From Terriglobia bacterium (GTDB lineage Bacteria > Acidobacteriota > Terriglobia > JAJPHL01): DNA of 49,619 nt. Shown here one piece after another: positions 1 through 49,619 of the stretch. The translations under genes and the position numbers were made by a program. Location of the stretch: assembly GCA_021325275.1 (NCBI GenBank), contig JAJPHL010000060.1:1-49619 (forward strand). Reading direction: 5' to 3'. The notes beneath the pieces are model-generated. The model did not search any database. It saw only the letters and a program-made list of their open reading frames with translations, and had not been told where the DNA came from. Each line of letters starts with the position of its first letter. The stretch's first letter is position 1.

Positions 1-1
1 C

Positions 2-2314
2 AACAACGTCACCACCAGCACCTACGACGCCGACAATCGTCTGGTGAAAACAACGTATCCCGATGGCAAGTTCGACAGCACCGCGTACGATGCCGTGGGT
101 CGCGTGCAATCGCGCACCGATGCCAACGGCAACACCACGCAATACGGCTACGACGCCCTGGGCCGGCTCACGTCGGTGACCGATGCGCTGAATCAAGTCA
201 CGAGCTACGGTTACGACGAAGTGGGCAACCGCATCACGCAGACCGACGCGAATCTGCACACCACGAACTATCAGTACGATCAGCGTGGACGGCGCATTGG
301 CCGCACGTTGCCGGGAAGCCAGTCGGAAAGTTACGCGTACGATCTTGGTGGGAATTTACACACTCGCACGGACTTCAACGGCAAGACGACAACGTACGGC
401 TACGACACGCTGAATCGCTTGTTGTCGAAGACTCCCGACGCCAGTTTCAGCGCGTCGCCGGTGACGTTCACGTACACGAATACCGGAAAACGCCAAACGA
501 TGGCCGATCCGAGCGGCACGACGACCTACGGCTACGACAATCGCGACCGTCTCACGTCGAAGGCCACGCCCGAGGGCACGCTGAACTACACCTATGACCT
601 TGCCTCTAACCTGACAGTCCTATCGACAGCAGGACTGGCGGTCAACTACACTTACGACGTGCTGAACCGCTTGGCCACGGTCGCGGAACCGAACACAGGG
701 ACCACGTCGTACTCGTACGACGCGGTCGGTAACCTGGGATCGTTCACCACGCCGAACGGAGTGTCGCACGCCTACACGTACGACAGCCGCAATCGTCTGA
801 CCAATCTCGCCGTAGGGACCAACACCACACCGTTGGCCAGCTACGGGTACACGCTCGACGCCGCGGGTCATCGCACGTCGGTGACGGAACTGAGCGGCCG
901 CACGGTGAATTATGCCTACGACAATATCTATCGCTTGATGAGCGAAACGGTGTCGGGCGTCGCGGCGTCGGGTGCGGTTTCCTACACCTACGACGCGGTC
1001 GGTAATCGCAAGACGCTTACGTCGACGCTCGCTCCGATTCAATCCGCAACGTCGAACTTCGATAACGATGATCGCCTCTCGACCGACGGCTACGACCCGA
1101 ACGGCAACACGACTCAGTCATCTGGCGCCACATACACGTACGACTTCGAGAATCACTTGCTCTCGACCGGTACGATCTCGATGCTCTACGACGGCGACGG
1201 CAATCGGGTGTCGAAGACGGTCAATGGAGTAACCACGAAATATCTCGTCGACGATCTCAACCCGACCGGATACGCACAAGTCGTAGTTGAAACCATCGGC
1301 AGCGGCGAGACGCGCCAGTTCGCCTACGGCACGCAGCGGCTGAGCCAGCGTAGGAGCACGGAGATCCGCTACTACGCCGACGACGGCCGCGGCTCGGTCC
1401 GCCTACTGACCGACTCCATAGGCACGGTGACCGACAGCTACGATTACGACGCCTTCGGCAATATCGTCAGCTCAACGGGCGTTACGCCGAATGAGTTCTT
1501 GTTTGCCGGCGAGCAATTCGACTCCGACCTCGGCCTCTACTACAACCGGGCCCGCTACCTGAACACGGCCACCGGTCGCCTCTGGACGATGGATACGTAT
1601 GAGGGTTCTTCGACAGAGCCGATCTCGCTCCATAAGTACTTGTACGCTGGTGCGGACCCCGCTAACCAGACGGATCCAAGCGGACATGAAATTGACGAAG
1701 TCAGTACCGCCGTCGCCGTTGCCGTAACTATTGGCACCCTTGCCGTAACCGCCGCGATTGCATACCACTTCCTGCACCACATCGACATGGTGTTGAAGTT
1801 CAAGAACGACTTCTTCTGGCAAGATGACCTTCACCCGCGCAATCCGCAACGGCAGTCGTTGTCGGACGCAGAGATAACGCTGGTCAAGCAGAGCGCTGTT
1901 CAGGCATTGAGCCGTGCGTTCTACGGATTTCCCAGAGTTCGGGTTAGCGAAGGCGGTAGTGGCGATCACATAGTCGAGATTGACTCAGACTACCCACGAA
2001 CTTCTTGCGGTGGTACGAGGATATCGCCGTCAAACTACAGCTTCATCAATTACTCTTGCATCCTCAATCAGGCGGAATTCACCAACGGCATCGCGAATAA
2101 GAGGAGGAACCTTCCGGAGATCGGTTGGGGTATCGGCACTACCGCCGCCCACGAGATCGGCCATCAACTCGGACTCAGCACGGTGAATGCCGACAAAGAC
2201 ACTCCCGGATATTACGACAACCATGATCAGAGTGACCCGCTGTTTTACATACCTGGAGGACAACTCCGGTGGTCGGATCGGTCCCTTAAGGAATTAGGCT
2301 CGCTCCTTAACTAA
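2..2314 (+). CDS. RHS/YD-repeat protein, 5' end outside window, metalloprotease-like C-terminal tip
   Basis: The reading frame is open from base 2, so the N-terminal part lies upstream of the window. Most of the visible ~770 residues are tandem YD repeats (Y-G-Y-D, N-R-L, T-D pattern), which build the hollow RHS shell that holds a toxin. The RHS core follows at about 1360-1680 (YYADDGRGSVR, YDAFGN, NRARYLNTATGR, DPSGHE). After the core come a hydrophobic segment (about 1705-1790) and a unique ~180-residue tip. The tip contains HEIGHQLG, with its first His codon at 2150, a zinc-metalloprotease-type HExxH motif. From family knowledge this is the organisation of polymorphic toxins with a variable C-terminal effector. 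Protease activity is inferred from the motif alone, and a third zinc ligand is not evident at the metzincin position. Confidence 0.9.
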   Translation, partial: NNVTTSTYDADNRLVKTTYPDGKFDSTAYDAVGRVQSRTDANGNTTQYGYDALGRLTSVTDALNQVTSYGYDEVGNRITQTDANLHTTNYQYDQRGRRIGRTLPGSQSESYAYDLGGNLHTRTDFNGKTTTYGYDTLNRLLSKTPDASFSASPVTFTYTNTGKRQTMADPSGTTTYGYDNRDRLTSKATPEGTLNYTYDLASNLTVLSTAGLAVNYTYDVLNRLATVAEPNTGTTSYSYDAVGNLGSFTTPNGVSHAYTYDSRNRLTNLAVGTNTTPLASYGYTLDAAGHRTSVTELSGRTVNYAYDNIYRLMSETVSGVAASGAVSYTYDAVGNRKTLTSTLAPIQSATSNFDNDDRLSTDGYDPNGNTTQSSGATYTYDFENHLLSTGTISMLYDGDGNRVSKTVNGVTTKYLVDDLNPTGYAQVVVETIGSGETRQFAYGTQRLSQRRSTEIRYYADDGRGSVRLLTDSIGTVTDSYDYDAFGNIVSSTGVTPNEFLFAGEQFDSDLGLYYNRARYLNTATGRLWTMDTYEGSSTEPISLHKYLYAGADPANQTDPSGHEIDEVSTAVAVAVTIGTLAVTAAIAYHFLHHIDMVLKFKNDFFWQDDLHPRNPQRQSLSDAEITLVKQSAVQALSRAFYGFPRVRVSEGGSGDHIVEIDSDYPRTSCGGTRISPSNYSFINYSCILNQAEFTNGIANKRRNLPEIGWGIGTTAAHEIGHQLGLSTVNADKDTPGYYDNHDQSDPLFYIPGGQLRWSDRSLKELGSLLN

Positions 2315-2326
2315 GGCGGAGAAACA

Positions 2327-2983
2327 ATGGCGGATGCTGGAAATGCGCGCAATCGGCGGATGGCGATGGGTTGGGAGATGGCTGCCTCCATGGCACTAGG
2401 TGCGCTGATCGCGAGCGCCCTGTACCAGAACGTGATTCCTTTGCGTGGCTCTCTCGGTGACTGGCTTTTTTGGCCAGAGAGGCACGTGCCTGCGTTGGGC
2501 CGGTTGTGGCCGAGCATGGTGGTTCATCGTATCGTATTTGCTTCAGTGACCCTCGTGCTGACCCTGCCGATTATCGCGCTCTTCCGCGCGAGAAGGCCAG
2601 AGGTGCGCCGGCGCGTGCCTGGTTTGATTCGGGGATTGATACCGGCCGTTGCTCCAATGATGTGCTGGGCGATTTCAGCGAGCCTCGATTTGCTCGCCCT
2701 TCTCGGCTTGTTGTTCACCGTTGCATTGGTTTGGTGCCTGTCCCTGTTTCCTCGCAGTGCGCCGCGGCCTGGACGACTTGCGTGGTACGGGATGCTTCTC
2801 CTATGGTTTGGCTGGTGGATGCTACTCTTTCGAGATAGGCTAGACCCGATTATGCTGCTTGTTCCCGTGCCCAGCGCCATTGCCCTGTTCATCTGGACGC
2901 AGTGGACACTTACGGCCGAGACGGACGGCACATACCGGCGGCAACGCGTGGGGACCCCCTTTGATCCCCCTACTGCATCGTAA
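2327..2983 (+). CDS. Polytopic membrane protein, possible immunity protein of the RHS toxin
   Basis: 218 residues, beginning 12 bases after the RHS stop with a good ribosome binding site (GGCGGAG) before the ATG. The sequence is strongly hydrophobic, with about five or six predicted membrane segments (roughly residues 18-35, 65-85, 100-120, 124-140, 150-166 and 172-190) separated by short arginine-rich loops. No family was recognised. The position directly behind the variable toxin tip, and the very short spacing, are what is expected of a cognate immunity gene, but this is inference from context. A membrane-embedded immunity protein would fit an effector acting at or across the inner membrane. 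Confidence 0.55.
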   Translation: MADAGNARNRRMAMGWEMAASMALGALIASALYQNVIPLRGSLGDWLFWPERHVPALGRLWPSMVVHRIVFASVTLVLTLPIIALFRARRPEVRRRVPGLIRGLIPAVAPMMCWAISASLDLLALLGLLFTVALVWCLSLFPRSAPRPGRLAWYGMLLLWFGWWMLLFRDRLDPIMLLVPVPSAIALFIWTQWTLTAETDGTYRRQRVGTPFDPPTAS

Positions 2984-3066
2984 ACGTGGTTGCCGGCACG
3001 AATTGCATTAAGTGGACGTTGAAGCGGTGATTGCGGCTTTGGTCGCCTCAATGATCGGCGATTAAC

Positions 3067-3858
3067 TTGAGCATACGAGCGCCAATACTTGGCTGGAAGT
3101 TCTTGGATACCGTCTCGGTCTTGCCTGTGGATGTCACGCGCATCCTCACGCGCATCCCAATTCCTTACAGCATCGTAAATGTGGTGGCCGTAACGGGAAT
3201 AGTCCTCGGTGCGACTGGCACGAACCCGTCCTTCGATGCCGCCGTAATCAGCGTTCATGGGAACGTGAGTGGACGAGGGTACACGGTGGAAGGTGGAATT
3301 GACCTGCTGTATCAGTTCAGCACCCAGTCGTGGTTCTATTCGTTGACTGCTGGAGCGGGTACAAATCCGCTTGGAAACTTCAAGACAGGCAGGGGTGCCG
3401 GATTCTCTGTCACGATCGGTCCCGTGTTCAATATGTCCGACCCACAGCAAATGTCGGGCGCATCGGTATCTGCGGTCTATCCGGCAAGCATTGTGGGCCT
3501 TCTAAGCGGCGCTCTCTTCGACAAGAACGCGGCCTGGGGCGCGATGTCGCAGCTAGCGAAGAATGCTCGCAACGTAAGCCTCTCGAAGATGATCGTCGGC
3601 TTTGGCTTCTCGAGTTCGGGACCAACATTCGCGACGCTCGGCCTGCGTAGCAACTCCTTCGGAACATATGCCTTCTACTCCAGCAAGTTCTATCCCGTTT
3701 CGAACACTGGGTTTCAGAATTTGGTCGGCGACACGATTAGTCCTCTCCGTTCGGTGCTTTCCCTTGCGGAGAATGGCTACTTCACGAGCGGAAGCACGAT
3801 GGCAGCGGGCGCGAGTCTAATCGCGCAAACGATAAGCACAAATGGCAGTCAACACTAG
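3067..3858 (+). CDS. Hypothetical protein, glycine/serine-rich, possible orphan RHS tip
   Basis: 263 residues if the TTG at 3067 is the start; an in-frame stop lies just upstream, so it cannot extend much further. The composition is rich in Gly, Ser, Thr and aromatic residues, with alternating short hydrophobic stretches (for example around VAVTGIVLGATG and GLLSGALF), which suggests a beta-rich fold. No known motif was recognised. It sits between the putative immunity gene and a membrane-anchored unknown gene whose start overlaps its end by 17 bases. It could be a displaced RHS C-terminal cassette, because short stretches at about 2970 and 3163 (both near GCATCGTAAA) resemble each other, as if the locus had been partly duplicated. 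Function unknown. Confidence 0.45.
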   Translation: MSIRAPILGWKFLDTVSVLPVDVTRILTRIPIPYSIVNVVAVTGIVLGATGTNPSFDAAVISVHGNVSGRGYTVEGGIDLLYQFSTQSWFYSLTAGAGTNPLGNFKTGRGAGFSVTIGPVFNMSDPQQMSGASVSAVYPASIVGLLSGALFDKNAAWGAMSQLAKNARNVSLSKMIVGFGFSSSGPTFATLGLRSNSFGTYAFYSSKFYPVSNTGFQNLVGDTISPLRSVLSLAENGYFTSGSTMAAGASLIAQTISTNGSQH

Positions 3859-4549
3859 CTTCTACGAACGAACGGCCTTCATGGATCCTGTCTCTAAGGG
3901 CCTACTCGTCTTAGGCTTAGTAGGGTTTGTCTTGGCGTTCGTGTTCACGCAAGCGTTTGCCACGCTAGGCGCAGTCCTCGTAGGCCTCGGTCTAGCGATG
4001 ATGTTCTTGCGTGCTGCATTTGCGCCAAGAGGTCGCAGATCATTCTCGTTGCTCGTTCTCTCGAGAGTGAACAACGTGAAGCTCAAAGACTTGCTGGATA
4101 AGGCGACGGACGTCCTGACGCAAATCCTACACTTAGAAGAACCACCCGAGTTCGCAGTGCGAGTCTCGGGCAGGAAGCGAGAGATGAGTTTCGAGGATTG
4201 CCTGCTTGACGATGCGTTGCCGCGCGTCGACATAAGCCTCATTGGTGTCGAGGGATCACGGACAAGCCTCTTTGTCCTCGACAGTCAGGACAATCGCGAC
4301 GGCGCGCTGCTCTCCTTCGATACGGACGGTCCGAACCCCGTGTCGGAAGTGCTTGTTGCTGCACTCGCCGCCGCAGGCGCGAAGGTCTTGAACGCACAAC
4401 TGGGCGATCCTGGGCATCATTGGCTTCCGAAAGATCAGTACAGCGCGGACGAACTGGTCGAGCGACTGCGACTGACAGAGGCACCAAAGGATTTTCAGGA
4501 CGCAATTCATCGGGTTCATCGACGGTTCTGCGTCGGAAAAGAGCGATGA
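3842..4549 (+). CDS. Membrane-anchored hypothetical protein, paralogue of the 6215-6733 gene
   Basis: 235 residues from ATG 3842, overlapping the previous gene by 17 bases; ATG 3881 is an alternative start. Two hydrophobic segments at about residues 18-58 should anchor the protein, leaving a soluble domain of ~175 residues. That domain matches the product of 6215-6733: both share a segment around (I/V)xL(I/V)G(I/V)E, then SEVL or SDVL, then a HHWL/HYWL motif followed by (P/A)KDxY and an E-L-L-x-x-L-R-L helix. The family was not recognised. Repetition of such a gene downstream of an RHS toxin is typical of immunity-gene arrays, but that role is inferred. Confidence 0.55.
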   Translation: MAVNTSFYERTAFMDPVSKGLLVLGLVGFVLAFVFTQAFATLGAVLVGLGLAMMFLRAAFAPRGRRSFSLLVLSRVNNVKLKDLLDKATDVLTQILHLEEPPEFAVRVSGRKREMSFEDCLLDDALPRVDISLIGVEGSRTSLFVLDSQDNRDGALLSFDTDGPNPVSEVLVAALAAAGAKVLNAQLGDPGHHWLPKDQYSADELVERLRLTEAPKDFQDAIHRVHRRFCVGKER

Positions 4550-4745
4550 CCCTCTCCGATTCTTTAGCTCACTCCTGGAGAGGCGGACGGGGCGGTGACC
4601 TGCGCAACCTATTTTCCCGAATTTCGTGCGATCATCAGAATCGAGAGCGTGATTCTCCTTCGCTGGCCGGCGAATGGGCAGACACGAAGGTAAGACTTCC
4701 TGGAGGTTGCGCAAAATGCCCGAGAAAATGGCGCCGCAGATCAGG

Positions 4746-4783
4746 ATGTCCTCGCCTTCCACTGCGCGATAGGAACCTAATCA
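4746..4783 (+). repeat. 38-nt direct repeat, copy 1
   Basis: A 38-nt stretch beginning ATGTCCTCGCC and ending CCTAATCA recurs at 6048-6085 with two mismatches. Each copy lies downstream of a gene in the small-gene array and upstream of another, so the repeat marks the ends of a duplicated gene block. The rest of 4550-4824 holds no convincing gene. Confidence 0.8.
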
Positions 4784-4824
4784 AGTTCCGTACAGCTAAT
4801 TAGCTATCAGGTGGAGACATTCTG

Positions 4825-5214
4825 ATGGGGAGACTATCGATAAAATCCATTCACGAGGAAATGATACGCGGCCACGTCGCCGACTTTACGGATGCGCAGG
4901 AACTCTTCGATTGGATGGTGCTGTTGCACACGCACAAGATCCAGCTAGCCGGCGCGTGTCTGGAAGACTCACCGACCTCCGTGCTCTATAGTGTCACGCA
5001 GCGGGGAGCAGCTTCCGTGGCTGCCAACCTGTGGGGCAATCGGGAAGACAAGGAGAGAACGCGTTACGAGCACTGGTACAGGCGCTATTCATTGGAGGGG
5101 CAATATGAGAGCATTGGCTCTGTGCCGTCTGAGATGGCAAAGCGCATCGGAGCGCTGCGTCAAAGGCTTTTGTCAAATCCCCTGGTTACCGCTGTTATTC
5201 CCGAGGACGGATGA
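4825..5214 (+). CDS. Hypothetical protein in RHS-associated small-gene array
   Basis: 129 residues with a ribosome binding site (GGTGGAG) upstream of the ATG. The protein is soluble and mainly helical, with an acidic and aromatic N-terminal half (around DAQELFDWMVLLH) and a basic middle (around REDKERTRYEHWYRRY). No known domain was recognised. The stop codon overlaps the next possible start (ATGA at 5211), suggesting translational coupling to the downstream small reading frames. The location in the RHS array suggests an immunity or orphan-module gene, which is inference only. Confidence 0.5.
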   Translation: MGRLSIKSIHEEMIRGHVADFTDAQELFDWMVLLHTHKIQLAGACLEDSPTSVLYSVTQRGAASVAANLWGNREDKERTRYEHWYRRYSLEGQYESIGSVPSEMAKRIGALRQRLLSNPLVTAVIPEDG

Positions 5215-5493
5215 TTATCGAGATCGCCGAGGAAAGCACAGGGGACTTCGGCCTCCCCTACGACCTGGCCGGTTTTGTTAGGAAGGCCGCCGTGACTTGG
5301 AGCTTTGAATACGGGGATGCGGCATCACGAGCCGCAGGCAAGGCCGCATGACGAGTGCGACAAAGTGCTCCTAAGGACCGTCGGCGAGGAAGACATAGCC
5401 AAGTACCTAGCACAGGCTCCAGTGTCGCTTCGCGAGTTCCTGGCGGCGCAGAACGGGAGGAAAAATACGAAAGTGAGGCCTTCAGCTTCATGA
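5211..5493 (+). pseudogene. Small coupled reading frame, probably frameshifted
   Basis: Two short plus-strand frames meet here. ATG 5211 overlaps the previous stop (ATGA) and gives 46 residues ending at 5351. A frame offset by +1 then continues to a stop at 5491-5493, which itself overlaps the next start at 5490. Joined by one frameshift near 5310-5350, they would encode a ~93-residue acidic protein (segment around VGEEDIAKYLAQAPVS) coupled to its neighbours at both ends by ATGA overlaps. This fits one gene with a recent frameshift or a sequencing error. Two independent mini-genes are also possible. Confidence 0.35.
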
Positions 5494-5990
5494 TCGACGA
5501 TGCTTGTGAGACGCTGTGGAAGCGTGTGCTCGTTACCAAGAACGATTACCACCTTGCTCTCTCCGAGTTGCTGAAGCATTGCAGACCGGCGCTAGCGGAG
5601 CTAGTCGCGAGATCGCTCGGCAACAGTTCTGAGGGGCCGCTCGCGGTCGAAATGGCGGAGCATCTGAATGTCGATGAGCTGAAGGAAATCTTTCCCACGC
5701 TGCTCAAGGCATCTTCCGAGTACGGCCCGGGTACAGGGGAAGCTCGGCGTTTGCTCATGCGAATACCGAAAGAATGGATCTTGGAAAGGATCGAGCGAGA
5801 GACGGAGCCAATTCTACAGAATGCCTACGATGAACAATACTGGTGCCTGCATGCCCTGTACGTCGATCTAGGCGATATGAGGTTGGTGGAACAGCTTGCC
5901 AAGCGTGCCATCCAATCGTCGAATCCGCATGTTCAGGAAGCCGGTCGCGATTTTTTGGAGCAACTGAGAGACACTAACCGCAGGCCATAA
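5490..5990 (+). CDS. Hypothetical all-helical (HEAT-like) protein
   Basis: 166 residues from the ATG at 5490, which overlaps the preceding stop in an ATGA arrangement; a longer frame exists from 5355, but its extra N-terminus is arginine-rich and overlaps the upstream small frame. The sequence reads as repeated amphipathic helices (LALSELLKHCRPALAELVAR; VEMAEHLNVDEL; LVEQLAKRAIQSS; VQEAGRDFLEQL), as in HEAT-repeat or immunity-type helical proteins. No catalytic motif is visible. Membership of the coupled array 4825-5990 suggests a shared role in the RHS locus. Confidence 0.5.
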   Translation: MIDDACETLWKRVLVTKNDYHLALSELLKHCRPALAELVARSLGNSSEGPLAVEMAEHLNVDELKEIFPTLLKASSEYGPGTGEARRLLMRIPKEWILERIERETEPILQNAYDEQYWCLHALYVDLGDMRLVEQLAKRAIQSSNPHVQEAGRDFLEQLRDTNRRP

Positions 5991-6047
5991 ACCGAAAGAC
6001 GCGTCCGACTCGAAACTGACATGCACATCGTCGAGATGGAAAATCGT

Positions 6048-6085
6048 ATGTCCTCGCCTTACAATGCGCGATAGGAACCTAATCA
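6048..6085 (+). repeat. 38-nt direct repeat, copy 2
   Basis: 36 of 38 bases match the repeat at 4746-4783. It lies between the helical protein gene and the truncated paralogue at 6215, and supports a duplication history for this array. No gene is seen in 5991-6214. Confidence 0.8.
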
Positions 6086-6214
6086 GAGAATTACTGAGCA
6101 ATCCCGGGATCAGGCGGAGATCTCGAACATTCCTCGACAGGGAGTGATCTCCGCGATTAACATTTTGACGCCGAATGGGTGGATACGTTTCGTTCCGTAA
6201 GGAAAGGGCAGGAT

Positions 6215-6733
6215 ATGCCTTGGTCACTCATAGTTCGCGCTAAGAGGAAGCCGTCATTTGCGGCCGTCTTGAGTCAAACGTCGTCCGTCCTGTCAGAGTT
6301 GCTAAACCTCAACGCAGTGCCAAGATTAGAGGCGGAACTGCCACCGGCGCGGATGGGTTCAACGCTCGATGGAAAACTGATTGACAGGGACTTCCCTGGT
6401 GCATACGTGCGCCTTGTTGGGATTGAACGGTCAATGGCGAGCTTTCTGGTCTTCGACTCCCCGGTACAAGGAAGCGGGGAGCGTCTGCTCTTGTCGTGCG
6501 GGGCCGATGGCAGAAGCGCGGCATCGGACGTATTGGCGGCATCGCTTGCGATTTCGGCTAGCCAGCTCGTTGAGGGCGTCATTGATGACGCTGCTCATTA
6601 CTGGTTAGCCAAGGATGAATACGATCCAGAGGAACTTCTCAAGCACTTGCGTCTCGAAGAAGACCAGCGAGGGTTCACGACGGCAGTCGAAATAGTCCGT
6701 TCGCGCATGGCACAAGCGTCCGAGCACGCTTAG
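6215..6733 (+). CDS. Hypothetical protein, soluble paralogue of the 3842-4549 gene
   Basis: 172 residues from ATG 6215, preceded by AAGGAAAGGGCAGG; a GTG at 6179 is possible but adds an unconserved extension. It matches the soluble domain of the 3842-4549 product: the LVGIE segment, the SDVLAASLA helix, the HYWLAKDEY motif and the terminal helical stretch all align. It lacks the two N-terminal membrane segments of that paralogue, so it should be cytosolic, or it is a 5'-truncated copy. The family was not recognised. Two diverged copies downstream of one RHS gene suggest accumulated immunity genes, by inference. Confidence 0.5.
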   Translation: MPWSLIVRAKRKPSFAAVLSQTSSVLSELLNLNAVPRLEAELPPARMGSTLDGKLIDRDFPGAYVRLVGIERSMASFLVFDSPVQGSGERLLLSCGADGRSAASDVLAASLAISASQLVEGVIDDAAHYWLAKDEYDPEELLKHLRLEEDQRGFTTAVEIVRSRMAQASEHA

Positions 6734-6854
6734 CCCATGTTCCATGTCTTACAGTCTACCCCAACGAAACCGACAAGCGTGCTAGCCGGACGCAGGCAGA
6801 GAAGACAGCGAGATTTCGCAGCGCTGCGGCAACTGTTGGCGGCGACATTGTGCG

Positions 6855-6886
6855 GGGGAGGGCCGGGTCAGGGGAGGGCCGGGTCA
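6855..6886 (+). repeat. Tandem 16-bp repeat (two units)
   Basis: The unit GGGGAGGGCCGGGTCA occurs twice head to tail, immediately followed by GACTGAAC. It sits in an otherwise gene-free stretch (6734-6898) just before the RHS remnant and may mark a recombination junction. Confidence 0.7.
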
Positions 6887-6898
6887 GACTGAACTTGA

Positions 6899-7258
6899 CG
6901 AATTATCTTTGACGCAACGGCGCTGGCGGCCGGCACGATTGCGTCAGGCGTCTCGGCATCTCCGCCAAATCGTACGCAGACGACGAATCGCGGCATCGTG
7001 ACGTCGTTTGCCTGCGATGTGGTCGATCGTTCGACTTCAACCACCGCCGCTCCGACCACGCCGAATGCCGCCACCACCAGCACCGGTTACGACGCCGCGA
7101 GTCAAGTCACGTCCACCACCGACGCGGGCGGCAACGTCACGCAATACGGCTACGACAACGCCGGCCGGCGGACCAGTGTCAGCAACGCGCTGAATCAAGT
7201 CACGGTGTACACCTACGACGCGGCCAGCAATCAAGTCACTGAGATCGGCTCCAGCTTC
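6899..7258 (+). pseudogene. RHS/YD-repeat gene remnant
   Basis: An open frame from about 6899 encodes roughly 110 residues that include three recognisable YD repeats (YDAASQVTSTTDAGGNVTQ, YGYDNAGRRTSV, YTYDAASNQVTEIG) but no start region, core or tip. After about 7240 the frame runs into the antisense of the MFS transporter 3' end, so the RHS reading frame is cut by a junction. The repeats resemble those of the RHS gene at the window start, so this is most simply a broken second copy left by recombination. Confidence 0.7.
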
Positions 7259-8556
7259 GGGACGATCAGTTGGATTGCGCCGAGGGCCACAAAATACGCC
7301 GCGCCGGCGATGAGAAATGGGATTTGGTAGCTGCCCGTCCACTGCAGGGCGTAGCCGATGATCTTGGCGGCGAACATACCGCTCATTGCGCCGGCCATGC
7401 CGCCCAGTCCCGCGACTGATGCCACCGAGGCGGCGGGAAACATGTCCGAGGGCAGCGTCAACAGGTTTGCCGAGAATCCTTGGTGCGCCGAGGCCGCCAG
7501 ACTGATGATCAACACCGCGCTCCAAAGTCCCGAGACGTGGTTCGCAAAGGCTACCGGGATCACACAAAACGCGCACGCCAGCATCGCCCGCTTGCGCGCG
7601 GCGTTCACCGTAGCGCCGCGCCGAATCAGCAACGATGGCAACCAGCCCCCGCCGATACTGCCAATGTCTGCCAAGATATAAATCGTCATCAGCGGCGCCG
7701 CGATTTGACCGAGGCTCAGAGCGAATTTCCGCTGTAGAAAATCCGGCGCCCAAAACAAATAGAACCACCAGACCGGATCGCTGAGCGTCTTGCCGGCGAT
7801 GAAAGACCACGTTTGGCGATACCGCAGGAGCGTTTTCCAAGGGATCGGCGGGGAAAAATCGCCGGGGTCGCTCCGAATATACGCAAGTTCCCGAGCCGAA
7901 ACCCCTGGATGTGCCTCCGGGGAACGATAGATCAGCAGCCAAAACGCCAGCCACAAAAAGCCAATCGCCCCGACAAGGATGAAGGACCAGCGCCATCCGA
8001 GGTGGATTGTGATCCATGGAATGATGAGCGGCGCCAGCACCGCACCAATGTTTGTACCGGAATTGAAAATTCCCGTGGCGAGGGCCCGCTCTTTTTTCGG
8101 AAACCACTCCGCCACGGATTTCACGCCCGCCGGAATCACGCCGGATTCTCCAAAACCCAGGGCTGCGCGAGCGGCCAGGAAGCCCGTCAGGCTGCCCGCG
8201 AACGCATGGCTCATCGATGCAATGCTCCAGAAGACCATGGTGATCGCGTATCCTAGGCGCGTTCCCAGGCGATCGATGACGCGTCCCACCACAACCATGC
8301 CGCATGCATACGCGAGTTGAAACGCCACCACCAAGTTGCTGTAGTCAACTTCGGTCCAGTGAAATTCGGATTGCAGCGTGTGCTTCAGCAATCCCAAAAT
8401 CTGACGATCCATGTAATTCTTGGTGGTTCCGAAAAACAGCAGCGCGCAAATCACCCAGCGGAAATGGCCGGCCGCGGCGGACCAGCCGGACGCGCGACCG
8501 CCACGGTCAGTTTCCAAAGGCGTAGAGGAACTGTGCGGTGCGATAGTAGATGACAT
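7231..8556 (-). CDS. MFS transporter, hexuronate/anion:cation symporter type
   Basis: 441 residues with about twelve hydrophobic segments, beginning near residue 32 and ending near 430. The first cytoplasmic loop carries GRVIDRLGTRLG, the MFS motif between helices 2 and 3, and the N-terminal MDRQILGLL and later GFGESGVIPAGVKSVAEWFP are typical of the ExuT/anion:cation symporter family, which takes up hexuronates and related sugar acids. The start used overlaps the upstream PQQ-like gene by 50 bases; no in-frame Met occurs before residue 48. It is the last gene of a minus-strand run with the TonB receptor, suggesting import of a sugar-acid substrate. The C-terminus overlaps the RHS remnant junction, so the last few residues may not be native. 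Confidence 0.85.
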   Translation of the reverse strand: MSSTIAPHSSSTPLETDRGGRASGWSAAAGHFRWVICALLFFGTTKNYMDRQILGLLKHTLQSEFHWTEVDYSNLVVAFQLAYACGMVVVGRVIDRLGTRLGYAITMVFWSIASMSHAFAGSLTGFLAARAALGFGESGVIPAGVKSVAEWFPKKERALATGIFNSGTNIGAVLAPLIIPWITIHLGWRWSFILVGAIGFLWLAFWLLIYRSPEAHPGVSARELAYIRSDPGDFSPPIPWKTLLRYRQTWSFIAGKTLSDPVWWFYLFWAPDFLQRKFALSLGQIAAPLMTIYILADIGSIGGGWLPSLLIRRGATVNAARKRAMLACAFCVIPVAFANHVSGLWSAVLIISLAASAHQGFSANLLTLPSDMFPAASVASVAGLGGMAGAMSGMFAAKIIGYALQWTGSYQIPFLIAGAAYFVALGAIQLIVPKLEPISVT

Positions 8557-10054
8557 TGCCGATCACCGCGGGCGTGGCGAAGATGGGATCGCCCAAATCG
8601 TTGCGCGCCAGAATTTCAAGTTTGTCGGCGCCGGCGCGGATCACCGTCACCATGCCGCTGTCGGATGCAAAATAGATTCGTCCCGAGGCTTCCACCGGCG
8701 AAGAAAAATAAGCGCCGTCCGCGCCGAGACGGCCCCGGTAAATCAACTTGCCGGATTGCGCATCGAGACACGTCACGATCCCGCCGCCCGCCACCATGTA
8801 GACGCGGCCGTTGTAATACAGAGGCGTTGGCACTTCGGGTACTCCGCGCGGCTCCTTCCAAAGCACGCGCGAGTTGGTGACGTCGCCTGTGCCGCCGGGA
8901 CGGATCGCCAGCAGGCCGTGCTGTTCCGCGGCAGCCGGCGCGGCCAAGCTTTTCACGTAGGCTTCCCACTCGGCGCGTTCGAGTTTTCCGTTGCGGTTCG
9001 TGTCGGCGGCTTGAAAGATGCTGCGGCTGGGGCGCGAATTGTCGGCGCCTTCCACGCCGTCCAGCCCGATACGATGCGCGATGAGCAATTTATCGGGAAA
9101 CTCCTGCATGGTGAGTGCTCCGTCGCCGTCTTTGTCGTACTCCTTCAGCAGGGAATCGAAATCGGGAAGCGGCACCATCAAATCGGGCTCCCCGGTGTTG
9201 ACCCAGGTGCCGACATAAATCGCGTCCGGCCCGGCGACCGGCGTTCCCGCGCCTTGCGTTTGCGCGTGGACCCACCATTTCCTCGCGCCGGTGTCGAGGT
9301 CGTAGCCCACAATCTCGCCGCGGCGATGCAGGATAATCTCATTGCGCCAGATGACGGGCGTGGCCTTGCTGCCGTTGCGCTTTTCGTCGGGTCCCATGTT
9401 CTGAGGCTGCTTCCAAACGATTTTTCCGGTGCGTGCGTCGACGCCGAGCAGATACGTGTTAGGAACTTCGTCGCGATTCAGCAAGACTTTCCCCGCCGCC
9501 ACAACCAACGAGGCGCCGCTGCCGTGCGGAACAATGTGTGCCACCGGCAGCGGGATGCTCCATTGCGGATGCCCGTCCAGATCGAAGGCAAAAATTCCGG
9601 CCGAGCCGAAATACGCGTAGATGCGTTCGCCGTCTGTCGCGATCGTCGCGGTGGCCAAGCTATTCAACGAATGAACTTCTTCAAATTCTTTGGCCTCCAC
9701 GGTGCGCCGCCACTGAATTTTTCCATCACCGCGATCGAGTGCCAAAACTTCCAGTTTGTGTGCCGGCTTGTCGAAAGCGGCGAGAAAAATACGGCCGCCC
9801 CAGATGCTCGGCGAGGCGTGACCGGAGGGAATTGCAGTTTTCCAAAGAAGCCGCTGGCCGGGACCAAACTCCGTCGGCGGATTGCTTGGCTCCGCGGCAA
9901 TGCCCGAACCAAATGGTCCACGAAACTGCGGCCAAGACGGAGTTGCCTGGCCCGCCAGCGTCGCGGCGAGCAAGAGCAATAGGCCACCGAGCCGCTTGTG
10001 AGCGGCGCAGCATCGATGCCCGACGCTATTTGGATAACCCTTCAATCTCGGCAT
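8507..10054 (-). CDS. Secreted PQQ-like beta-propeller protein with two EF-hands
   Basis: 515 residues. A hydrophobic stretch at residues 22-36 (LGGLLLLLAATLAGQA) looks like a signal peptide, followed by WPQFRGP, a common opening of bacterial PQQ-like beta-propellers (outer-membrane-assembly BamB-like fold). Propeller-blade motifs with DARTGKIVW and DAQSGKL recur. Two EF-hand calcium loops are visible: DKDGDGALTMQEF at residues 307-319 and DTNRNGKLERAEW at 351-363. Proteins of this type are abundant in Acidobacteria and Planctomycetes; the exact function is unknown and no dehydrogenase active site was identified. The gene overlaps both neighbours, indicating one transcription unit with the TonB receptor and the MFS gene. 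Confidence 0.8.
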   Translation of the reverse strand: MPRLKGYPNSVGHRCCAAHKRLGGLLLLLAATLAGQATPSWPQFRGPFGSGIAAEPSNPPTEFGPGQRLLWKTAIPSGHASPSIWGGRIFLAAFDKPAHKLEVLALDRGDGKIQWRRTVEAKEFEEVHSLNSLATATIATDGERIYAYFGSAGIFAFDLDGHPQWSIPLPVAHIVPHGSGASLVVAAGKVLLNRDEVPNTYLLGVDARTGKIVWKQPQNMGPDEKRNGSKATPVIWRNEIILHRRGEIVGYDLDTGARKWWVHAQTQGAGTPVAGPDAIYVGTWVNTGEPDLMVPLPDFDSLLKEYDKDGDGALTMQEFPDKLLIAHRIGLDGVEGADNSRPSRSIFQAADTNRNGKLERAEWEAYVKSLAAPAAAEQHGLLAIRPGGTGDVTNSRVLWKEPRGVPEVPTPLYYNGRVYMVAGGGIVTCLDAQSGKLIYRGRLGADGAYFSSPVEASGRIYFASDSGMVTVIRAGADKLEILARNDLGDPIFATPAVIGNVIYYRTAQFLYAFGN

Positions 10055-10625
10055 CCAACTTCTTCTGTTGTTCCGTTGTCAGGGACAAGCTGCTGTCGTT
10101 GCGCGCGGCCTTTTTCACTTGCAGGACAATCGACTTCTTTTCCGCGGCCGTGAAAGCGGAGTACGCCATCACCGCTTGGCTCAAGGCCTGTTCGTCGGCC
10201 AGCGGATCGCCGCCGGCAGGCGCGGTCTTGATATCCGCGGTTTTCTTTCCGCCGCCTTTCTTGCCGCCTGCTTTGACGCTCTCGATATCGTTGTCCATCC
10301 ACTTTTGCTGTTCGGGTTTGAGCTGCTCGCGGATCTGACGGCGCGCGGCGATCTTGACTTGATCCATCACCCCGCCGCGCTCGTCCGCCGAGAAAGACGA
10401 GAATTTCTGCAGCGGCTTGCTCACCGATTCTTCTTCGTGCAGCAGCGGCTCGATCTTCAGTTGCTGCTCACAAGTTAAATTCATTCCCGCGGTCATGCGC
10501 TCGAGATTGGCGTGACGTCCGGGGGGCAGGCCTTCACATTTGGCCGGTGCGGCCTCTTGCCCCACAACGCTGATCGCGGCAAGAAGGGCGGCGATGATCG
10601 CAAATGAGCAGTGAATCGGTTTCAT
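10026..10625 (-). CDS. Secreted LTXXQ/Spy-like protein
   Basis: 199 residues beginning with a signal peptide (hydrophobic residues 8-22, ending ...VVGQEAAPA). The mature part is charged and helical with repeated L-x-x-E-Q-Q patterns (NLTCEQQLKI, LKPEQQKWM, LTTEQQKKL), as in periplasmic LTXXQ proteins such as Spy and CpxP, plus a lysine/glycine-rich linker around residue 120. Two cysteines (about residues 29 and 52) could form a disulfide. It starts 14 bases after the TonB receptor stop and overlaps the next gene by 29 bases, so it is co-transcribed with them. A chaperone-like or structural envelope role is an inference. Confidence 0.7.
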   Translation of the reverse strand: MKPIHCSFAIIAALLAAISVVGQEAAPAKCEGLPPGRHANLERMTAGMNLTCEQQLKIEPLLHEEESVSKPLQKFSSFSADERGGVMDQVKIAARRQIREQLKPEQQKWMDNDIESVKAGGKKGGGKKTADIKTAPAGGDPLADEQALSQAVMAYSAFTAAEKKSIVLQVKKAARNDSSLSLTTEQQKKLDAEIEGLSK

Positions 10626-10639
10626 ATCTCTCCTATGAA

Positions 10640-13600
10640 CTAAAATCGCAGGCGCAGGCTGATCTGCAGGGTGCGCTGGCCGCCCAAGTCGCCTTGGGCC
10701 TTGGTGGAAGTGATCGTTCCCGCGTTGCTCTTATCCAGGGCATCGCCGGGAAGCTGGAAGTTTGCGTGATTGGTGAAGTTGAACGCCTCAAACCGCAGGC
10801 CGAGGTTGGTGCGCTCGTTGAACGCAAAGACGCGAGTCAGCGCCAGGTTCAACGCCAGCGTTCCGGGACCCTGCAGAATGTCGCGGCCGGAATTGCCGAA
10901 TGCGAATGCGCTATCGGGCACAATGGCAAACGCGTTCAAGTTGAACCAATCCGCGACCGTAGGATTGGCCAGCGAACCGTTGGCTAACCGATTCGGACGG
11001 CTCGCTTGGGCCGTGTCGATACTGGCGCCCGAAACGTACGGCGTGAACGGCTGTCCGCTGTAGGCCACTCCAGTGCCCGCGAGTTGCCAGCCCTTGGTCA
11101 AGAAGTTGTTGTGGAACGGCAACTGATAAACGAAATTCATGTTGAAGCTGTGGCGAATATCGAAGTCCGAGAGACCGCGCTCGGCCATGGTGTCGAGCGA
11201 GTTCTGCGCGCCGTTGAAGTCGCCCGCTCCCGCGTAGTTGAATCCGGAGTTTTCATCAATCGACTTGCCGTAAGTGTAGTTGGCGGTGAACGCCAGGCCG
11301 GAGGAGAAGCGCTTCTTGACCGTCAGGATTCCCGCCTCGTAGGCCGAGTTGAATCCGAACGAGTAGTACTCGATGTCGCCGAAGCCGGGATAAGGCCGCG
11401 GATACTGTCCGTTCGGCAATATATTGTTCGGCAGCCGGATTTCCTGGTTGAGATCGTATTTCCGTCCGAGATGCGTGCCTTTCGAGCCGGTGTAGGTGGC
11501 GCTGAGGACCACGCCCTTGCCGAGCTGGTGCTCGATGCCGAGGTTCCAACTCTGCACATACGGCGACGGGGGACTCAACTCATATCCACTGGTCGTGGTG
11601 ACGCCGGAGAATTTTAGCAGCGCGGATGGAAAAGGGTTGGAGAGCGTCAATGCGGCGGGGTTCGTGCTCGGCGCGGTAAAGCTTTCGCTGATGGAAAAAG
11701 GAAAGCCGCTGGCGATGTCGGTGCGGATGGCGCTGAGCCGCTGGCCGGTGTAGAAAACGCCGTAGCCGCTGCGGACAACCGTATTGTTGTTGCCAAAGGG
11801 TCGCCAAGCCAGGCCCACGCGCGGGGCAAAACTGTCGTAGTTGGTATTCACGGTCGAGAACGGAACGTTATTGCCCATGCCCGCCACTCCCACCAGACCC
11901 GTCACGCCGGCCGTCGCCAGAGTGGCGCTGAGGTTCGGCAGCGTTTGCGCGCTCCCGATGATGGCCTGTCCCAGCCCGGGGACGTAGTTGGTGAACAGTC
12001 CTTCCTGTTCGTAGGGAGCAAATTGAATTTCATAGCGAATTCCTAGATTCAACGTCAGGTTGGGAAGAATCTTGTAGTCGTCTTGCACAAAAGCGCCCAG
12101 CAACGATTGGAAAATGTGATTCGTAACCGTTCCGGTCTTCACCGACGTGCTGCTTTCGTAGCCCAACAGCAAATCGGCGAAGCCGTCATTGCTGGCCTTG
12201 CCGTTGGATGTGAACGTTCCGTTGAAATTGGAATTGGTCGGCTGGTAGAGCTGCACGCGCACGAAATCCGCGCCGAACTTGAAAGTGTGTTTGCCTTTGC
12301 TCCACGTCAGCACATCGTTGTAGTCGAAATTGTTGACCCAATAACGGATGGGATTGGACGTGCTGTCGCCCAAGGTTTCATAACCGGTGATTTTGAATGA
12401 AGGAAAGCCCTCGAGGGCTGGAGTGGTGGTCGTGCCGCTGATGCCGAGTTGCTGGGCCCAGTTGACGCCGGCGTGGGCGCTCAGCTCGGAATCGGTGGTG
12501 CGCGTCAGTCCGCCGCGGAATTCGTTGACCAGCGTCGGACTCAGCAGGCGCGTTTCCGAGACGCCGTAGAGTTCCTGCGCCGTGTTGGTGGTGGCGCCGA
12601 AACCCAGCACGCCGCCCGAGAAAGGATTGCTGGATTCCTCCCAGCGCTGCATCACGCGCACCGACAGGTTATCTCGGTTGCCCAATCGCTGGTCGACTTT
12701 GAAAAGGAAATTGTCCCAGCTATCCGGCGCTGCAAGATTGATTTGGAAATTGTTGACTCCCGCCGCGTCGGGCGCCGGATAAAAACCGGCGACGTTCTGT
12801 CCCACCACATTGAATCTCTGCGACGGAATGATGTTGCCTGGAAAGCAGGCCGTTTGCTTGGAGCTACTGCACGTTCCCGAGAGTAGCGGATCCTTGATGT
12901 AGATCAGTTGCCCGGTGGCGTTGAAGTCTTGCGAGAAATTCCCTTGTCGCTCCAATGTGCTGGGCACCACGCCGATGCTGTTGCTGCCCGCCCGCGCGCG
13001 ATAGCTTTCCCAACTGATGAAGAAAAAAGTGCGATCCTTTCCGTTGTAAAGCTTGGGAATCGTGATCGGACCGCCCAGACTCCCGCCGAACTGGTTGCGT
13101 CGCAGTTCGCTCTTAGCCGACGTGTCGAAGAAGTTGCGCGCATCCAAATCGTCGTTGGCCCAGTATTCGAAAAGCGAACCGTGAACCTGATTCGCGCCAC
13201 TCTTCAGGACCATGTTGATCTGACCTCCGCCCAAGCGCCCATATTCGGCAGAATAGTTGGCGGTCTCGTACTTGAACTCCTGGAGTGAATCCAGGGGGGG
13301 ACGCGCTTGCGCGCCGGCGTCCCGAGGACTTTCGTCGTTCAGGCCATCGATCAACACGCCGGTGGAGTCGGCACGTTGTCCGTTGGTAATGTAGGGCGCG
13401 CCTTTGCCGCTCTGCTCCGAGGGTTGGGCCCCGGCGACCAGGAATGCCAGGTCGTTGAAGTCGCGGCCGAACAGCGGGATCTCCGCGATCTGTACGGGAG
13501 TTATCACGTCTCCCAGCGTGGCATTTTCCGTGTTCAGTGCGGTGACACCCCCCTGTACAGAGACCGTCTCGGAGATCGTGCCCACGCTTAGTTCCACATC

Positions 13601-13909
13601 GAAACGAGCGGACTGATCGGCCTCCAGAACCACTCTGCTTTGGGTGACCGACTTGAAGCCTTCCTTAGTAATCGTGATCTGGTATGGACCCGGCTGCAGC
13701 GCCGAAACAGTGTACTCCCCGTTGGCTTGGCTCATCGCCGTGCGAGTCTGATTAGTGTCTAGAGAGCGAATCTTGATGGATGCTCCCGGCACCGCGCCGT
13801 GAGACGAGTCGACGACACGGCCCACTAAAGTTGCCGTGGGCCCTTGCGCTACGGCGTAAGTCACCAACAAGGTGAGGGCCGCAATTATTCCAAGAATTCT
13901 GAATCGCAT
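10640..13909 (-). CDS. TonB-dependent receptor, Oar-like, with carboxypeptidase-regulatory-like N-terminus
   Basis: 1089 residues from the ATG at 13909, which has a strong ribosome binding site (GGGGAGGATAC); an upstream ATG at 13933 would spoil the signal peptide. Order: signal peptide (residues 1-22), carboxypeptidase-regulatory-like beta domain (about 25-110, GRVVDSSHGAVPGA through SALQPGPYQITITKEGF), plug with an invariant-type stretch around TNGQRADSTGVLIDGLNDE, then a long beta-barrel ending in an aromatic residue (LRLRF). This architecture is the large Oar-like receptor expanded in Acidobacteria. It should import an oligosaccharide or other polymer fragment across the outer membrane. 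Downstream PQQ-like and MFS genes suggest sugar or sugar-acid utilisation. Confidence 0.9.
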   Translation of the reverse strand: MRFRILGIIAALTLLVTYAVAQGPTATLVGRVVDSSHGAVPGASIKIRSLDTNQTRTAMSQANGEYTVSALQPGPYQITITKEGFKSVTQSRVVLEADQSARFDVELSVGTISETVSVQGGVTALNTENATLGDVITPVQIAEIPLFGRDFNDLAFLVAGAQPSEQSGKGAPYITNGQRADSTGVLIDGLNDESPRDAGAQARPPLDSLQEFKYETANYSAEYGRLGGGQINMVLKSGANQVHGSLFEYWANDDLDARNFFDTSAKSELRRNQFGGSLGGPITIPKLYNGKDRTFFFISWESYRARAGSNSIGVVPSTLERQGNFSQDFNATGQLIYIKDPLLSGTCSSSKQTACFPGNIIPSQRFNVVGQNVAGFYPAPDAAGVNNFQINLAAPDSWDNFLFKVDQRLGNRDNLSVRVMQRWEESSNPFSGGVLGFGATTNTAQELYGVSETRLLSPTLVNEFRGGLTRTTDSELSAHAGVNWAQQLGISGTTTTPALEGFPSFKITGYETLGDSTSNPIRYWVNNFDYNDVLTWSKGKHTFKFGADFVRVQLYQPTNSNFNGTFTSNGKASNDGFADLLLGYESSTSVKTGTVTNHIFQSLLGAFVQDDYKILPNLTLNLGIRYEIQFAPYEQEGLFTNYVPGLGQAIIGSAQTLPNLSATLATAGVTGLVGVAGMGNNVPFSTVNTNYDSFAPRVGLAWRPFGNNNTVVRSGYGVFYTGQRLSAIRTDIASGFPFSISESFTAPSTNPAALTLSNPFPSALLKFSGVTTTSGYELSPPSPYVQSWNLGIEHQLGKGVVLSATYTGSKGTHLGRKYDLNQEIRLPNNILPNGQYPRPYPGFGDIEYYSFGFNSAYEAGILTVKKRFSSGLAFTANYTYGKSIDENSGFNYAGAGDFNGAQNSLDTMAERGLSDFDIRHSFNMNFVYQLPFHNNFLTKGWQLAGTGVAYSGQPFTPYVSGASIDTAQASRPNRLANGSLANPTVADWFNLNAFAIVPDSAFAFGNSGRDILQGPGTLALNLALTRVFAFNERTNLGLRFEAFNFTNHANFQLPGDALDKSNAGTITSTKAQGDLGGQRTLQISLRLRF

Positions 13910-13982
13910 GTATCCTCCCCAACCGTTTCCCAAGCTTCCCAGTGACGCCCAGCCCGGGCATTTTTCCCGGGTTCACTAACAA

Positions 13983-14004
13983 AGATTCCCCTCGCAAGGA
14001 ATCT
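13983..14004 (-). terminator. Hairpin downstream of the VOC gene, possible terminator
   Basis: A 7-bp stem AGATTCC/GGAATCT with an 8-nt loop lies just after the minus-strand VOC gene and before the TonB gene; on the minus strand it is followed by TTTGTT. A second weak stem (CCCGGG repeated around ATTTTT at about 13952-13973) sits next to it. The U-tract is short, so termination is uncertain. Confidence 0.35.
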
Positions 14005-14017
14005 CTGTTTCAAATCG

Positions 14018-14956
14018 TCACGGCATCGGCGCCGGCGCCTTCGAAGAGGGCACCGGTTTGCCGTCGAACGTGTTCGGCTCCATCAGCTCTACGCGCGTTT
14101 CGTCGGGATCGTACAAATTCGCCTGGCGTTTGCCGTTCTGTCCGACTTTGATCTCGATCGGTTTGCTGTAGCCGGTCGCCGCACGGCGTGTTTCCAGGAT
14201 CGCGACCGCCTTGTCGATATCGGGCACCACCAGGCAGATGTGATTCTTGGTGCCTTTCTTCGCTTGTGTGTCGGCGGGCTTGTCGGCACTGTATAGCATC
14301 AACTCCAGATAATCCGGGCCGTCGGGAACTTTCATGTTCACCCAGCTCAGCACTTTGCCGTTCGGCGGCCCGCGCCAAATGTCCTGAAAACCGAGAATGT
14401 CGCCGTAGAATTTCGTGGCCTCGGCGAGCGATCCGATGATCACGCCGAAATGCGGCATGTGCGTGGAAATGCGCGACTCCGGCAAAAACTTTCCGGTCGC
14501 CTGACGGGTCCAGCCGTCCTTTTCGTATTGGACAATCTCCACGATGTTGCCGTCGGGATCGGTAATATTGAAATTCGAATTACCGATTTGTCCCTTGCCG
14601 ACCTTCTCCGGGACCTTTACGCCGCGCGACGCCAGGTATTTGCGCATGGTCTCGGCATCGTCGGTGGCGAACGAGATGTGGTTCAGTTGCCAGCCCTCCT
14701 GGCGCGGCTTTTCAGCGAAAAGCTCCAGATACTGGTCTTCGTTGATCTTGATGAAGGCGATCCGTTCGCGATCGCTGTCTTTAGCGTTGAGATGGTAGGG
14801 CTCGGCGTAGCCTAAAAAATCCTTGTAGAACACGCGGGCCTTGGCAAGGTCGCTTACGTAAATCGCCATGTGGGCATCGCCCGTGATTCGGGGACGCGGG
14901 ATCTGCAGGGACACGCCGAACGAAGACGCCGCCAACAAACAGGCCAAAAATCGCAC
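14018..14956 (-). CDS. Secreted protein with two VOC (glyoxalase/dioxygenase-fold) domains
   Basis: 312 residues from the GTG at 14956, chosen because AAAGGAGAG lies at the right distance upstream and because this start gives a clean signal peptide (VRFLACLLAASSFGVSL). Domain 1 (about 25-140) begins GDAHMAIYVSDLAKARVFYKD and ends ITDPDGNIVEIVQYE; domain 2 (about 160-285) begins HFGVIIGSLAEATKFYGDILG and ends YDPDETRVELMEP. Both carry His and Glu at usual VOC metal-ligand positions. Family members include glyoxalase I, ring-cleaving dioxygenases and fosfomycin-resistance enzymes; the substrate cannot be told. It is the most upstream gene of the minus-strand nutrient block. Confidence 0.8.
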   Translation of the reverse strand: MRFLACLLAASSFGVSLQIPRPRITGDAHMAIYVSDLAKARVFYKDFLGYAEPYHLNAKDSDRERIAFIKINEDQYLELFAEKPRQEGWQLNHISFATDDAETMRKYLASRGVKVPEKVGKGQIGNSNFNITDPDGNIVEIVQYEKDGWTRQATGKFLPESRISTHMPHFGVIIGSLAEATKFYGDILGFQDIWRGPPNGKVLSWVNMKVPDGPDYLELMLYSADKPADTQAKKGTKNHICLVVPDIDKAVAILETRRAATGYSKPIEIKVGQNGKRQANLYDPDETRVELMEPNTFDGKPVPSSKAPAPMP

Positions 14957-15136
14957 ACTCTCTCCTTTAACGCACAACGCAGCTTGACTCCGCGGCGAAA
15001 CGCCCGCAAGTTAATTCACTGTAATGGCCATCCTAACTGCCGCGCTATCATGCTTCTGGCGATGTTGGGCGTCCCGCGTAAAGAGTCGCGTAAAACACGC
15101 CCGAGGTGTACAATCGGGGAAGCTCGTGAGGGAGTC

Positions 15137-16459
15137 ATGCTGAAGGCGGTCGAACGTCCGGGGGTACAGGAAGACTACAAATCGCTGGTGGAGCGCGTTG
15201 CCGCCAGCCGGTTCATTGGCAAATCCGCGCGATTGCGCGACTTGTTGATCTACCTGTGCAACCGCGTGCTGGACGACAACGCGGTGGGGATCCACGAACA
15301 AGAGGTGGGTCACAGCGTCTTTGGGAGACCGCGCGATTACGACACCACCATCGACAACATCGTCCGCGTTCATGCGTCGCAGCTGCGCAAACGTCTAGCG
15401 CAGTATTTTTCCAGCGACGGCGCCGGCGAAGCCTGGATCATCGAAATCCCCAAGGGCAACTATGCTCCTGTTTTCCTCGAGCGTACCGCCGCGCCCATTT
15501 CCGCCGACCCAATATTGGCGGAGGCGGAAATGCCGTTGGCCGAGGTCGCTGGCGGAAGTGCCCGATCCACCTGGACATTAACTTGGATACTCGCGGCGTT
15601 GGTGGTCTTGTTCGCCGCCTCTACGGCCGTGCTATTCGCCAAGTGGCGGGCAGCTTCCTCGGCATCGACCGTGGCGCGGGCATCCGACAAACCCACGGTC
15701 GGTCTGTTTTGGTCTCAGGTGTTCCGGTCCGGCCAACCCACCGACATCGTGCTGGACGACGCAACTTTCGGATTGTTTCAGGAATTTACGGGCAAGCCGA
15801 TGGGGATCGCCGATTATTTCGATCGCAGCTATCTGCGCAAACTGGACGATCTGGCGGCCGGCTCTAAATTCGATTCCAAGCAAGTCAACGCACTGGTGCT
15901 GCGCCGTTATTCCAGCTATGCCAGCAGTCATTTATTGTGGCGTTTGTTCCAGGCCGCCGGCCCATTGCAGAGTCAAAGTACGGTGTACTTCGCGCGCGAC
16001 TACGGTTTCCGCGGCATCAAAAACGATAACGTGATCCTGCTCGGCAACAATCGCTCGAACCCTTGGATCGAATCGCTCGACAATCGGCTCGGCATCCGCT
16101 GGACGTTTCAAGACGCCTTGGGTATCTATACGCCGGAGGACAAACTCGCGTCCGGCGATGCCGGACGCTACAAAATTGCCGCCGATCCGGCCGAGCGCGA
16201 AGGATATTTCATGGTCGCGTTGTTGCCGAACCAGGGAGGATCGGGCAAAGTACTCATTCTCGCGGCGACCGGCGGCAGCGCGATCAATGCCGGCGCCGAC
16301 TTCCTGATGGATGAGCCGTCCATGGCCCGTTTGCGGTCGATGATTCCCACGGGAAAAGCCGGAGAATTCCCGGATTTTGAAGGGCTCCTGCGTTTCAGGA
16401 GCCGCAGTTCGCTTCCCAAAGACCAAGAGATTCTCCTGGCGCGTCGTCTGACGCACTAA
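15137..16459 (+). CDS. Membrane-bound winged-helix regulator of the acidobacterial type
   Basis: 440 residues from the ATG at 15137 (GAGGGAG upstream); the longer open frame upstream is antisense to the VOC gene. Residues about 12-112 form an N-terminal helical winged-helix-type domain (FIGKSARLRDLLIYLCNRVL; VFGRPRDYDTTIDNIVRVHASQLRKRL; IIEIPKGNYAPVF). A single membrane helix follows at 146-168, then a ~270-residue extracytoplasmic or sensor region. This one-component layout, similar to ToxR/CadC-like regulators, is frequent in Acidobacteria; target and ligand are unknown. It is divergent from the VOC gene, so the 180 bases between them may hold shared promoters. Confidence 0.7.
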   Translation: MLKAVERPGVQEDYKSLVERVAASRFIGKSARLRDLLIYLCNRVLDDNAVGIHEQEVGHSVFGRPRDYDTTIDNIVRVHASQLRKRLAQYFSSDGAGEAWIIEIPKGNYAPVFLERTAAPISADPILAEAEMPLAEVAGGSARSTWTLTWILAALVVLFAASTAVLFAKWRAASSASTVARASDKPTVGLFWSQVFRSGQPTDIVLDDATFGLFQEFTGKPMGIADYFDRSYLRKLDDLAAGSKFDSKQVNALVLRRYSSYASSHLLWRLFQAAGPLQSQSTVYFARDYGFRGIKNDNVILLGNNRSNPWIESLDNRLGIRWTFQDALGIYTPEDKLASGDAGRYKIAADPAEREGYFMVALLPNQGGSGKVLILAATGGSAINAGADFLMDEPSMARLRSMIPTGKAGEFPDFEGLLRFRSRSSLPKDQEILLARRLTH

Positions 16460-16800
16460 GGATTTTTCTTCTTCGAGCCGGCTTTCTTTTCCGACTTCAA
16501 TTCCTGATACTTCTTCCATTGATCGTCGGTCAGCACGGCTTTCAACTTCGCGTCGGTGTCCTTGCGCACATCCGACTCCTTGGCCTTCTTGTCGTCCGCG
16601 CTTAAGGTCGCGTCTTCGCGAAGGGCGCGGAGTTTCTTGGCGTCTTCCGCCACGATCGGATCGACCTTGGTTTTCTGATCGGCGCTCAGATCCAGTTGGC
16701 TGACCCGGCGCGAAGTAGCCGATTGCGCCTGCTTGGCAAACGCCAATGTAGCGCCGAGAAGCGCGCAAGCGACGGTGAGAACGGCGATCGTTTTTTTCAT
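16456..16800 (-). CDS. Small periplasmic Spy/LTXXQ-like protein
   Basis: 114 residues from the ATG at 16800 (MKKTIAV), giving a typical signal peptide that ends near ...LAFAKQAQS. The mature protein is lysine- and aspartate-rich and helical, with L-D-L-S-A-D-Q-K and L-T-D-D-Q-W-K-K-Y-Q, the pattern of Spy/CpxP-like proteins that buffer envelope stress. It ends in a very basic tail. It converges with the wHTH regulator (4-base overlap at the stops) and follows the isomerase gene on the same strand by 14 bases. Confidence 0.7.
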   Translation of the reverse strand: MKKTIAVLTVACALLGATLAFAKQAQSATSRRVSQLDLSADQKTKVDPIVAEDAKKLRALREDATLSADDKKAKESDVRKDTDAKLKAVLTDDQWKKYQELKSEKKAGSKKKNP

Positions 16801-16814
16801 GTTGGTCCTTGTCA

Positions 16815-17750
16815 TTAGGCTGTCTGGGCGATGGCATTGCGCAGTTGTTGCAAGAAATCCGGCACCACCGTAAAAGGATCGTAAGGCTTTCCGCGCGGCG
16901 AGAGCGTTTCAATCGGCAGATAGCCGGTGAACCCCGACTTGCGAATAATCTTCAGCAACTTCACCAGATCCGTGGGCACCTCGCTATCTTCCCCAAGCGG
17001 GCTCTGCTTAATCTGCCAGTTGACCGCTTGCGGCGCGACCAACGCCATGTCGACGTACGGATCTTGCGTCTTGAAATAGCCGGTGTCGACGATCGGTCCA
17101 CAGAAGGGCGAATTGACCGCGCTGATGAGGTCGAGCAACTCCTTGGCCGTCTTCAGAAAATCCCCGTGATTCTGGACTCCGATTTTCACGCCGAATTTCT
17201 TGCCGTGCTCGGCGCATTCCTTGAGGTGCCCGGCAATCCAGGCTTGGACCTGCGCGCGCGTCGCGCCCCCGGAAACGCTCTCCCAGGTTTGCGCGCGCAT
17301 TTGCGTGTCGGCGAAAACGCGGATCACCGGTGCGCCCAAGCGAGCCGCCACTTCCACAAATTGCTTGATGTGCTCCACGCCCTGCTTGCGCACGGCTTCG
17401 TCCGACGTGGTGAAGTTGTTGCGCACGCCGGTGCCGCTGATCGCGATTCCGTTGTCGGCGCATTTCTTCTTTAGGCCGTCGATGTAATCGTTGCTGGGCA
17501 CGGCCGGATAGCCGGGAAAGAAATAAGCCGTGGGATCGAACGCATCGAACTTGCATTTGACGCAGAAGTCGACCAATTCCATCAGGGTGACGCCGGGACC
17601 TCGCTTCTTGCCGGCATCGTTGAGCAGTTTATTGAACGAATAGGCGTTGAGCGAGACCTTGAGACGATCGGGCTTTGCCGCACTGCCGAGGAAGGCGCCG
17701 GAAAACGGCAGCACCCCCGCCGTAGCGAGAAAACTTCTTCGTGTGGTCAT
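16815..17750 (-). CDS. Tat-exported sugar phosphate isomerase/epimerase-like TIM-barrel protein
   Basis: 311 residues from the ATG at 17750 (AGGAGATAG upstream), overlapping the upstream gene by ATGA. It opens with a Tat signal, TTRRSFLATAGVLPFSGAFLG. The body matches the xylose-isomerase-like TIM barrel (AP-endonuclease 2 family): LMELVDFCVKCKFDAFD, VIRVFADT, GVKIGVQNHGDF, PIVDTGYF and LPIETLSPRGKPYDP, with His and Glu residues at expected metal-binding strands. Such proteins are often encoded with carbohydrate genes in Acidobacteria and Planctomycetes. The substrate is unknown. Coupling to the alginate-lyase-like gene suggests a common carbohydrate pathway. Confidence 0.8.
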   Translation of the reverse strand: MTTRRSFLATAGVLPFSGAFLGSAAKPDRLKVSLNAYSFNKLLNDAGKKRGPGVTLMELVDFCVKCKFDAFDPTAYFFPGYPAVPSNDYIDGLKKKCADNGIAISGTGVRNNFTTSDEAVRKQGVEHIKQFVEVAARLGAPVIRVFADTQMRAQTWESVSGGATRAQVQAWIAGHLKECAEHGKKFGVKIGVQNHGDFLKTAKELLDLISAVNSPFCGPIVDTGYFKTQDPYVDMALVAPQAVNWQIKQSPLGEDSEVPTDLVKLLKIIRKSGFTGYLPIETLSPRGKPYDPFTVVPDFLQQLRNAIAQTA

Positions 17751-19018
17751 TCTATCTCCTTCTTCACAGGCGGCAGGCCCAGCGATCCGATGCCCGCATG
17801 AGTCAAAGTCTCCCAATTCATGTGATGGTTGACTCCCGTGGGGCGGTTCCCCGGAATGACCGCACCCATTTTCGGCAGCGTCATTCCGAGGCGGTCGTGA
17901 AAGTGGTTATAGGCAATCTCCCAAGTAGGGTGCAGGTTGAATTCGAGACTAGCCGGCGGCGGGGCGCTGTTCGGCGGCAGATACTGTGCTTGAAACTCCA
18001 TGGCCGCCACAATGCGTTTCGCTTGCTCTCCATACAAATCGAGTCCCTGCTGGCGCGCGGTTTCGGCGGCATCCACCAAGCCGGCAAAAGCCAGCGCCGC
18101 ATGTTGGGAGTCGCGATAACTTTCCTGCAGCAGGCCCTCCACAAACACCGGCGTGACTCCCTTATTCCCCCAAATCGCGGGTCCGCATCCGGGCGGCTCG
18201 ACCGGCGCGGCGCCATCCGATTTCAAGTAGATATACGCCGGCGCGCGGCCGCGCCACATTTTGACTCCCAGGTTGTACACCGCGCGATCGTCCAGGAAAA
18301 CGCCGATATTGATCAGTGCTTCGCTCATGGTCAATTCTTTGTTGCCGTTCTCGCACGTGCCGTGAATCAACGACGACAAATATTGCGTGCGCAGCATGTT
18401 CTGGAACTTGGCGATGTCTGCATCGGACCATCCAGCGTTGCTGTACCGGATGATCTCGGCGGCGCGCGGCCAAACGTCGCCGGTCCAGGACGCCTGCACA
18501 GGTCCGTTGTTGTTGGTGTGTCCACCGGTCAACTGGGCCGACCATGCGTTCATGATTTTGATGGCGTTGGCCGCATACGTCTTGTTGCCGGTGAGGTACC
18601 AAAGCAGCGCCTGCGCATAAGCGGCTTCGCTGTCGGCCTGCTCGTTCTTGCATCCTAGATCGGGCCGCGAATTAGACCCGCACTCCACGGTGTCACGCGG
18701 TGTGGGCGTATAGTCGAGCGCACCCAAGTTGCTGTTCTTCAGGGCATCAAAAGCCGTCTTTTGCGGCTCGGTGCCAGCCGCAACCCGCTTCTTGATCTCG
18801 TCCAACTGGGCGCGATTCACCAACACGCCTGGATGAACGAATCCGGCGGATTTAGCGGGCTTCCCGCTGGGGTCGGCGGTGAGCGTCACGGTCACGGCGG
18901 AATAAGCCGGATTGCTGGTGTCGGTGCCGGGCTTCTTTTGTCCGTGCAGGAAAACCATAGAAAGCAGGAGCACGACGAGGTATCGGGGTGTACGGGTAGA
19001 ACTCGCTAAGTTTCGCAT
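17747..19018 (-). CDS. Secreted alginate-lyase-like (alpha/alpha-barrel) protein
   Basis: 423 residues with a signal peptide (residues 12-27, YLVVLLLSMVFLHGQ). The region around FVHPGVLVNRAQLDEIKKRV and the helical repeats including NAIKIMNAWSAQLTG and AAEIIRYSNAGW resemble the alginate-lyase family (alpha/alpha toroid lyases) that degrade uronate-containing polysaccharides by beta-elimination. NHHMNWETLTHAGIG near the C-terminus may hold active-site His/Asn residues. Stop and start overlap (ATGA) with the TIM-barrel gene. With the hexuronate-type MFS transporter ~9 kb away, a role in uronic-acid polymer use is plausible but inferred. Confidence 0.75.
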   Translation of the reverse strand: MRNLASSTRTPRYLVVLLLSMVFLHGQKKPGTDTSNPAYSAVTVTLTADPSGKPAKSAGFVHPGVLVNRAQLDEIKKRVAAGTEPQKTAFDALKNSNLGALDYTPTPRDTVECGSNSRPDLGCKNEQADSEAAYAQALLWYLTGNKTYAANAIKIMNAWSAQLTGGHTNNNGPVQASWTGDVWPRAAEIIRYSNAGWSDADIAKFQNMLRTQYLSSLIHGTCENGNKELTMSEALINIGVFLDDRAVYNLGVKMWRGRAPAYIYLKSDGAAPVEPPGCGPAIWGNKGVTPVFVEGLLQESYRDSQHAALAFAGLVDAAETARQQGLDLYGEQAKRIVAAMEFQAQYLPPNSAPPPASLEFNLHPTWEIAYNHFHDRLGMTLPKMGAVIPGNRPTGVNHHMNWETLTHAGIGSLGLPPVKKEIE

Positions 19019-19101
19019 GAATCGGATTGATCCTAGGCGAGCCCGCCAATCGTGGCAAGTGAATTTACGGGATGGGAAACGATTCCTTTGCCCACAGAGG
19101 C

Positions 19102-19124
19102 TTACAGTTCTCTCTTAACTGTAA
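19102..19124. promoter_or_regulatory. Palindrome in the divergent promoter region, candidate operator
   Basis: Perfect 8-bp inverted repeat TTACAGTT/AACTGTAA with a 7-nt spacer. It lies in the 267-bp space between the leftward alginate-lyase-like gene and the rightward ERG2-like gene that opens the sterol island. A regulator-binding site and an RNA stem-loop are both possible. Confidence 0.4.
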
Positions 19125-19285
19125 AGGCCGGAAGTAAATGGCAAGGCTCTCACTGGTCAACGAGCGAAGAACGCTGACTTACGTAAGATCAGCTGCCAGC
19201 AGGAGGAATCGCTACAACATCTCGCTAGCGTTTCGCGGCGGATTGCGCGATCATATGGTGCAGTCTCGACCGCCACTCTTCCAAC

Positions 19286-19843
19286 ATGGGCTACATTTTT
19301 GATCCGCAAGTTTTGCAGAACGTCTGCGCCGGCCGGCTCGGTCTGCCGTTGCGCGAAGCGATTTCCGAAATCACTCAAGAGTTGGCTCGCATGTACCCCG
19401 GCCATATCGAAACTCGCGAGGACTGGTTCTTCAATATCGCCGGAGGGGCCACCGGCATCATGACCGTGCTGCACGGGTCGCTCTCGGAATACCTCATCTG
19501 GTTCGGAACGCCGGTGGGAACGGAGGGATTCTCCGGACGCTATCATCTGGACATTTATGATGTGGCGATCGCCGGCGAATTCTGGGTTTATGACGAGGAT
19601 CACCCGCTGGAACGGAAAGTCTTCGGAGCCGGCGACCTCGCCCACCTGCGACGGGGCCGCGTGAAGGGATTTCAGATGATGGAGGACACCTGGGTGCTCG
19701 AATATGGCCGCGGTCCGGTTGTGACGTGCCTGCCCATGGGACTGAGCGGCGCGATATTGAACTTGGATGGCGGGATTCTCTGGAAAACGATCCGCAATTA
19801 CGGCCGGCTTGTGATCAAGGAGCTTCTGCATGGAAAAACCTAG
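19286..19843 (+). CDS. ERG2/sigma-1-receptor-like sterol C8-C7 isomerase
   Basis: 185 residues. The sequence reads as the conserved soluble part of the ERG2/sigma-1 family: IFDPQVL, LARMYPGH, WFFNIAGGATG, LHGSLSEYLIWFGTPVG, GFSGRY, YDVAIAGEF and DTWVLEYGRG. In the family, two acids perform the proton shift that moves the sterol 8(9) double bond to 7(8); here Asp92 and Glu139 align with the sigma-1 receptor Asp126 and Glu172. The N-terminal membrane helix of eukaryotic members is absent: an in-frame TAG lies 60 bases upstream, so no extension is possible. No good ribosome binding site precedes the ATG. The next gene, a sterol reductase, starts within its 3' end (14-base overlap). Bacterial homologues are unusual to my knowledge. 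Confidence 0.85.
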   Translation: MGYIFDPQVLQNVCAGRLGLPLREAISEITQELARMYPGHIETREDWFFNIAGGATGIMTVLHGSLSEYLIWFGTPVGTEGFSGRYHLDIYDVAIAGEFWVYDEDHPLERKVFGAGDLAHLRRGRVKGFQMMEDTWVLEYGRGPVVTCLPMGLSGAILNLDGGILWKTIRNYGRLVIKELLHGKT

Positions 19844-21092
19844 CGCCGCGGCCCATCCCGAGCTCCCGAAATGGCTGTGGGTCGTGAATTTTACCGGCGC
19901 CGTTCTGATGATGGTGGCACTGCCGCCATTCTGTTACTACATGTGGAACTGCATCGTCGAGTCCGGCGGCGCGCTCGTCTCGCCGGTAGGATTGTTCGCC
20001 AAAATCCCGGCGCCGACGCTGACTTCGGTGGAGATTTTCTTCGGCTGGTTCTTCTTGCATGTCATCCTGCAAATCGCCGCGCCCGGAAAAACCGCATACG
20101 GTCTTCCCCTCCCCGACGGCGGACGGCTGGCTTACAAAATGAACGGCCTGTTTTCTTTCTGGTTCTCGATCGCCGTCGCCGTTGGAGTGGTCTACTTCGG
20201 ATTTCTCAGCCCCGGCGTTCTCTACGATCAATTCGGTCCGCTGCTCACCACCGTCAACATTTTCACATTCGTATTTTCCTTCTACTTGTATTGGCTGGGT
20301 AAGACCTCGCCTACGCCCGAGCGCACCACCAGAAACGTGATCTACGACTACTTCATGGGAATGGCGCTGAATCCGCGCATCGGATCATTCGACCTGAAGT
20401 TGTTTTGCGAAGCGCGGCCGGGACTGATCGGCTGGGTGCTGATCAATTTTTCGATGGCCGCCAAGCAATACCAACTGCACCACACCGTGACCGTCCCCAT
20501 GATCCTGGTGTGCGCCTTCCATTTCCTCTACGTGGCGGACTATTACTTCAACGAAGACGCCGTCCTGACCACCTGGGACATCAAATACGAAAACTTCGGC
20601 TGGATGTTGTGCTGGGGAGACTTGGTGTGGGTGCCGTTCACCTATACGATCCAGGCGTTGTACCTGGTGAATCACACGCACGAATTGCCGGGGTGGGGAA
20701 TCGCCGGAATCGTAGCGCTGAACATGACCGGTTACGCCATTTTCCGTCTGACGAATATTCAGAAGCACCGATTCCGCAACGATCCCACGCGTCTGGTTTG
20801 GGGGAAGAAGCCGGAGTATCTCACCACGACCACCGGCTCGCTGCTGCTCACGTCCGGCTGGTGGGGAATCGCGCGTCACCTGAATTATTTCGGCGACCTC
20901 ATGATGGGCCTGGCCTGGTGCCTGCCGACTCTCTTCGATCATCCGCTGACCTATTTCTACATCGTGTATTTCACGATTCTGCTGGTGCATCGGGAACGGC
21001 GCGACAATAATTTTTGCCGCACCAAGTACGGCGCCGACTGGGATCGCTACTGCGCGAAGGTCCGCTGGCGGATTATCCCGGGCATTTATTAA
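19830..21092 (+). CDS. ERG24/DHCR7-family sterol reductase (probably C14, possibly C7)
   Basis: 420 residues with about nine membrane segments. Family signatures are clear: NPRIGSFDLKLFCEARPGLIG (residues 181-201, cut here for clarity), GDLVWVPFTYTIQ (263-275), the second signature LLTSGWWGIARHLNYFGD (339-356), and the C-terminal YGADWDRYC with R-IIPGIY at the end. The family reduces ring double bonds with NADPH: C14 in ERG24/TM7SF2/LBR and C7 in DHCR7. Features of both are present: the segment before 190 and VPFTY are C14-like, while AAKQYQLH resembles DHCR7. A C14 role fits the CYP51 in the same island, because CYP51 leaves a delta-14 double bond. Start overlaps the ERG2-like gene by 14 bases. 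Confidence 0.85.
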   Translation: MEKPSAAAHPELPKWLWVVNFTGAVLMMVALPPFCYYMWNCIVESGGALVSPVGLFAKIPAPTLTSVEIFFGWFFLHVILQIAAPGKTAYGLPLPDGGRLAYKMNGLFSFWFSIAVAVGVVYFGFLSPGVLYDQFGPLLTTVNIFTFVFSFYLYWLGKTSPTPERTTRNVIYDYFMGMALNPRIGSFDLKLFCEARPGLIGWVLINFSMAAKQYQLHHTVTVPMILVCAFHFLYVADYYFNEDAVLTTWDIKYENFGWMLCWGDLVWVPFTYTIQALYLVNHTHELPGWGIAGIVALNMTGYAIFRLTNIQKHRFRNDPTRLVWGKKPEYLTTTTGSLLLTSGWWGIARHLNYFGDLMMGLAWCLPTLFDHPLTYFYIVYFTILLVHRERRDNNFCRTKYGADWDRYCAKVRWRIIPGIY

Positions 21093-21107
21093 CGGCTTCC
21101 GCGTTGG

Positions 21108-21671
21108 CTATCGCATCAAATCCCGAAGCGCAGAGGCTGTCTGCGCCAGTCCGCGTGTTTCCAACGCCGCGAGATAGTCAGCAACGCTCATCGGCGGATT
21201 CTTCAGGCTCTCGCGATGATCGCTCGCAGCATCTGCGACGGCGGTCGGCGCGACACCCAACAAGCTGACGACGAACTCATCGGGATGTTGCGCCACGATT
21301 CCGCGTGGCTTTAGAACCTTCGCGGGGAAGTCCTTGAGATTCATGGTGACGATTACATCGGCGCGTCCGCGAATAGCTGCCGCAAGAACGTGACGGTCGT
21401 CGGGATCGGGCAAGTGTAAGCCCTCGATCAAGTCCTCATAGCCTGTGACCAGTGCGCCGCTCGCATGTTTGTCCATGAGCATTCTGGTTCGCTCAAGTTT
21501 CTCGCGCGATAAATCCGGACGCCGGCGCAACACCGCGCGAATCCATTCTTCATGCACGGCCGCCGACCATCTGGCGCGAAACAGACCCGTCAACGCTAAA
21601 TGCATTAGAAGATTTCGCAACTCGGAAGGAACGAGGACACTCGCGTCGTAGAATGCCGTCAATATGGACAA
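21108..21671 (-). CDS. PIN-domain ribonuclease toxin
   Basis: 187 residues. N-terminal FYDASVLVPSELRNLLMHLA carries the first conserved Asp of PIN domains; LPDPDDRHVLAAAIRGRADVIVTMNLKDFP carries the DxxD and second acid cluster. PIN toxins cleave RNA using a Mg2+ held by these acids. The gene follows a helix-turn-helix antitoxin-like gene by 9 bases on the same strand, forming a type II toxin-antitoxin module. It converges on the sterol reductase gene and splits the sterol island between the reductase and the methyltransferase. Confidence 0.8.
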   Translation of the reverse strand: MSILTAFYDASVLVPSELRNLLMHLALTGLFRARWSAAVHEEWIRAVLRRRPDLSREKLERTRMLMDKHASGALVTGYEDLIEGLHLPDPDDRHVLAAAIRGRADVIVTMNLKDFPAKVLKPRGIVAQHPDEFVVSLLGVAPTAVADAASDHRESLKNPPMSVADYLAALETRGLAQTASALRDLMR

Positions 21672-21680
21672 CAGGGTGAC

Positions 21681-22130
21681 CTAAATGCCAAGTTCCTGGT
21701 CGTAGGCCGCTAGCTCGGCTAGGGCGGCACGCCGGGCGGCATCCGCTTCGCGTTTATGCTTCATCAGCGAATCGAATCGGACGCGGCGGTGAGTACCGAC
21801 GCGCCGATACTCGATCTTGCGTTCATCCAGCAGTTGGATGAGGGAAGGACGCGAGATATCCAGCATGTCCGCCGCCTCCTGCGTCGTCAACTCCGCGCGC
21901 ACCGGAATGAGCGTCACTGCATTTCCCAAGGCCAATTCTTCAAGGCCACGAAGGAGAAGGCGCACCGCCGGCGCGGGCAGGGTCATCGTTTCGCGTGACG
22001 GATCACCCACGATCCGAACTTGCGCGGGCCGATCCTTGCGCAACCGGGACGCAAGCGCCCGCCTCGTTTCTTTGGCCACGACGGCCTCTGTTTGGGATGG
22101 CAGGGATGTCGGCGGCGAGGCATGGTGCAT
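21681..22130 (-). CDS. Excisionase-type HTH antitoxin
   Basis: 149 residues from MHHASPP (ATG at 22130); a GTG- or ATG-like start 10 codons upstream is possible. The C-terminal half holds an excisionase/MerR-like HTH: ELTTQEAADMLDISRPSLIQLLDERKIEYRRVGTHRRVRFDSL (residue ~80 onward, shown only as landmarks TTQEAADMLDISRPS and EYRRVGTHRR). The N-terminal half is basic and alanine-rich. Such HTH proteins pair with PIN_3-type toxins, neutralising them and repressing the shared promoter. The toxin gene begins 9 bases downstream. Confidence 0.75.
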   Translation of the reverse strand: MHHASPPTSLPSQTEAVVAKETRRALASRLRKDRPAQVRIVGDPSRETMTLPAPAVRLLLRGLEELALGNAVTLIPVRAELTTQEAADMLDISRPSLIQLLDERKIEYRRVGTHRRVRFDSLMKHKREADAARRAALAELAAYDQELGI

Positions 22131-22232
22131 GAACGATTCTCCTGTGGATGATCTTAACACTCAATCGAAGCATCCGCAAGGAATCGTAGCAGATGAAAGC
22201 GCCCTAAATAGCGCGTGATAGGGGTCTCGGGT

Positions 22233-23285
22233 TCAGTCAGACGGCTTCCGCGCAACGATGTAGTAGCTGGTAGTCGATAGTCCCGCACGATCCGCTTCGA
22301 TCAGCGCGTCGCCATCTTTCGTGAGGCGGTCGAACAACGCCTTGAAGTGGCGCGGCAGGACCTTGCATTTCACCGAGAGTTCGATCAGCTTCGATGCGCG
22401 CTTGTAAAATCGCTCGGCGGTTTCGATCAGCGGCGCCTGAAGACCGTTGATGCTGGCGTTTTTGCTCTCGTGGATTTCGAATCCGGCTTGTCTCATGGGC
22501 GAAACGTACTGATCCACAGTGGGAGTGCCGATCGCGCCGATCAGCGGCTTGATGCGGCGCATCAATTCCAGGTGGTGAGGATTGGCGGGATCGTAGTTGT
22601 CCAGAGTCACCCAGTCGAGGCACGCGAATTTCGCGCCGGGTTTCAGCAATCGGAAGATTTCGCGGAAGAGTTTCTCGAAATCCTTCGCGTAGCTGAAGGC
22701 TTGAACGTGGTACACCGCGTCGAAACTGGCGTCGGCAAAGGGAAACGGCAGGTCGTTCATGTCGTGGATTTGAAACTGACAAGTCTTTGCGAGTCCATGT
22801 CCAGCGAGTCCTTGCCGGCGAGCATACTCGTTGCCGCTGGCTACCTGTCCAGGGTCGAGGTTGATGCCTGTCACGCTCGCGCCTGAATACGTCGCCATCC
22901 CACAGGCAATTCTTCCGCGTCCGCATCCGATGTCGAGCACGCGGCTGGCGTTGTTCAGTTCCAGATCGCGGGCCATTTGCTGCTCGAAAAGCGTTTGATT
23001 CTCCGGGATACTCTTGGTAAGGTCCATCGCCGGCGGAATGTACATCTTTTCGATCTCGCCGAGCGTGCAAAGGTGATTCAGCACCGCATAGTAGTCGACG
23101 ATTTTGCGCTTTACCTCGCGATAATAATCGCTGCCCATTTGGCGGCGCAGTTCGTCTTCGTTCGCCCAGTCGTGATCGAAGATGTCGTACGACGCCAGGA
23201 ACGAATCCACGGTGGTTTGCGGCAAAGTGTAGAGGGCCCGGAACGATCGCGCGGCGGTCGAGAGCCGGTACAGGCTGAAACTCAT
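22233..23285 (-). CDS. Divergent sterol-methyltransferase-like SAM methyltransferase
   Basis: 350 residues. The SAM-binding motif is LDIGCGRGRIACGMA (residues 117-131), followed by VTGINLDPGQV, FPFADASFDAVYHVQAF, LFREIFRLLKPGAKFACLDWV and YDPANPHHLELMRRI, an order and wording close to ERG6/SMT proteins. The usual SMT substrate motif (YDLxTDFYEFGWGxSFHF) is replaced by a related but distinct stretch at residues 65-86 (YYAVLNHLCTLG, then EKMYIPP). The enzyme is therefore probably a sterol or triterpenoid C-methyltransferase with altered substrate or position, such as a second side-chain methylation or a different carbon. It overlaps the upstream Rieske gene (ATGA), so both are coupled. Position of methylation is not predictable from sequence. 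Confidence 0.8.
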   Translation of the reverse strand: MSFSLYRLSTAARSFRALYTLPQTTVDSFLASYDIFDHDWANEDELRRQMGSDYYREVKRKIVDYYAVLNHLCTLGEIEKMYIPPAMDLTKSIPENQTLFEQQMARDLELNNASRVLDIGCGRGRIACGMATYSGASVTGINLDPGQVASGNEYARRQGLAGHGLAKTCQFQIHDMNDLPFPFADASFDAVYHVQAFSYAKDFEKLFREIFRLLKPGAKFACLDWVTLDNYDPANPHHLELMRRIKPLIGAIGTPTVDQYVSPMRQAGFEIHESKNASINGLQAPLIETAERFYKRASKLIELSVKCKVLPRHFKALFDRLTKDGDALIEADRAGLSTTSYYIVARKPSD

Positions 23286-24268
23286 GCTCGCTCTGACGGA
23301 ACGCTCGCGGCCTGTTCCGCGCGGGGTTTAGGAAAGCTGTAGAACTGATGATTCCACTTGCGAAAGCGAATCAAATCGCGATCCTGCTCCGCCAGCACCG
23401 GCCGGGAGGGAAACGTCTTGTTCTCCCAAACCGGAATATCCTCGCTGATCTCCGCCATCACGCGATTCATCAACACGCGTTGCATGATCGCCGAAAAAAT
23501 CCGGAACCGCGACTTCTTGAACAACACCATGAAACGGAAATCCATCGACTCTTCGTCGATCGGCGTGATCACAAACACGATCACGAAGCTCATCTTCGCT
23601 TCTACGTGGACCACCTGGAGTCCCACGCCGTAGACATCGAAGGAAAAAGTAGCCGGCGAGACGAACGGACCATACTCCGACAGGGCTTTGAGGGCCACAC
23701 GGAAATGACGTCCGTCTTCCTGCCACTCGACGACCTTCGGACACTCGCGGAAACCGTGATGGATGAAATTGAAGTGTCCTGTGTCGATCATGTTTTCCTG
23801 AGTTTCCTGGATGTGCGCGCGGATCATGCGGCCGGTGCGTCCGTGCGCAAATTGTCCGGAGTTGTACTCGGGAATGTCGGGGATTTCGAAATCCGGCGCG
23901 AAACCTTCGGCGTGGTAATGCGCAAAGATCACGCCGTTGCGCTCGACGATCGGCCACGCGTTCAATTTGGCCTGCGGCGGGATCTTCGAGGAGAACGGAA
24001 CTTCCACACACGTACCGGAGCCGTCGAAACGCCAGCCGTGATACGGACACTTGATCGTGTTATCCACCACTTTGCCGCCCATGCCGACGTGCGCGCCCAA
24101 GTGCGGACAATGCGCGTCCATCACTCGCGCTTGCCGATCCTCGCCGCGGAAGATCACCAAGTCGCGGCCAAAATACTTCACCGGCTTGACGCCGTTCACC
24201 GGCACTTCATCGCTGAAGGCCACGCGAAACCAGCCGTTGGGATAAGGAGGAATCGGATAAGTTCTCAT
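23282..24268 (-). CDS. Rieske non-heme iron oxygenase, sterol-type (SdmA / DAF-36 / KshA-like)
   Basis: 328 residues. The Rieske [2Fe-2S] ligands are Cys54, His56, Cys74 and His77 in CPHLGAHVGMGGK and CPYHGWRFDG. The mononuclear iron site is Asp162, His165 and His170 in the stretch ENMIDTGHFNFIHH. The N-terminal PYPNGWFRVAFSDEVP and the spacing resemble single-component steroid oxygenases: bacterial SdmA (C4 demethylation), DAF-36/Neverland (C7 desaturation) and KshA (C9 hydroxylation). In this island the most economical role is oxidation of a C4 methyl group, as SdmA does in Methylococcus. The partner 3-ketoreductase/dehydrogenase is not in the window. Gene is coupled to the downstream SMT-like gene and follows the flavoprotein gene by 10 bases. 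Confidence 0.85.
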   Translation of the reverse strand: MRTYPIPPYPNGWFRVAFSDEVPVNGVKPVKYFGRDLVIFRGEDRQARVMDAHCPHLGAHVGMGGKVVDNTIKCPYHGWRFDGSGTCVEVPFSSKIPPQAKLNAWPIVERNGVIFAHYHAEGFAPDFEIPDIPEYNSGQFAHGRTGRMIRAHIQETQENMIDTGHFNFIHHGFRECPKVVEWQEDGRHFRVALKALSEYGPFVSPATFSFDVYGVGLQVVHVEAKMSFVIVFVITPIDEESMDFRFMVLFKKSRFRIFSAIMQRVLMNRVMAEISEDIPVWENKTFPSRPVLAEQDRDLIRFRKWNHQFYSFPKPRAEQAASVPSERA

Positions 24269-24278
24269 GCGATCAGTC

Positions 24279-25520
24279 TCATGCGACCAGTTGTCTCGCC
24301 AACTCCAACATCATCGGGAAGGCAATGCTCGGCCGCAGATAACCGGACTTCGGCTTGGCGCCGGTCATGACTTCTCCCCATTCGCGAAGAAAATCGGCGC
24401 CGCGCCGTTGCACCATCGATGCCGACGCGTCGAGCAGCCACGGATACCGCGCGCACATCCGCGCCATCCGCTCCGACCACTTGAAGTCGCTTCCGAATGT
24501 TTTCATCCAGCGCTTGTGATAGCGGCTGAGAAACGCCTCGCTGAGATCGTTGGCGCGTAAACCTTCGCCGATCACTTCCGCGGCGATCGATGCCGCGTCA
24601 ATCGCATGATGAATTCCTTCGCCCGTCAGCGGATCGATTTGTCCCGCGGCATCGCCGACAATCAACAAGTGGTCGGCGGCCGATCGCGCGATTCCGCCGA
24701 GGCGCAATTCCGCGCCTTGCATTTTGCGGAAGCGCGCGCGGGGACCGAGGGCCTGGCGCAAGTTCGGATCGTCGCGCAGCACGCGATCGTGAATGCTTTT
24801 CAGATCGGTGTTGGCGCATTTTCCGCCGGGGAGAATGTAGGCGCAGAAATTCAGCAGTCCTTGGGCTTCGCGGAATAGCGCGCAGTAGCCGGGCAGCAAG
24901 TCCGGCGGATAATAGACCACGCCATCGGCATCGAAATCCGTGGAGTCGGCCTCGATATACGCGCGACTGCACACGGCCTGCGATCGCGTGGTCACAATCC
25001 CCAGCGACCGGGCGATTCTCGACGGCGATCCGTCCGCTGCCACGAGCACACGCGCGCGAAAGGGAGCCGCGGCGCCGCGTGCGTGATGAATCGTCCACAG
25101 TCCTTCGCTCTTCGAAAACTCGAGCGCCCCGGCGGGATACTCTTCCACTAGATTCGCGCCGGCTTTCTGTGCAGCACGCGCCATTTTTTCGTCGAGGATG
25201 ATGCGCCGGATGGCGATCACCAGCGGCGGCTTGGTGGCGTCGACCGAACTGCCGACGAACCCAATGCCCTTAGGACTATAAAAACCGCCGACGGCGGCCC
25301 ACTTGCCCAGGTCTTCGGCTTCGATCTCCTGCAACACTCCCATGCGCCGCAGATGCTCATGCGCCGGAGAGCAAACGGCGTCGCCGCAAATCTTGTCGCG
25401 CGGAAAGCGCTGACGTTCGAGCAGCAGCACGCGCACGCCTTGCTTGGCCAGATAAAACGCGCAGGTCGATCCTGCGGGTCCAGCGCCGGCAATGCAAACA
25501 TCGTACGTTCGCTCGTTCAT
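24279..25520 (-). CDS. Geranylgeranyl-reductase-family flavoprotein
   Basis: 413 residues from the ATG at 25520; a TTG three codons upstream is the only alternative. FAD-binding GAGPAG lies at residues 12-17, the reductase-type motif DKICGDAVCSP follows near residue 42, a DG motif appears at VLVAADGSPSRIARSLG, and VGDAAGQIDPLTGEG is at about 288-302. These match the geranylgeranyl reductase family, which hydrogenates isoprenoid double bonds. In a sterol island without a DHCR24-type gene, it may reduce a side-chain double bond (delta-24 or delta-24(28)); this is inference. It is the first gene of a minus-strand operon with the Rieske and SMT-like genes and is divergent from the canonical SMT across a palindromic element. 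Confidence 0.85.
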   Translation of the reverse strand: MNERTYDVCIAGAGPAGSTCAFYLAKQGVRVLLLERQRFPRDKICGDAVCSPAHEHLRRMGVLQEIEAEDLGKWAAVGGFYSPKGIGFVGSSVDATKPPLVIAIRRIILDEKMARAAQKAGANLVEEYPAGALEFSKSEGLWTIHHARGAAAPFRARVLVAADGSPSRIARSLGIVTTRSQAVCSRAYIEADSTDFDADGVVYYPPDLLPGYCALFREAQGLLNFCAYILPGGKCANTDLKSIHDRVLRDDPNLRQALGPRARFRKMQGAELRLGGIARSAADHLLIVGDAAGQIDPLTGEGIHHAIDAASIAAEVIGEGLRANDLSEAFLSRYHKRWMKTFGSDFKWSERMARMCARYPWLLDASASMVQRRGADFLREWGEVMTGAKPKSGYLRPSIAFPMMLELARQLVA

Positions 25521-25543
25521 CACGATCAAGATATATCACGACA

Positions 25544-25634
25544 CTTTGGAGTGCGGCGACTTGTCGCCGCTTTCGTCCTTTGGCTTTACGACCAACGCTA
25601 AGGGAAAGCGGCGACAAGTCGCCGCACTCCAAAG
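25544..25634. repeat. Double-palindromic mobile-type element, copy A
   Basis: Two perfect 31-bp arms (25544-25574 and 25604-25634) flank a 29-nt centre. Each arm contains its own palindrome, GCGGCGACTTGTCGCCGC. A second copy lies at 28282-28369 in the opposite orientation, with a similar centre. The layout resembles REP/BIME or MITE elements. The right arm ends 14 bases before the SMT start codon. Confidence 0.85.
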
Positions 25635-25636
25635 GC

Positions 25637-25642
25637 TATAAT
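25637..25642 (+). promoter_or_regulatory. -10 box of a possibly leaderless SMT promoter
   Basis: A perfect TATAAT lies 6 bases before the ATG at 25649 and just after the palindromic element. No ribosome binding site follows it. If used, transcription would begin at or next to the start codon, giving a leaderless mRNA. No clear -35 box was seen because that position is inside the repeat arm. Confidence 0.4.
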
Positions 25643-25648
25643 ACAACG

Positions 25649-26635
25649 ATGAAACCCACCGTCGATGGCCTGCGGGACTACGCTTCACTCCAGGACATCT
25701 CCATCGAGGAGCGGCGTGCGCGATACGCCGCGATTGCGCGGCAATTCTACGACCTGGCCACGGATTTCTACGAGTTCGGCTGGGGACAATCGTTCCACTT
25801 CGCACCGCGCGAGAAGGGCGAAACGCTGCGCGCATCCATTCTTCGTTACGAACACCGCGTGGCGGAAGCGCTGGGCTGTCGCGCGGGGGACAAGTTGATC
25901 GATTTAGGATGCGGCGTGGGAGGTCCGATGCGCACCATGGCGCGGGATTTCGTCGCCACCGTCACGGGCATCAACATCAATGCGTATCAGATCGGCCGTG
26001 GGTGCACGCACAATCGCAAACAGGGACTCGAACATCTCTGTCGTTTTGTTCGCGCCGACTTTGCCAATTTGCCGCTCGCCGACAATTCCTATGACGGCGC
26101 TTACGAATTTCAGGCCACGTGCCACGCGTCGGACCGCCGTGCGGTGTACAGCGAAATCTTTCGCATCCTGAAGCCCGGCGCTTCTTTCGTCGGTGACGAA
26201 TGGTGTTTGACGCCTGCGTACGACCCTGCCAACGCCGAACACCGGCGCATCAAGCGCGACATCGAGGTCGGCAACGGATTACCCGACATCGAGAGCATTG
26301 AAGTCGTGCTCACAGCGCTCCGCAGCGCCGGATTTGAGATTGTGCTGCACGTGGACCTGGCGTCCTCGGGATCGCCGGAGACGCCGTGGCATCTTCCGCT
26401 CTCGAAACGCTGGTCGATGGCGCAACTACAATGCACAACGATCGGTCGCGTGATCACCACGGCCGTGCTGAAGTTGATGGAATCTGTCCGCGTGGCGCCG
26501 GCGGGCACCGCCGCCGTGAACGAGTTGCTTTGCACCGCGGCCGATTCGCTGGTCCAAGGTGGACGGATCGGAATCTTTACGCCGCTCTACTTTCTACACG
26601 CGCGTAAGCCTACTGGATCGTCACCAGCCCGGTAG
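25649..26635 (+). CDS. smt: Sterol C24-methyltransferase (ERG6/SMT type)
   Basis: 328 residues from the ATG at 25649; the upstream extension encodes the palindromic element and is rejected. The canonical SMT region I is intact (FYDLATDFYEFGWG then QSFHFAPR), followed by the SAM site LGCGVGGPMRTMAR, YEFQATCHA, YSEIFRILKPG, EWCLTPAYDPAN, and the C-terminal substrate-side region with GGRIGIFTP, all in ERG6 order. The enzyme adds a methyl from SAM to the delta-24 double bond of a sterol side chain. Typical eukaryotic SMTs are about 340-380 residues, so this is slightly short but complete. It converges with the radical-SAM gene, overlapping it by 26 bases at the 3' ends. Confidence 0.92.
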   Translation: MKPTVDGLRDYASLQDISIEERRARYAAIARQFYDLATDFYEFGWGQSFHFAPREKGETLRASILRYEHRVAEALGCRAGDKLIDLGCGVGGPMRTMARDFVATVTGININAYQIGRGCTHNRKQGLEHLCRFVRADFANLPLADNSYDGAYEFQATCHASDRRAVYSEIFRILKPGASFVGDEWCLTPAYDPANAEHRRIKRDIEVGNGLPDIESIEVVLTALRSAGFEIVLHVDLASSGSPETPWHLPLSKRWSMAQLQCTTIGRVITTAVLKLMESVRVAPAGTAAVNELLCTAADSLVQGGRIGIFTPLYFLHARKPTGSSPAR

Positions 26636-28214
26636 CGGAAGGCTGCAGCGCCGGTTCCGGCGTATAAATAGAAGCCGCCGCTTTGCCGTCCCGCACGTCT
26701 TCGCCGAAGCGGATCAAGTGATGGCTAACGGTGGCGATATGGATTAGGTAATCCACGTGTCCTTCGCGCAGCAGTTCCCATGCCAGGCGCCAGAACTCAC
26801 GTTTGTAGTTCGACCGAACGCCGATGTTCCAGAAGATCGTCGCCAGCGCGAAGACACCAATCCGCACGATCCGCCAGGAAAATCCGTAGCGTGCCATCGC
26901 CAGCTTCTTCTGATTCGGAAACGTGTTCTTGATGTTGTAGCGGAAGCGGTCATATAACCCTTTGGGTTCGTAGCTCGCCGCAATCGCTTGCTTCCACTGA
27001 TTGATCACCACATCGTGCGGCAGCTTGAACACCACGTTCGAATCCACCCATTCATCTTCCGCGATGATCCGGTTTTCGGTTTCCAGTTTGTCCCACAGCG
27101 GCGACTTGGGAAGGGCGAAGAGCACGTTGAGTAACACCAACGGAATCTCCGCGTCGCGGACCATCTGAATGACATGCTCCGCAGCGTCCGGGCCGTCCGC
27201 GTCCATGCCAAAAATAAAGCCTGCGCTCAGTTCGATGCCGAAGGAGTTGAAGATTTTCACTGCTTCCAGAATCGGCATGCGAATGTTCTGGTGTTTGTCG
27301 ATGTTTTTGAGCGTGGCGGTGTTCGGGCTTTCGATGCCGAAGTACATGCCGACGAAGTACGCCTCCTGGAGCAGTGCGAGCAGTTCACGGTCTTGCGCCA
27401 GGTTGAGCGTACACTGCCCGCTCATGCGCAGGCGATAGTTGGTGCGCTTCTGCCACTCGATCACGTGCGGGAGCAGCTCCTTGGCGGCCTTCTTGTTGCC
27501 GATCAGATTGTCATCCACCCAAAAAATCGTGGTGAGGGGATTGTGCGAGATGATGGCGTCCAGCTCGGCCACTAAGCGTTCGGGCGATTTCACGCGCGGC
27601 TCGTGTCCGTAGAGCGCCGGGATGTCGCAGAAATCGCAAGTGTAGGGGCAGCCCGACGACCACTGGATACTCAAGAGCATGTACTTGTGCATGGGCACCA
27701 AGTGGTACGCGGGAATGGGGAAATCGTTGATCGGCAATCTGTGCTGTGTGGTCAGCACGATCTGTTCGGCCGGCCGCTCCACGGATTCGTCGAGCAACCG
27801 GATCAATTCGTCCGTCGAGTCGCCGAGTTCTCCGACTTGGAGAATATCGAAGCCGGGGTGGTAAGACGCTCGTGAGCTTACCGACGGTCCTCCGGCGATC
27901 GCGACTTTTCCGAACGCGTGAGCGCGCTCCGCGAGGAAGGCCATGCGCTTTTTCTGGACGTGCATGCCCGAAACAAAGACCGCGTCGGCCCATGCGAAAT
28001 CGGCGTCCTCGGTGGGACGAATGTTCTCATCCACGACGCGCACTTCCCACTCTTCCGGAAGATACGCGGCGATGGTCAGGATGCCCTGCGGCGTCATGAA
28101 GGCGTCGGTATCGGGAAAGAACTGATACGCGTGATAAAAGTTGGCGAACGCGGGAACGTATCGGGCAAAAACGCAGAGTATCTTGCGGCGGCTTTGAACC
28201 CCAGAATAGCGCAT
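26610..28214 (-). CDS. B12-binding radical SAM methylase resembling hopanoid C2-methylase HpnP
   Basis: 534 residues from the ATG at 28214 (GGCGGAG upstream); a start 13 codons earlier is less well supported. The N-terminal ~150 residues form a cobalamin-binding domain (CVFARYVPAF, MTPQGILTIAAYLPE, VRVVDENIRP, VSGMHVQ, AIAGGPSVS). The radical SAM cluster motif is CPYTCDFC, with Cys189, Cys193 and Cys196. FCDIPALYGHEPR, FWVDDNLIGNKKAAKELLPH, YFGIESPNT and the C-terminal DUF4070-like region recall HpnP, which methylates hopanoids at C2. No hopanoid gene is present here; the neighbours are sterol genes. A methyl transfer to an unactivated sterol carbon is therefore the leading inference. Other DUF4070 proteins have unknown substrates. 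Confidence 0.85.
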   Translation of the reverse strand: MRYSGVQSRRKILCVFARYVPAFANFYHAYQFFPDTDAFMTPQGILTIAAYLPEEWEVRVVDENIRPTEDADFAWADAVFVSGMHVQKKRMAFLAERAHAFGKVAIAGGPSVSSRASYHPGFDILQVGELGDSTDELIRLLDESVERPAEQIVLTTQHRLPINDFPIPAYHLVPMHKYMLLSIQWSSGCPYTCDFCDIPALYGHEPRVKSPERLVAELDAIISHNPLTTIFWVDDNLIGNKKAAKELLPHVIEWQKRTNYRLRMSGQCTLNLAQDRELLALLQEAYFVGMYFGIESPNTATLKNIDKHQNIRMPILEAVKIFNSFGIELSAGFIFGMDADGPDAAEHVIQMVRDAEIPLVLLNVLFALPKSPLWDKLETENRIIAEDEWVDSNVVFKLPHDVVINQWKQAIAASYEPKGLYDRFRYNIKNTFPNQKKLAMARYGFSWRIVRIGVFALATIFWNIGVRSNYKREFWRLAWELLREGHVDYLIHIATVSHHLIRFGEDVRDGKAAASIYTPEPALQPSATGLVTIQ

Positions 28215-28281
28215 ATCTCCGCCGATGCTATCAGAGCGTTGCTCACGCGTCAATCAGCAGTCCTTATTCGCGGCGGGACCA

Positions 28282-28369
28282 TTTGGAGTGCGGCGACTTG
28301 TCGCCGCTTTCTCAATGCGTTGGCGTAAAGCTGAAGGACGAAAGCGGCGACAAGTCGCCGCACTCCAAA
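28282..28369. repeat. Double-palindromic mobile-type element, copy B
   Basis: Perfect 30-bp arms at 28282-28311 and 28340-28369 around a 28-nt centre. The arms equal those of copy A at 25544-25634, and the centre matches the reverse complement of copy A's centre (shared GCGTTGG, GTAAAGC, AAGGAC). It lies in the promoter space between the radical SAM gene and the exporter genes. Confidence 0.85.
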
Positions 28370-28448
28370 GTGTTGCTCCGTAAAAGCGTGGTTCTGAAAA
28401 ATGTACGATTTCCGCTGTAGAAACTTCTGCTGTAGAATTGAGTCCGCT

Positions 28449-29531
28449 ATGGATTCACCAGAAACTCCCTCGATCGCCAAGCCCCGCCGGTCTGCAAAAT
28501 GGTTGTGGCTCCTCGTCATTTTGTTGGTCGTCGCCTCGGCGTTGCCGATCGTTCATTATGTCCGCGCACAGCAAGCGCCTCCGACGGCAGCACCGCAGCA
28601 ATCTGCGCAGACCGCCAATGGCGTCTCGTGCCTCGGCCGGGTCGAACCTGAGGGCGGCGTCCTGCATATCGCGGGACGATATATTTCCGGCCGCCCGCCG
28701 GTGGTGGAGACGTTGCATGTTCAGGAAGGCCAGCAGGTGAAGACCGGAACGCTGCTCGCGACTTTGTCCGGACGAGCGCAGCAGGCAGCGGCTGTCGAAT
28801 CGGCGAAGGAACAGATCGAAGTCGCGCGCCGGCGTCTGGATCAGGTCAAAACCAGCACCGTGAGGAAACCGGATCTCGCGGCGCAGCAGGCGGAAATCTC
28901 GAGACTCGAAGCAACTCTCAAGAACCAGCAAGCCGAATTGCAGCGCTACGAGAATCTGCGCAAGACCGACGACGTCACGCCGTCCGAACTCGACGCGCGA
29001 CGCACCGCGGTTCTCACCTCGCAACATGCCATCGACGAAGCACGCCAGCGGCTGGCCAGCCTCAACGAGCCCGTGCGCGACGCCGATATTAAGGTCGCCG
29101 AAGCGCAACTCCAGGCCGCCGTCGTGGACGCGGAGCACGCGCAACGCGAATACGAGCTCACCGCCATCTCCGCGCCATCGGATGGACAGGTGCTGAAGAT
29201 TCTCGCCCACCCGGGAGAAGAAGTCGGACCGCGTGGACTGATCGAGATGGGACGAACCAACAAGATGTACGTTGTCGCCGAAGTCTACGAGACCGATATC
29301 TCACGCGTTCACAAAGGACAGCACGCCACCATTTCAGGCGACCTCGTGGGTCAGGAATTGACCGGTACGGTGGAGCGCGTGGGAACGCACGTCGTGGCGC
29401 CTTCGGTGGGGCCGAATGATCCGACGACGTTCAACGACAATCGCATTGTCGAATGCAAAATCCTCCTCGACCAGGGAGATCGCGTCGCCAACTTGATCGA
29501 CGGCAAAGTGATGGTGGTGATCCACCCGTGA
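28449..29531 (+). CDS. devB: DevB/HlyD-type membrane fusion protein
   Basis: 360 residues from the ATG at 28449. One N-terminal membrane helix (residues about 18-38, WLWLLVILLVVASALPIVHYV) is followed by a lipoyl-like segment (VETLHVQEGQQVKTGTLLATL), a long coiled-coil hairpin (about 110-220, many Gln/Glu/Arg heptads) and a second lipoyl half (LTAISAPSDGQVLKILAHPGEEVGP). The C-terminal MFGN-like beta region ends with LLDQGDRVANLIDGKVMVVIHP, as in DevB. In cyanobacteria DevB joins the DevC permease to TolC for export of envelope glycolipids. Here it is coupled to the DevC gene (GTGA overlap) within the sterol island, so a sterol or sterol-conjugate cargo is inferred. Confidence 0.85.
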   Translation: MDSPETPSIAKPRRSAKWLWLLVILLVVASALPIVHYVRAQQAPPTAAPQQSAQTANGVSCLGRVEPEGGVLHIAGRYISGRPPVVETLHVQEGQQVKTGTLLATLSGRAQQAAAVESAKEQIEVARRRLDQVKTSTVRKPDLAAQQAEISRLEATLKNQQAELQRYENLRKTDDVTPSELDARRTAVLTSQHAIDEARQRLASLNEPVRDADIKVAEAQLQAAVVDAEHAQREYELTAISAPSDGQVLKILAHPGEEVGPRGLIEMGRTNKMYVVAEVYETDISRVHKGQHATISGDLVGQELTGTVERVGTHVVAPSVGPNDPTTFNDNRIVECKILLDQGDRVANLIDGKVMVVIHP

Positions 29532-30682
29532 GCCGCCGCATCCCCCTGGCGTGGCGGCAATTGATGCACCAACGCTTGCGGCTGTGCGCCGCCATTGCGG
29601 GCATCACGTTTGCCGTGGTGCTGATGCTGGTGCAGTTGGGTTTCAAAGACGCCTTGGTCAACAGCGCCGGGTTGCACATCTCGCACATGGCGTGCGATCT
29701 GGCGATCGTGAGTCCGCTTTACGAGTTTCTGGTGGCCCCCGGCCACTTCCCGAAGCGTCGCCTCTATCAATGCCTGGAAGTAGAAGGAGTGGCTTCCGTC
29801 AATCCTCTGTATGTCGCCGAAGTTCCGTGGAAAGACAACTGGGACCGGACCGAACACAGCATCTTTGCGATTGGATTTGATCCCCGGCCCGGATTTTTCG
29901 ATTTGCCGGAAGTGGATCGTTACCTGCCCAAATTGCGAGAAGGTCCAACGACTCTCTTTGACTCTCGCTCGCGATCGGAATTTGGACCGGTGGTTGCCGA
30001 ACTCGCCAAGGGACGCCCCATTCCGGTGGAGATTGCCGGACACCACGTAGATGTGATCGGCACGTTCAGTCTGGGCACATCGTTCGGCGCGAACGGAACG
30101 CTGCTGATGAGCGATCGCACGTTTCTTCGCAGCCTTCCGTACCGCAATCTCGACTTGGTGGATTTCGGATTGATCAAACTGAAGCCCGGCTTCGATCGGG
30201 AGCAGGTCCGAGCGCGGGTGGAAGCGGCGCTCCCTCGCGATGTTCGGGTGTACACGCGGGACGGCCTGATCGATGTCGAACAATCGTATTGGCTGAGGGC
30301 CACGCCGATTGGATTTGTCTTCAACATCGGCGTGGTGATGGGCATGTTCGTAGGATGCATCATTGTCTACCAGATTCTCTACACCGACGTGAACGATCAC
30401 CTCGGCGAGTACGCCACGCTGAAAGCCATGGGATATCCCAACCGCTACCTGCTCTGGGTGGTCATCCAGGAATCGATTATCCTGTCGCTGTTTGGATTTG
30501 TGCCGGGCGTCGGTCTATCGGTTTTGGTGTATAAAATCGCGGGAGACGCGACCATGCTCCTCTTACGAATGCCGATCAGCCGGGTGGTGATCGTCTATGT
30601 CCTTACCGCCGTGATGTGCGTGGCCTCGGGCGCCTTAGCCGTGAGACGAGTGTACGAAGCCGACCCCGCGGAAATTTTCTAA
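29528..30682 (+). CDS. devC: DevC-type ABC permease (FtsX family)
   Basis: 384 residues from the GTG at 29528, which overlaps the DevB stop; the longer frame upstream is antisense-like and rejected. Topology is FtsX/MacB-like with four membrane helices: one near residues 18-40 (LCAAIAGITFAVVLMLVQLGF), a ~230-residue periplasmic domain, then three C-terminal helices (about 265-285, 315-340 and 350-372). The opening IPLAWRQLMHQRLRLCAA and GYPNRYLLWVVIQESIILS are typical of DevC. It uses ATP from a DevA-type ATPase, here encoded on the opposite strand 9 bases away, to push lipid cargo into DevB/TolC. Confidence 0.85.
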   Translation: MSRRIPLAWRQLMHQRLRLCAAIAGITFAVVLMLVQLGFKDALVNSAGLHISHMACDLAIVSPLYEFLVAPGHFPKRRLYQCLEVEGVASVNPLYVAEVPWKDNWDRTEHSIFAIGFDPRPGFFDLPEVDRYLPKLREGPTTLFDSRSRSEFGPVVAELAKGRPIPVEIAGHHVDVIGTFSLGTSFGANGTLLMSDRTFLRSLPYRNLDLVDFGLIKLKPGFDREQVRARVEAALPRDVRVYTRDGLIDVEQSYWLRATPIGFVFNIGVVMGMFVGCIIVYQILYTDVNDHLGEYATLKAMGYPNRYLLWVVIQESIILSLFGFVPGVGLSVLVYKIAGDATMLLLRMPISRVVIVYVLTAVMCVASGALAVRRVYEADPAEIF

Positions 30683-30690
30683 ATCGAATT

Positions 30691-32025
30691 TCAGGCAGCC
30701 AAGTGGGTGTTGTGGCCCTGCATTTTCTGGCAGCTCTCCACCACGAGCGAGAAAAGCTCGGCGAACTCCGCAAAGGTTTTTTCGTCCTGCGCGTCGAAGG
30801 GTTTCCAGTCCAGCCGGTTGATGACCTGCGCCACCGCGAAGATTTTCTTCTTGCGATCGAGAATCGGCATGCACAAGATGCCGCGCGTACGGTAGCCGGT
30901 ATCGATGTCGACTTGCATATTGAACTGCGGGTGGCCATACGGATCGGGAATGTTGGCCACTTCTCCGGTGCGAGCCACCATGCCGGCGATGCCCGCATCG
31001 ATGGGAATCTCGATCGTCATGGGCTTGCCGAGTTCGTCGGTGGCGATCTTGGAGCGCAGTTTTCCGTGCTCATGATCCACCGCGAAAATGGTGCAGCGAT
31101 CCGCGTTAAGCAGCAGACGCACCTTTTCGCCCACCGCGGCCAAGACTTGGTCGAACAGCGCTTCCACGGCGTCCCGGTTGCCGAGTTCGCTGGCTTTCAA
31201 GAAGCCTTCGAACTCCGAAGTCATCTGCTCCAGCATTTCGACGAACTGCTTGTTGGAGAGCTCCGAAACGTGTTTCACCAGATCGCCGCGTTGGTGAAGT
31301 TGCGCGAACGCTCCCAGGAGATGGCCGGTGTTGGCGGCCAACCCTTCCGCAAACGAGCGGATCGAGCCGTCTTCCAGGGTCAAAATTCGATCCGCGATAT
31401 CGAGAATGCGGTTGTCGTGCGTCACCAGCAGAATCGCGCAACCTTGCTTCCGCGCCAGGTCCTGCAGAATCTCCACCACCTCGCGTCCGCTCTTGCGATC
31501 GAGCGAAGCGGTCGGCTCGTCGGCCAGGATAATTTTGGGGCGGCGGACGAGCGCGCGCGCAATCGCCACGCGCTGCCGTTGACCGCCGGAAAGCTGGTCC
31601 GGCCGATAATCGACGCGCTCGTCCAGTCCCACCAGCGAGAGCAGTTCCACGGCGCGCCGGCGGGACTCCTTGGCTGACAACGATCGTTCCAGCCCCATTG
31701 ACATCTCGACGTTCTCGCACGCGGTGAGTGCGTTGAGAAGGTTGTGCTGTTGAAAAATGAAGCCAATGTTTTCGCGAATCTCCATCAGGTCTTCGGGGCT
31801 GGCGCCGTTCAACTCGCGGTCCAGCACCGTCATGCTGCCTTCCTGAACCGAACGCAGCGCGCCCGCCAACGTGAGCAGCGTGGTCTTACCGGATCCCGAG
31901 GGTCCCGTGAGAAGAACGATTTCTCCGGGCATGATCTCCGCGCTGACGTCGAACAAAACGCGTTTGCGAAGCGCTCCTTTGCCGTAGTAATGGCTGACCT
32001 GTTGCGCGGCAATCAATGGTTGCAT
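30691..32025 (-). CDS. devA: DevA-type ABC ATPase fused to a GAF sensor domain
   Basis: 444 residues. The N-terminal ~225 residues are a LolD/DevA-like ATPase: Walker A GPSGSGKTT (41-49), Q-loop FQQHNLLNALT, signature LSGGQRQR (145-152), Walker B IILADEPTASLD (165-176) and His switch LLVTHDNR. Residues about 230-280 form a helical linker, and about 280-440 a GAF domain (ADRCTIFAVD, EVANIPDPYGHPQFN, GYRTRGILCMPI, AVAQVINR, FDAQDEKTF). The Asn-Arg...Phe...Asp-Glu pattern resembles the NKFDE signature of cyclic-nucleotide-binding GAF domains. A ligand-gated exporter ATPase is inferred. The gene converges on DevC and is divergent from CYP51, with 91 bases between. Confidence 0.88.
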   Translation of the reverse strand: MQPLIAAQQVSHYYGKGALRKRVLFDVSAEIMPGEIVLLTGPSGSGKTTLLTLAGALRSVQEGSMTVLDRELNGASPEDLMEIRENIGFIFQQHNLLNALTACENVEMSMGLERSLSAKESRRRAVELLSLVGLDERVDYRPDQLSGGQRQRVAIARALVRRPKIILADEPTASLDRKSGREVVEILQDLARKQGCAILLVTHDNRILDIADRILTLEDGSIRSFAEGLAANTGHLLGAFAQLHQRGDLVKHVSELSNKQFVEMLEQMTSEFEGFLKASELGNRDAVEALFDQVLAAVGEKVRLLLNADRCTIFAVDHEHGKLRSKIATDELGKPMTIEIPIDAGIAGMVARTGEVANIPDPYGHPQFNMQVDIDTGYRTRGILCMPILDRKKKIFAVAQVINRLDWKPFDAQDEKTFAEFAELFSLVVESCQKMQGHNTHLAA

Positions 32026-32116
32026 TTCCGTTGAGTATACCTGAAACGGCTAACTCCGTAGTACGGTCCAACCGAATGGCCGCCGTGATACTGTCGGATC
32101 AGGATTCGGGATCGTC

Positions 32117-33469
32117 ATGAGTATTCCAAAACTTTCCGGCGGGCTGCCGTGGCTGGGCCACGCGCTGGAATTCCACCGCAATCCGGTGGACTTCCTGAGC
32201 CGCGGACGAGAACGCTACGGCGAAATCTTTTCGTTTCCCCTGGCCGGCCAGCGCGTCAACGTGCTCACCGAACCGCGCGGGAATGCGGCCTTCTTCCGTG
32301 CGCCCGACGATCAATTGAGTTCCCGCGAAGCCTACCAGTTCACCGTGCCGATGTTCGGCAAAGGCGTCGTCTACGATGTGCCACCGGAAACTTTGGACGA
32401 GCAGATTGGCTTTCTCTTGCCGGCGCTACGCGACGCTCGCATGCAGACGTACGCGCAATCGATCGAAGAAGAAACCGAAGAGCGTTGCGCGGAATGGGGC
32501 GACGAAGGCGAAATCGAGTTGGCGGAATTCATGAACGAGTTGACGGTCTTCAACGCCTGCCGCTGCTTGATCGGGCGGGAATTCCGCCGCCGGACCTCCG
32601 CCGAATTTGCGCGCAGCTATCATGATCTGGAATGCGGCGTGAACTTGGTGGCGTTCTTCAATCCGCGGATTCCAGTTCCTAAGAATCTCCGCCGCGATCG
32701 GGGACGCGCCAACATCGTCCGTCTGATTTCTCGAGTCCTGAAAGAACGGCGGCAGAAACCCGCGGCCGACGAGGATTTCGTCGATACGCTGATGGCGGCC
32801 CGCTACGCGGACGGCCGCGCTCTCTCCGACGACGAGATCGCCGGAATGCTGGTGGTCTCGATCTTTGCCGGCCAGCACACCAGCGCCGTGATGTCCGCCT
32901 GGACCGGCATTTTACTCCTGCAACACCCGCAGTATCTCGAGCGCGTGCGCGCCGAGCAATCGCTGCTTCCTGCCGGCCAACCGCTGACACTCGCGTCTTT
33001 GCGATCGCTCGTCGTACTCGAGCAATGCATCAAGGAAGCGGAACGCATGTTCCCTCCAATCGTCATGCTGATGCGCATGATCCAGCGCGATTTTACGTAC
33101 GAAGGTCACGTGATGCCCGCGGGAGACTTGGTGATGGTCGCGCCGGCTGTGACGCATCGGCTTCCCGATGTCTTCCGCGATCCGGATCGTTACGATCCCG
33201 ATCGTTTCGGACCGGGCCGCGAGGAAGATCGCCGCACGCAGTTTTCGTTGATCGGTTTCGGCGGCGGCAAACACCGCTGCGTCGGTTCGGGATTCGCGTA
33301 TCAGCAGATTAAAACGATCTGGACGGTGCTTCTCCGCCGTTTCGATTTGCAACTCGCGCCGGGAGAATACGTCCCTGACTACTCGACGTGGGTGGTGGGA
33401 CCGCGCCGTCCCTGCATGCTGCGATATCGCAGGCGCCGTCGAGCAGATGCAATCGCGAAAGCCTCATGA
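32117..33469 (+). CDS. cyp51: Sterol 14-alpha-demethylase, cytochrome P450 CYP51
   Basis: 450 residues without the N-terminal membrane anchor of eukaryotic CYP51, as in bacterial forms. Diagnostic motifs: B-C loop SREAYQFTVPMFGKGVVYD (69-87), I-helix FAGQHTS (250-256), ExxR at 307-310 (EAER), heme loop FGGGKHRCVG with axial Cys388, and the C-terminal LRYRRR. The pattern at the B-C loop and I-helix (AGQHTS) identifies CYP51 rather than another P450. It removes the C14 methyl of lanosterol-type sterols in three oxidations, leaving a delta-14 bond for the ERG24-type reductase in this island. It heads an operon with the cyclase (ATGA overlap) and squalene monooxygenase. Redox partners are not seen nearby. 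Confidence 0.93.
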   Translation: MSIPKLSGGLPWLGHALEFHRNPVDFLSRGRERYGEIFSFPLAGQRVNVLTEPRGNAAFFRAPDDQLSSREAYQFTVPMFGKGVVYDVPPETLDEQIGFLLPALRDARMQTYAQSIEEETEERCAEWGDEGEIELAEFMNELTVFNACRCLIGREFRRRTSAEFARSYHDLECGVNLVAFFNPRIPVPKNLRRDRGRANIVRLISRVLKERRQKPAADEDFVDTLMAARYADGRALSDDEIAGMLVVSIFAGQHTSAVMSAWTGILLLQHPQYLERVRAEQSLLPAGQPLTLASLRSLVVLEQCIKEAERMFPPIVMLMRMIQRDFTYEGHVMPAGDLVMVAPAVTHRLPDVFRDPDRYDPDRFGPGREEDRRTQFSLIGFGGGKHRCVGSGFAYQQIKTIWTVLLRRFDLQLAPGEYVPDYSTWVVGPRRPCMLRYRRRRRADAIAKAS

Positions 33470-35457
33470 CCGAACCCACGGCAATCGACGGCACGGAAAA
33501 CGGCGTCTCCACTGCTCTCGAGCGGGCGTGGGAGTGGATCGGCGCACGGCAGTCTGCCAACGGCTGTTGGGAAGGCGAGGTGATCTGGTGCCCCATGATC
33601 ACGGCACAGTACGTCATCGCCCGCCGAATCCTCAATCTCGGATTCGATGACTCGACGCGCGACGGAATCATCCGCTACTTCGAGACCACGCGCGTGAACG
33701 GCGCGGGTTGGGGATTGCATCCGGAATCCCAACCATACGTGTTCGTGACGACGCTCGTTTACGTCGCGCTGCGTTTGTTGGGCGTGCCGCCCGAGCATCC
33801 GCTGACGCAGCCGGCGCGCGAATGGCTGCTGGCACAACCGGGCGGTGTCGCCGCCATTCCCACGTGGGGCAAATTTTGGCTGGCGCTCATCGGACTCTAC
33901 GAGTATCGCGGAATGAGTCGGATTCCGCCGGAACTCTTTCTGCTTCCGCGATGGCTGCCCGTGCATCCCGACAAACTCTATTGCCACACCCGCTACATCT
34001 ATCTGGGAATCGCGTATCTCGCGGGTCGTGAATTCCGCGTTGAACTGCCGGAAACTTCCGAACTGCGCCGTGAACTCTACGCCGATCCCTATGCACGGAT
34101 AGAGTTCGCATCGTTCCGCAATCGTGTTTCGCCGTCCGATGTGTACGTGGAACCGTCACCGCTGCTGCGGCGCGTGTTTGGTCTTCTGCGCTGGGCCGCG
34201 CGCCTCTCGCCTGCGCCACTCAAACGTCGCGCGCTGGCGCATTGCGCTTCGAGAATCGAATATGAGCAGCGCGCCAGCCGCTATCAGGGCCTTTCGCCAG
34301 TCAACGGCATTCTGAACACGATCGCGATGTTCGACATGCGGCATTCCGAACTAGCAACCAGCGTCGAGGGCCTCGAGCGCTGGCGTTGGCAGGATGATCG
34401 TGAAGGCGTGCGCTTCGCGGGGGCGCGGTCGAACGCATGGGATACGGCGTTTACCATGCAGGCGCTTGTTGAATACACACCTGCCGGCGCGCAAGCGCGC
34501 GAGTTCCTGCGCCGCGGTTACGGATTTCTCCGCGACACTCAGATGATCGAGGAATTGCCCGATCTCCGCGCGCAGGCGCGCGATCCCATTCGCGGCGGAT
34601 GGTGCTTTAGCGACGGTCAACATCGCTGGCCGGTCAGCGATTGTACGGCGGAAGCATTGTGCGCCATTCTCGCGGCGCACGATTCGCCCGGATTGATTCC
34701 CGCCAACCAGAGAATTTCCGACGATCGCCTGCAATCCGCGGCCGAGTTCATTTTGGCGCGGCAGAATCCGGATGGCGGATTCGGCACCTACGAACGCCGG
34801 CGCGGCGCGCGATTCTTGGAGCAGATCAATCCATCCGAAATGTTCGGCCAATGCATGACGGAAGGTTCCTACATTGAATGTACTTCCTCCGCGGTAAAAG
34901 CCTTGTCGAGATTCGCGCGCGCTTTTCCCGGGCGAATCGCGACGGCCTCGGCCGTGGCCCGCGCCTGCGCGTTTCTGCGATCCCGCCAGCGCAGCGACGG
35001 ATCGTATCCCGGCTTCTGGGGAATCAATTTCACGTACGCGAGTCTCTTCGTCACTGAAGCGTTGAGCGAATCACGTCTCGCCGGCGATGGAACGCTGCGG
35101 CGGATCGCGGAGTGGCTCATCGCGCATCAACGCGAGGATGGCGGATGGGGCGAGCACTACACGAGCTGTTTGGACGGAGTGTACCGCGAGCATTCGCAAA
35201 GCCAAGCGGTGATGACGGCGTGGGCGCTGCTGGCGCTGATCGAGATCGGCGGCCCGGAGTCGAGCGCCGTGGAACGCGGCATCGCCTGGCTGATGGCGCG
35301 GCAGTCCAATGACGGAATCTGGCCACGCGAGGCTGTGAACGGTGTATTCTTCGGATCAGCGATGCTCGACTACGAGCTCTACCGGGCGTACTTTCCGGCG
35401 TGGGCGCTGGCCCGATATGCGCGGACGCTTGAGAGCAAACGCATGGATCGCAAATGA
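33466..35457 (+). CDS. osc: Oxidosqualene cyclase, lanosterol-synthase type
   Basis: 663 residues from the ATG at 33466, overlapping the CYP51 stop (ATGA). The catalytic motif is SDCTAEA with Asp392, as in oxidosqualene cyclases; squalene-hopene cyclases have DxDD instead. The residue two before that Asp is Val390, as in lanosterol synthases (Ile in plant cycloartenol synthase). His174 (CHTRYIYL) and Tyr469 (GSYIECT) align with yeast His234 and Tyr510, which steer product outcome. Several QW repeats are present (QSANGCW, QNPDGGF, QRSDGSY, QREDGGW, QSNDGIW), and the C-terminus reads YFPAWALARY. The product is predicted to be lanosterol or a close protosterol; exact specificity needs an assay. 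Monotopic membrane association is known for the family. Confidence 0.93.
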   Translation: MTEPTAIDGTENGVSTALERAWEWIGARQSANGCWEGEVIWCPMITAQYVIARRILNLGFDDSTRDGIIRYFETTRVNGAGWGLHPESQPYVFVTTLVYVALRLLGVPPEHPLTQPAREWLLAQPGGVAAIPTWGKFWLALIGLYEYRGMSRIPPELFLLPRWLPVHPDKLYCHTRYIYLGIAYLAGREFRVELPETSELRRELYADPYARIEFASFRNRVSPSDVYVEPSPLLRRVFGLLRWAARLSPAPLKRRALAHCASRIEYEQRASRYQGLSPVNGILNTIAMFDMRHSELATSVEGLERWRWQDDREGVRFAGARSNAWDTAFTMQALVEYTPAGAQAREFLRRGYGFLRDTQMIEELPDLRAQARDPIRGGWCFSDGQHRWPVSDCTAEALCAILAAHDSPGLIPANQRISDDRLQSAAEFILARQNPDGGFGTYERRRGARFLEQINPSEMFGQCMTEGSYIECTSSAVKALSRFARAFPGRIATASAVARACAFLRSRQRSDGSYPGFWGINFTYASLFVTEALSESRLAGDGTLRRIAEWLIAHQREDGGWGEHYTSCLDGVYREHSQSQAVMTAWALLALIEIGGPESSAVERGIAWLMARQSNDGIWPREAVNGVFFGSAMLDYELYRAYFPAWALARYARTLESKRMDRK

Positions 35458-36833
35458 ACGGTACGATTTCCAGGGGAACAGGCGACCCACGATTTGATCA
35501 AGGCAGGTTCGATGCCGTGATCGCCGGAGGCGGAGTCGCCGGAGCCGCTGCAGCGGCTGCCTTAAGCCAGCTCGGCATGCAGGTCGCTATCATTGAGCCG
35601 GGACTCGACGATTCCCGCCGCCTGTCCGGCGAACTGATTCACCAGCCCGGCGCTGCGGCGCTGGAAGAACTGGGATTGTTGCGCGCCGTGTATGACGGCG
35701 ACGCCACTCCCGTCACCGGATTCTCCGTGCGTTTCGGCGGCTCCGCCGACAGCAAGGTCGTCCATCTGCCTTATGGTTCGTCGGAAGCCGCGAGCCCGGC
35801 ATTCGCCATCGAACACACGCGAATCCGCGAACGCGTGCTCGCCGCCGCGGGACGCTTGCCCGGCGTGCACGTCCTCGAGCATTCGCGGATCACCGCGGTC
35901 GATCTCGGCCATCCGGACCATGCCGAAGTGCGCGTGTCTTCGAGCGCGGGCACCACGGTCATGCGCCCGCGACTGCTCGTCGGCGCCGACGGCTCTTCGT
36001 CTCCTGTCAGTCGCCTGGCGGGAATCGCTCAAACGCGCCGCCGCCTCTCCACGCTCTTCGGTTTTCTCCTCGAGTCGGTCGCGCTGCCCGATCCTGGGTT
36101 TGGTCACATCTTTCTCGGCGGATCGGGACCGGTGCTCGCGTATCCGGTTTCGCCGCACGCGGTGCGCGTGATGTTCGATCTGCCGGATACCGCGGCGGGC
36201 CCGCAGTCTGCTGCGGATTGCCGCGCGAGCTTGCACGCGCTGCCGGAGCCGTTTCGCAGCGAAGTGGAACGCAGTCTCGACTCGGCGATCGTGGTCGCGG
36301 GAGCCAGCTATACGTCCACGCGCAACGAGATCACCCGTGGACGCCTGGTGTTGGTCGGCGATGCCGCCGGGTGCTGCCATCCGGTGACCGCCACGGGTCT
36401 CACGGTGTGCGCGAGCGATTCTCTGCGCCTGCGCGACGCGCTCGCCGATAGCAATGGCGACATCGCGCGAGCCTTGCCGCTGTACGCGAGCCGTCGCCTC
36501 GGTCCGCAGCGCACTCGAATGGTCGCCGCGCGCGTTTTGTACGAGGTTTTCTGCGGCCACACTCCGGAATCGAGGCTGGTGCGCGATGGTTTGTGCGAAT
36601 ACTGGAATCTCGGCAGTGCGCGCTGTGAGAAATCCATGGCGTTGGTTTCGACCGCCGATGCCCGTCTCCATGTGCTTCTCGCCGAACTGGCGCATGTGAT
36701 CCTCTGCGGGTTCGGCATTCGAATTTCGAAAGGGTGGCGTGATGGCGGGCTTTCGCCCCGGCAAACGCGCATCCTGCTGGACGTTTCGCGCCTGGTGTTG
36801 CGGCACGCCGGCGAAACGCTGAGGACGATGTGA
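35454..36833 (+). CDS. Squalene monooxygenase (squalene epoxidase)
   Basis: 459 residues, start overlapping the cyclase stop (ATGA). FAD-binding AGGGVAGA lies at residues 24-31, DSRRLSGELIHQPG at 53-66 matches the squalene epoxidase signature region, LVGADGSSSPVSR is the DG motif, and VLVGDAAGCCHPVTATGLTV (299-318) is the second FAD motif. The enzyme forms 2,3-oxidosqualene with O2 and NADPH, so sterol synthesis here requires oxygen. Adjacent cyclase and CYP51 make the assignment strong; a generic aromatic-ring FAD hydroxylase is the alternative but does not explain RLSGELIHQPG. Squalene synthase is not in the window. The TolC gene follows after 63 bases. Confidence 0.9.
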   Translation: MNGTISRGTGDPRFDQGRFDAVIAGGGVAGAAAAAALSQLGMQVAIIEPGLDDSRRLSGELIHQPGAAALEELGLLRAVYDGDATPVTGFSVRFGGSADSKVVHLPYGSSEAASPAFAIEHTRIRERVLAAAGRLPGVHVLEHSRITAVDLGHPDHAEVRVSSSAGTTVMRPRLLVGADGSSSPVSRLAGIAQTRRRLSTLFGFLLESVALPDPGFGHIFLGGSGPVLAYPVSPHAVRVMFDLPDTAAGPQSAADCRASLHALPEPFRSEVERSLDSAIVVAGASYTSTRNEITRGRLVLVGDAAGCCHPVTATGLTVCASDSLRLRDALADSNGDIARALPLYASRRLGPQRTRMVAARVLYEVFCGHTPESRLVRDGLCEYWNLGSARCEKSMALVSTADARLHVLLAELAHVILCGFGIRISKGWRDGGLSPRQTRILLDVSRLVLRHAGETLRTM

Positions 36834-36896
36834 GAACTCCTCTGAATTCGCTGTGAAATCCGTGGCTCCACTCACCCAATTTTTTGAGAGATACTA

Positions 36897-38267
36897 ATGA
36901 ATACCAATCCCCTCCGTCTCCGTCTTCACCTGATTGTTGGGCTTCTCGCAGTATCGACCTTAACCCTCGGGCCCCTCTACGCGCAGGACAAGCCGGCGCC
37001 AGCACCGCTGACGCTGAGCATGAAGGATGCCATCCTCATGGCCCTGTCGGCCCAGGGAAATCCGACGGTCGGCATCGCCGCGGAGTCGGTGAAAGCCGCC
37101 GAAGCGAAGCGGCGTGAGGCTCGCTCGGCGATGCTGCCCCAGGTCGATACGACGGTCGGCGCGCAGAACCAGATTCTCAACCTCCAAGCGGGCGGATTTG
37201 GTTCGATCCAGTTCCCAGGTGGTTTTGGATTTCCCAAGAGCGTGGGACCGTTCGATACCATCGACGCCCGAGTACACATTCACCAAAACTTCTTCGATTG
37301 GGCGTCGATGAGCCGCGACCGCGCCGACAAGATCGCCATTCAGACGGCCAAGAGCGAAACCGACGATGCGCGGGATCGCGTGGCGTCGCAAGTTGCCAAG
37401 CTGTATCTAGCGGCGCAGCGGGCCGCCGACGCCGTCCGTCCGCTGGAAGCGTTAGTGGCGTCGACGGATTCTACATTGAAGGAAATCGCCAACCGTGGCG
37501 AGGCCGGCGAAGCGTTGGGCATCGATATTGCGCACGCCCGCGTGCATTTGTCCGTCGAGAAGCAGCATCTCCTCGAAGCCCGCATGGAAAAAACGCGCGC
37601 CTACATGGAACTGCTGAGCGCCCTGAACCGCGATCTCGACACGCCGCTGCAACTGACGGACTCGCTGACCTTTACCGCTGAGGAGCCCCTAAAGCCGGAA
37701 CAGGCGTTAGCCACGGCGTTGCAGTCCCGCAGCGACATCGCCGCGCAACGCCGGAAAATCGAGGAGACTCGCCTCCAGGATTCCGCGATTCATTCCGAGC
37801 GCATTCCCTCGGTGGTTGGCTACGCCAACGTTGGAACATTGGGAACCACCGTCGACAATTCCATCGGCACGTATGATGTGGGAGTTTCTTTGCGAATCCC
37901 GGTCTTCGACGGCGGACGCCGCGATTCCCGCCGCGAGGAGACACAGTCCGCCATCCGCACGGAAGAACTTCGCGCCAAACAACTCGAGCAACGAGTGACG
38001 TTAGAGATCCGCCAGACGCTGATCAAGCTCGAGATGTCGCGCGGCCAGATCGAGATCGCCGATCAGCAAATCGAAGTCGCGCGTCAGGAGTTGGACCACC
38101 GCACTCGTCGTCACGACCAAGGCGTGGGAGGTCAACTCGACGTGTTGGACGCTCAGACCAGTCTGGCTCAGGCAACCGATGCCAAAAACGTGGCGTTGTA
38201 CGCGTGGAACGAAGCCCGCGTCGAACTGATGCAGGCGATGGGCACCATTCGCAAGCTGGCGCAATAG
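36897..38267 (+). CDS. TolC-family outer-membrane channel of the exporter
   Basis: 456 residues with a signal peptide (residues 10-30, HLIVGLLAVSTLTLGPLYAQ). Two outer-membrane efflux repeats follow: long helical hairpins around residues 45-240 (AAESVKAAEAKRREARSAML; RVASQVAKLYLAAQRA) and 250-450 (RSDIAAQRRKIEETRL; VTLEIRQTLIKLEMSRGQ; SLAQATDAKNVALYAWNEARVEL split by beta strands). This is the trimeric TolC channel. It follows squalene monooxygenase on the same strand and completes a tripartite exporter with the DevB, DevC and DevA-GAF genes of the same island. A link to export of the sterol product is inferred from position. Confidence 0.85.
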   Translation: MNTNPLRLRLHLIVGLLAVSTLTLGPLYAQDKPAPAPLTLSMKDAILMALSAQGNPTVGIAAESVKAAEAKRREARSAMLPQVDTTVGAQNQILNLQAGGFGSIQFPGGFGFPKSVGPFDTIDARVHIHQNFFDWASMSRDRADKIAIQTAKSETDDARDRVASQVAKLYLAAQRAADAVRPLEALVASTDSTLKEIANRGEAGEALGIDIAHARVHLSVEKQHLLEARMEKTRAYMELLSALNRDLDTPLQLTDSLTFTAEEPLKPEQALATALQSRSDIAAQRRKIEETRLQDSAIHSERIPSVVGYANVGTLGTTVDNSIGTYDVGVSLRIPVFDGGRRDSRREETQSAIRTEELRAKQLEQRVTLEIRQTLIKLEMSRGQIEIADQQIEVARQELDHRTRRHDQGVGGQLDVLDAQTSLAQATDAKNVALYAWNEARVELMQAMGTIRKLAQ

Positions 38268-38293
38268 CAACTTGGGAGTAGCGCGTCGCCGAC

Positions 38294-38821
38294 TCAACGT
38301 CGAAGGACCGAAAGGTACGCCGCCCAGGGACCGACTTGGTCCACATAGCGTATCGCCATCATGCGATTGATCTGGTTCAGATGGTTCAGATCATGCACGG
38401 CCCACGTCGCAAGGAGTTGACGCAAGGTCACGACACCGAGAGCGGGATGCGTGCCGGTGAGATCCAATTGAGAAGCAGTTACCCGCAGGCGTCGCAGATC
38501 TTCGACGCTTTTTGCGCGCAGGTCCGCGAATTCATCCAGCAAGTAGATGATCGTCTTCCCTTGACTGTCTCGGAGCTGCGCAAAGCGGTCAAAGGGTGTG
38601 AACGGGACTGAAGGGCCGTGCTTGAGAATGATGTTCGCGCGCGGCATCCAATCGGTCTTTTCGCCGTGGTTGAGGTGTCCGACAACATCGAACGGACTCC
38701 AGTGCTCAGGATCGTCCTTGCTGTGAACCCATGGCTCCGGCAGGTCTCTGAGCAAATCGTCCAAAACCTTTGGCGTGCGCGTGAGAATTGCGATGGTTTC
38801 GGAAAGAAAAATTTCGCTCAT
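38294..38821 (-). CDS. DinB-fold protein
   Basis: 175 residues of the DinB/YfiT four-helix metalloenzyme fold. HWSPFDVVGHLNHGEKTDWMPR carries the first metal-binding His, and LLATWAVHDLNHLNQINR carries the paired His residues near the end (HDLNH). Family members are putative thiol transferases or metal-dependent hydrolases with mostly unknown substrates. It is convergent with the TolC gene (26 bases apart) and marks the end of the sterol island. Two other DinB-type genes lie at 45.9 kb and 49.2 kb. Confidence 0.8.
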   Translation of the reverse strand: MSEIFLSETIAILTRTPKVLDDLLRDLPEPWVHSKDDPEHWSPFDVVGHLNHGEKTDWMPRANIILKHGPSVPFTPFDRFAQLRDSQGKTIIYLLDEFADLRAKSVEDLRRLRVTASQLDLTGTHPALGVVTLRQLLATWAVHDLNHLNQINRMMAIRYVDQVGPWAAYLSVLRR

Positions 38822-38845
38822 ATAAGAAGGATCGTTCAGCCAAGA

Positions 38846-38953
38846 TCACAAGTGGGTTTCTTGCCCGCCTCCTGGAAAACAAGCTTGTCGGATGTATCTT
38901 TCGCCGGTATCGGCCAGAATCACCACGGTGGTCTCTCCAGCGGATTCACATCG
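38846..38953 (-). pseudogene. C-terminal remnant of a cysteine-synthase-like gene
   Basis: Immediately after the ADOP stop, in the same frame on the minus strand, about 35 codons read ...GETTVVILADTGERYIR... and stop at 38846-38848. The VxILADTGERY stretch is the C-terminal signature of PLP-dependent cysteine synthases (usual form DSGERYL). No other part of the gene is present. The second ADOP copy lacks this sequence, and homology between the two downstream regions ends 8 bases after the stop, so this is the debris of a junction. Confidence 0.5.
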
Positions 38954-41440
38954 TCATTCGGTTCGCAAGGCCGTAATGGGGTCCACGCGTCCCGCGCGAC
39001 GGGCCGGCAGATAGTTGGCCATAATGCCGGTCGCCACCACCGTGACTCCCGCCGCCGTGAAGACGCTCGCGTCGGTGGAGCCCACTTCGAACAGCAGCGC
39101 GGCGAGCAAGCGGCCGGAGAGCACGGCGCCGACCGCTCCCACCGCCAACCCAAACAGAATCGGAACCATGCCCTCGCGCAAAACCATTTGCACCAATTGG
39201 CCGGGGGCCGCTCCCAGCGCGGATCGAATGCCGATTTCTTTTTCGCGGCGCACAATCGCATACGACGCGACGCCGTACACTCCGACACTCATCAGCAATA
39301 GCGCCACCACGGCGAAACAGGCCAGCAGCGACGCCGCGAAGCGGCGATCGCCCACGCCGTCGCGCATCAGTTCGGTCATTTCTACCATCGGCGATACCGG
39401 CAAGTTAGGATCCACCGATTGAATCTCGCGCGTCACGGCGCGGCTGAGCTGGGCGCGGTCTCCCGTGCCGCGAACCAGCACGCCCATCAGCCTTCCGGGC
39501 GCCTGGTATCCAGACGCTTGGTAGAAGCTGGTGTAAACGTGCGGAACGTCTTTTTCATCCAAGCTGGCCAACTTCACGTTGCCGACCACGCCCACTACCG
39601 TAAACCAAGGCGTCGCCTGCGCAGTGCCCCTGCGGACGGCGCGCGTGGAACGAATCCGTTTTCCCAGTGGATCCTGCGCGCCCCAGAAGTGGCGCGCGGC
39701 GGCTTCATCGACCAGCACAACTAAGGGTGATTGCGTGTCGTCCGTTTCTTGAATCATCCGTCCCCGAAGCAGCGGCGCGCCGATGGTCCGAAAGAATTCT
39801 GGCGTCACGGAAGGGGATATCGCCGTGGGTGCATCGCCGCTCTCGGATGCGCCTTCCACACGGTATCCACTTTGCCGGACCACGCCCTGCAGAGGAACCA
39901 CGGTGGAGAACGCCGCGTTCTCCACGCCGGGCACCGCGCGCAGCCGTCGCACCGTTTCGCGCGCAAGAGCCGTGCGGGTTTCGAGCTTGCCGTAAGTGTC
40001 GGCCTTGGGATCATTGGGCACCGGCAACGCTACGCTTCCCGCGACCAAATGCTGCGCGTTGAATCCTGGATTCACTTGCAGAAGATTCCAGAACGTCCGC
40101 AGCAACACGCCCGCGCCCACCAGGAGCATCAGCGACAACGCGACTTCCGCGCCGATCAGCACCTGGCGGACTCTGCTATCGTGCCGCGATCCGGAACTGC
40201 CGCGCTCGCGTAATCCGGAAACGGATGCTTCCACTTTGCCGGCTTGGAACGCCAGCACGAGTCCGAACAGCACGGTGGTGACCAAGGAAAGCGTGAGAGA
40301 AAACGCCAGCACGCGCGCATCGACATGAATGTCGTTGAGACGCGGAAGTTGCGACGGCAACGTGGCAATCAGCGACTGCAAACCGAGCGTCGCAACGGCG
40401 ACGCCGGCCGCCGCCGCAAAGAGACTCAAGACGGCCGACTCGGTGAGCAGTTGCCGGACAATTCTCGCGCGGCTCGCGCCCAACGCCAGGCGCACGGCGA
40501 TCTCCCGTTGCCGCGCGGACGCGCTGGTCAACAGAAGATTCGCGACATTCACGCAGGCGATCAACAAAATGAACCCCACGGCCAGCAAGAGCGAAATCAG
40601 CAGCGTCCGCGTGTTGCCGACCACGACGTCCTTCAACGGAGTGATTGAAAGTGTCCAGCCCGCGCCAGCCGGATAGTCGCTGCCATAGTCACGGCGCAGC
40701 GAATCACTGAAGGCGGCCAGCTTGGCCTGGGCCTGGGCGAGCGTCATCCCCGGCTTCAACCGGCCGATGAGGCCCGGCAACAATCGCGCGCTCCGCTGTG
40801 GCGGCGGAAACGGATCGCCGCGAAAGCCCGCCGTGACGTATACCTCCACCGAAGCAGCGCCAGCCGATGAGGGATTGTGAAAGTCCGGCGGAAGCACGCC
40901 GACAATCGTGTACAAATCGTCATCGACCCGGATTTGATGGCCGATGACGGAGCGTTCTCCTCCGAACTCGCGGCGCCACAGGCCATCGGTGATCACCATG
41001 GCATCGGCGAATCCTGGCGCGTTGTCGCCGGGATCGAACAGGCGGCCGAGTTGCGGGCGCGTCCCGAGAATGCTGAAATAATTCGGACTGACTACCCCGC
41101 TCTCCAGTCGTTCGGGATGCTCGCCACCGGTCAAGTTGCCCGGCCCTTGATATACAACCGAGACCCCCGAGAAAACGCCGGCGCGATCCTGCAGGTCGTC
41201 GAACTCCGGAACGGAGAAGCCGACGCTCTTTGCGCCCAACCCTCGCAGGTCGGCGCTTAGCGTGACCAATTGCTCGGCATCATGAAACGGGAGCGGTCGC
41301 AAAAGGGCCGCGTTCACGACGCTGAAGATCGCCGTATTGGCGCCGATCCCCAGCGCCAAGGTCAGCAACACGGTCGCGGTGATGCGCGGTGACTTCCACA
41401 TGGTTCTCAAAGCGAAGCGGACGTCCTGCCATAGATTCAT
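38954..41440 (-). CDS. ADOP-type orphan ABC permease (MacB/FtsX fold), copy 1
   Basis: 828 residues from the ATG at 41440 (MNLWQDVRFALRTMWKSP). Layout: N-terminal helix (TATVLLTLALGIGANTAIFSVVNA), a MacB-like periplasmic domain (around 50-240), three helices, a second periplasmic domain, and three more helices ending PARRAGRVDPITALRTE. This duplicated FtsX design without its own ATPase is the ADOP family, expanded in Acidobacteria. Function unknown; antimicrobial-peptide or lipoprotein export is often suggested. The start differs from copy 2: an out-of-frame ancestral leader (MNNVGWIDALGKDF, from 41543) is interrupted by ~100 bases of extra sequence, and translation now begins at an internal Met. 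Confidence 0.88.
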   Translation of the reverse strand: MNLWQDVRFALRTMWKSPRITATVLLTLALGIGANTAIFSVVNAALLRPLPFHDAEQLVTLSADLRGLGAKSVGFSVPEFDDLQDRAGVFSGVSVVYQGPGNLTGGEHPERLESGVVSPNYFSILGTRPQLGRLFDPGDNAPGFADAMVITDGLWRREFGGERSVIGHQIRVDDDLYTIVGVLPPDFHNPSSAGAASVEVYVTAGFRGDPFPPPQRSARLLPGLIGRLKPGMTLAQAQAKLAAFSDSLRRDYGSDYPAGAGWTLSITPLKDVVVGNTRTLLISLLLAVGFILLIACVNVANLLLTSASARQREIAVRLALGASRARIVRQLLTESAVLSLFAAAAGVAVATLGLQSLIATLPSQLPRLNDIHVDARVLAFSLTLSLVTTVLFGLVLAFQAGKVEASVSGLRERGSSGSRHDSRVRQVLIGAEVALSLMLLVGAGVLLRTFWNLLQVNPGFNAQHLVAGSVALPVPNDPKADTYGKLETRTALARETVRRLRAVPGVENAAFSTVVPLQGVVRQSGYRVEGASESGDAPTAISPSVTPEFFRTIGAPLLRGRMIQETDDTQSPLVVLVDEAAARHFWGAQDPLGKRIRSTRAVRRGTAQATPWFTVVGVVGNVKLASLDEKDVPHVYTSFYQASGYQAPGRLMGVLVRGTGDRAQLSRAVTREIQSVDPNLPVSPMVEMTELMRDGVGDRRFAASLLACFAVVALLLMSVGVYGVASYAIVRREKEIGIRSALGAAPGQLVQMVLREGMVPILFGLAVGAVGAVLSGRLLAALLFEVGSTDASVFTAAGVTVVATGIMANYLPARRAGRVDPITALRTE

Positions 41441-41809
41441 TGGGCCCTCCCAGGCGCAACCATCCTGAGGGTTATTGCAAGTTGCGTTCGCGCCGCAACC
41501 TCCAACCGCCGGACCAGAAGTCTTTCCCAAGTGCATCGATCCAGCCGACGTTGTTCATAGCGATCTTTAAACTTCGTACAAAGGAGATGCTACTTTGGAA
41601 TCCGTCAAGGAGGACAGATGCAGAAGTGCGATCGAATGACCAGTACAGATGAGCTTCTAACTAGCGTAGTGCGACAGAGATTCGGCAGGTTACTTCTCCG
41701 GTCGGATTGCGTGCGTATTGAGACTCTGCATTCCCTGGCATTTCCCTTACATTTCGGAGCATTCCGAAACTAGCTCCAATCCCGGCGCTCATGTTATCCT
41801 GGGGACACC
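41441..41809. other. Intergenic region with relict ADOP leader
   Basis: 370 bases without an intact gene. On the minus strand, 41543 down to about 41470 encodes a relict of the leader seen in copy 2 (WIDALxKDF), closed by a stop, and 41612-41653 is the 42-nt repeat. The part from 41654 to 41809 probably holds the promoter of the VapB/VapC pair; no clear -35/-10 pair was identified. Confidence 0.5.
41612..41653 (-). repeat. 42-nt CTGTAC-box repeat, copy 1
   Basis: On the minus strand: begins CTCATCTGTACTGG and ends CATCTGTCC. It lies about 200 bases upstream of the copy-1 permease start and matches 46578-46619 with two or three differences. Copy 2 has two CATCTGTACT boxes 33 bases apart; here the second box has decayed. 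Confidence 0.65.
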
Positions 41810-41830
41810 TTGAAGACTCAAGCATCCAGC

Positions 41831-42016
41831 ATGCGTAGACAAGCTAAGATTCCGGTACAGAAGGCCAAGCGTCCGGCGGTCTGGAAGCTGCTGGAAGAGC
41901 ACGCCCGGCGGCAGGGCGTGAAGCCGCTGTTGGACCCCAGATCCCTGGAAGGCGGATTCCCCGCGGACGAAGATATTGACGCGTTCCTGGAAGTGATCTA
42001 CCGTAACCGCCGGTGA
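41831..42016 (+). CDS. VapB-type antitoxin (putative)
   Basis: 61 residues from the ATG at 41831; a TTG seven codons upstream is the alternative. The protein is small and basic at its start (RRQAKIPVQKAKRP) with an acidic, helical C-terminal part (PADEDIDAFLEVIYRNRR), the usual charge split of toxin-binding antitoxins. No DNA-binding fold was recognised. The stop overlaps the start of the PIN toxin gene (GTGA), a coupling typical of vapBC operons. Confidence 0.65.
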   Translation: MRRQAKIPVQKAKRPAVWKLLEEHARRQGVKPLLDPRSLEGGFPADEDIDAFLEVIYRNRR

Positions 42017-42441
42017 ACGAGACTCAGAACCTTGCGGATCCGATCCTTCTCGATACCGACGTTTTTTCCTATCTCATGAAGCCGGGCGACCCGCGCGGCG
42101 ATCCCTACCGCAGCCATGTGGCCCGGCGAATGAATGCAATCTCCCAAATCACATTGGGAGAGCTTCTGTTCGGCGCGGCTTGGCGGAACTGGAACGCCGC
42201 GCGGCTTGCTGATCTGCGGAGAAAATTGCGCGGCGTTGTCATTCTGCCGTTCGACTCCGAGGTCTGCGAAGACTACGCCAGGGTGAAAGTAGGAATTCTA
42301 TCTTCCGGTCGGGTCATGGCCGACAACGATCTTTGGATCGCCGCCACGGCCATCCGGTATTCCATTCCACTGCTATCTAACAACCGGAGACACTTTGAAG
42401 ACGTCCCCGGTTTGGTCCTGATCTCCGAAGCACCCGGGTAA
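42013..42441 (+). CDS. vapC: VapC-type PIN-domain toxin
   Basis: 142 residues from the GTG at 42013. PIN motifs: ILLDTDVFSYLMKP (first Asp), ISQITLGELLFGA (conserved Glu), VMADNDLWIAATAIRY (Asp pair) and LLSNNRRHFEDVPGL, matching VapC ribonucleases. The enzyme should cleave RNA, often tRNA, unless bound by the upstream antitoxin. The module lies inside the segment bounded by the two inverted ADOP copies. Confidence 0.85.
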   Translation: MNETQNLADPILLDTDVFSYLMKPGDPRGDPYRSHVARRMNAISQITLGELLFGAAWRNWNAARLADLRRKLRGVVILPFDSEVCEDYARVKVGILSSGRVMADNDLWIAATAIRYSIPLLSNNRRHFEDVPGLVLISEAPG

Positions 42442-42472
42442 GGGTGGTCCCTGCGGTGACTAGCAAGCTGAG

Positions 42473-43372
42473 TTACGAAACGTCCAACGTCATGACCGCC
42501 TCGATGATCGGCGTGACGTGGCCACCTACATGGATTCCCGCAACACCAGATTTGCCGTGGATCTCCACGTGCAGCAGGCTGCGACGCCCCATTTTCGTTC
42601 CTTGCTCATTGACAAACCTCGTGCCGGCCGCCTTCGATACCAGGCCGTGACGCATCATGAAGGTAGCGAGCGGCCCCGTCGAGCTCCCCGTTGCGGGGTC
42701 TTCCGGCACGCCGTACTCGGGTGCGAACATTCGCGAGTAGGCGCCCTCGGACGTCGGCGTAAATACGAAGACGCAGAAGGACTCGTCCTCCGTATCTTTC
42801 AAACTCCGTAAGCCCGCTAAATCAAGGCGTGCGCGATCGACCGCCGGTCGATCCTTCACGGCGACGATCACCGTTGGATTGCCGGCGCTCAGCAGTTGCG
42901 GCGAGACCTCCAGGAGATCGTGTGGCTCGAGTCCCAGCGCTCTCGCACAGAGCGAGCCGTCAAGATAGCGCCCTTCATGAATCGGAGGCGTCTGCAGCCA
43001 GATCAGCGGCTGCTCGCCGCGCTCGATTCGAAGCGCGACCGGGCCGATCTGTTCTTCGAGCAAAAATCCAGCCGTGCCACGCGCGACAATTTCCTCTTTC
43101 AACAACACAAACGCAGCGCCAACCGTGGGGTGTCCGGCAAAGGGCAACTCCTTGGCCGGCGTAAATATGCGCAGGCGAGCCGCGCAGTCTCCTCTGGTTG
43201 CGGGAAGCGCGAACGCGGTTTCCGTCAAGCGCAGTTCGGCGGCGATCTTCTGCATGGTGTCCTCGTCAAACTGCGACGCGTCCGGGAACACCGCCAGCGA
43301 GTTTCCGGTCAATGCCTCCGTCGTGAAGACGTCGACGACCGTGTAGGGGTAGGATCGTGTTCGAAACATCAC
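42473..43372 (-). CDS. PhzF-family isomerase/epimerase
   Basis: 299 residues. TVVDVFTTEALTGNSLAVF at the start, ETAFALP (with the catalytic Glu of PhzF), FAGHPTVGAAFVL and GVPEDPATGSSTGPLATFMM are signatures of the PhzF/DAP-epimerase-like fold. Family members isomerise small acids such as phenazine intermediates; the substrate here is unknown. The start overlaps the stop of RidA (ATGA), so it is the last gene of a DUF1330-RidA-PhzF operon that diverges from a MocR regulator. Confidence 0.88.
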   Translation of the reverse strand: MMFRTRSYPYTVVDVFTTEALTGNSLAVFPDASQFDEDTMQKIAAELRLTETAFALPATRGDCAARLRIFTPAKELPFAGHPTVGAAFVLLKEEIVARGTAGFLLEEQIGPVALRIERGEQPLIWLQTPPIHEGRYLDGSLCARALGLEPHDLLEVSPQLLSAGNPTVIVAVKDRPAVDRARLDLAGLRSLKDTEDESFCVFVFTPTSEGAYSRMFAPEYGVPEDPATGSSTGPLATFMMRHGLVSKAAGTRFVNEQGTKMGRRSLLHVEIHGKSGVAGIHVGGHVTPIIEAVMTLDVS

Positions 43373-43827
43373 TCCTCGACCTCCGCGATCAAGTCGATTT
43401 CCACACAGGACCCGAACGGCACTTGAGCTGCGCCAAACGCGCTTCGGGCGTGCATGCCGTTCTCGCCGAACACCTGGACCATCAGTTCCGACGCACCATT
43501 GGCCACTAGGTGCTGTTCGGTAAATGTCGGCGCGCTATTTACCAGGAACATCAACTTGACGATCCGCTTGATCTTGTTCAGATCGCCGACGGCTAGGTTT
43601 AGTGTCGCCAATAAATCGATGGCGACCCCTCGCGAGGCTTTGATTCCCTGCTCGGTCGTGACATTAAGGCCGAGCTGTCCGACCCACGGTTTTCCGTTCT
43701 CCTTGGCAATATGCCCTGACACGAAGATCAGATTGCCGCTACGGACAAAGGGGACGAAGACTGCCACCGGCGGCGTAACTTCGGGCAGCACAATCCCCAG
43801 CGCTGCGATTTTTTCGTATATAGACAC
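43369..43827 (-). CDS. RidA-family protein (YjgF-like)
   Basis: 152 residues of the YjgF/YER057c/UK114 family: PPVAVFVPFVRSGNLIFVSGH, ASRGVAIDLLATLNLAVGDLNKIKRIVKLM, FTEQHLVANGASELMVQVFGENGMHARSA with the arginine, and ending VPFGSCVEIDLIAEV. RidA-type enzymes hydrolyse reactive enamines/imines formed by PLP enzymes. The conserved Arg is in HARSA (residue ~130). Placement with a PhzF protein and a PLP-binding MocR regulator suggests handling of an amino acid derivative. Confidence 0.88.
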   Translation of the reverse strand: MSIYEKIAALGIVLPEVTPPVAVFVPFVRSGNLIFVSGHIAKENGKPWVGQLGLNVTTEQGIKASRGVAIDLLATLNLAVGDLNKIKRIVKLMFLVNSAPTFTEQHLVANGASELMVQVFGENGMHARSAFGAAQVPFGSCVEIDLIAEVEE

Positions 43828-43871
43828 GCGTCTCTCCTTCCGGAATGTTTTTTCTATGGGCGACCGCCAGC

Positions 43872-44276
43872 TTAGGGAAGCGGCAATCCTTCCGCCAGAT
43901 AAAGGCGGCTCACGGATGCGCCAAGGCGGATCGGTTTGATTTTTTGATAGGCCGGTGAACGATACCAGCCAAGAGCCTTCTCCGCGCTGTCGAACGCGAT
44001 CACGACAATTCTCTTGGGCGGGTCGCCTTCGAGAGCCTGCGCCGTGGCGGTACGAACGACATAGTGATAATGCCCTTCGAACGGAGCCATCGTTTCCGCA
44101 ACCTTATCTGCGTATTCCTGAAACGCGACACGGTCCGTTACCTCGACTTCCGCAATCAGGTAGGCGGGCGGCGGCGTTTTGGGCTGCTGCGCGTGGATCA
44201 CGACGCCGCCCGCGGCGCCGATCGAGATGCCGGCGCCGATGCCAACGACGATCGCGAATGCCAGTTTGTGTTTCAT
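43872..44276 (-). CDS. Secreted DUF1330 protein
   Basis: 134 residues from MKHKLAF (ATG at 44276); an ATG six codons upstream is possible. The N-terminus is a signal peptide or anchor (AIVVGIGAGISIGAAGGVVIHAQ). The domain AYLIAEVEVTDRVAFQEYADK, RIVVIAFDSAEKALGWYRSPAYQKI matches DUF1330, a dimeric ferredoxin-like fold of unknown activity. It is the first gene of the operon, 100 bases from the divergent MocR gene. Confidence 0.85.
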   Translation of the reverse strand: MKHKLAFAIVVGIGAGISIGAAGGVVIHAQQPKTPPPAYLIAEVEVTDRVAFQEYADKVAETMAPFEGHYHYVVRTATAQALEGDPPKRIVVIAFDSAEKALGWYRSPAYQKIKPIRLGASVSRLYLAEGLPLP

Positions 44277-44359
44277 TTGCTGGAGTCCTTCCATTCACTT
44301 TCAGTCATAGGATAGGTCGCGCTTGCGTTGGAGTACAGCAACAGAACATGAAGATTATG

Positions 44360-44394
44360 ACCATAACAGTTTCACCGCAATAATCTGTTATGGT
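44360..44394. promoter_or_regulatory. 10-bp inverted repeat, candidate MocR operator
   Basis: Perfect arms ACCATAACAG (44360-44369) and CTGTTATGGT (44385-44394) with a 15-nt spacer. The right arm abuts the MocR start codon at 44395, and the site also lies ~85 bases upstream of the DUF1330 operon. An operator for autoregulation and for the divergent operon is likely; the ATG directly at its edge hints at a leaderless or tightly repressed transcript. Confidence 0.55.
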
Positions 44395-45852
44395 ATGCGT
44401 ATGCCCATGAATGCGCCAAGCCATGCCGCGCGAAGCAGCGCCCCGCTCTACGTCAGGATCGCCGAAACTTTCACGCGGCACGTAGCCAACGGCGTTCTCA
44501 GACCCGGAGACCGTGTGCCGTCGCTGCGAAAGCTCAGCGATGAACAAGGCGTGAGTCTTTCGACGGCGCTCCAGGCGTATTTGTGGCTGGAGAATCGCGG
44601 TTATCTGGAAGCGCGTCCTCAATCGGGCTTTTACATTCGCACGCCGTACGCGAAACTGATTCCCGAACCGCAAGTCGAGATCGGCCAAAGCCAGCCAACG
44701 GCGATGGGATTCAACGCCGTGCTGGAAGAGGTCATTCGCAGCGCCAACGATCCCGCATACATTCCCTTTGGCGCGGGATGCGCGAGTGCGGAACTATTTC
44801 CGCATCGCAAACTGAACTTGATCATGCGGCGAATTCTGCGCCGCAAGGCCATGCATAGCGGCTATTACACCTTTCCGCCGGGCATCGAGGCATTCCGCCG
44901 GCAAATCGCCAGACGGGCCTTGGCGATGCGCTGTGAAGTTTCGCCCAGTGACATCGTCGTCACCGGGGGAGCTCTGGAGTCGATTCACTTGAGTCTTCGC
45001 GCGGTTGCCAAGCCCGGCGACGTCATCGCGGTGGAGAGTCCGCTGTACTTCGGCATTTTGAATAACGTCGCGTCTCTCAACATGAAGACCATCGAAATTC
45101 CTACGCATCCTCAGCGAGGAATGGATCTGGAGCATTTGGAACGAGCCATCCGCAAACACCACATCAAAGCCTGTATCACCGTGAGCAACGGCCACAATCC
45201 GCTCGGATACGTCTTACCGGATGAGTGTAAGCGAGCGTTAGTGGATTTGACGAGCCGGGCCAACGTGGCAGTGATCGAGGACGATCTATACGGCGATCTC
45301 ACTTTCGATGCGCCGCGCCCGTTGACGGCAAAATCGTTCGACCGCAAGGGTCTCGTGCTGCTCTGCTCGTCTTTTTCGAAGACTCTGTCGCCTGGATACC
45401 GCGTCGGCTGGGTTCTGCCGGGACGGTTTCAGGCCGAGGTCGAACGGCTGAAGCTCGCGACGAACGTCGGGGCGCCTTCGTTGCCGCAGTTCGTTATTGC
45501 GGAGTTTCTGGAGTCGGGCAGCTATGACCGTCACGTCCGCCGCCTGCGCGCAACTTTTGCCTGTCAGGTGGAGAACGTGCGTCAAGCCGTCGCCAAGTAT
45601 TTTCCGCCGGGCACGCGCATCAGCAGGCCGGCGGGCGGCCACATGCTATGGATCGAATTGCCGCCCGAAGTCGATGGTCTGAAGCTGCATCGAGCCGCAT
45701 TGTTCGAACGCATCAGCATTTCGCCGTGAGTGCTGTTCTCCGCGACAGGCCGGTACAAAAACTGCATTCGAATCAATTGCGGCCACGTCTGGACCAAGAC
45801 GCACGACCAAGCTCTGCTGACGCTGGGCCGCCTTTGCGAGAGGCAGCACTAG
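44395..45852 (+). pseudogene. MocR/GntR-type PLP-dependent regulator, interrupted by in-frame TGA
   Basis: The intact part is 444 residues (44395-45729; starts at 44401 or 44407 are also possible). An N-terminal GntR wHTH (PLYVRIAETFTRH, PGDRVPSLRKLSDEQGVS) precedes an aminotransferase-like domain with VTGGALESIHLSLRA, NGHNPLGYVLP, EDDLYGDL and the PLP lysine in SSFSKTLSPGYRVGW. It ends at ...RISISP followed by TGA (45727-45729), where family members continue with Gly and a conserved tail. The same frame after the TGA encodes that tail (VLFSATGRYKNCIRINCGH...TLGRL) up to TAG at 45850-45852. One base change (GGA to TGA) or a sequencing error explains it. The tail helps build the PLP domain, so function may be lost. 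Confidence 0.8.
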
Positions 45853-45859
45853 TCACAAG

Positions 45860-45900
45860 CTCATCTGTTTTGGCCTTCAATCGAAATTCTTAACCTGTAC
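45860..45900 (+). repeat. CTGTAC-box repeat, diverged copy
   Basis: Reads CTCATCTGTTTTGGCC at the start and ACCTGTAC at the end, roughly three quarters identical to 46578-46619 with a one-base gap. It lies between two converging gene ends and precedes no gene, so it may be a relict of an earlier arrangement. Confidence 0.5.
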
Positions 45901-45911
45901 TGACACGCCGT

Positions 45912-46436
45912 CTACTTCGACCATGGCGGCACGACGCCGTTCGAGCGTGCGTACGCGATCGACTGCCCGAGGTGCTCATGCTGGTCTCCGAAGAGGTATC
46001 GAATCGCGCCTTCTTTTGTCATGTCCTTGCCAAACACCTTGACCGGCGCCTTCAGATCGGCGTCCGAGAGTCCGGCGATCGTCTTCTGCAGGTTGGCGTA
46101 GGAGGTCTTTAACGCCTCTTGCAGTTTCTCAGGGTCGGTAATCGGCGCGGGCCGTTCGCCCGTTGCGCCTGTCAGCGTTCTGGCGAGATAGCCGTTCTCC
46201 ATCACAATGAGATTGAATACGTCACCCACGGAACGCACTCCCTGACCGGGCTTCCAATCATATTTCCCCGCCATCACTCGCGCCAGTCCAGTGAATTTGT
46301 CGGAGAGCGTCCCGGCTTCTTGGGAAAGGGCCGCCTGCACCGACGGTGCCGCAGGTTGAGCTTGCGACGGAGTAGCACTCACCGCGGTGATAAGGGCGAG
46401 CGCGGACACCACACATGCAATTCGAATCGTTCTCAT
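45912..46436 (-). CDS. Secreted DinB-fold protein
   Basis: 174 residues from the ATG at 46436 (MRTIRIACVV); the frame extends 20 codons upstream, but that would hide the signal peptide. Signal peptide residues 1-25 end ...SATPSQAQPA. The body has the DinB four-helix pattern with SVGDVFNLIVMENGYLAR and LFGDQHEHLGQSIAYAR, the latter giving the His pair (DQHEHLGQ). Exported DinB proteins are common in Acidobacteria; activity is unknown. It diverges from the second ADOP permease across a 240-bp region with the CTGTAC-box repeat. Confidence 0.82.
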   Translation of the reverse strand: MRTIRIACVVSALALITAVSATPSQAQPAAPSVQAALSQEAGTLSDKFTGLARVMAGKYDWKPGQGVRSVGDVFNLIVMENGYLARTLTGATGERPAPITDPEKLQEALKTSYANLQKTIAGLSDADLKAPVKVFGKDMTKEGAIRYLFGDQHEHLGQSIAYARSNGVVPPWSK

Positions 46437-46577
46437 AGCGAAAATCCTCTCGTGTTTTTCTGTCCAGCGAATCTTCAAAATATCAGGTTCGCGCAACTGG
46501 TCGGATCTGTACAGAGTCAGATTACATCAATCTTAACCAGCACACTTTGTAAGGCGTACTACTCCTAGACACGAAGC

Positions 46578-46619
46578 CTCATCTGTACTGGTCATTCGAT
46601 CGCAATTCTGCATCTGTAC
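46578..46619 (+). repeat. 42-nt CTGTAC-box repeat, copy 2
   Basis: Two exact CATCTGTACT-type boxes (46580-46589 and 46611-46620) lie 31 bases apart, about three helical turns, 60-100 bases upstream of the ADOP copy 2 start. The spacing and position suit a regulator binding to direct repeats. Confidence 0.6.
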
Positions 46620-46676
46620 TCTAAAACGATTCCAGCGTAGCATCGCTTTCACTACGAAGTTTGAAAGGAGATCGCT

Positions 46677-49169
46677 ATGGAGACGGCTGGTTGGATCGAT
46701 GCACTTAGAAAGGACTTCCGCTTCGCTTTGAGAACCATGTGGAAGTCGCCGCGCATCACGGCGACCGTGTTGCTCACCTTGGCGCTAGGGATCGGCGCCA
46801 ATACGGCGATCTTCAGCGTCGTGAACGCGGCACTTTTGCGGCCGCTCCCGTTTCATGATCCCGAGCAATTGGTCACGTTGCACGCCGACCTGCGAGGGTT
46901 GGGCGCGAAGAGCGTCGGCTTTTCCGCTCCGGAGTTCGACGACCTGCGGGATCGCGCCGGCGTTTTCTCGGCCGTCTCGGTGATCTGGCAAGGACCGGCC
47001 AACTTGACCGGAGGCGAGCATCCCGAGCGATTGGAGTTTCTGGCCGTCAGTCCCAATTATTTCGGTATTCTCGGAGCGCGCCCGCAACTCGGCCGCCTGT
47101 TCGACGCGGGCGACACCGCGCCCGGATTCGCCGATGTCGTGGTGATCACCGATGGCCTGTGGCACCGCGAGTTCGGAGGAGAACGCTCGATCCTCGGCCA
47201 TCAGATGCGGCTCGACACCGATTTGTACACCATCGTGGGCGTGCTTCCGCCGGACTTTCGGAGTCCCTCGTCGGCCGGAGCCGGTCCGGTGGACATGTAC
47301 ATTACCGCGGGCTTTCGCGCCGATCCATTTCCGCCGGCACAGCGTAGCGCGCGATTTCTACCGGGCATCATCGGCCGGTTGAAACCGGGGATGACGCTGG
47401 CCCAGGCACAAGCACAGTTGGACACCTTCAGTGATTCGCTGCGCCGCGACTATGGCGGCGACTATCCGGCCGGCGCGGGCTGGACGCTGTCCATGACTCC
47501 GTTGAAGGAAGTCGTGGTGGGCAACACGCGGACGCTGTTGATTTCGCTCCTGCTGGCGGTCGCGTTCATTCTGTTGATCGCCTGTGTGAATGTCGCGAAT
47601 CTTCTGTTGGCCAGCGCGTCGGCGCGGCAACGGGAGATCGCGGTGCGCCTGGCGTTGGGCGCAAGCCGCGCGAGAATTGTCCGGCAACTGCTGACGGAAT
47701 CGGCGGTTCTGAGTCTATTGTCGGCCGCGGTTGGCGTCGGCGTGGCGACGCTCGGCTTGCGGTCGCTGATCGCCTTGTTGCCATCGCAACTGCCGCGCCT
47801 CAACGACATTCATGTCGATGCGCGCGTGCTAGCCTTTTCTCTCACGCTTTCCTTGCTCACCACCGTGCTCTTCGGACTGGTGTTGGCGTTTCAAGCCGGA
47901 AAAGTGGAACCATCGATTTCCGGATTACGCGAGCGCGGCAGTTCCGGATCGCGCCAGGACAGCAAGGTCCGCCAGGTGCTGATTGGCGCGGAAGTCGCGT
48001 TGTCGTTGATGCTTTTGGTCGGCGCGGGAGTGTTATTGCGGACGTTCTGGAATCTTCTGCAAGTGAATCCAGGATTCAACGCGCAGCATTTGGTCGCGGG
48101 AAGCGTCTGGTTGCCGAACCCCAATGATCCCAAGGCCGACATTTACGCCAAGCTTGAAGCGCGCACCGCACTCATCCGCGAGTCGGTGCGGCGCCTTCGC
48201 GCGGTGCCCGGCGTGGAGAACGCGGCATTCTCCAGCGTGGTTCCTCTGCAGGGCGTGCTCCTCCAAAACGGATACCGCGTGGAAGGCGCTCCCGAGAACG
48301 GCGACGCTCCCACAGCGATCCCGGTATCCGTGACGCCGGAGTTCTTTCAGACCATCGGCGCGCCGCTGGTTAGCGGACGCGTGATTCAGGATACCGATGA
48401 CCAGAAAGCGCCCTTAGTCGTGCTGGTCGATGAGGCTGCGGCGCGTCATTTTTGGGGCGCACAGGATCCCATTGGAAAGCGGCTTCGCGCCACGCGCACC
48501 GTCCGCAGAGGCATCGAGCAGCCGACGCCTTGGTTTACGGTGGTGGGCGTGGTCGGTAACGTGAAGTTGGCCAGCCTGGATGAAAAGGACGTGCCGCACG
48601 TTTATACCAGCTTGTACCAAACCTCTGGACGGCGCCTCGGCGTGTTAGTTCGCGCCACCGGAGATCGCGCTATGCTCAGCCGGGCCGTGCCGCACGAAAT
48701 TCAGTCGGTGGATCCTAACCTGCCGTTATCGCCGATCGTCGAAATGACCGAACTCATGCGCGACGGCGTGGGCGATCGCCGCTTCGCGGCCTCGTTGCTG
48801 GCGTGCTTCGCCGTGGTGGCGCTATTGCTGATGAGCATCGGAGTGTACGGCGTCGCGTCGTACGCGATCGTGCGCCGCGAAAAAGAAATCGGCATTCGAT
48901 CCGCCCTGGGAGCGACGCCCGGCCAATTGGTGCAAATGGTTTTGCGCGAGGGCATGGTTCCGATTCTGGTGGGGCTGGCGGCGGGAGCGGCCGGAGCCGC
49001 GCTTTCCGGCCAACTGCTCGCCGCGCTGCTGTTTGAGGTGCGCTCCACAGACGCGAGCGTCTTCACGACGGCGGGAGTCACGCTCGCGGCGATCGGCATT
49101 CTGGCCAACTATCTGCCGGCCCGTCGCGCGGGACGCGTGGACCCCATTACGGCCTTGCGAATCGAATAA
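46677..49169 (+). CDS. ADOP-type orphan ABC permease (MacB/FtsX fold), copy 2
   Basis: 830 residues from the ATG at 46677 (AAAGGAGATCGCT upstream). It opens with a short leader, GWIDALRKDFRFALRTMWKSP, then the same helix/periplasmic/helix design as copy 1, ending PARRAGRVDPITALRIE. Most of the sequence is identical to copy 1 residue for residue, with scattered changes (for example fewer residues around TSLYQTSGRRLGV), so the duplication is recent or kept similar by gene conversion. No ATPase gene is adjacent. The intact leader makes this the likely functional ancestor form. Confidence 0.9.
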   Translation: METAGWIDALRKDFRFALRTMWKSPRITATVLLTLALGIGANTAIFSVVNAALLRPLPFHDPEQLVTLHADLRGLGAKSVGFSAPEFDDLRDRAGVFSAVSVIWQGPANLTGGEHPERLEFLAVSPNYFGILGARPQLGRLFDAGDTAPGFADVVVITDGLWHREFGGERSILGHQMRLDTDLYTIVGVLPPDFRSPSSAGAGPVDMYITAGFRADPFPPAQRSARFLPGIIGRLKPGMTLAQAQAQLDTFSDSLRRDYGGDYPAGAGWTLSMTPLKEVVVGNTRTLLISLLLAVAFILLIACVNVANLLLASASARQREIAVRLALGASRARIVRQLLTESAVLSLLSAAVGVGVATLGLRSLIALLPSQLPRLNDIHVDARVLAFSLTLSLLTTVLFGLVLAFQAGKVEPSISGLRERGSSGSRQDSKVRQVLIGAEVALSLMLLVGAGVLLRTFWNLLQVNPGFNAQHLVAGSVWLPNPNDPKADIYAKLEARTALIRESVRRLRAVPGVENAAFSSVVPLQGVLLQNGYRVEGAPENGDAPTAIPVSVTPEFFQTIGAPLVSGRVIQDTDDQKAPLVVLVDEAAARHFWGAQDPIGKRLRATRTVRRGIEQPTPWFTVVGVVGNVKLASLDEKDVPHVYTSLYQTSGRRLGVLVRATGDRAMLSRAVPHEIQSVDPNLPLSPIVEMTELMRDGVGDRRFAASLLACFAVVALLLMSIGVYGVASYAIVRREKEIGIRSALGATPGQLVQMVLREGMVPILVGLAAGAAGAALSGQLLAALLFEVRSTDASVFTTAGVTLAAIGILANYLPARRAGRVDPITALRIE

Positions 49170-49242
49170 CGATGTGACAAAAAACCACTCAGCGGTACTC
49201 TGAAACGCGTTCATCGCGCGAACTGCGCCTGGGAGAGGACCA

Positions 49243-49619
49243 ATGACAGAGACGTTCGAAGCATACCGAACTCGAGTCCTAAGCTATCTTGGCGATGAGG
49301 AGCCCATCGGTGTCCAACACGCCACCCCATCGCGGCTCGATCGGTGTCTGCGCGATGTCGCGACCGAGGAATTGATCCGGCGTCCTGCCCCTGAAAAGTG
49401 GTCCATCACCGAGATCGTAGCGCACTTGGCGGACGCGGAGCTGGCGATGGGGTGGCGATTGCGAAACATGTTGGCGAATCCGGGCGTGGCCTTAACGTGG
49501 TGGGATCAGGACGCATGGGCGGAGCGCTTGGGTTACGCGCAGCAAGATGCGAGCCTTTCGGCAGGCGTCTTTCGGGCGCTGCGCGAGAGCAACCTGCGAC
49601 TGTTGGAGTCGGTCCCGCG
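49243..49619 (+). CDS. DinB-fold protein, 3' end outside window
   Basis: The ATG at 49243 (GGGAGAGGACC upstream) opens a frame of 125 codons that runs off the window end. Residues such as RRPAPEKWSITEIVAHLADAE (about 45-65) match the first helix pair of DinB proteins with the metal-binding His, and WDQDAWAERLGY follows in the usual place. The second His pair would lie beyond the edge. It follows ADOP copy 2 by 73 bases on the same strand. Confidence 0.75.
   Translation, partial: MTETFEAYRTRVLSYLGDEEPIGVQHATPSRLDRCLRDVATEELIRRPAPEKWSITEIVAHLADAELAMGWRLRNMLANPGVALTWWDQDAWAERLGYAQQDASLSAGVFRALRESNLRLLESVP

Follow-up and report, generated by a model that had tools for sequence, protein, structure and literature searches.

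A radical-SAM/B12 protein sister to the hopanoid C-2 methylase HpnP in an acidobacterial sterol island: a candidate sterol methylase

We analyzed a 49,619-nucleotide contig of a Terriglobia bacterium (JAJPHL010000060.1, assembly GCA_021325275.1; the whole stretch is hereafter called the window) and found that its sterol island, about 18 kb long and spanning 19286 to 36833, holds a gene for a radical-SAM protein (the rSAM gene) that is a sister, and not an ortholog, of the hopanoid C-2 methylase HpnP. On balance, we read the rSAM gene as encoding a cobalamin-dependent radical-SAM C-methylase that would act on the island's sterol. More tentatively, methylation may fall on ring A, at C-2; this would be the first radical-SAM/B12 sterol C-methylase, from an HpnP-sister lineage recruited in bacteria with an oxidosqualene cyclase (OSC), and a candidate source of 2-methyl steranes. 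Ring A (C-2) would be the conservative guess, by extrapolation from HpnP, and a side-chain carbon the alternative. The features of the island are, in window coordinates:

19286-19843, plus strand: ERG2-like sterol C-8 isomerase
19830-21092, plus strand: ERG24/ERG4-family sterol reductase
22233-23285, minus strand: SMT2-like methyltransferase without the SMT C-terminal domain
23282-24268, minus strand: Rieske oxygenase, KshA_C type
24279-25529, minus strand: geranylgeranyl-reductase-family flavoprotein, candidate Bsr-type sterol C-24 reductase (TIGR02032, 163.9 bits, over cut-off)
25544-25634, no strand assigned: hairpin copy 1, upstream of SMT1
25649-26635, plus strand: SMT1, sterol methyltransferase with Sterol_MT_C domain (Pfam)
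26610-28214, minus strand: HpnP-sister B12/radical-SAM/DUF4070 protein (ORF, Pfam domains, phylogeny)
26682-27101, minus strand: its DUF4070 domain (Pfam)
27165-27662, minus strand: its Radical_SAM barrel, residues 198-363 (Pfam)
27414-27416, minus strand: its Q280 codon (the position is Glu in the nearest relative, L057, in every HpnP-like protein compared and in at least 95% of HpnPs)
27627-27650, minus strand: its CPYTCDFC sequence, a CxxxCxxC [4Fe-4S] motif, residues 202-209
27714-28193, minus strand: its N-terminal Rossmann-like domain, presumed cobalamin-binding, about residues 21-180 (predicted fold compared with B12 radical-SAM enzymes)
28282-28369, no strand assigned: hairpin copy 2, upstream of the rSAM gene
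28401-32025: possible export unit of HlyD (28401, plus), FtsX/MacB permease (29453, plus) and ABC ATPase-GAF fusion (30691, minus)
32117-33469, plus strand: CYP51 sterol 14-alpha-demethylase (396 bits to a PDB CYP51)
33388-35457, plus strand: OSC with DCTAE motif (TIGR03463, 859.5 bits, over cut-off)
35454-36833, plus strand: squalene epoxidase (Pfam)

The rSAM gene was first called in an earlier, sequence-only reading of this DNA, and it proved to be real with its start as placed there: an uninterrupted ORF runs over 26610-28253 on the minus strand, opening at a TTG at 28253 (547 aa), and the conserved start lies at residue 14 of that frame, an ATG at 28214, giving a product of 534 aa. Residues are numbered throughout in the 547-aa frame. 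The CxxxCxxC motif and DUF4070 tail described in that reading were recovered as well, with the cluster motif C202-PYT-C206-DF-C209 intact and Pfam matches of 1.8e-12 (Radical_SAM) and 1.7e-25 (DUF4070). Radical SAM, DUF4070 and CxxxCxxC are thus all present as in HpnP, with which the protein shares its architecture and is colinear, and the gene is the sole DUF4070 gene of the genome. The cobalamin domain was supported by predicted fold and by this colinearity but not by profile, since the Pfam B12-binding model (PF02310) at E<=5 matched neither the rSAM protein nor L057 and matched four HpnPs (L064, L114, L093 and L138) weakly. An AlphaFold model of the protein (mean pLDDT 83.8) matched solved class B radical-SAM enzymes from about residue 20 on (AprD4, Z 23.6 over 382 residues; MgmA, 21.5; TsrM, 18.9; CysS, 18.7), the common fold covering the cobalamin-domain and barrel regions and most of the chain. 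Because the model aligns with B12 radical-SAM enzymes from this residue, the cobalamin domain appears to be present in fold, with cobalamin as its presumed ligand. No HpnP model of NCBIfam matched the rSAM protein, and profiles therefore leave the family naming undecided. HpnR, the hopanoid C-3 methylase, is likewise a B12 radical-SAM enzyme, and the rSAM protein lies far under the cut-off of its model TIGR04367 (41.3 bits against 650, over residues 195-353 only). GC3 of the gene is within the island range, and base composition gave no sign of recent import.

Matches to OSC, squalene epoxidase, ERG24, ERG2 and CYP51 upheld the proposal of a sterol island, and the rSAM gene is indeed paired with a sterol methyltransferase: it and SMT1, a Sterol_MT_C protein, are convergent and overlap by 26 bp at their 3' ends. 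Translation of the OSC probably begins further downstream than 33388. Bsr is a sterol C-24 reductase described from myxobacteria (PMC12004948); the flavoprotein resembles it and, with its match to the family model, is a candidate for that role. The SMT2-like gene overlaps the Rieske gene, and its product is 33% identical to SMT1 over 259 residues. The HlyD/FtsX/ABC-GAF set that separates the rSAM gene from CYP51 is a candidate unit for sensing or exporting sterols; an outer-membrane-efflux-like protein, as read from the sequence, follows squalene epoxidase at 36897. A PIN-domain-like ORF and a helix-turn-helix excisionase-like ORF lie between ERG24 and the SMT2-like gene (21108-22160) and look, by eye, like a toxin-antitoxin pair. 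As this unrelated pair also sits in the island, membership of the island does not prove function.

We found no SdmA-type C-4 demethylase over cut-off in the genome, the best match being the island Rieske protein, with 75 bits against a cut-off of 600. This oxygenase is of the KshA_C type, whereas in two other members of the class the sterol island encodes a VanA_C (SdmA-like) oxygenase together with an SDR. C-4 demethylation may therefore be missing here or be done in another way. If the genome is without another demethylase, one may speculate that the sterol would keep a 4,4-dimethyl ring A, like the ring A of hopanoids.

Two near-identical long hairpins with nearly perfect arms (z -12.5 and -10.3) enclose SMT1 and the rSAM gene and no other gene. 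Elsewhere in the window the hairpin arm is absent, and a 440-kb sample of the genome contained one complete hairpin and a lone arm. The hairpins are possibly REPIN/MITE-like elements, and their placement faintly hints that SMT1 and the rSAM gene have moved, or been kept, as a pair.

To place the protein among its relatives, we scanned named genomes, which gave 80 HpnP-clade loci, and built trees under C20 mixture models, the final tree omitting L154 (a frameshifted row). The nearest match to the rSAM protein was L057, a protein of a Myxococcaceae MAG, at 55% identity, followed at 44-50% by HpnPs of cyanobacteria, Bradyrhizobium, Methylorubrum, Eremiobacterota and one genome of the same class. 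The rSAM protein and L057 formed a clade (99/92) that is sister to all sampled HpnPs of genomes bearing a squalene-hopene cyclase (SHC; 98/96), and the HpnP side of the tree, with these two proteins included, was split from the HpnP-like proteins at 100/100. The phylogeny that the sequence-only reading had proposed as a check thus sets the rSAM protein, with L057, beside the HpnPs of SHC-bearing genomes and far from the HpnP-like proteins. That reading had named strict clustering within true HpnPs of hopanoid-making genomes as evidence against itself; no such clustering was seen, although the genome does have hopanoid synthesis genes, as described below. A vertically inherited acidobacterial HpnP was rejected, the constrained grouping with acidobacterial HpnP having a p-AU of 3e-41. 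Constraining the rSAM protein and L057 with the proteobacterial HpnPs was rejected marginally (p-AU 0.041), and the basal position is therefore only moderately secure. The end branch of the rSAM protein is the longest on the HpnP side, at 0.87. Samples of the phylum and of the class, one each, gave no further member of the clade, and among the Myxococcota genomes searched only L057 qualified, other myxobacterial matches being about 36% identical and HpnP-like.

We compared the protein with 185 HpnP-invariant columns, defined as those at least 95% identical in 44 HpnPs. Barrel strand limits came from predicted secondary structure and were set after a first look at the changed columns, and the following barrel p-values are therefore somewhat optimistic: the rSAM protein was changed at 19/40 barrel columns (strands 2-6 and their ends) against 27/145 elsewhere (odds ratio 3.95, p 4e-4), and L057 at 10/40 against 14/145 (p 0.016). 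When each HpnP was left out in turn and compared with less similar HpnPs, the changes numbered 0-2 among about 40 barrel columns and were not enriched there; in two acidobacterial HpnPs and in that of Methylobacterium, 0-1 columns were changed. HpnP-like outgroups changed many columns with no barrel bias (odds ratio 0.6-1.1). At F250L, E280Q, A281C, F304Y, T309S and T384S, the original residue is common to HpnP and all HpnP-like proteins compared. The barrel of the rSAM protein and L057 differs from that of HpnP by more than overall divergence would account for, as expected if the substrate differs. Two features that define HpnP are therefore lacking in the rSAM protein: it branches beside, and not within, the SHC-genome HpnPs, and 19 of the 40 HpnP-type barrel invariants are changed. 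Because it is a sister rather than an ortholog of HpnP and has lost these invariants, a non-hopanoid substrate is favored.

Gene neighborhoods and co-occurrence bear on the identity of that substrate. In the flanks of the 80 HpnP-clade loci (1.5 Mb in total), none had a homologue of SMT, SQE, ERG2, ERG24 or genuine CYP51. This 0/80 count, the bracketing by hairpins and the fold matches were counted in favor of a methylase of the island's sterol. SHC-type cyclase matches were present in 29/30 HpnP-clade genomes checked (a few of them split or partial), the exception being the genome of L057. That genome, a MAG, instead has an OSC with a DCTSE motif (716 bits to TIGR03463, 35% identity to the window OSC) and no canonical SHC; to say that it has no squalene cyclase at all would overstate the case. 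Two divergent cyclases there (L144:11135-14185 and L146:8650-11640), with DTDD and DCDD motifs, are closer to SHC but reach only 280 and 269 bits with its model (cut-off 431). L057 lies on a 9.6-kb contig, and sterol genes are not beside it there; its distance from sterol genes and the two SHC-like cyclases of its genome were counted against the sterol reading. A sterol substrate is favored because the rSAM gene sits in a sterol island, overlapping SMT1 tail to tail, and because the L057 genome has an OSC and no canonical SHC.

Among 399 genomes of the class, 4 have an OSC and 3 an HpnP-clade gene, and the source genome alone has both. The three other OSC-bearing genomes have no HpnP-clade gene, and the rSAM gene is therefore accessory at best. 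One of their islands (G953) has homologues of SMT1, ERG2, OSC, CYP51 and ERG24, and another (G443) has OSC, CYP51 and ERG24 homologues with a methyltransferase match in a fused frame; both are without the rSAM gene and carry an SdmA/SdmB-like pair instead. In the proposed check of OSC against SHC co-occurrence, the L057 genome has an OSC and no canonical SHC, and the source genome has both cyclases.

The earlier statement that no hopanoid gene is nearby holds for the window but not for the genome, where two SHCs (703 and 586 bits, cut-off 431) and HpnH (516.6 bits) are found on other contigs. A genome without hopanoid genes is thereby ruled out, the earlier argument from their absence fails at genome scale, and a hopanoid substrate is available. 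The main rival explanation is that the sole DUF4070 gene of this genome encodes a divergent methylase of C-2 in the hopanoids made by its two SHCs, with an accidental position in the island; we consider this unlikely, while giving it more weight than any other alternative. It draws support from the 44-50% identity to HpnPs of known 2-methylhopanoid-producing genera. The distance from SHC says little against it, since a survey of HpnP found no HpnP-SC synteny in any phylum (PMC10697835). Although that survey states no synteny, we found a squalene-cyclase homologue within about 10 kb in 26/80 HpnP loci; the best cases are in Bradyrhizobium (the 26 loci include L069, L077 and L083), and in L066 the homologue is a canonical SHC by position. 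The neighbors of the rSAM gene are, in contrast, sterol genes. Its product is also sister to the SHC-associated HpnPs rather than among them and stands apart from the HpnP of its own class; barrel positions kept by all sampled HpnPs are changed, including E280Q; and the genome of its nearest relative is without a canonical SHC. A sterol as substrate agrees with the island position and with the OSC genome of L057, and is weakened by the hopanoid genes of the same genome.

It is less probable still that another isoprenoid or lipid is methylated, such as a sterol precursor like squalene, a sterol that is conjugated or exported, or a lipid that has nothing to do with the island. Relatives of the radical-SAM type abound in the phylum (a match in 349/396 genomes), and a predicted export unit lies between the rSAM gene and CYP51/OSC. 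For HpnP-like DUF4070 proteins, it is not even known whether the substrate is a terpenoid (PMC10697835). The clean separation of the HpnP side, including the rSAM protein, from these HpnP-like proteins argues against such a substrate, as does the finding that functionally confirmed members of the HpnP side act on polycyclic triterpenoids (PMC10697835). Drift to a protein that is no longer an active methylase, with E280Q and the long branch as signs of relaxed constraint, is very improbable: the branch is indeed the longest on its side, the changed Glu is conserved across HpnP and HpnP-like proteins and the B12-binding profile has no match, but the ORF and cluster motif are intact, GC3 is that of the island, and losses cluster in the barrel instead of being scattered, 118/145 invariant columns elsewhere being kept.

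The protein is likely to work like HpnP and, as a methylase of the island's sterol, would carry out a late tailoring step beside SMT1. By homology to HpnP and class-B methylases, a [4Fe-4S] cluster on C202/C206/C209 would cleave SAM to a 5'-deoxyadenosyl radical, this radical would abstract hydrogen from an unactivated sterol carbon, and methylcobalamin held by the N-terminal domain would serve as methyl donor. Sterol methyltransferases use ionic chemistry to methylate a double bond (PMC10070321), whereas the rSAM protein, as a radical-SAM/B12 enzyme, should instead target a carbon that is not activated. Bacterial sterol 24-C-methyltransferases, the type to which SMT1 belongs, occur in bacterial sterol islands and, as is expected of the rSAM protein, take their methyl group from SAM (PMC10070321). 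In comparison with HpnP, the rSAM protein belongs to the sister of the SHC-associated clade and has remodelled barrel strands, and its gene lies in a sterol island while HpnP genes stand alone or near SHC.

It has been previously reported that the deepest branches of the HpnP clade are myxobacterial, from genomes without squalene cyclase, and Hoshino et al. (2023) suggested that these deep-branching homologues are not hopanoid enzymes (PMC10697835). The position of the rSAM protein and L057 fits these deltaproteobacterial branches as placed in our trees, at the same base of the clade and with a myxobacterial partner. The host here is, however, acidobacterial and has both SHC and OSC (PMC10697835 for the comparison). 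Unlike the homologues of Hoshino et al., the rSAM gene lies inside a sterol island, and a candidate substrate is thereby given.

As the sequence-only reading had said, 2-methyl steranes are present in the fossil record; a radical-SAM route to the methylation of sterols has been raised, with no gene assigned and no enzyme named (PMC6997595). Our search of the open-access journal literature found no sterol radical-SAM methylase described, and on A-ring methylated steranes it gave little beyond this one paper. With a named gene, a defined island and a defined sister group, the question of radical-SAM sterol methylation becomes a simple expression experiment. If our reading is true, it would explain the puzzling deep-branching HpnP homologues of myxobacteria without squalene cyclase (PMC10697835), and it would suggest that HpnP-clade proteins are poor evidence of 2-methylhopanoids unless cyclase type and barrel residues are checked. 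Should the methyl group be placed on ring A, the enzyme would be a candidate for the biological origin of the 2-methyl steranes found in the geological record.
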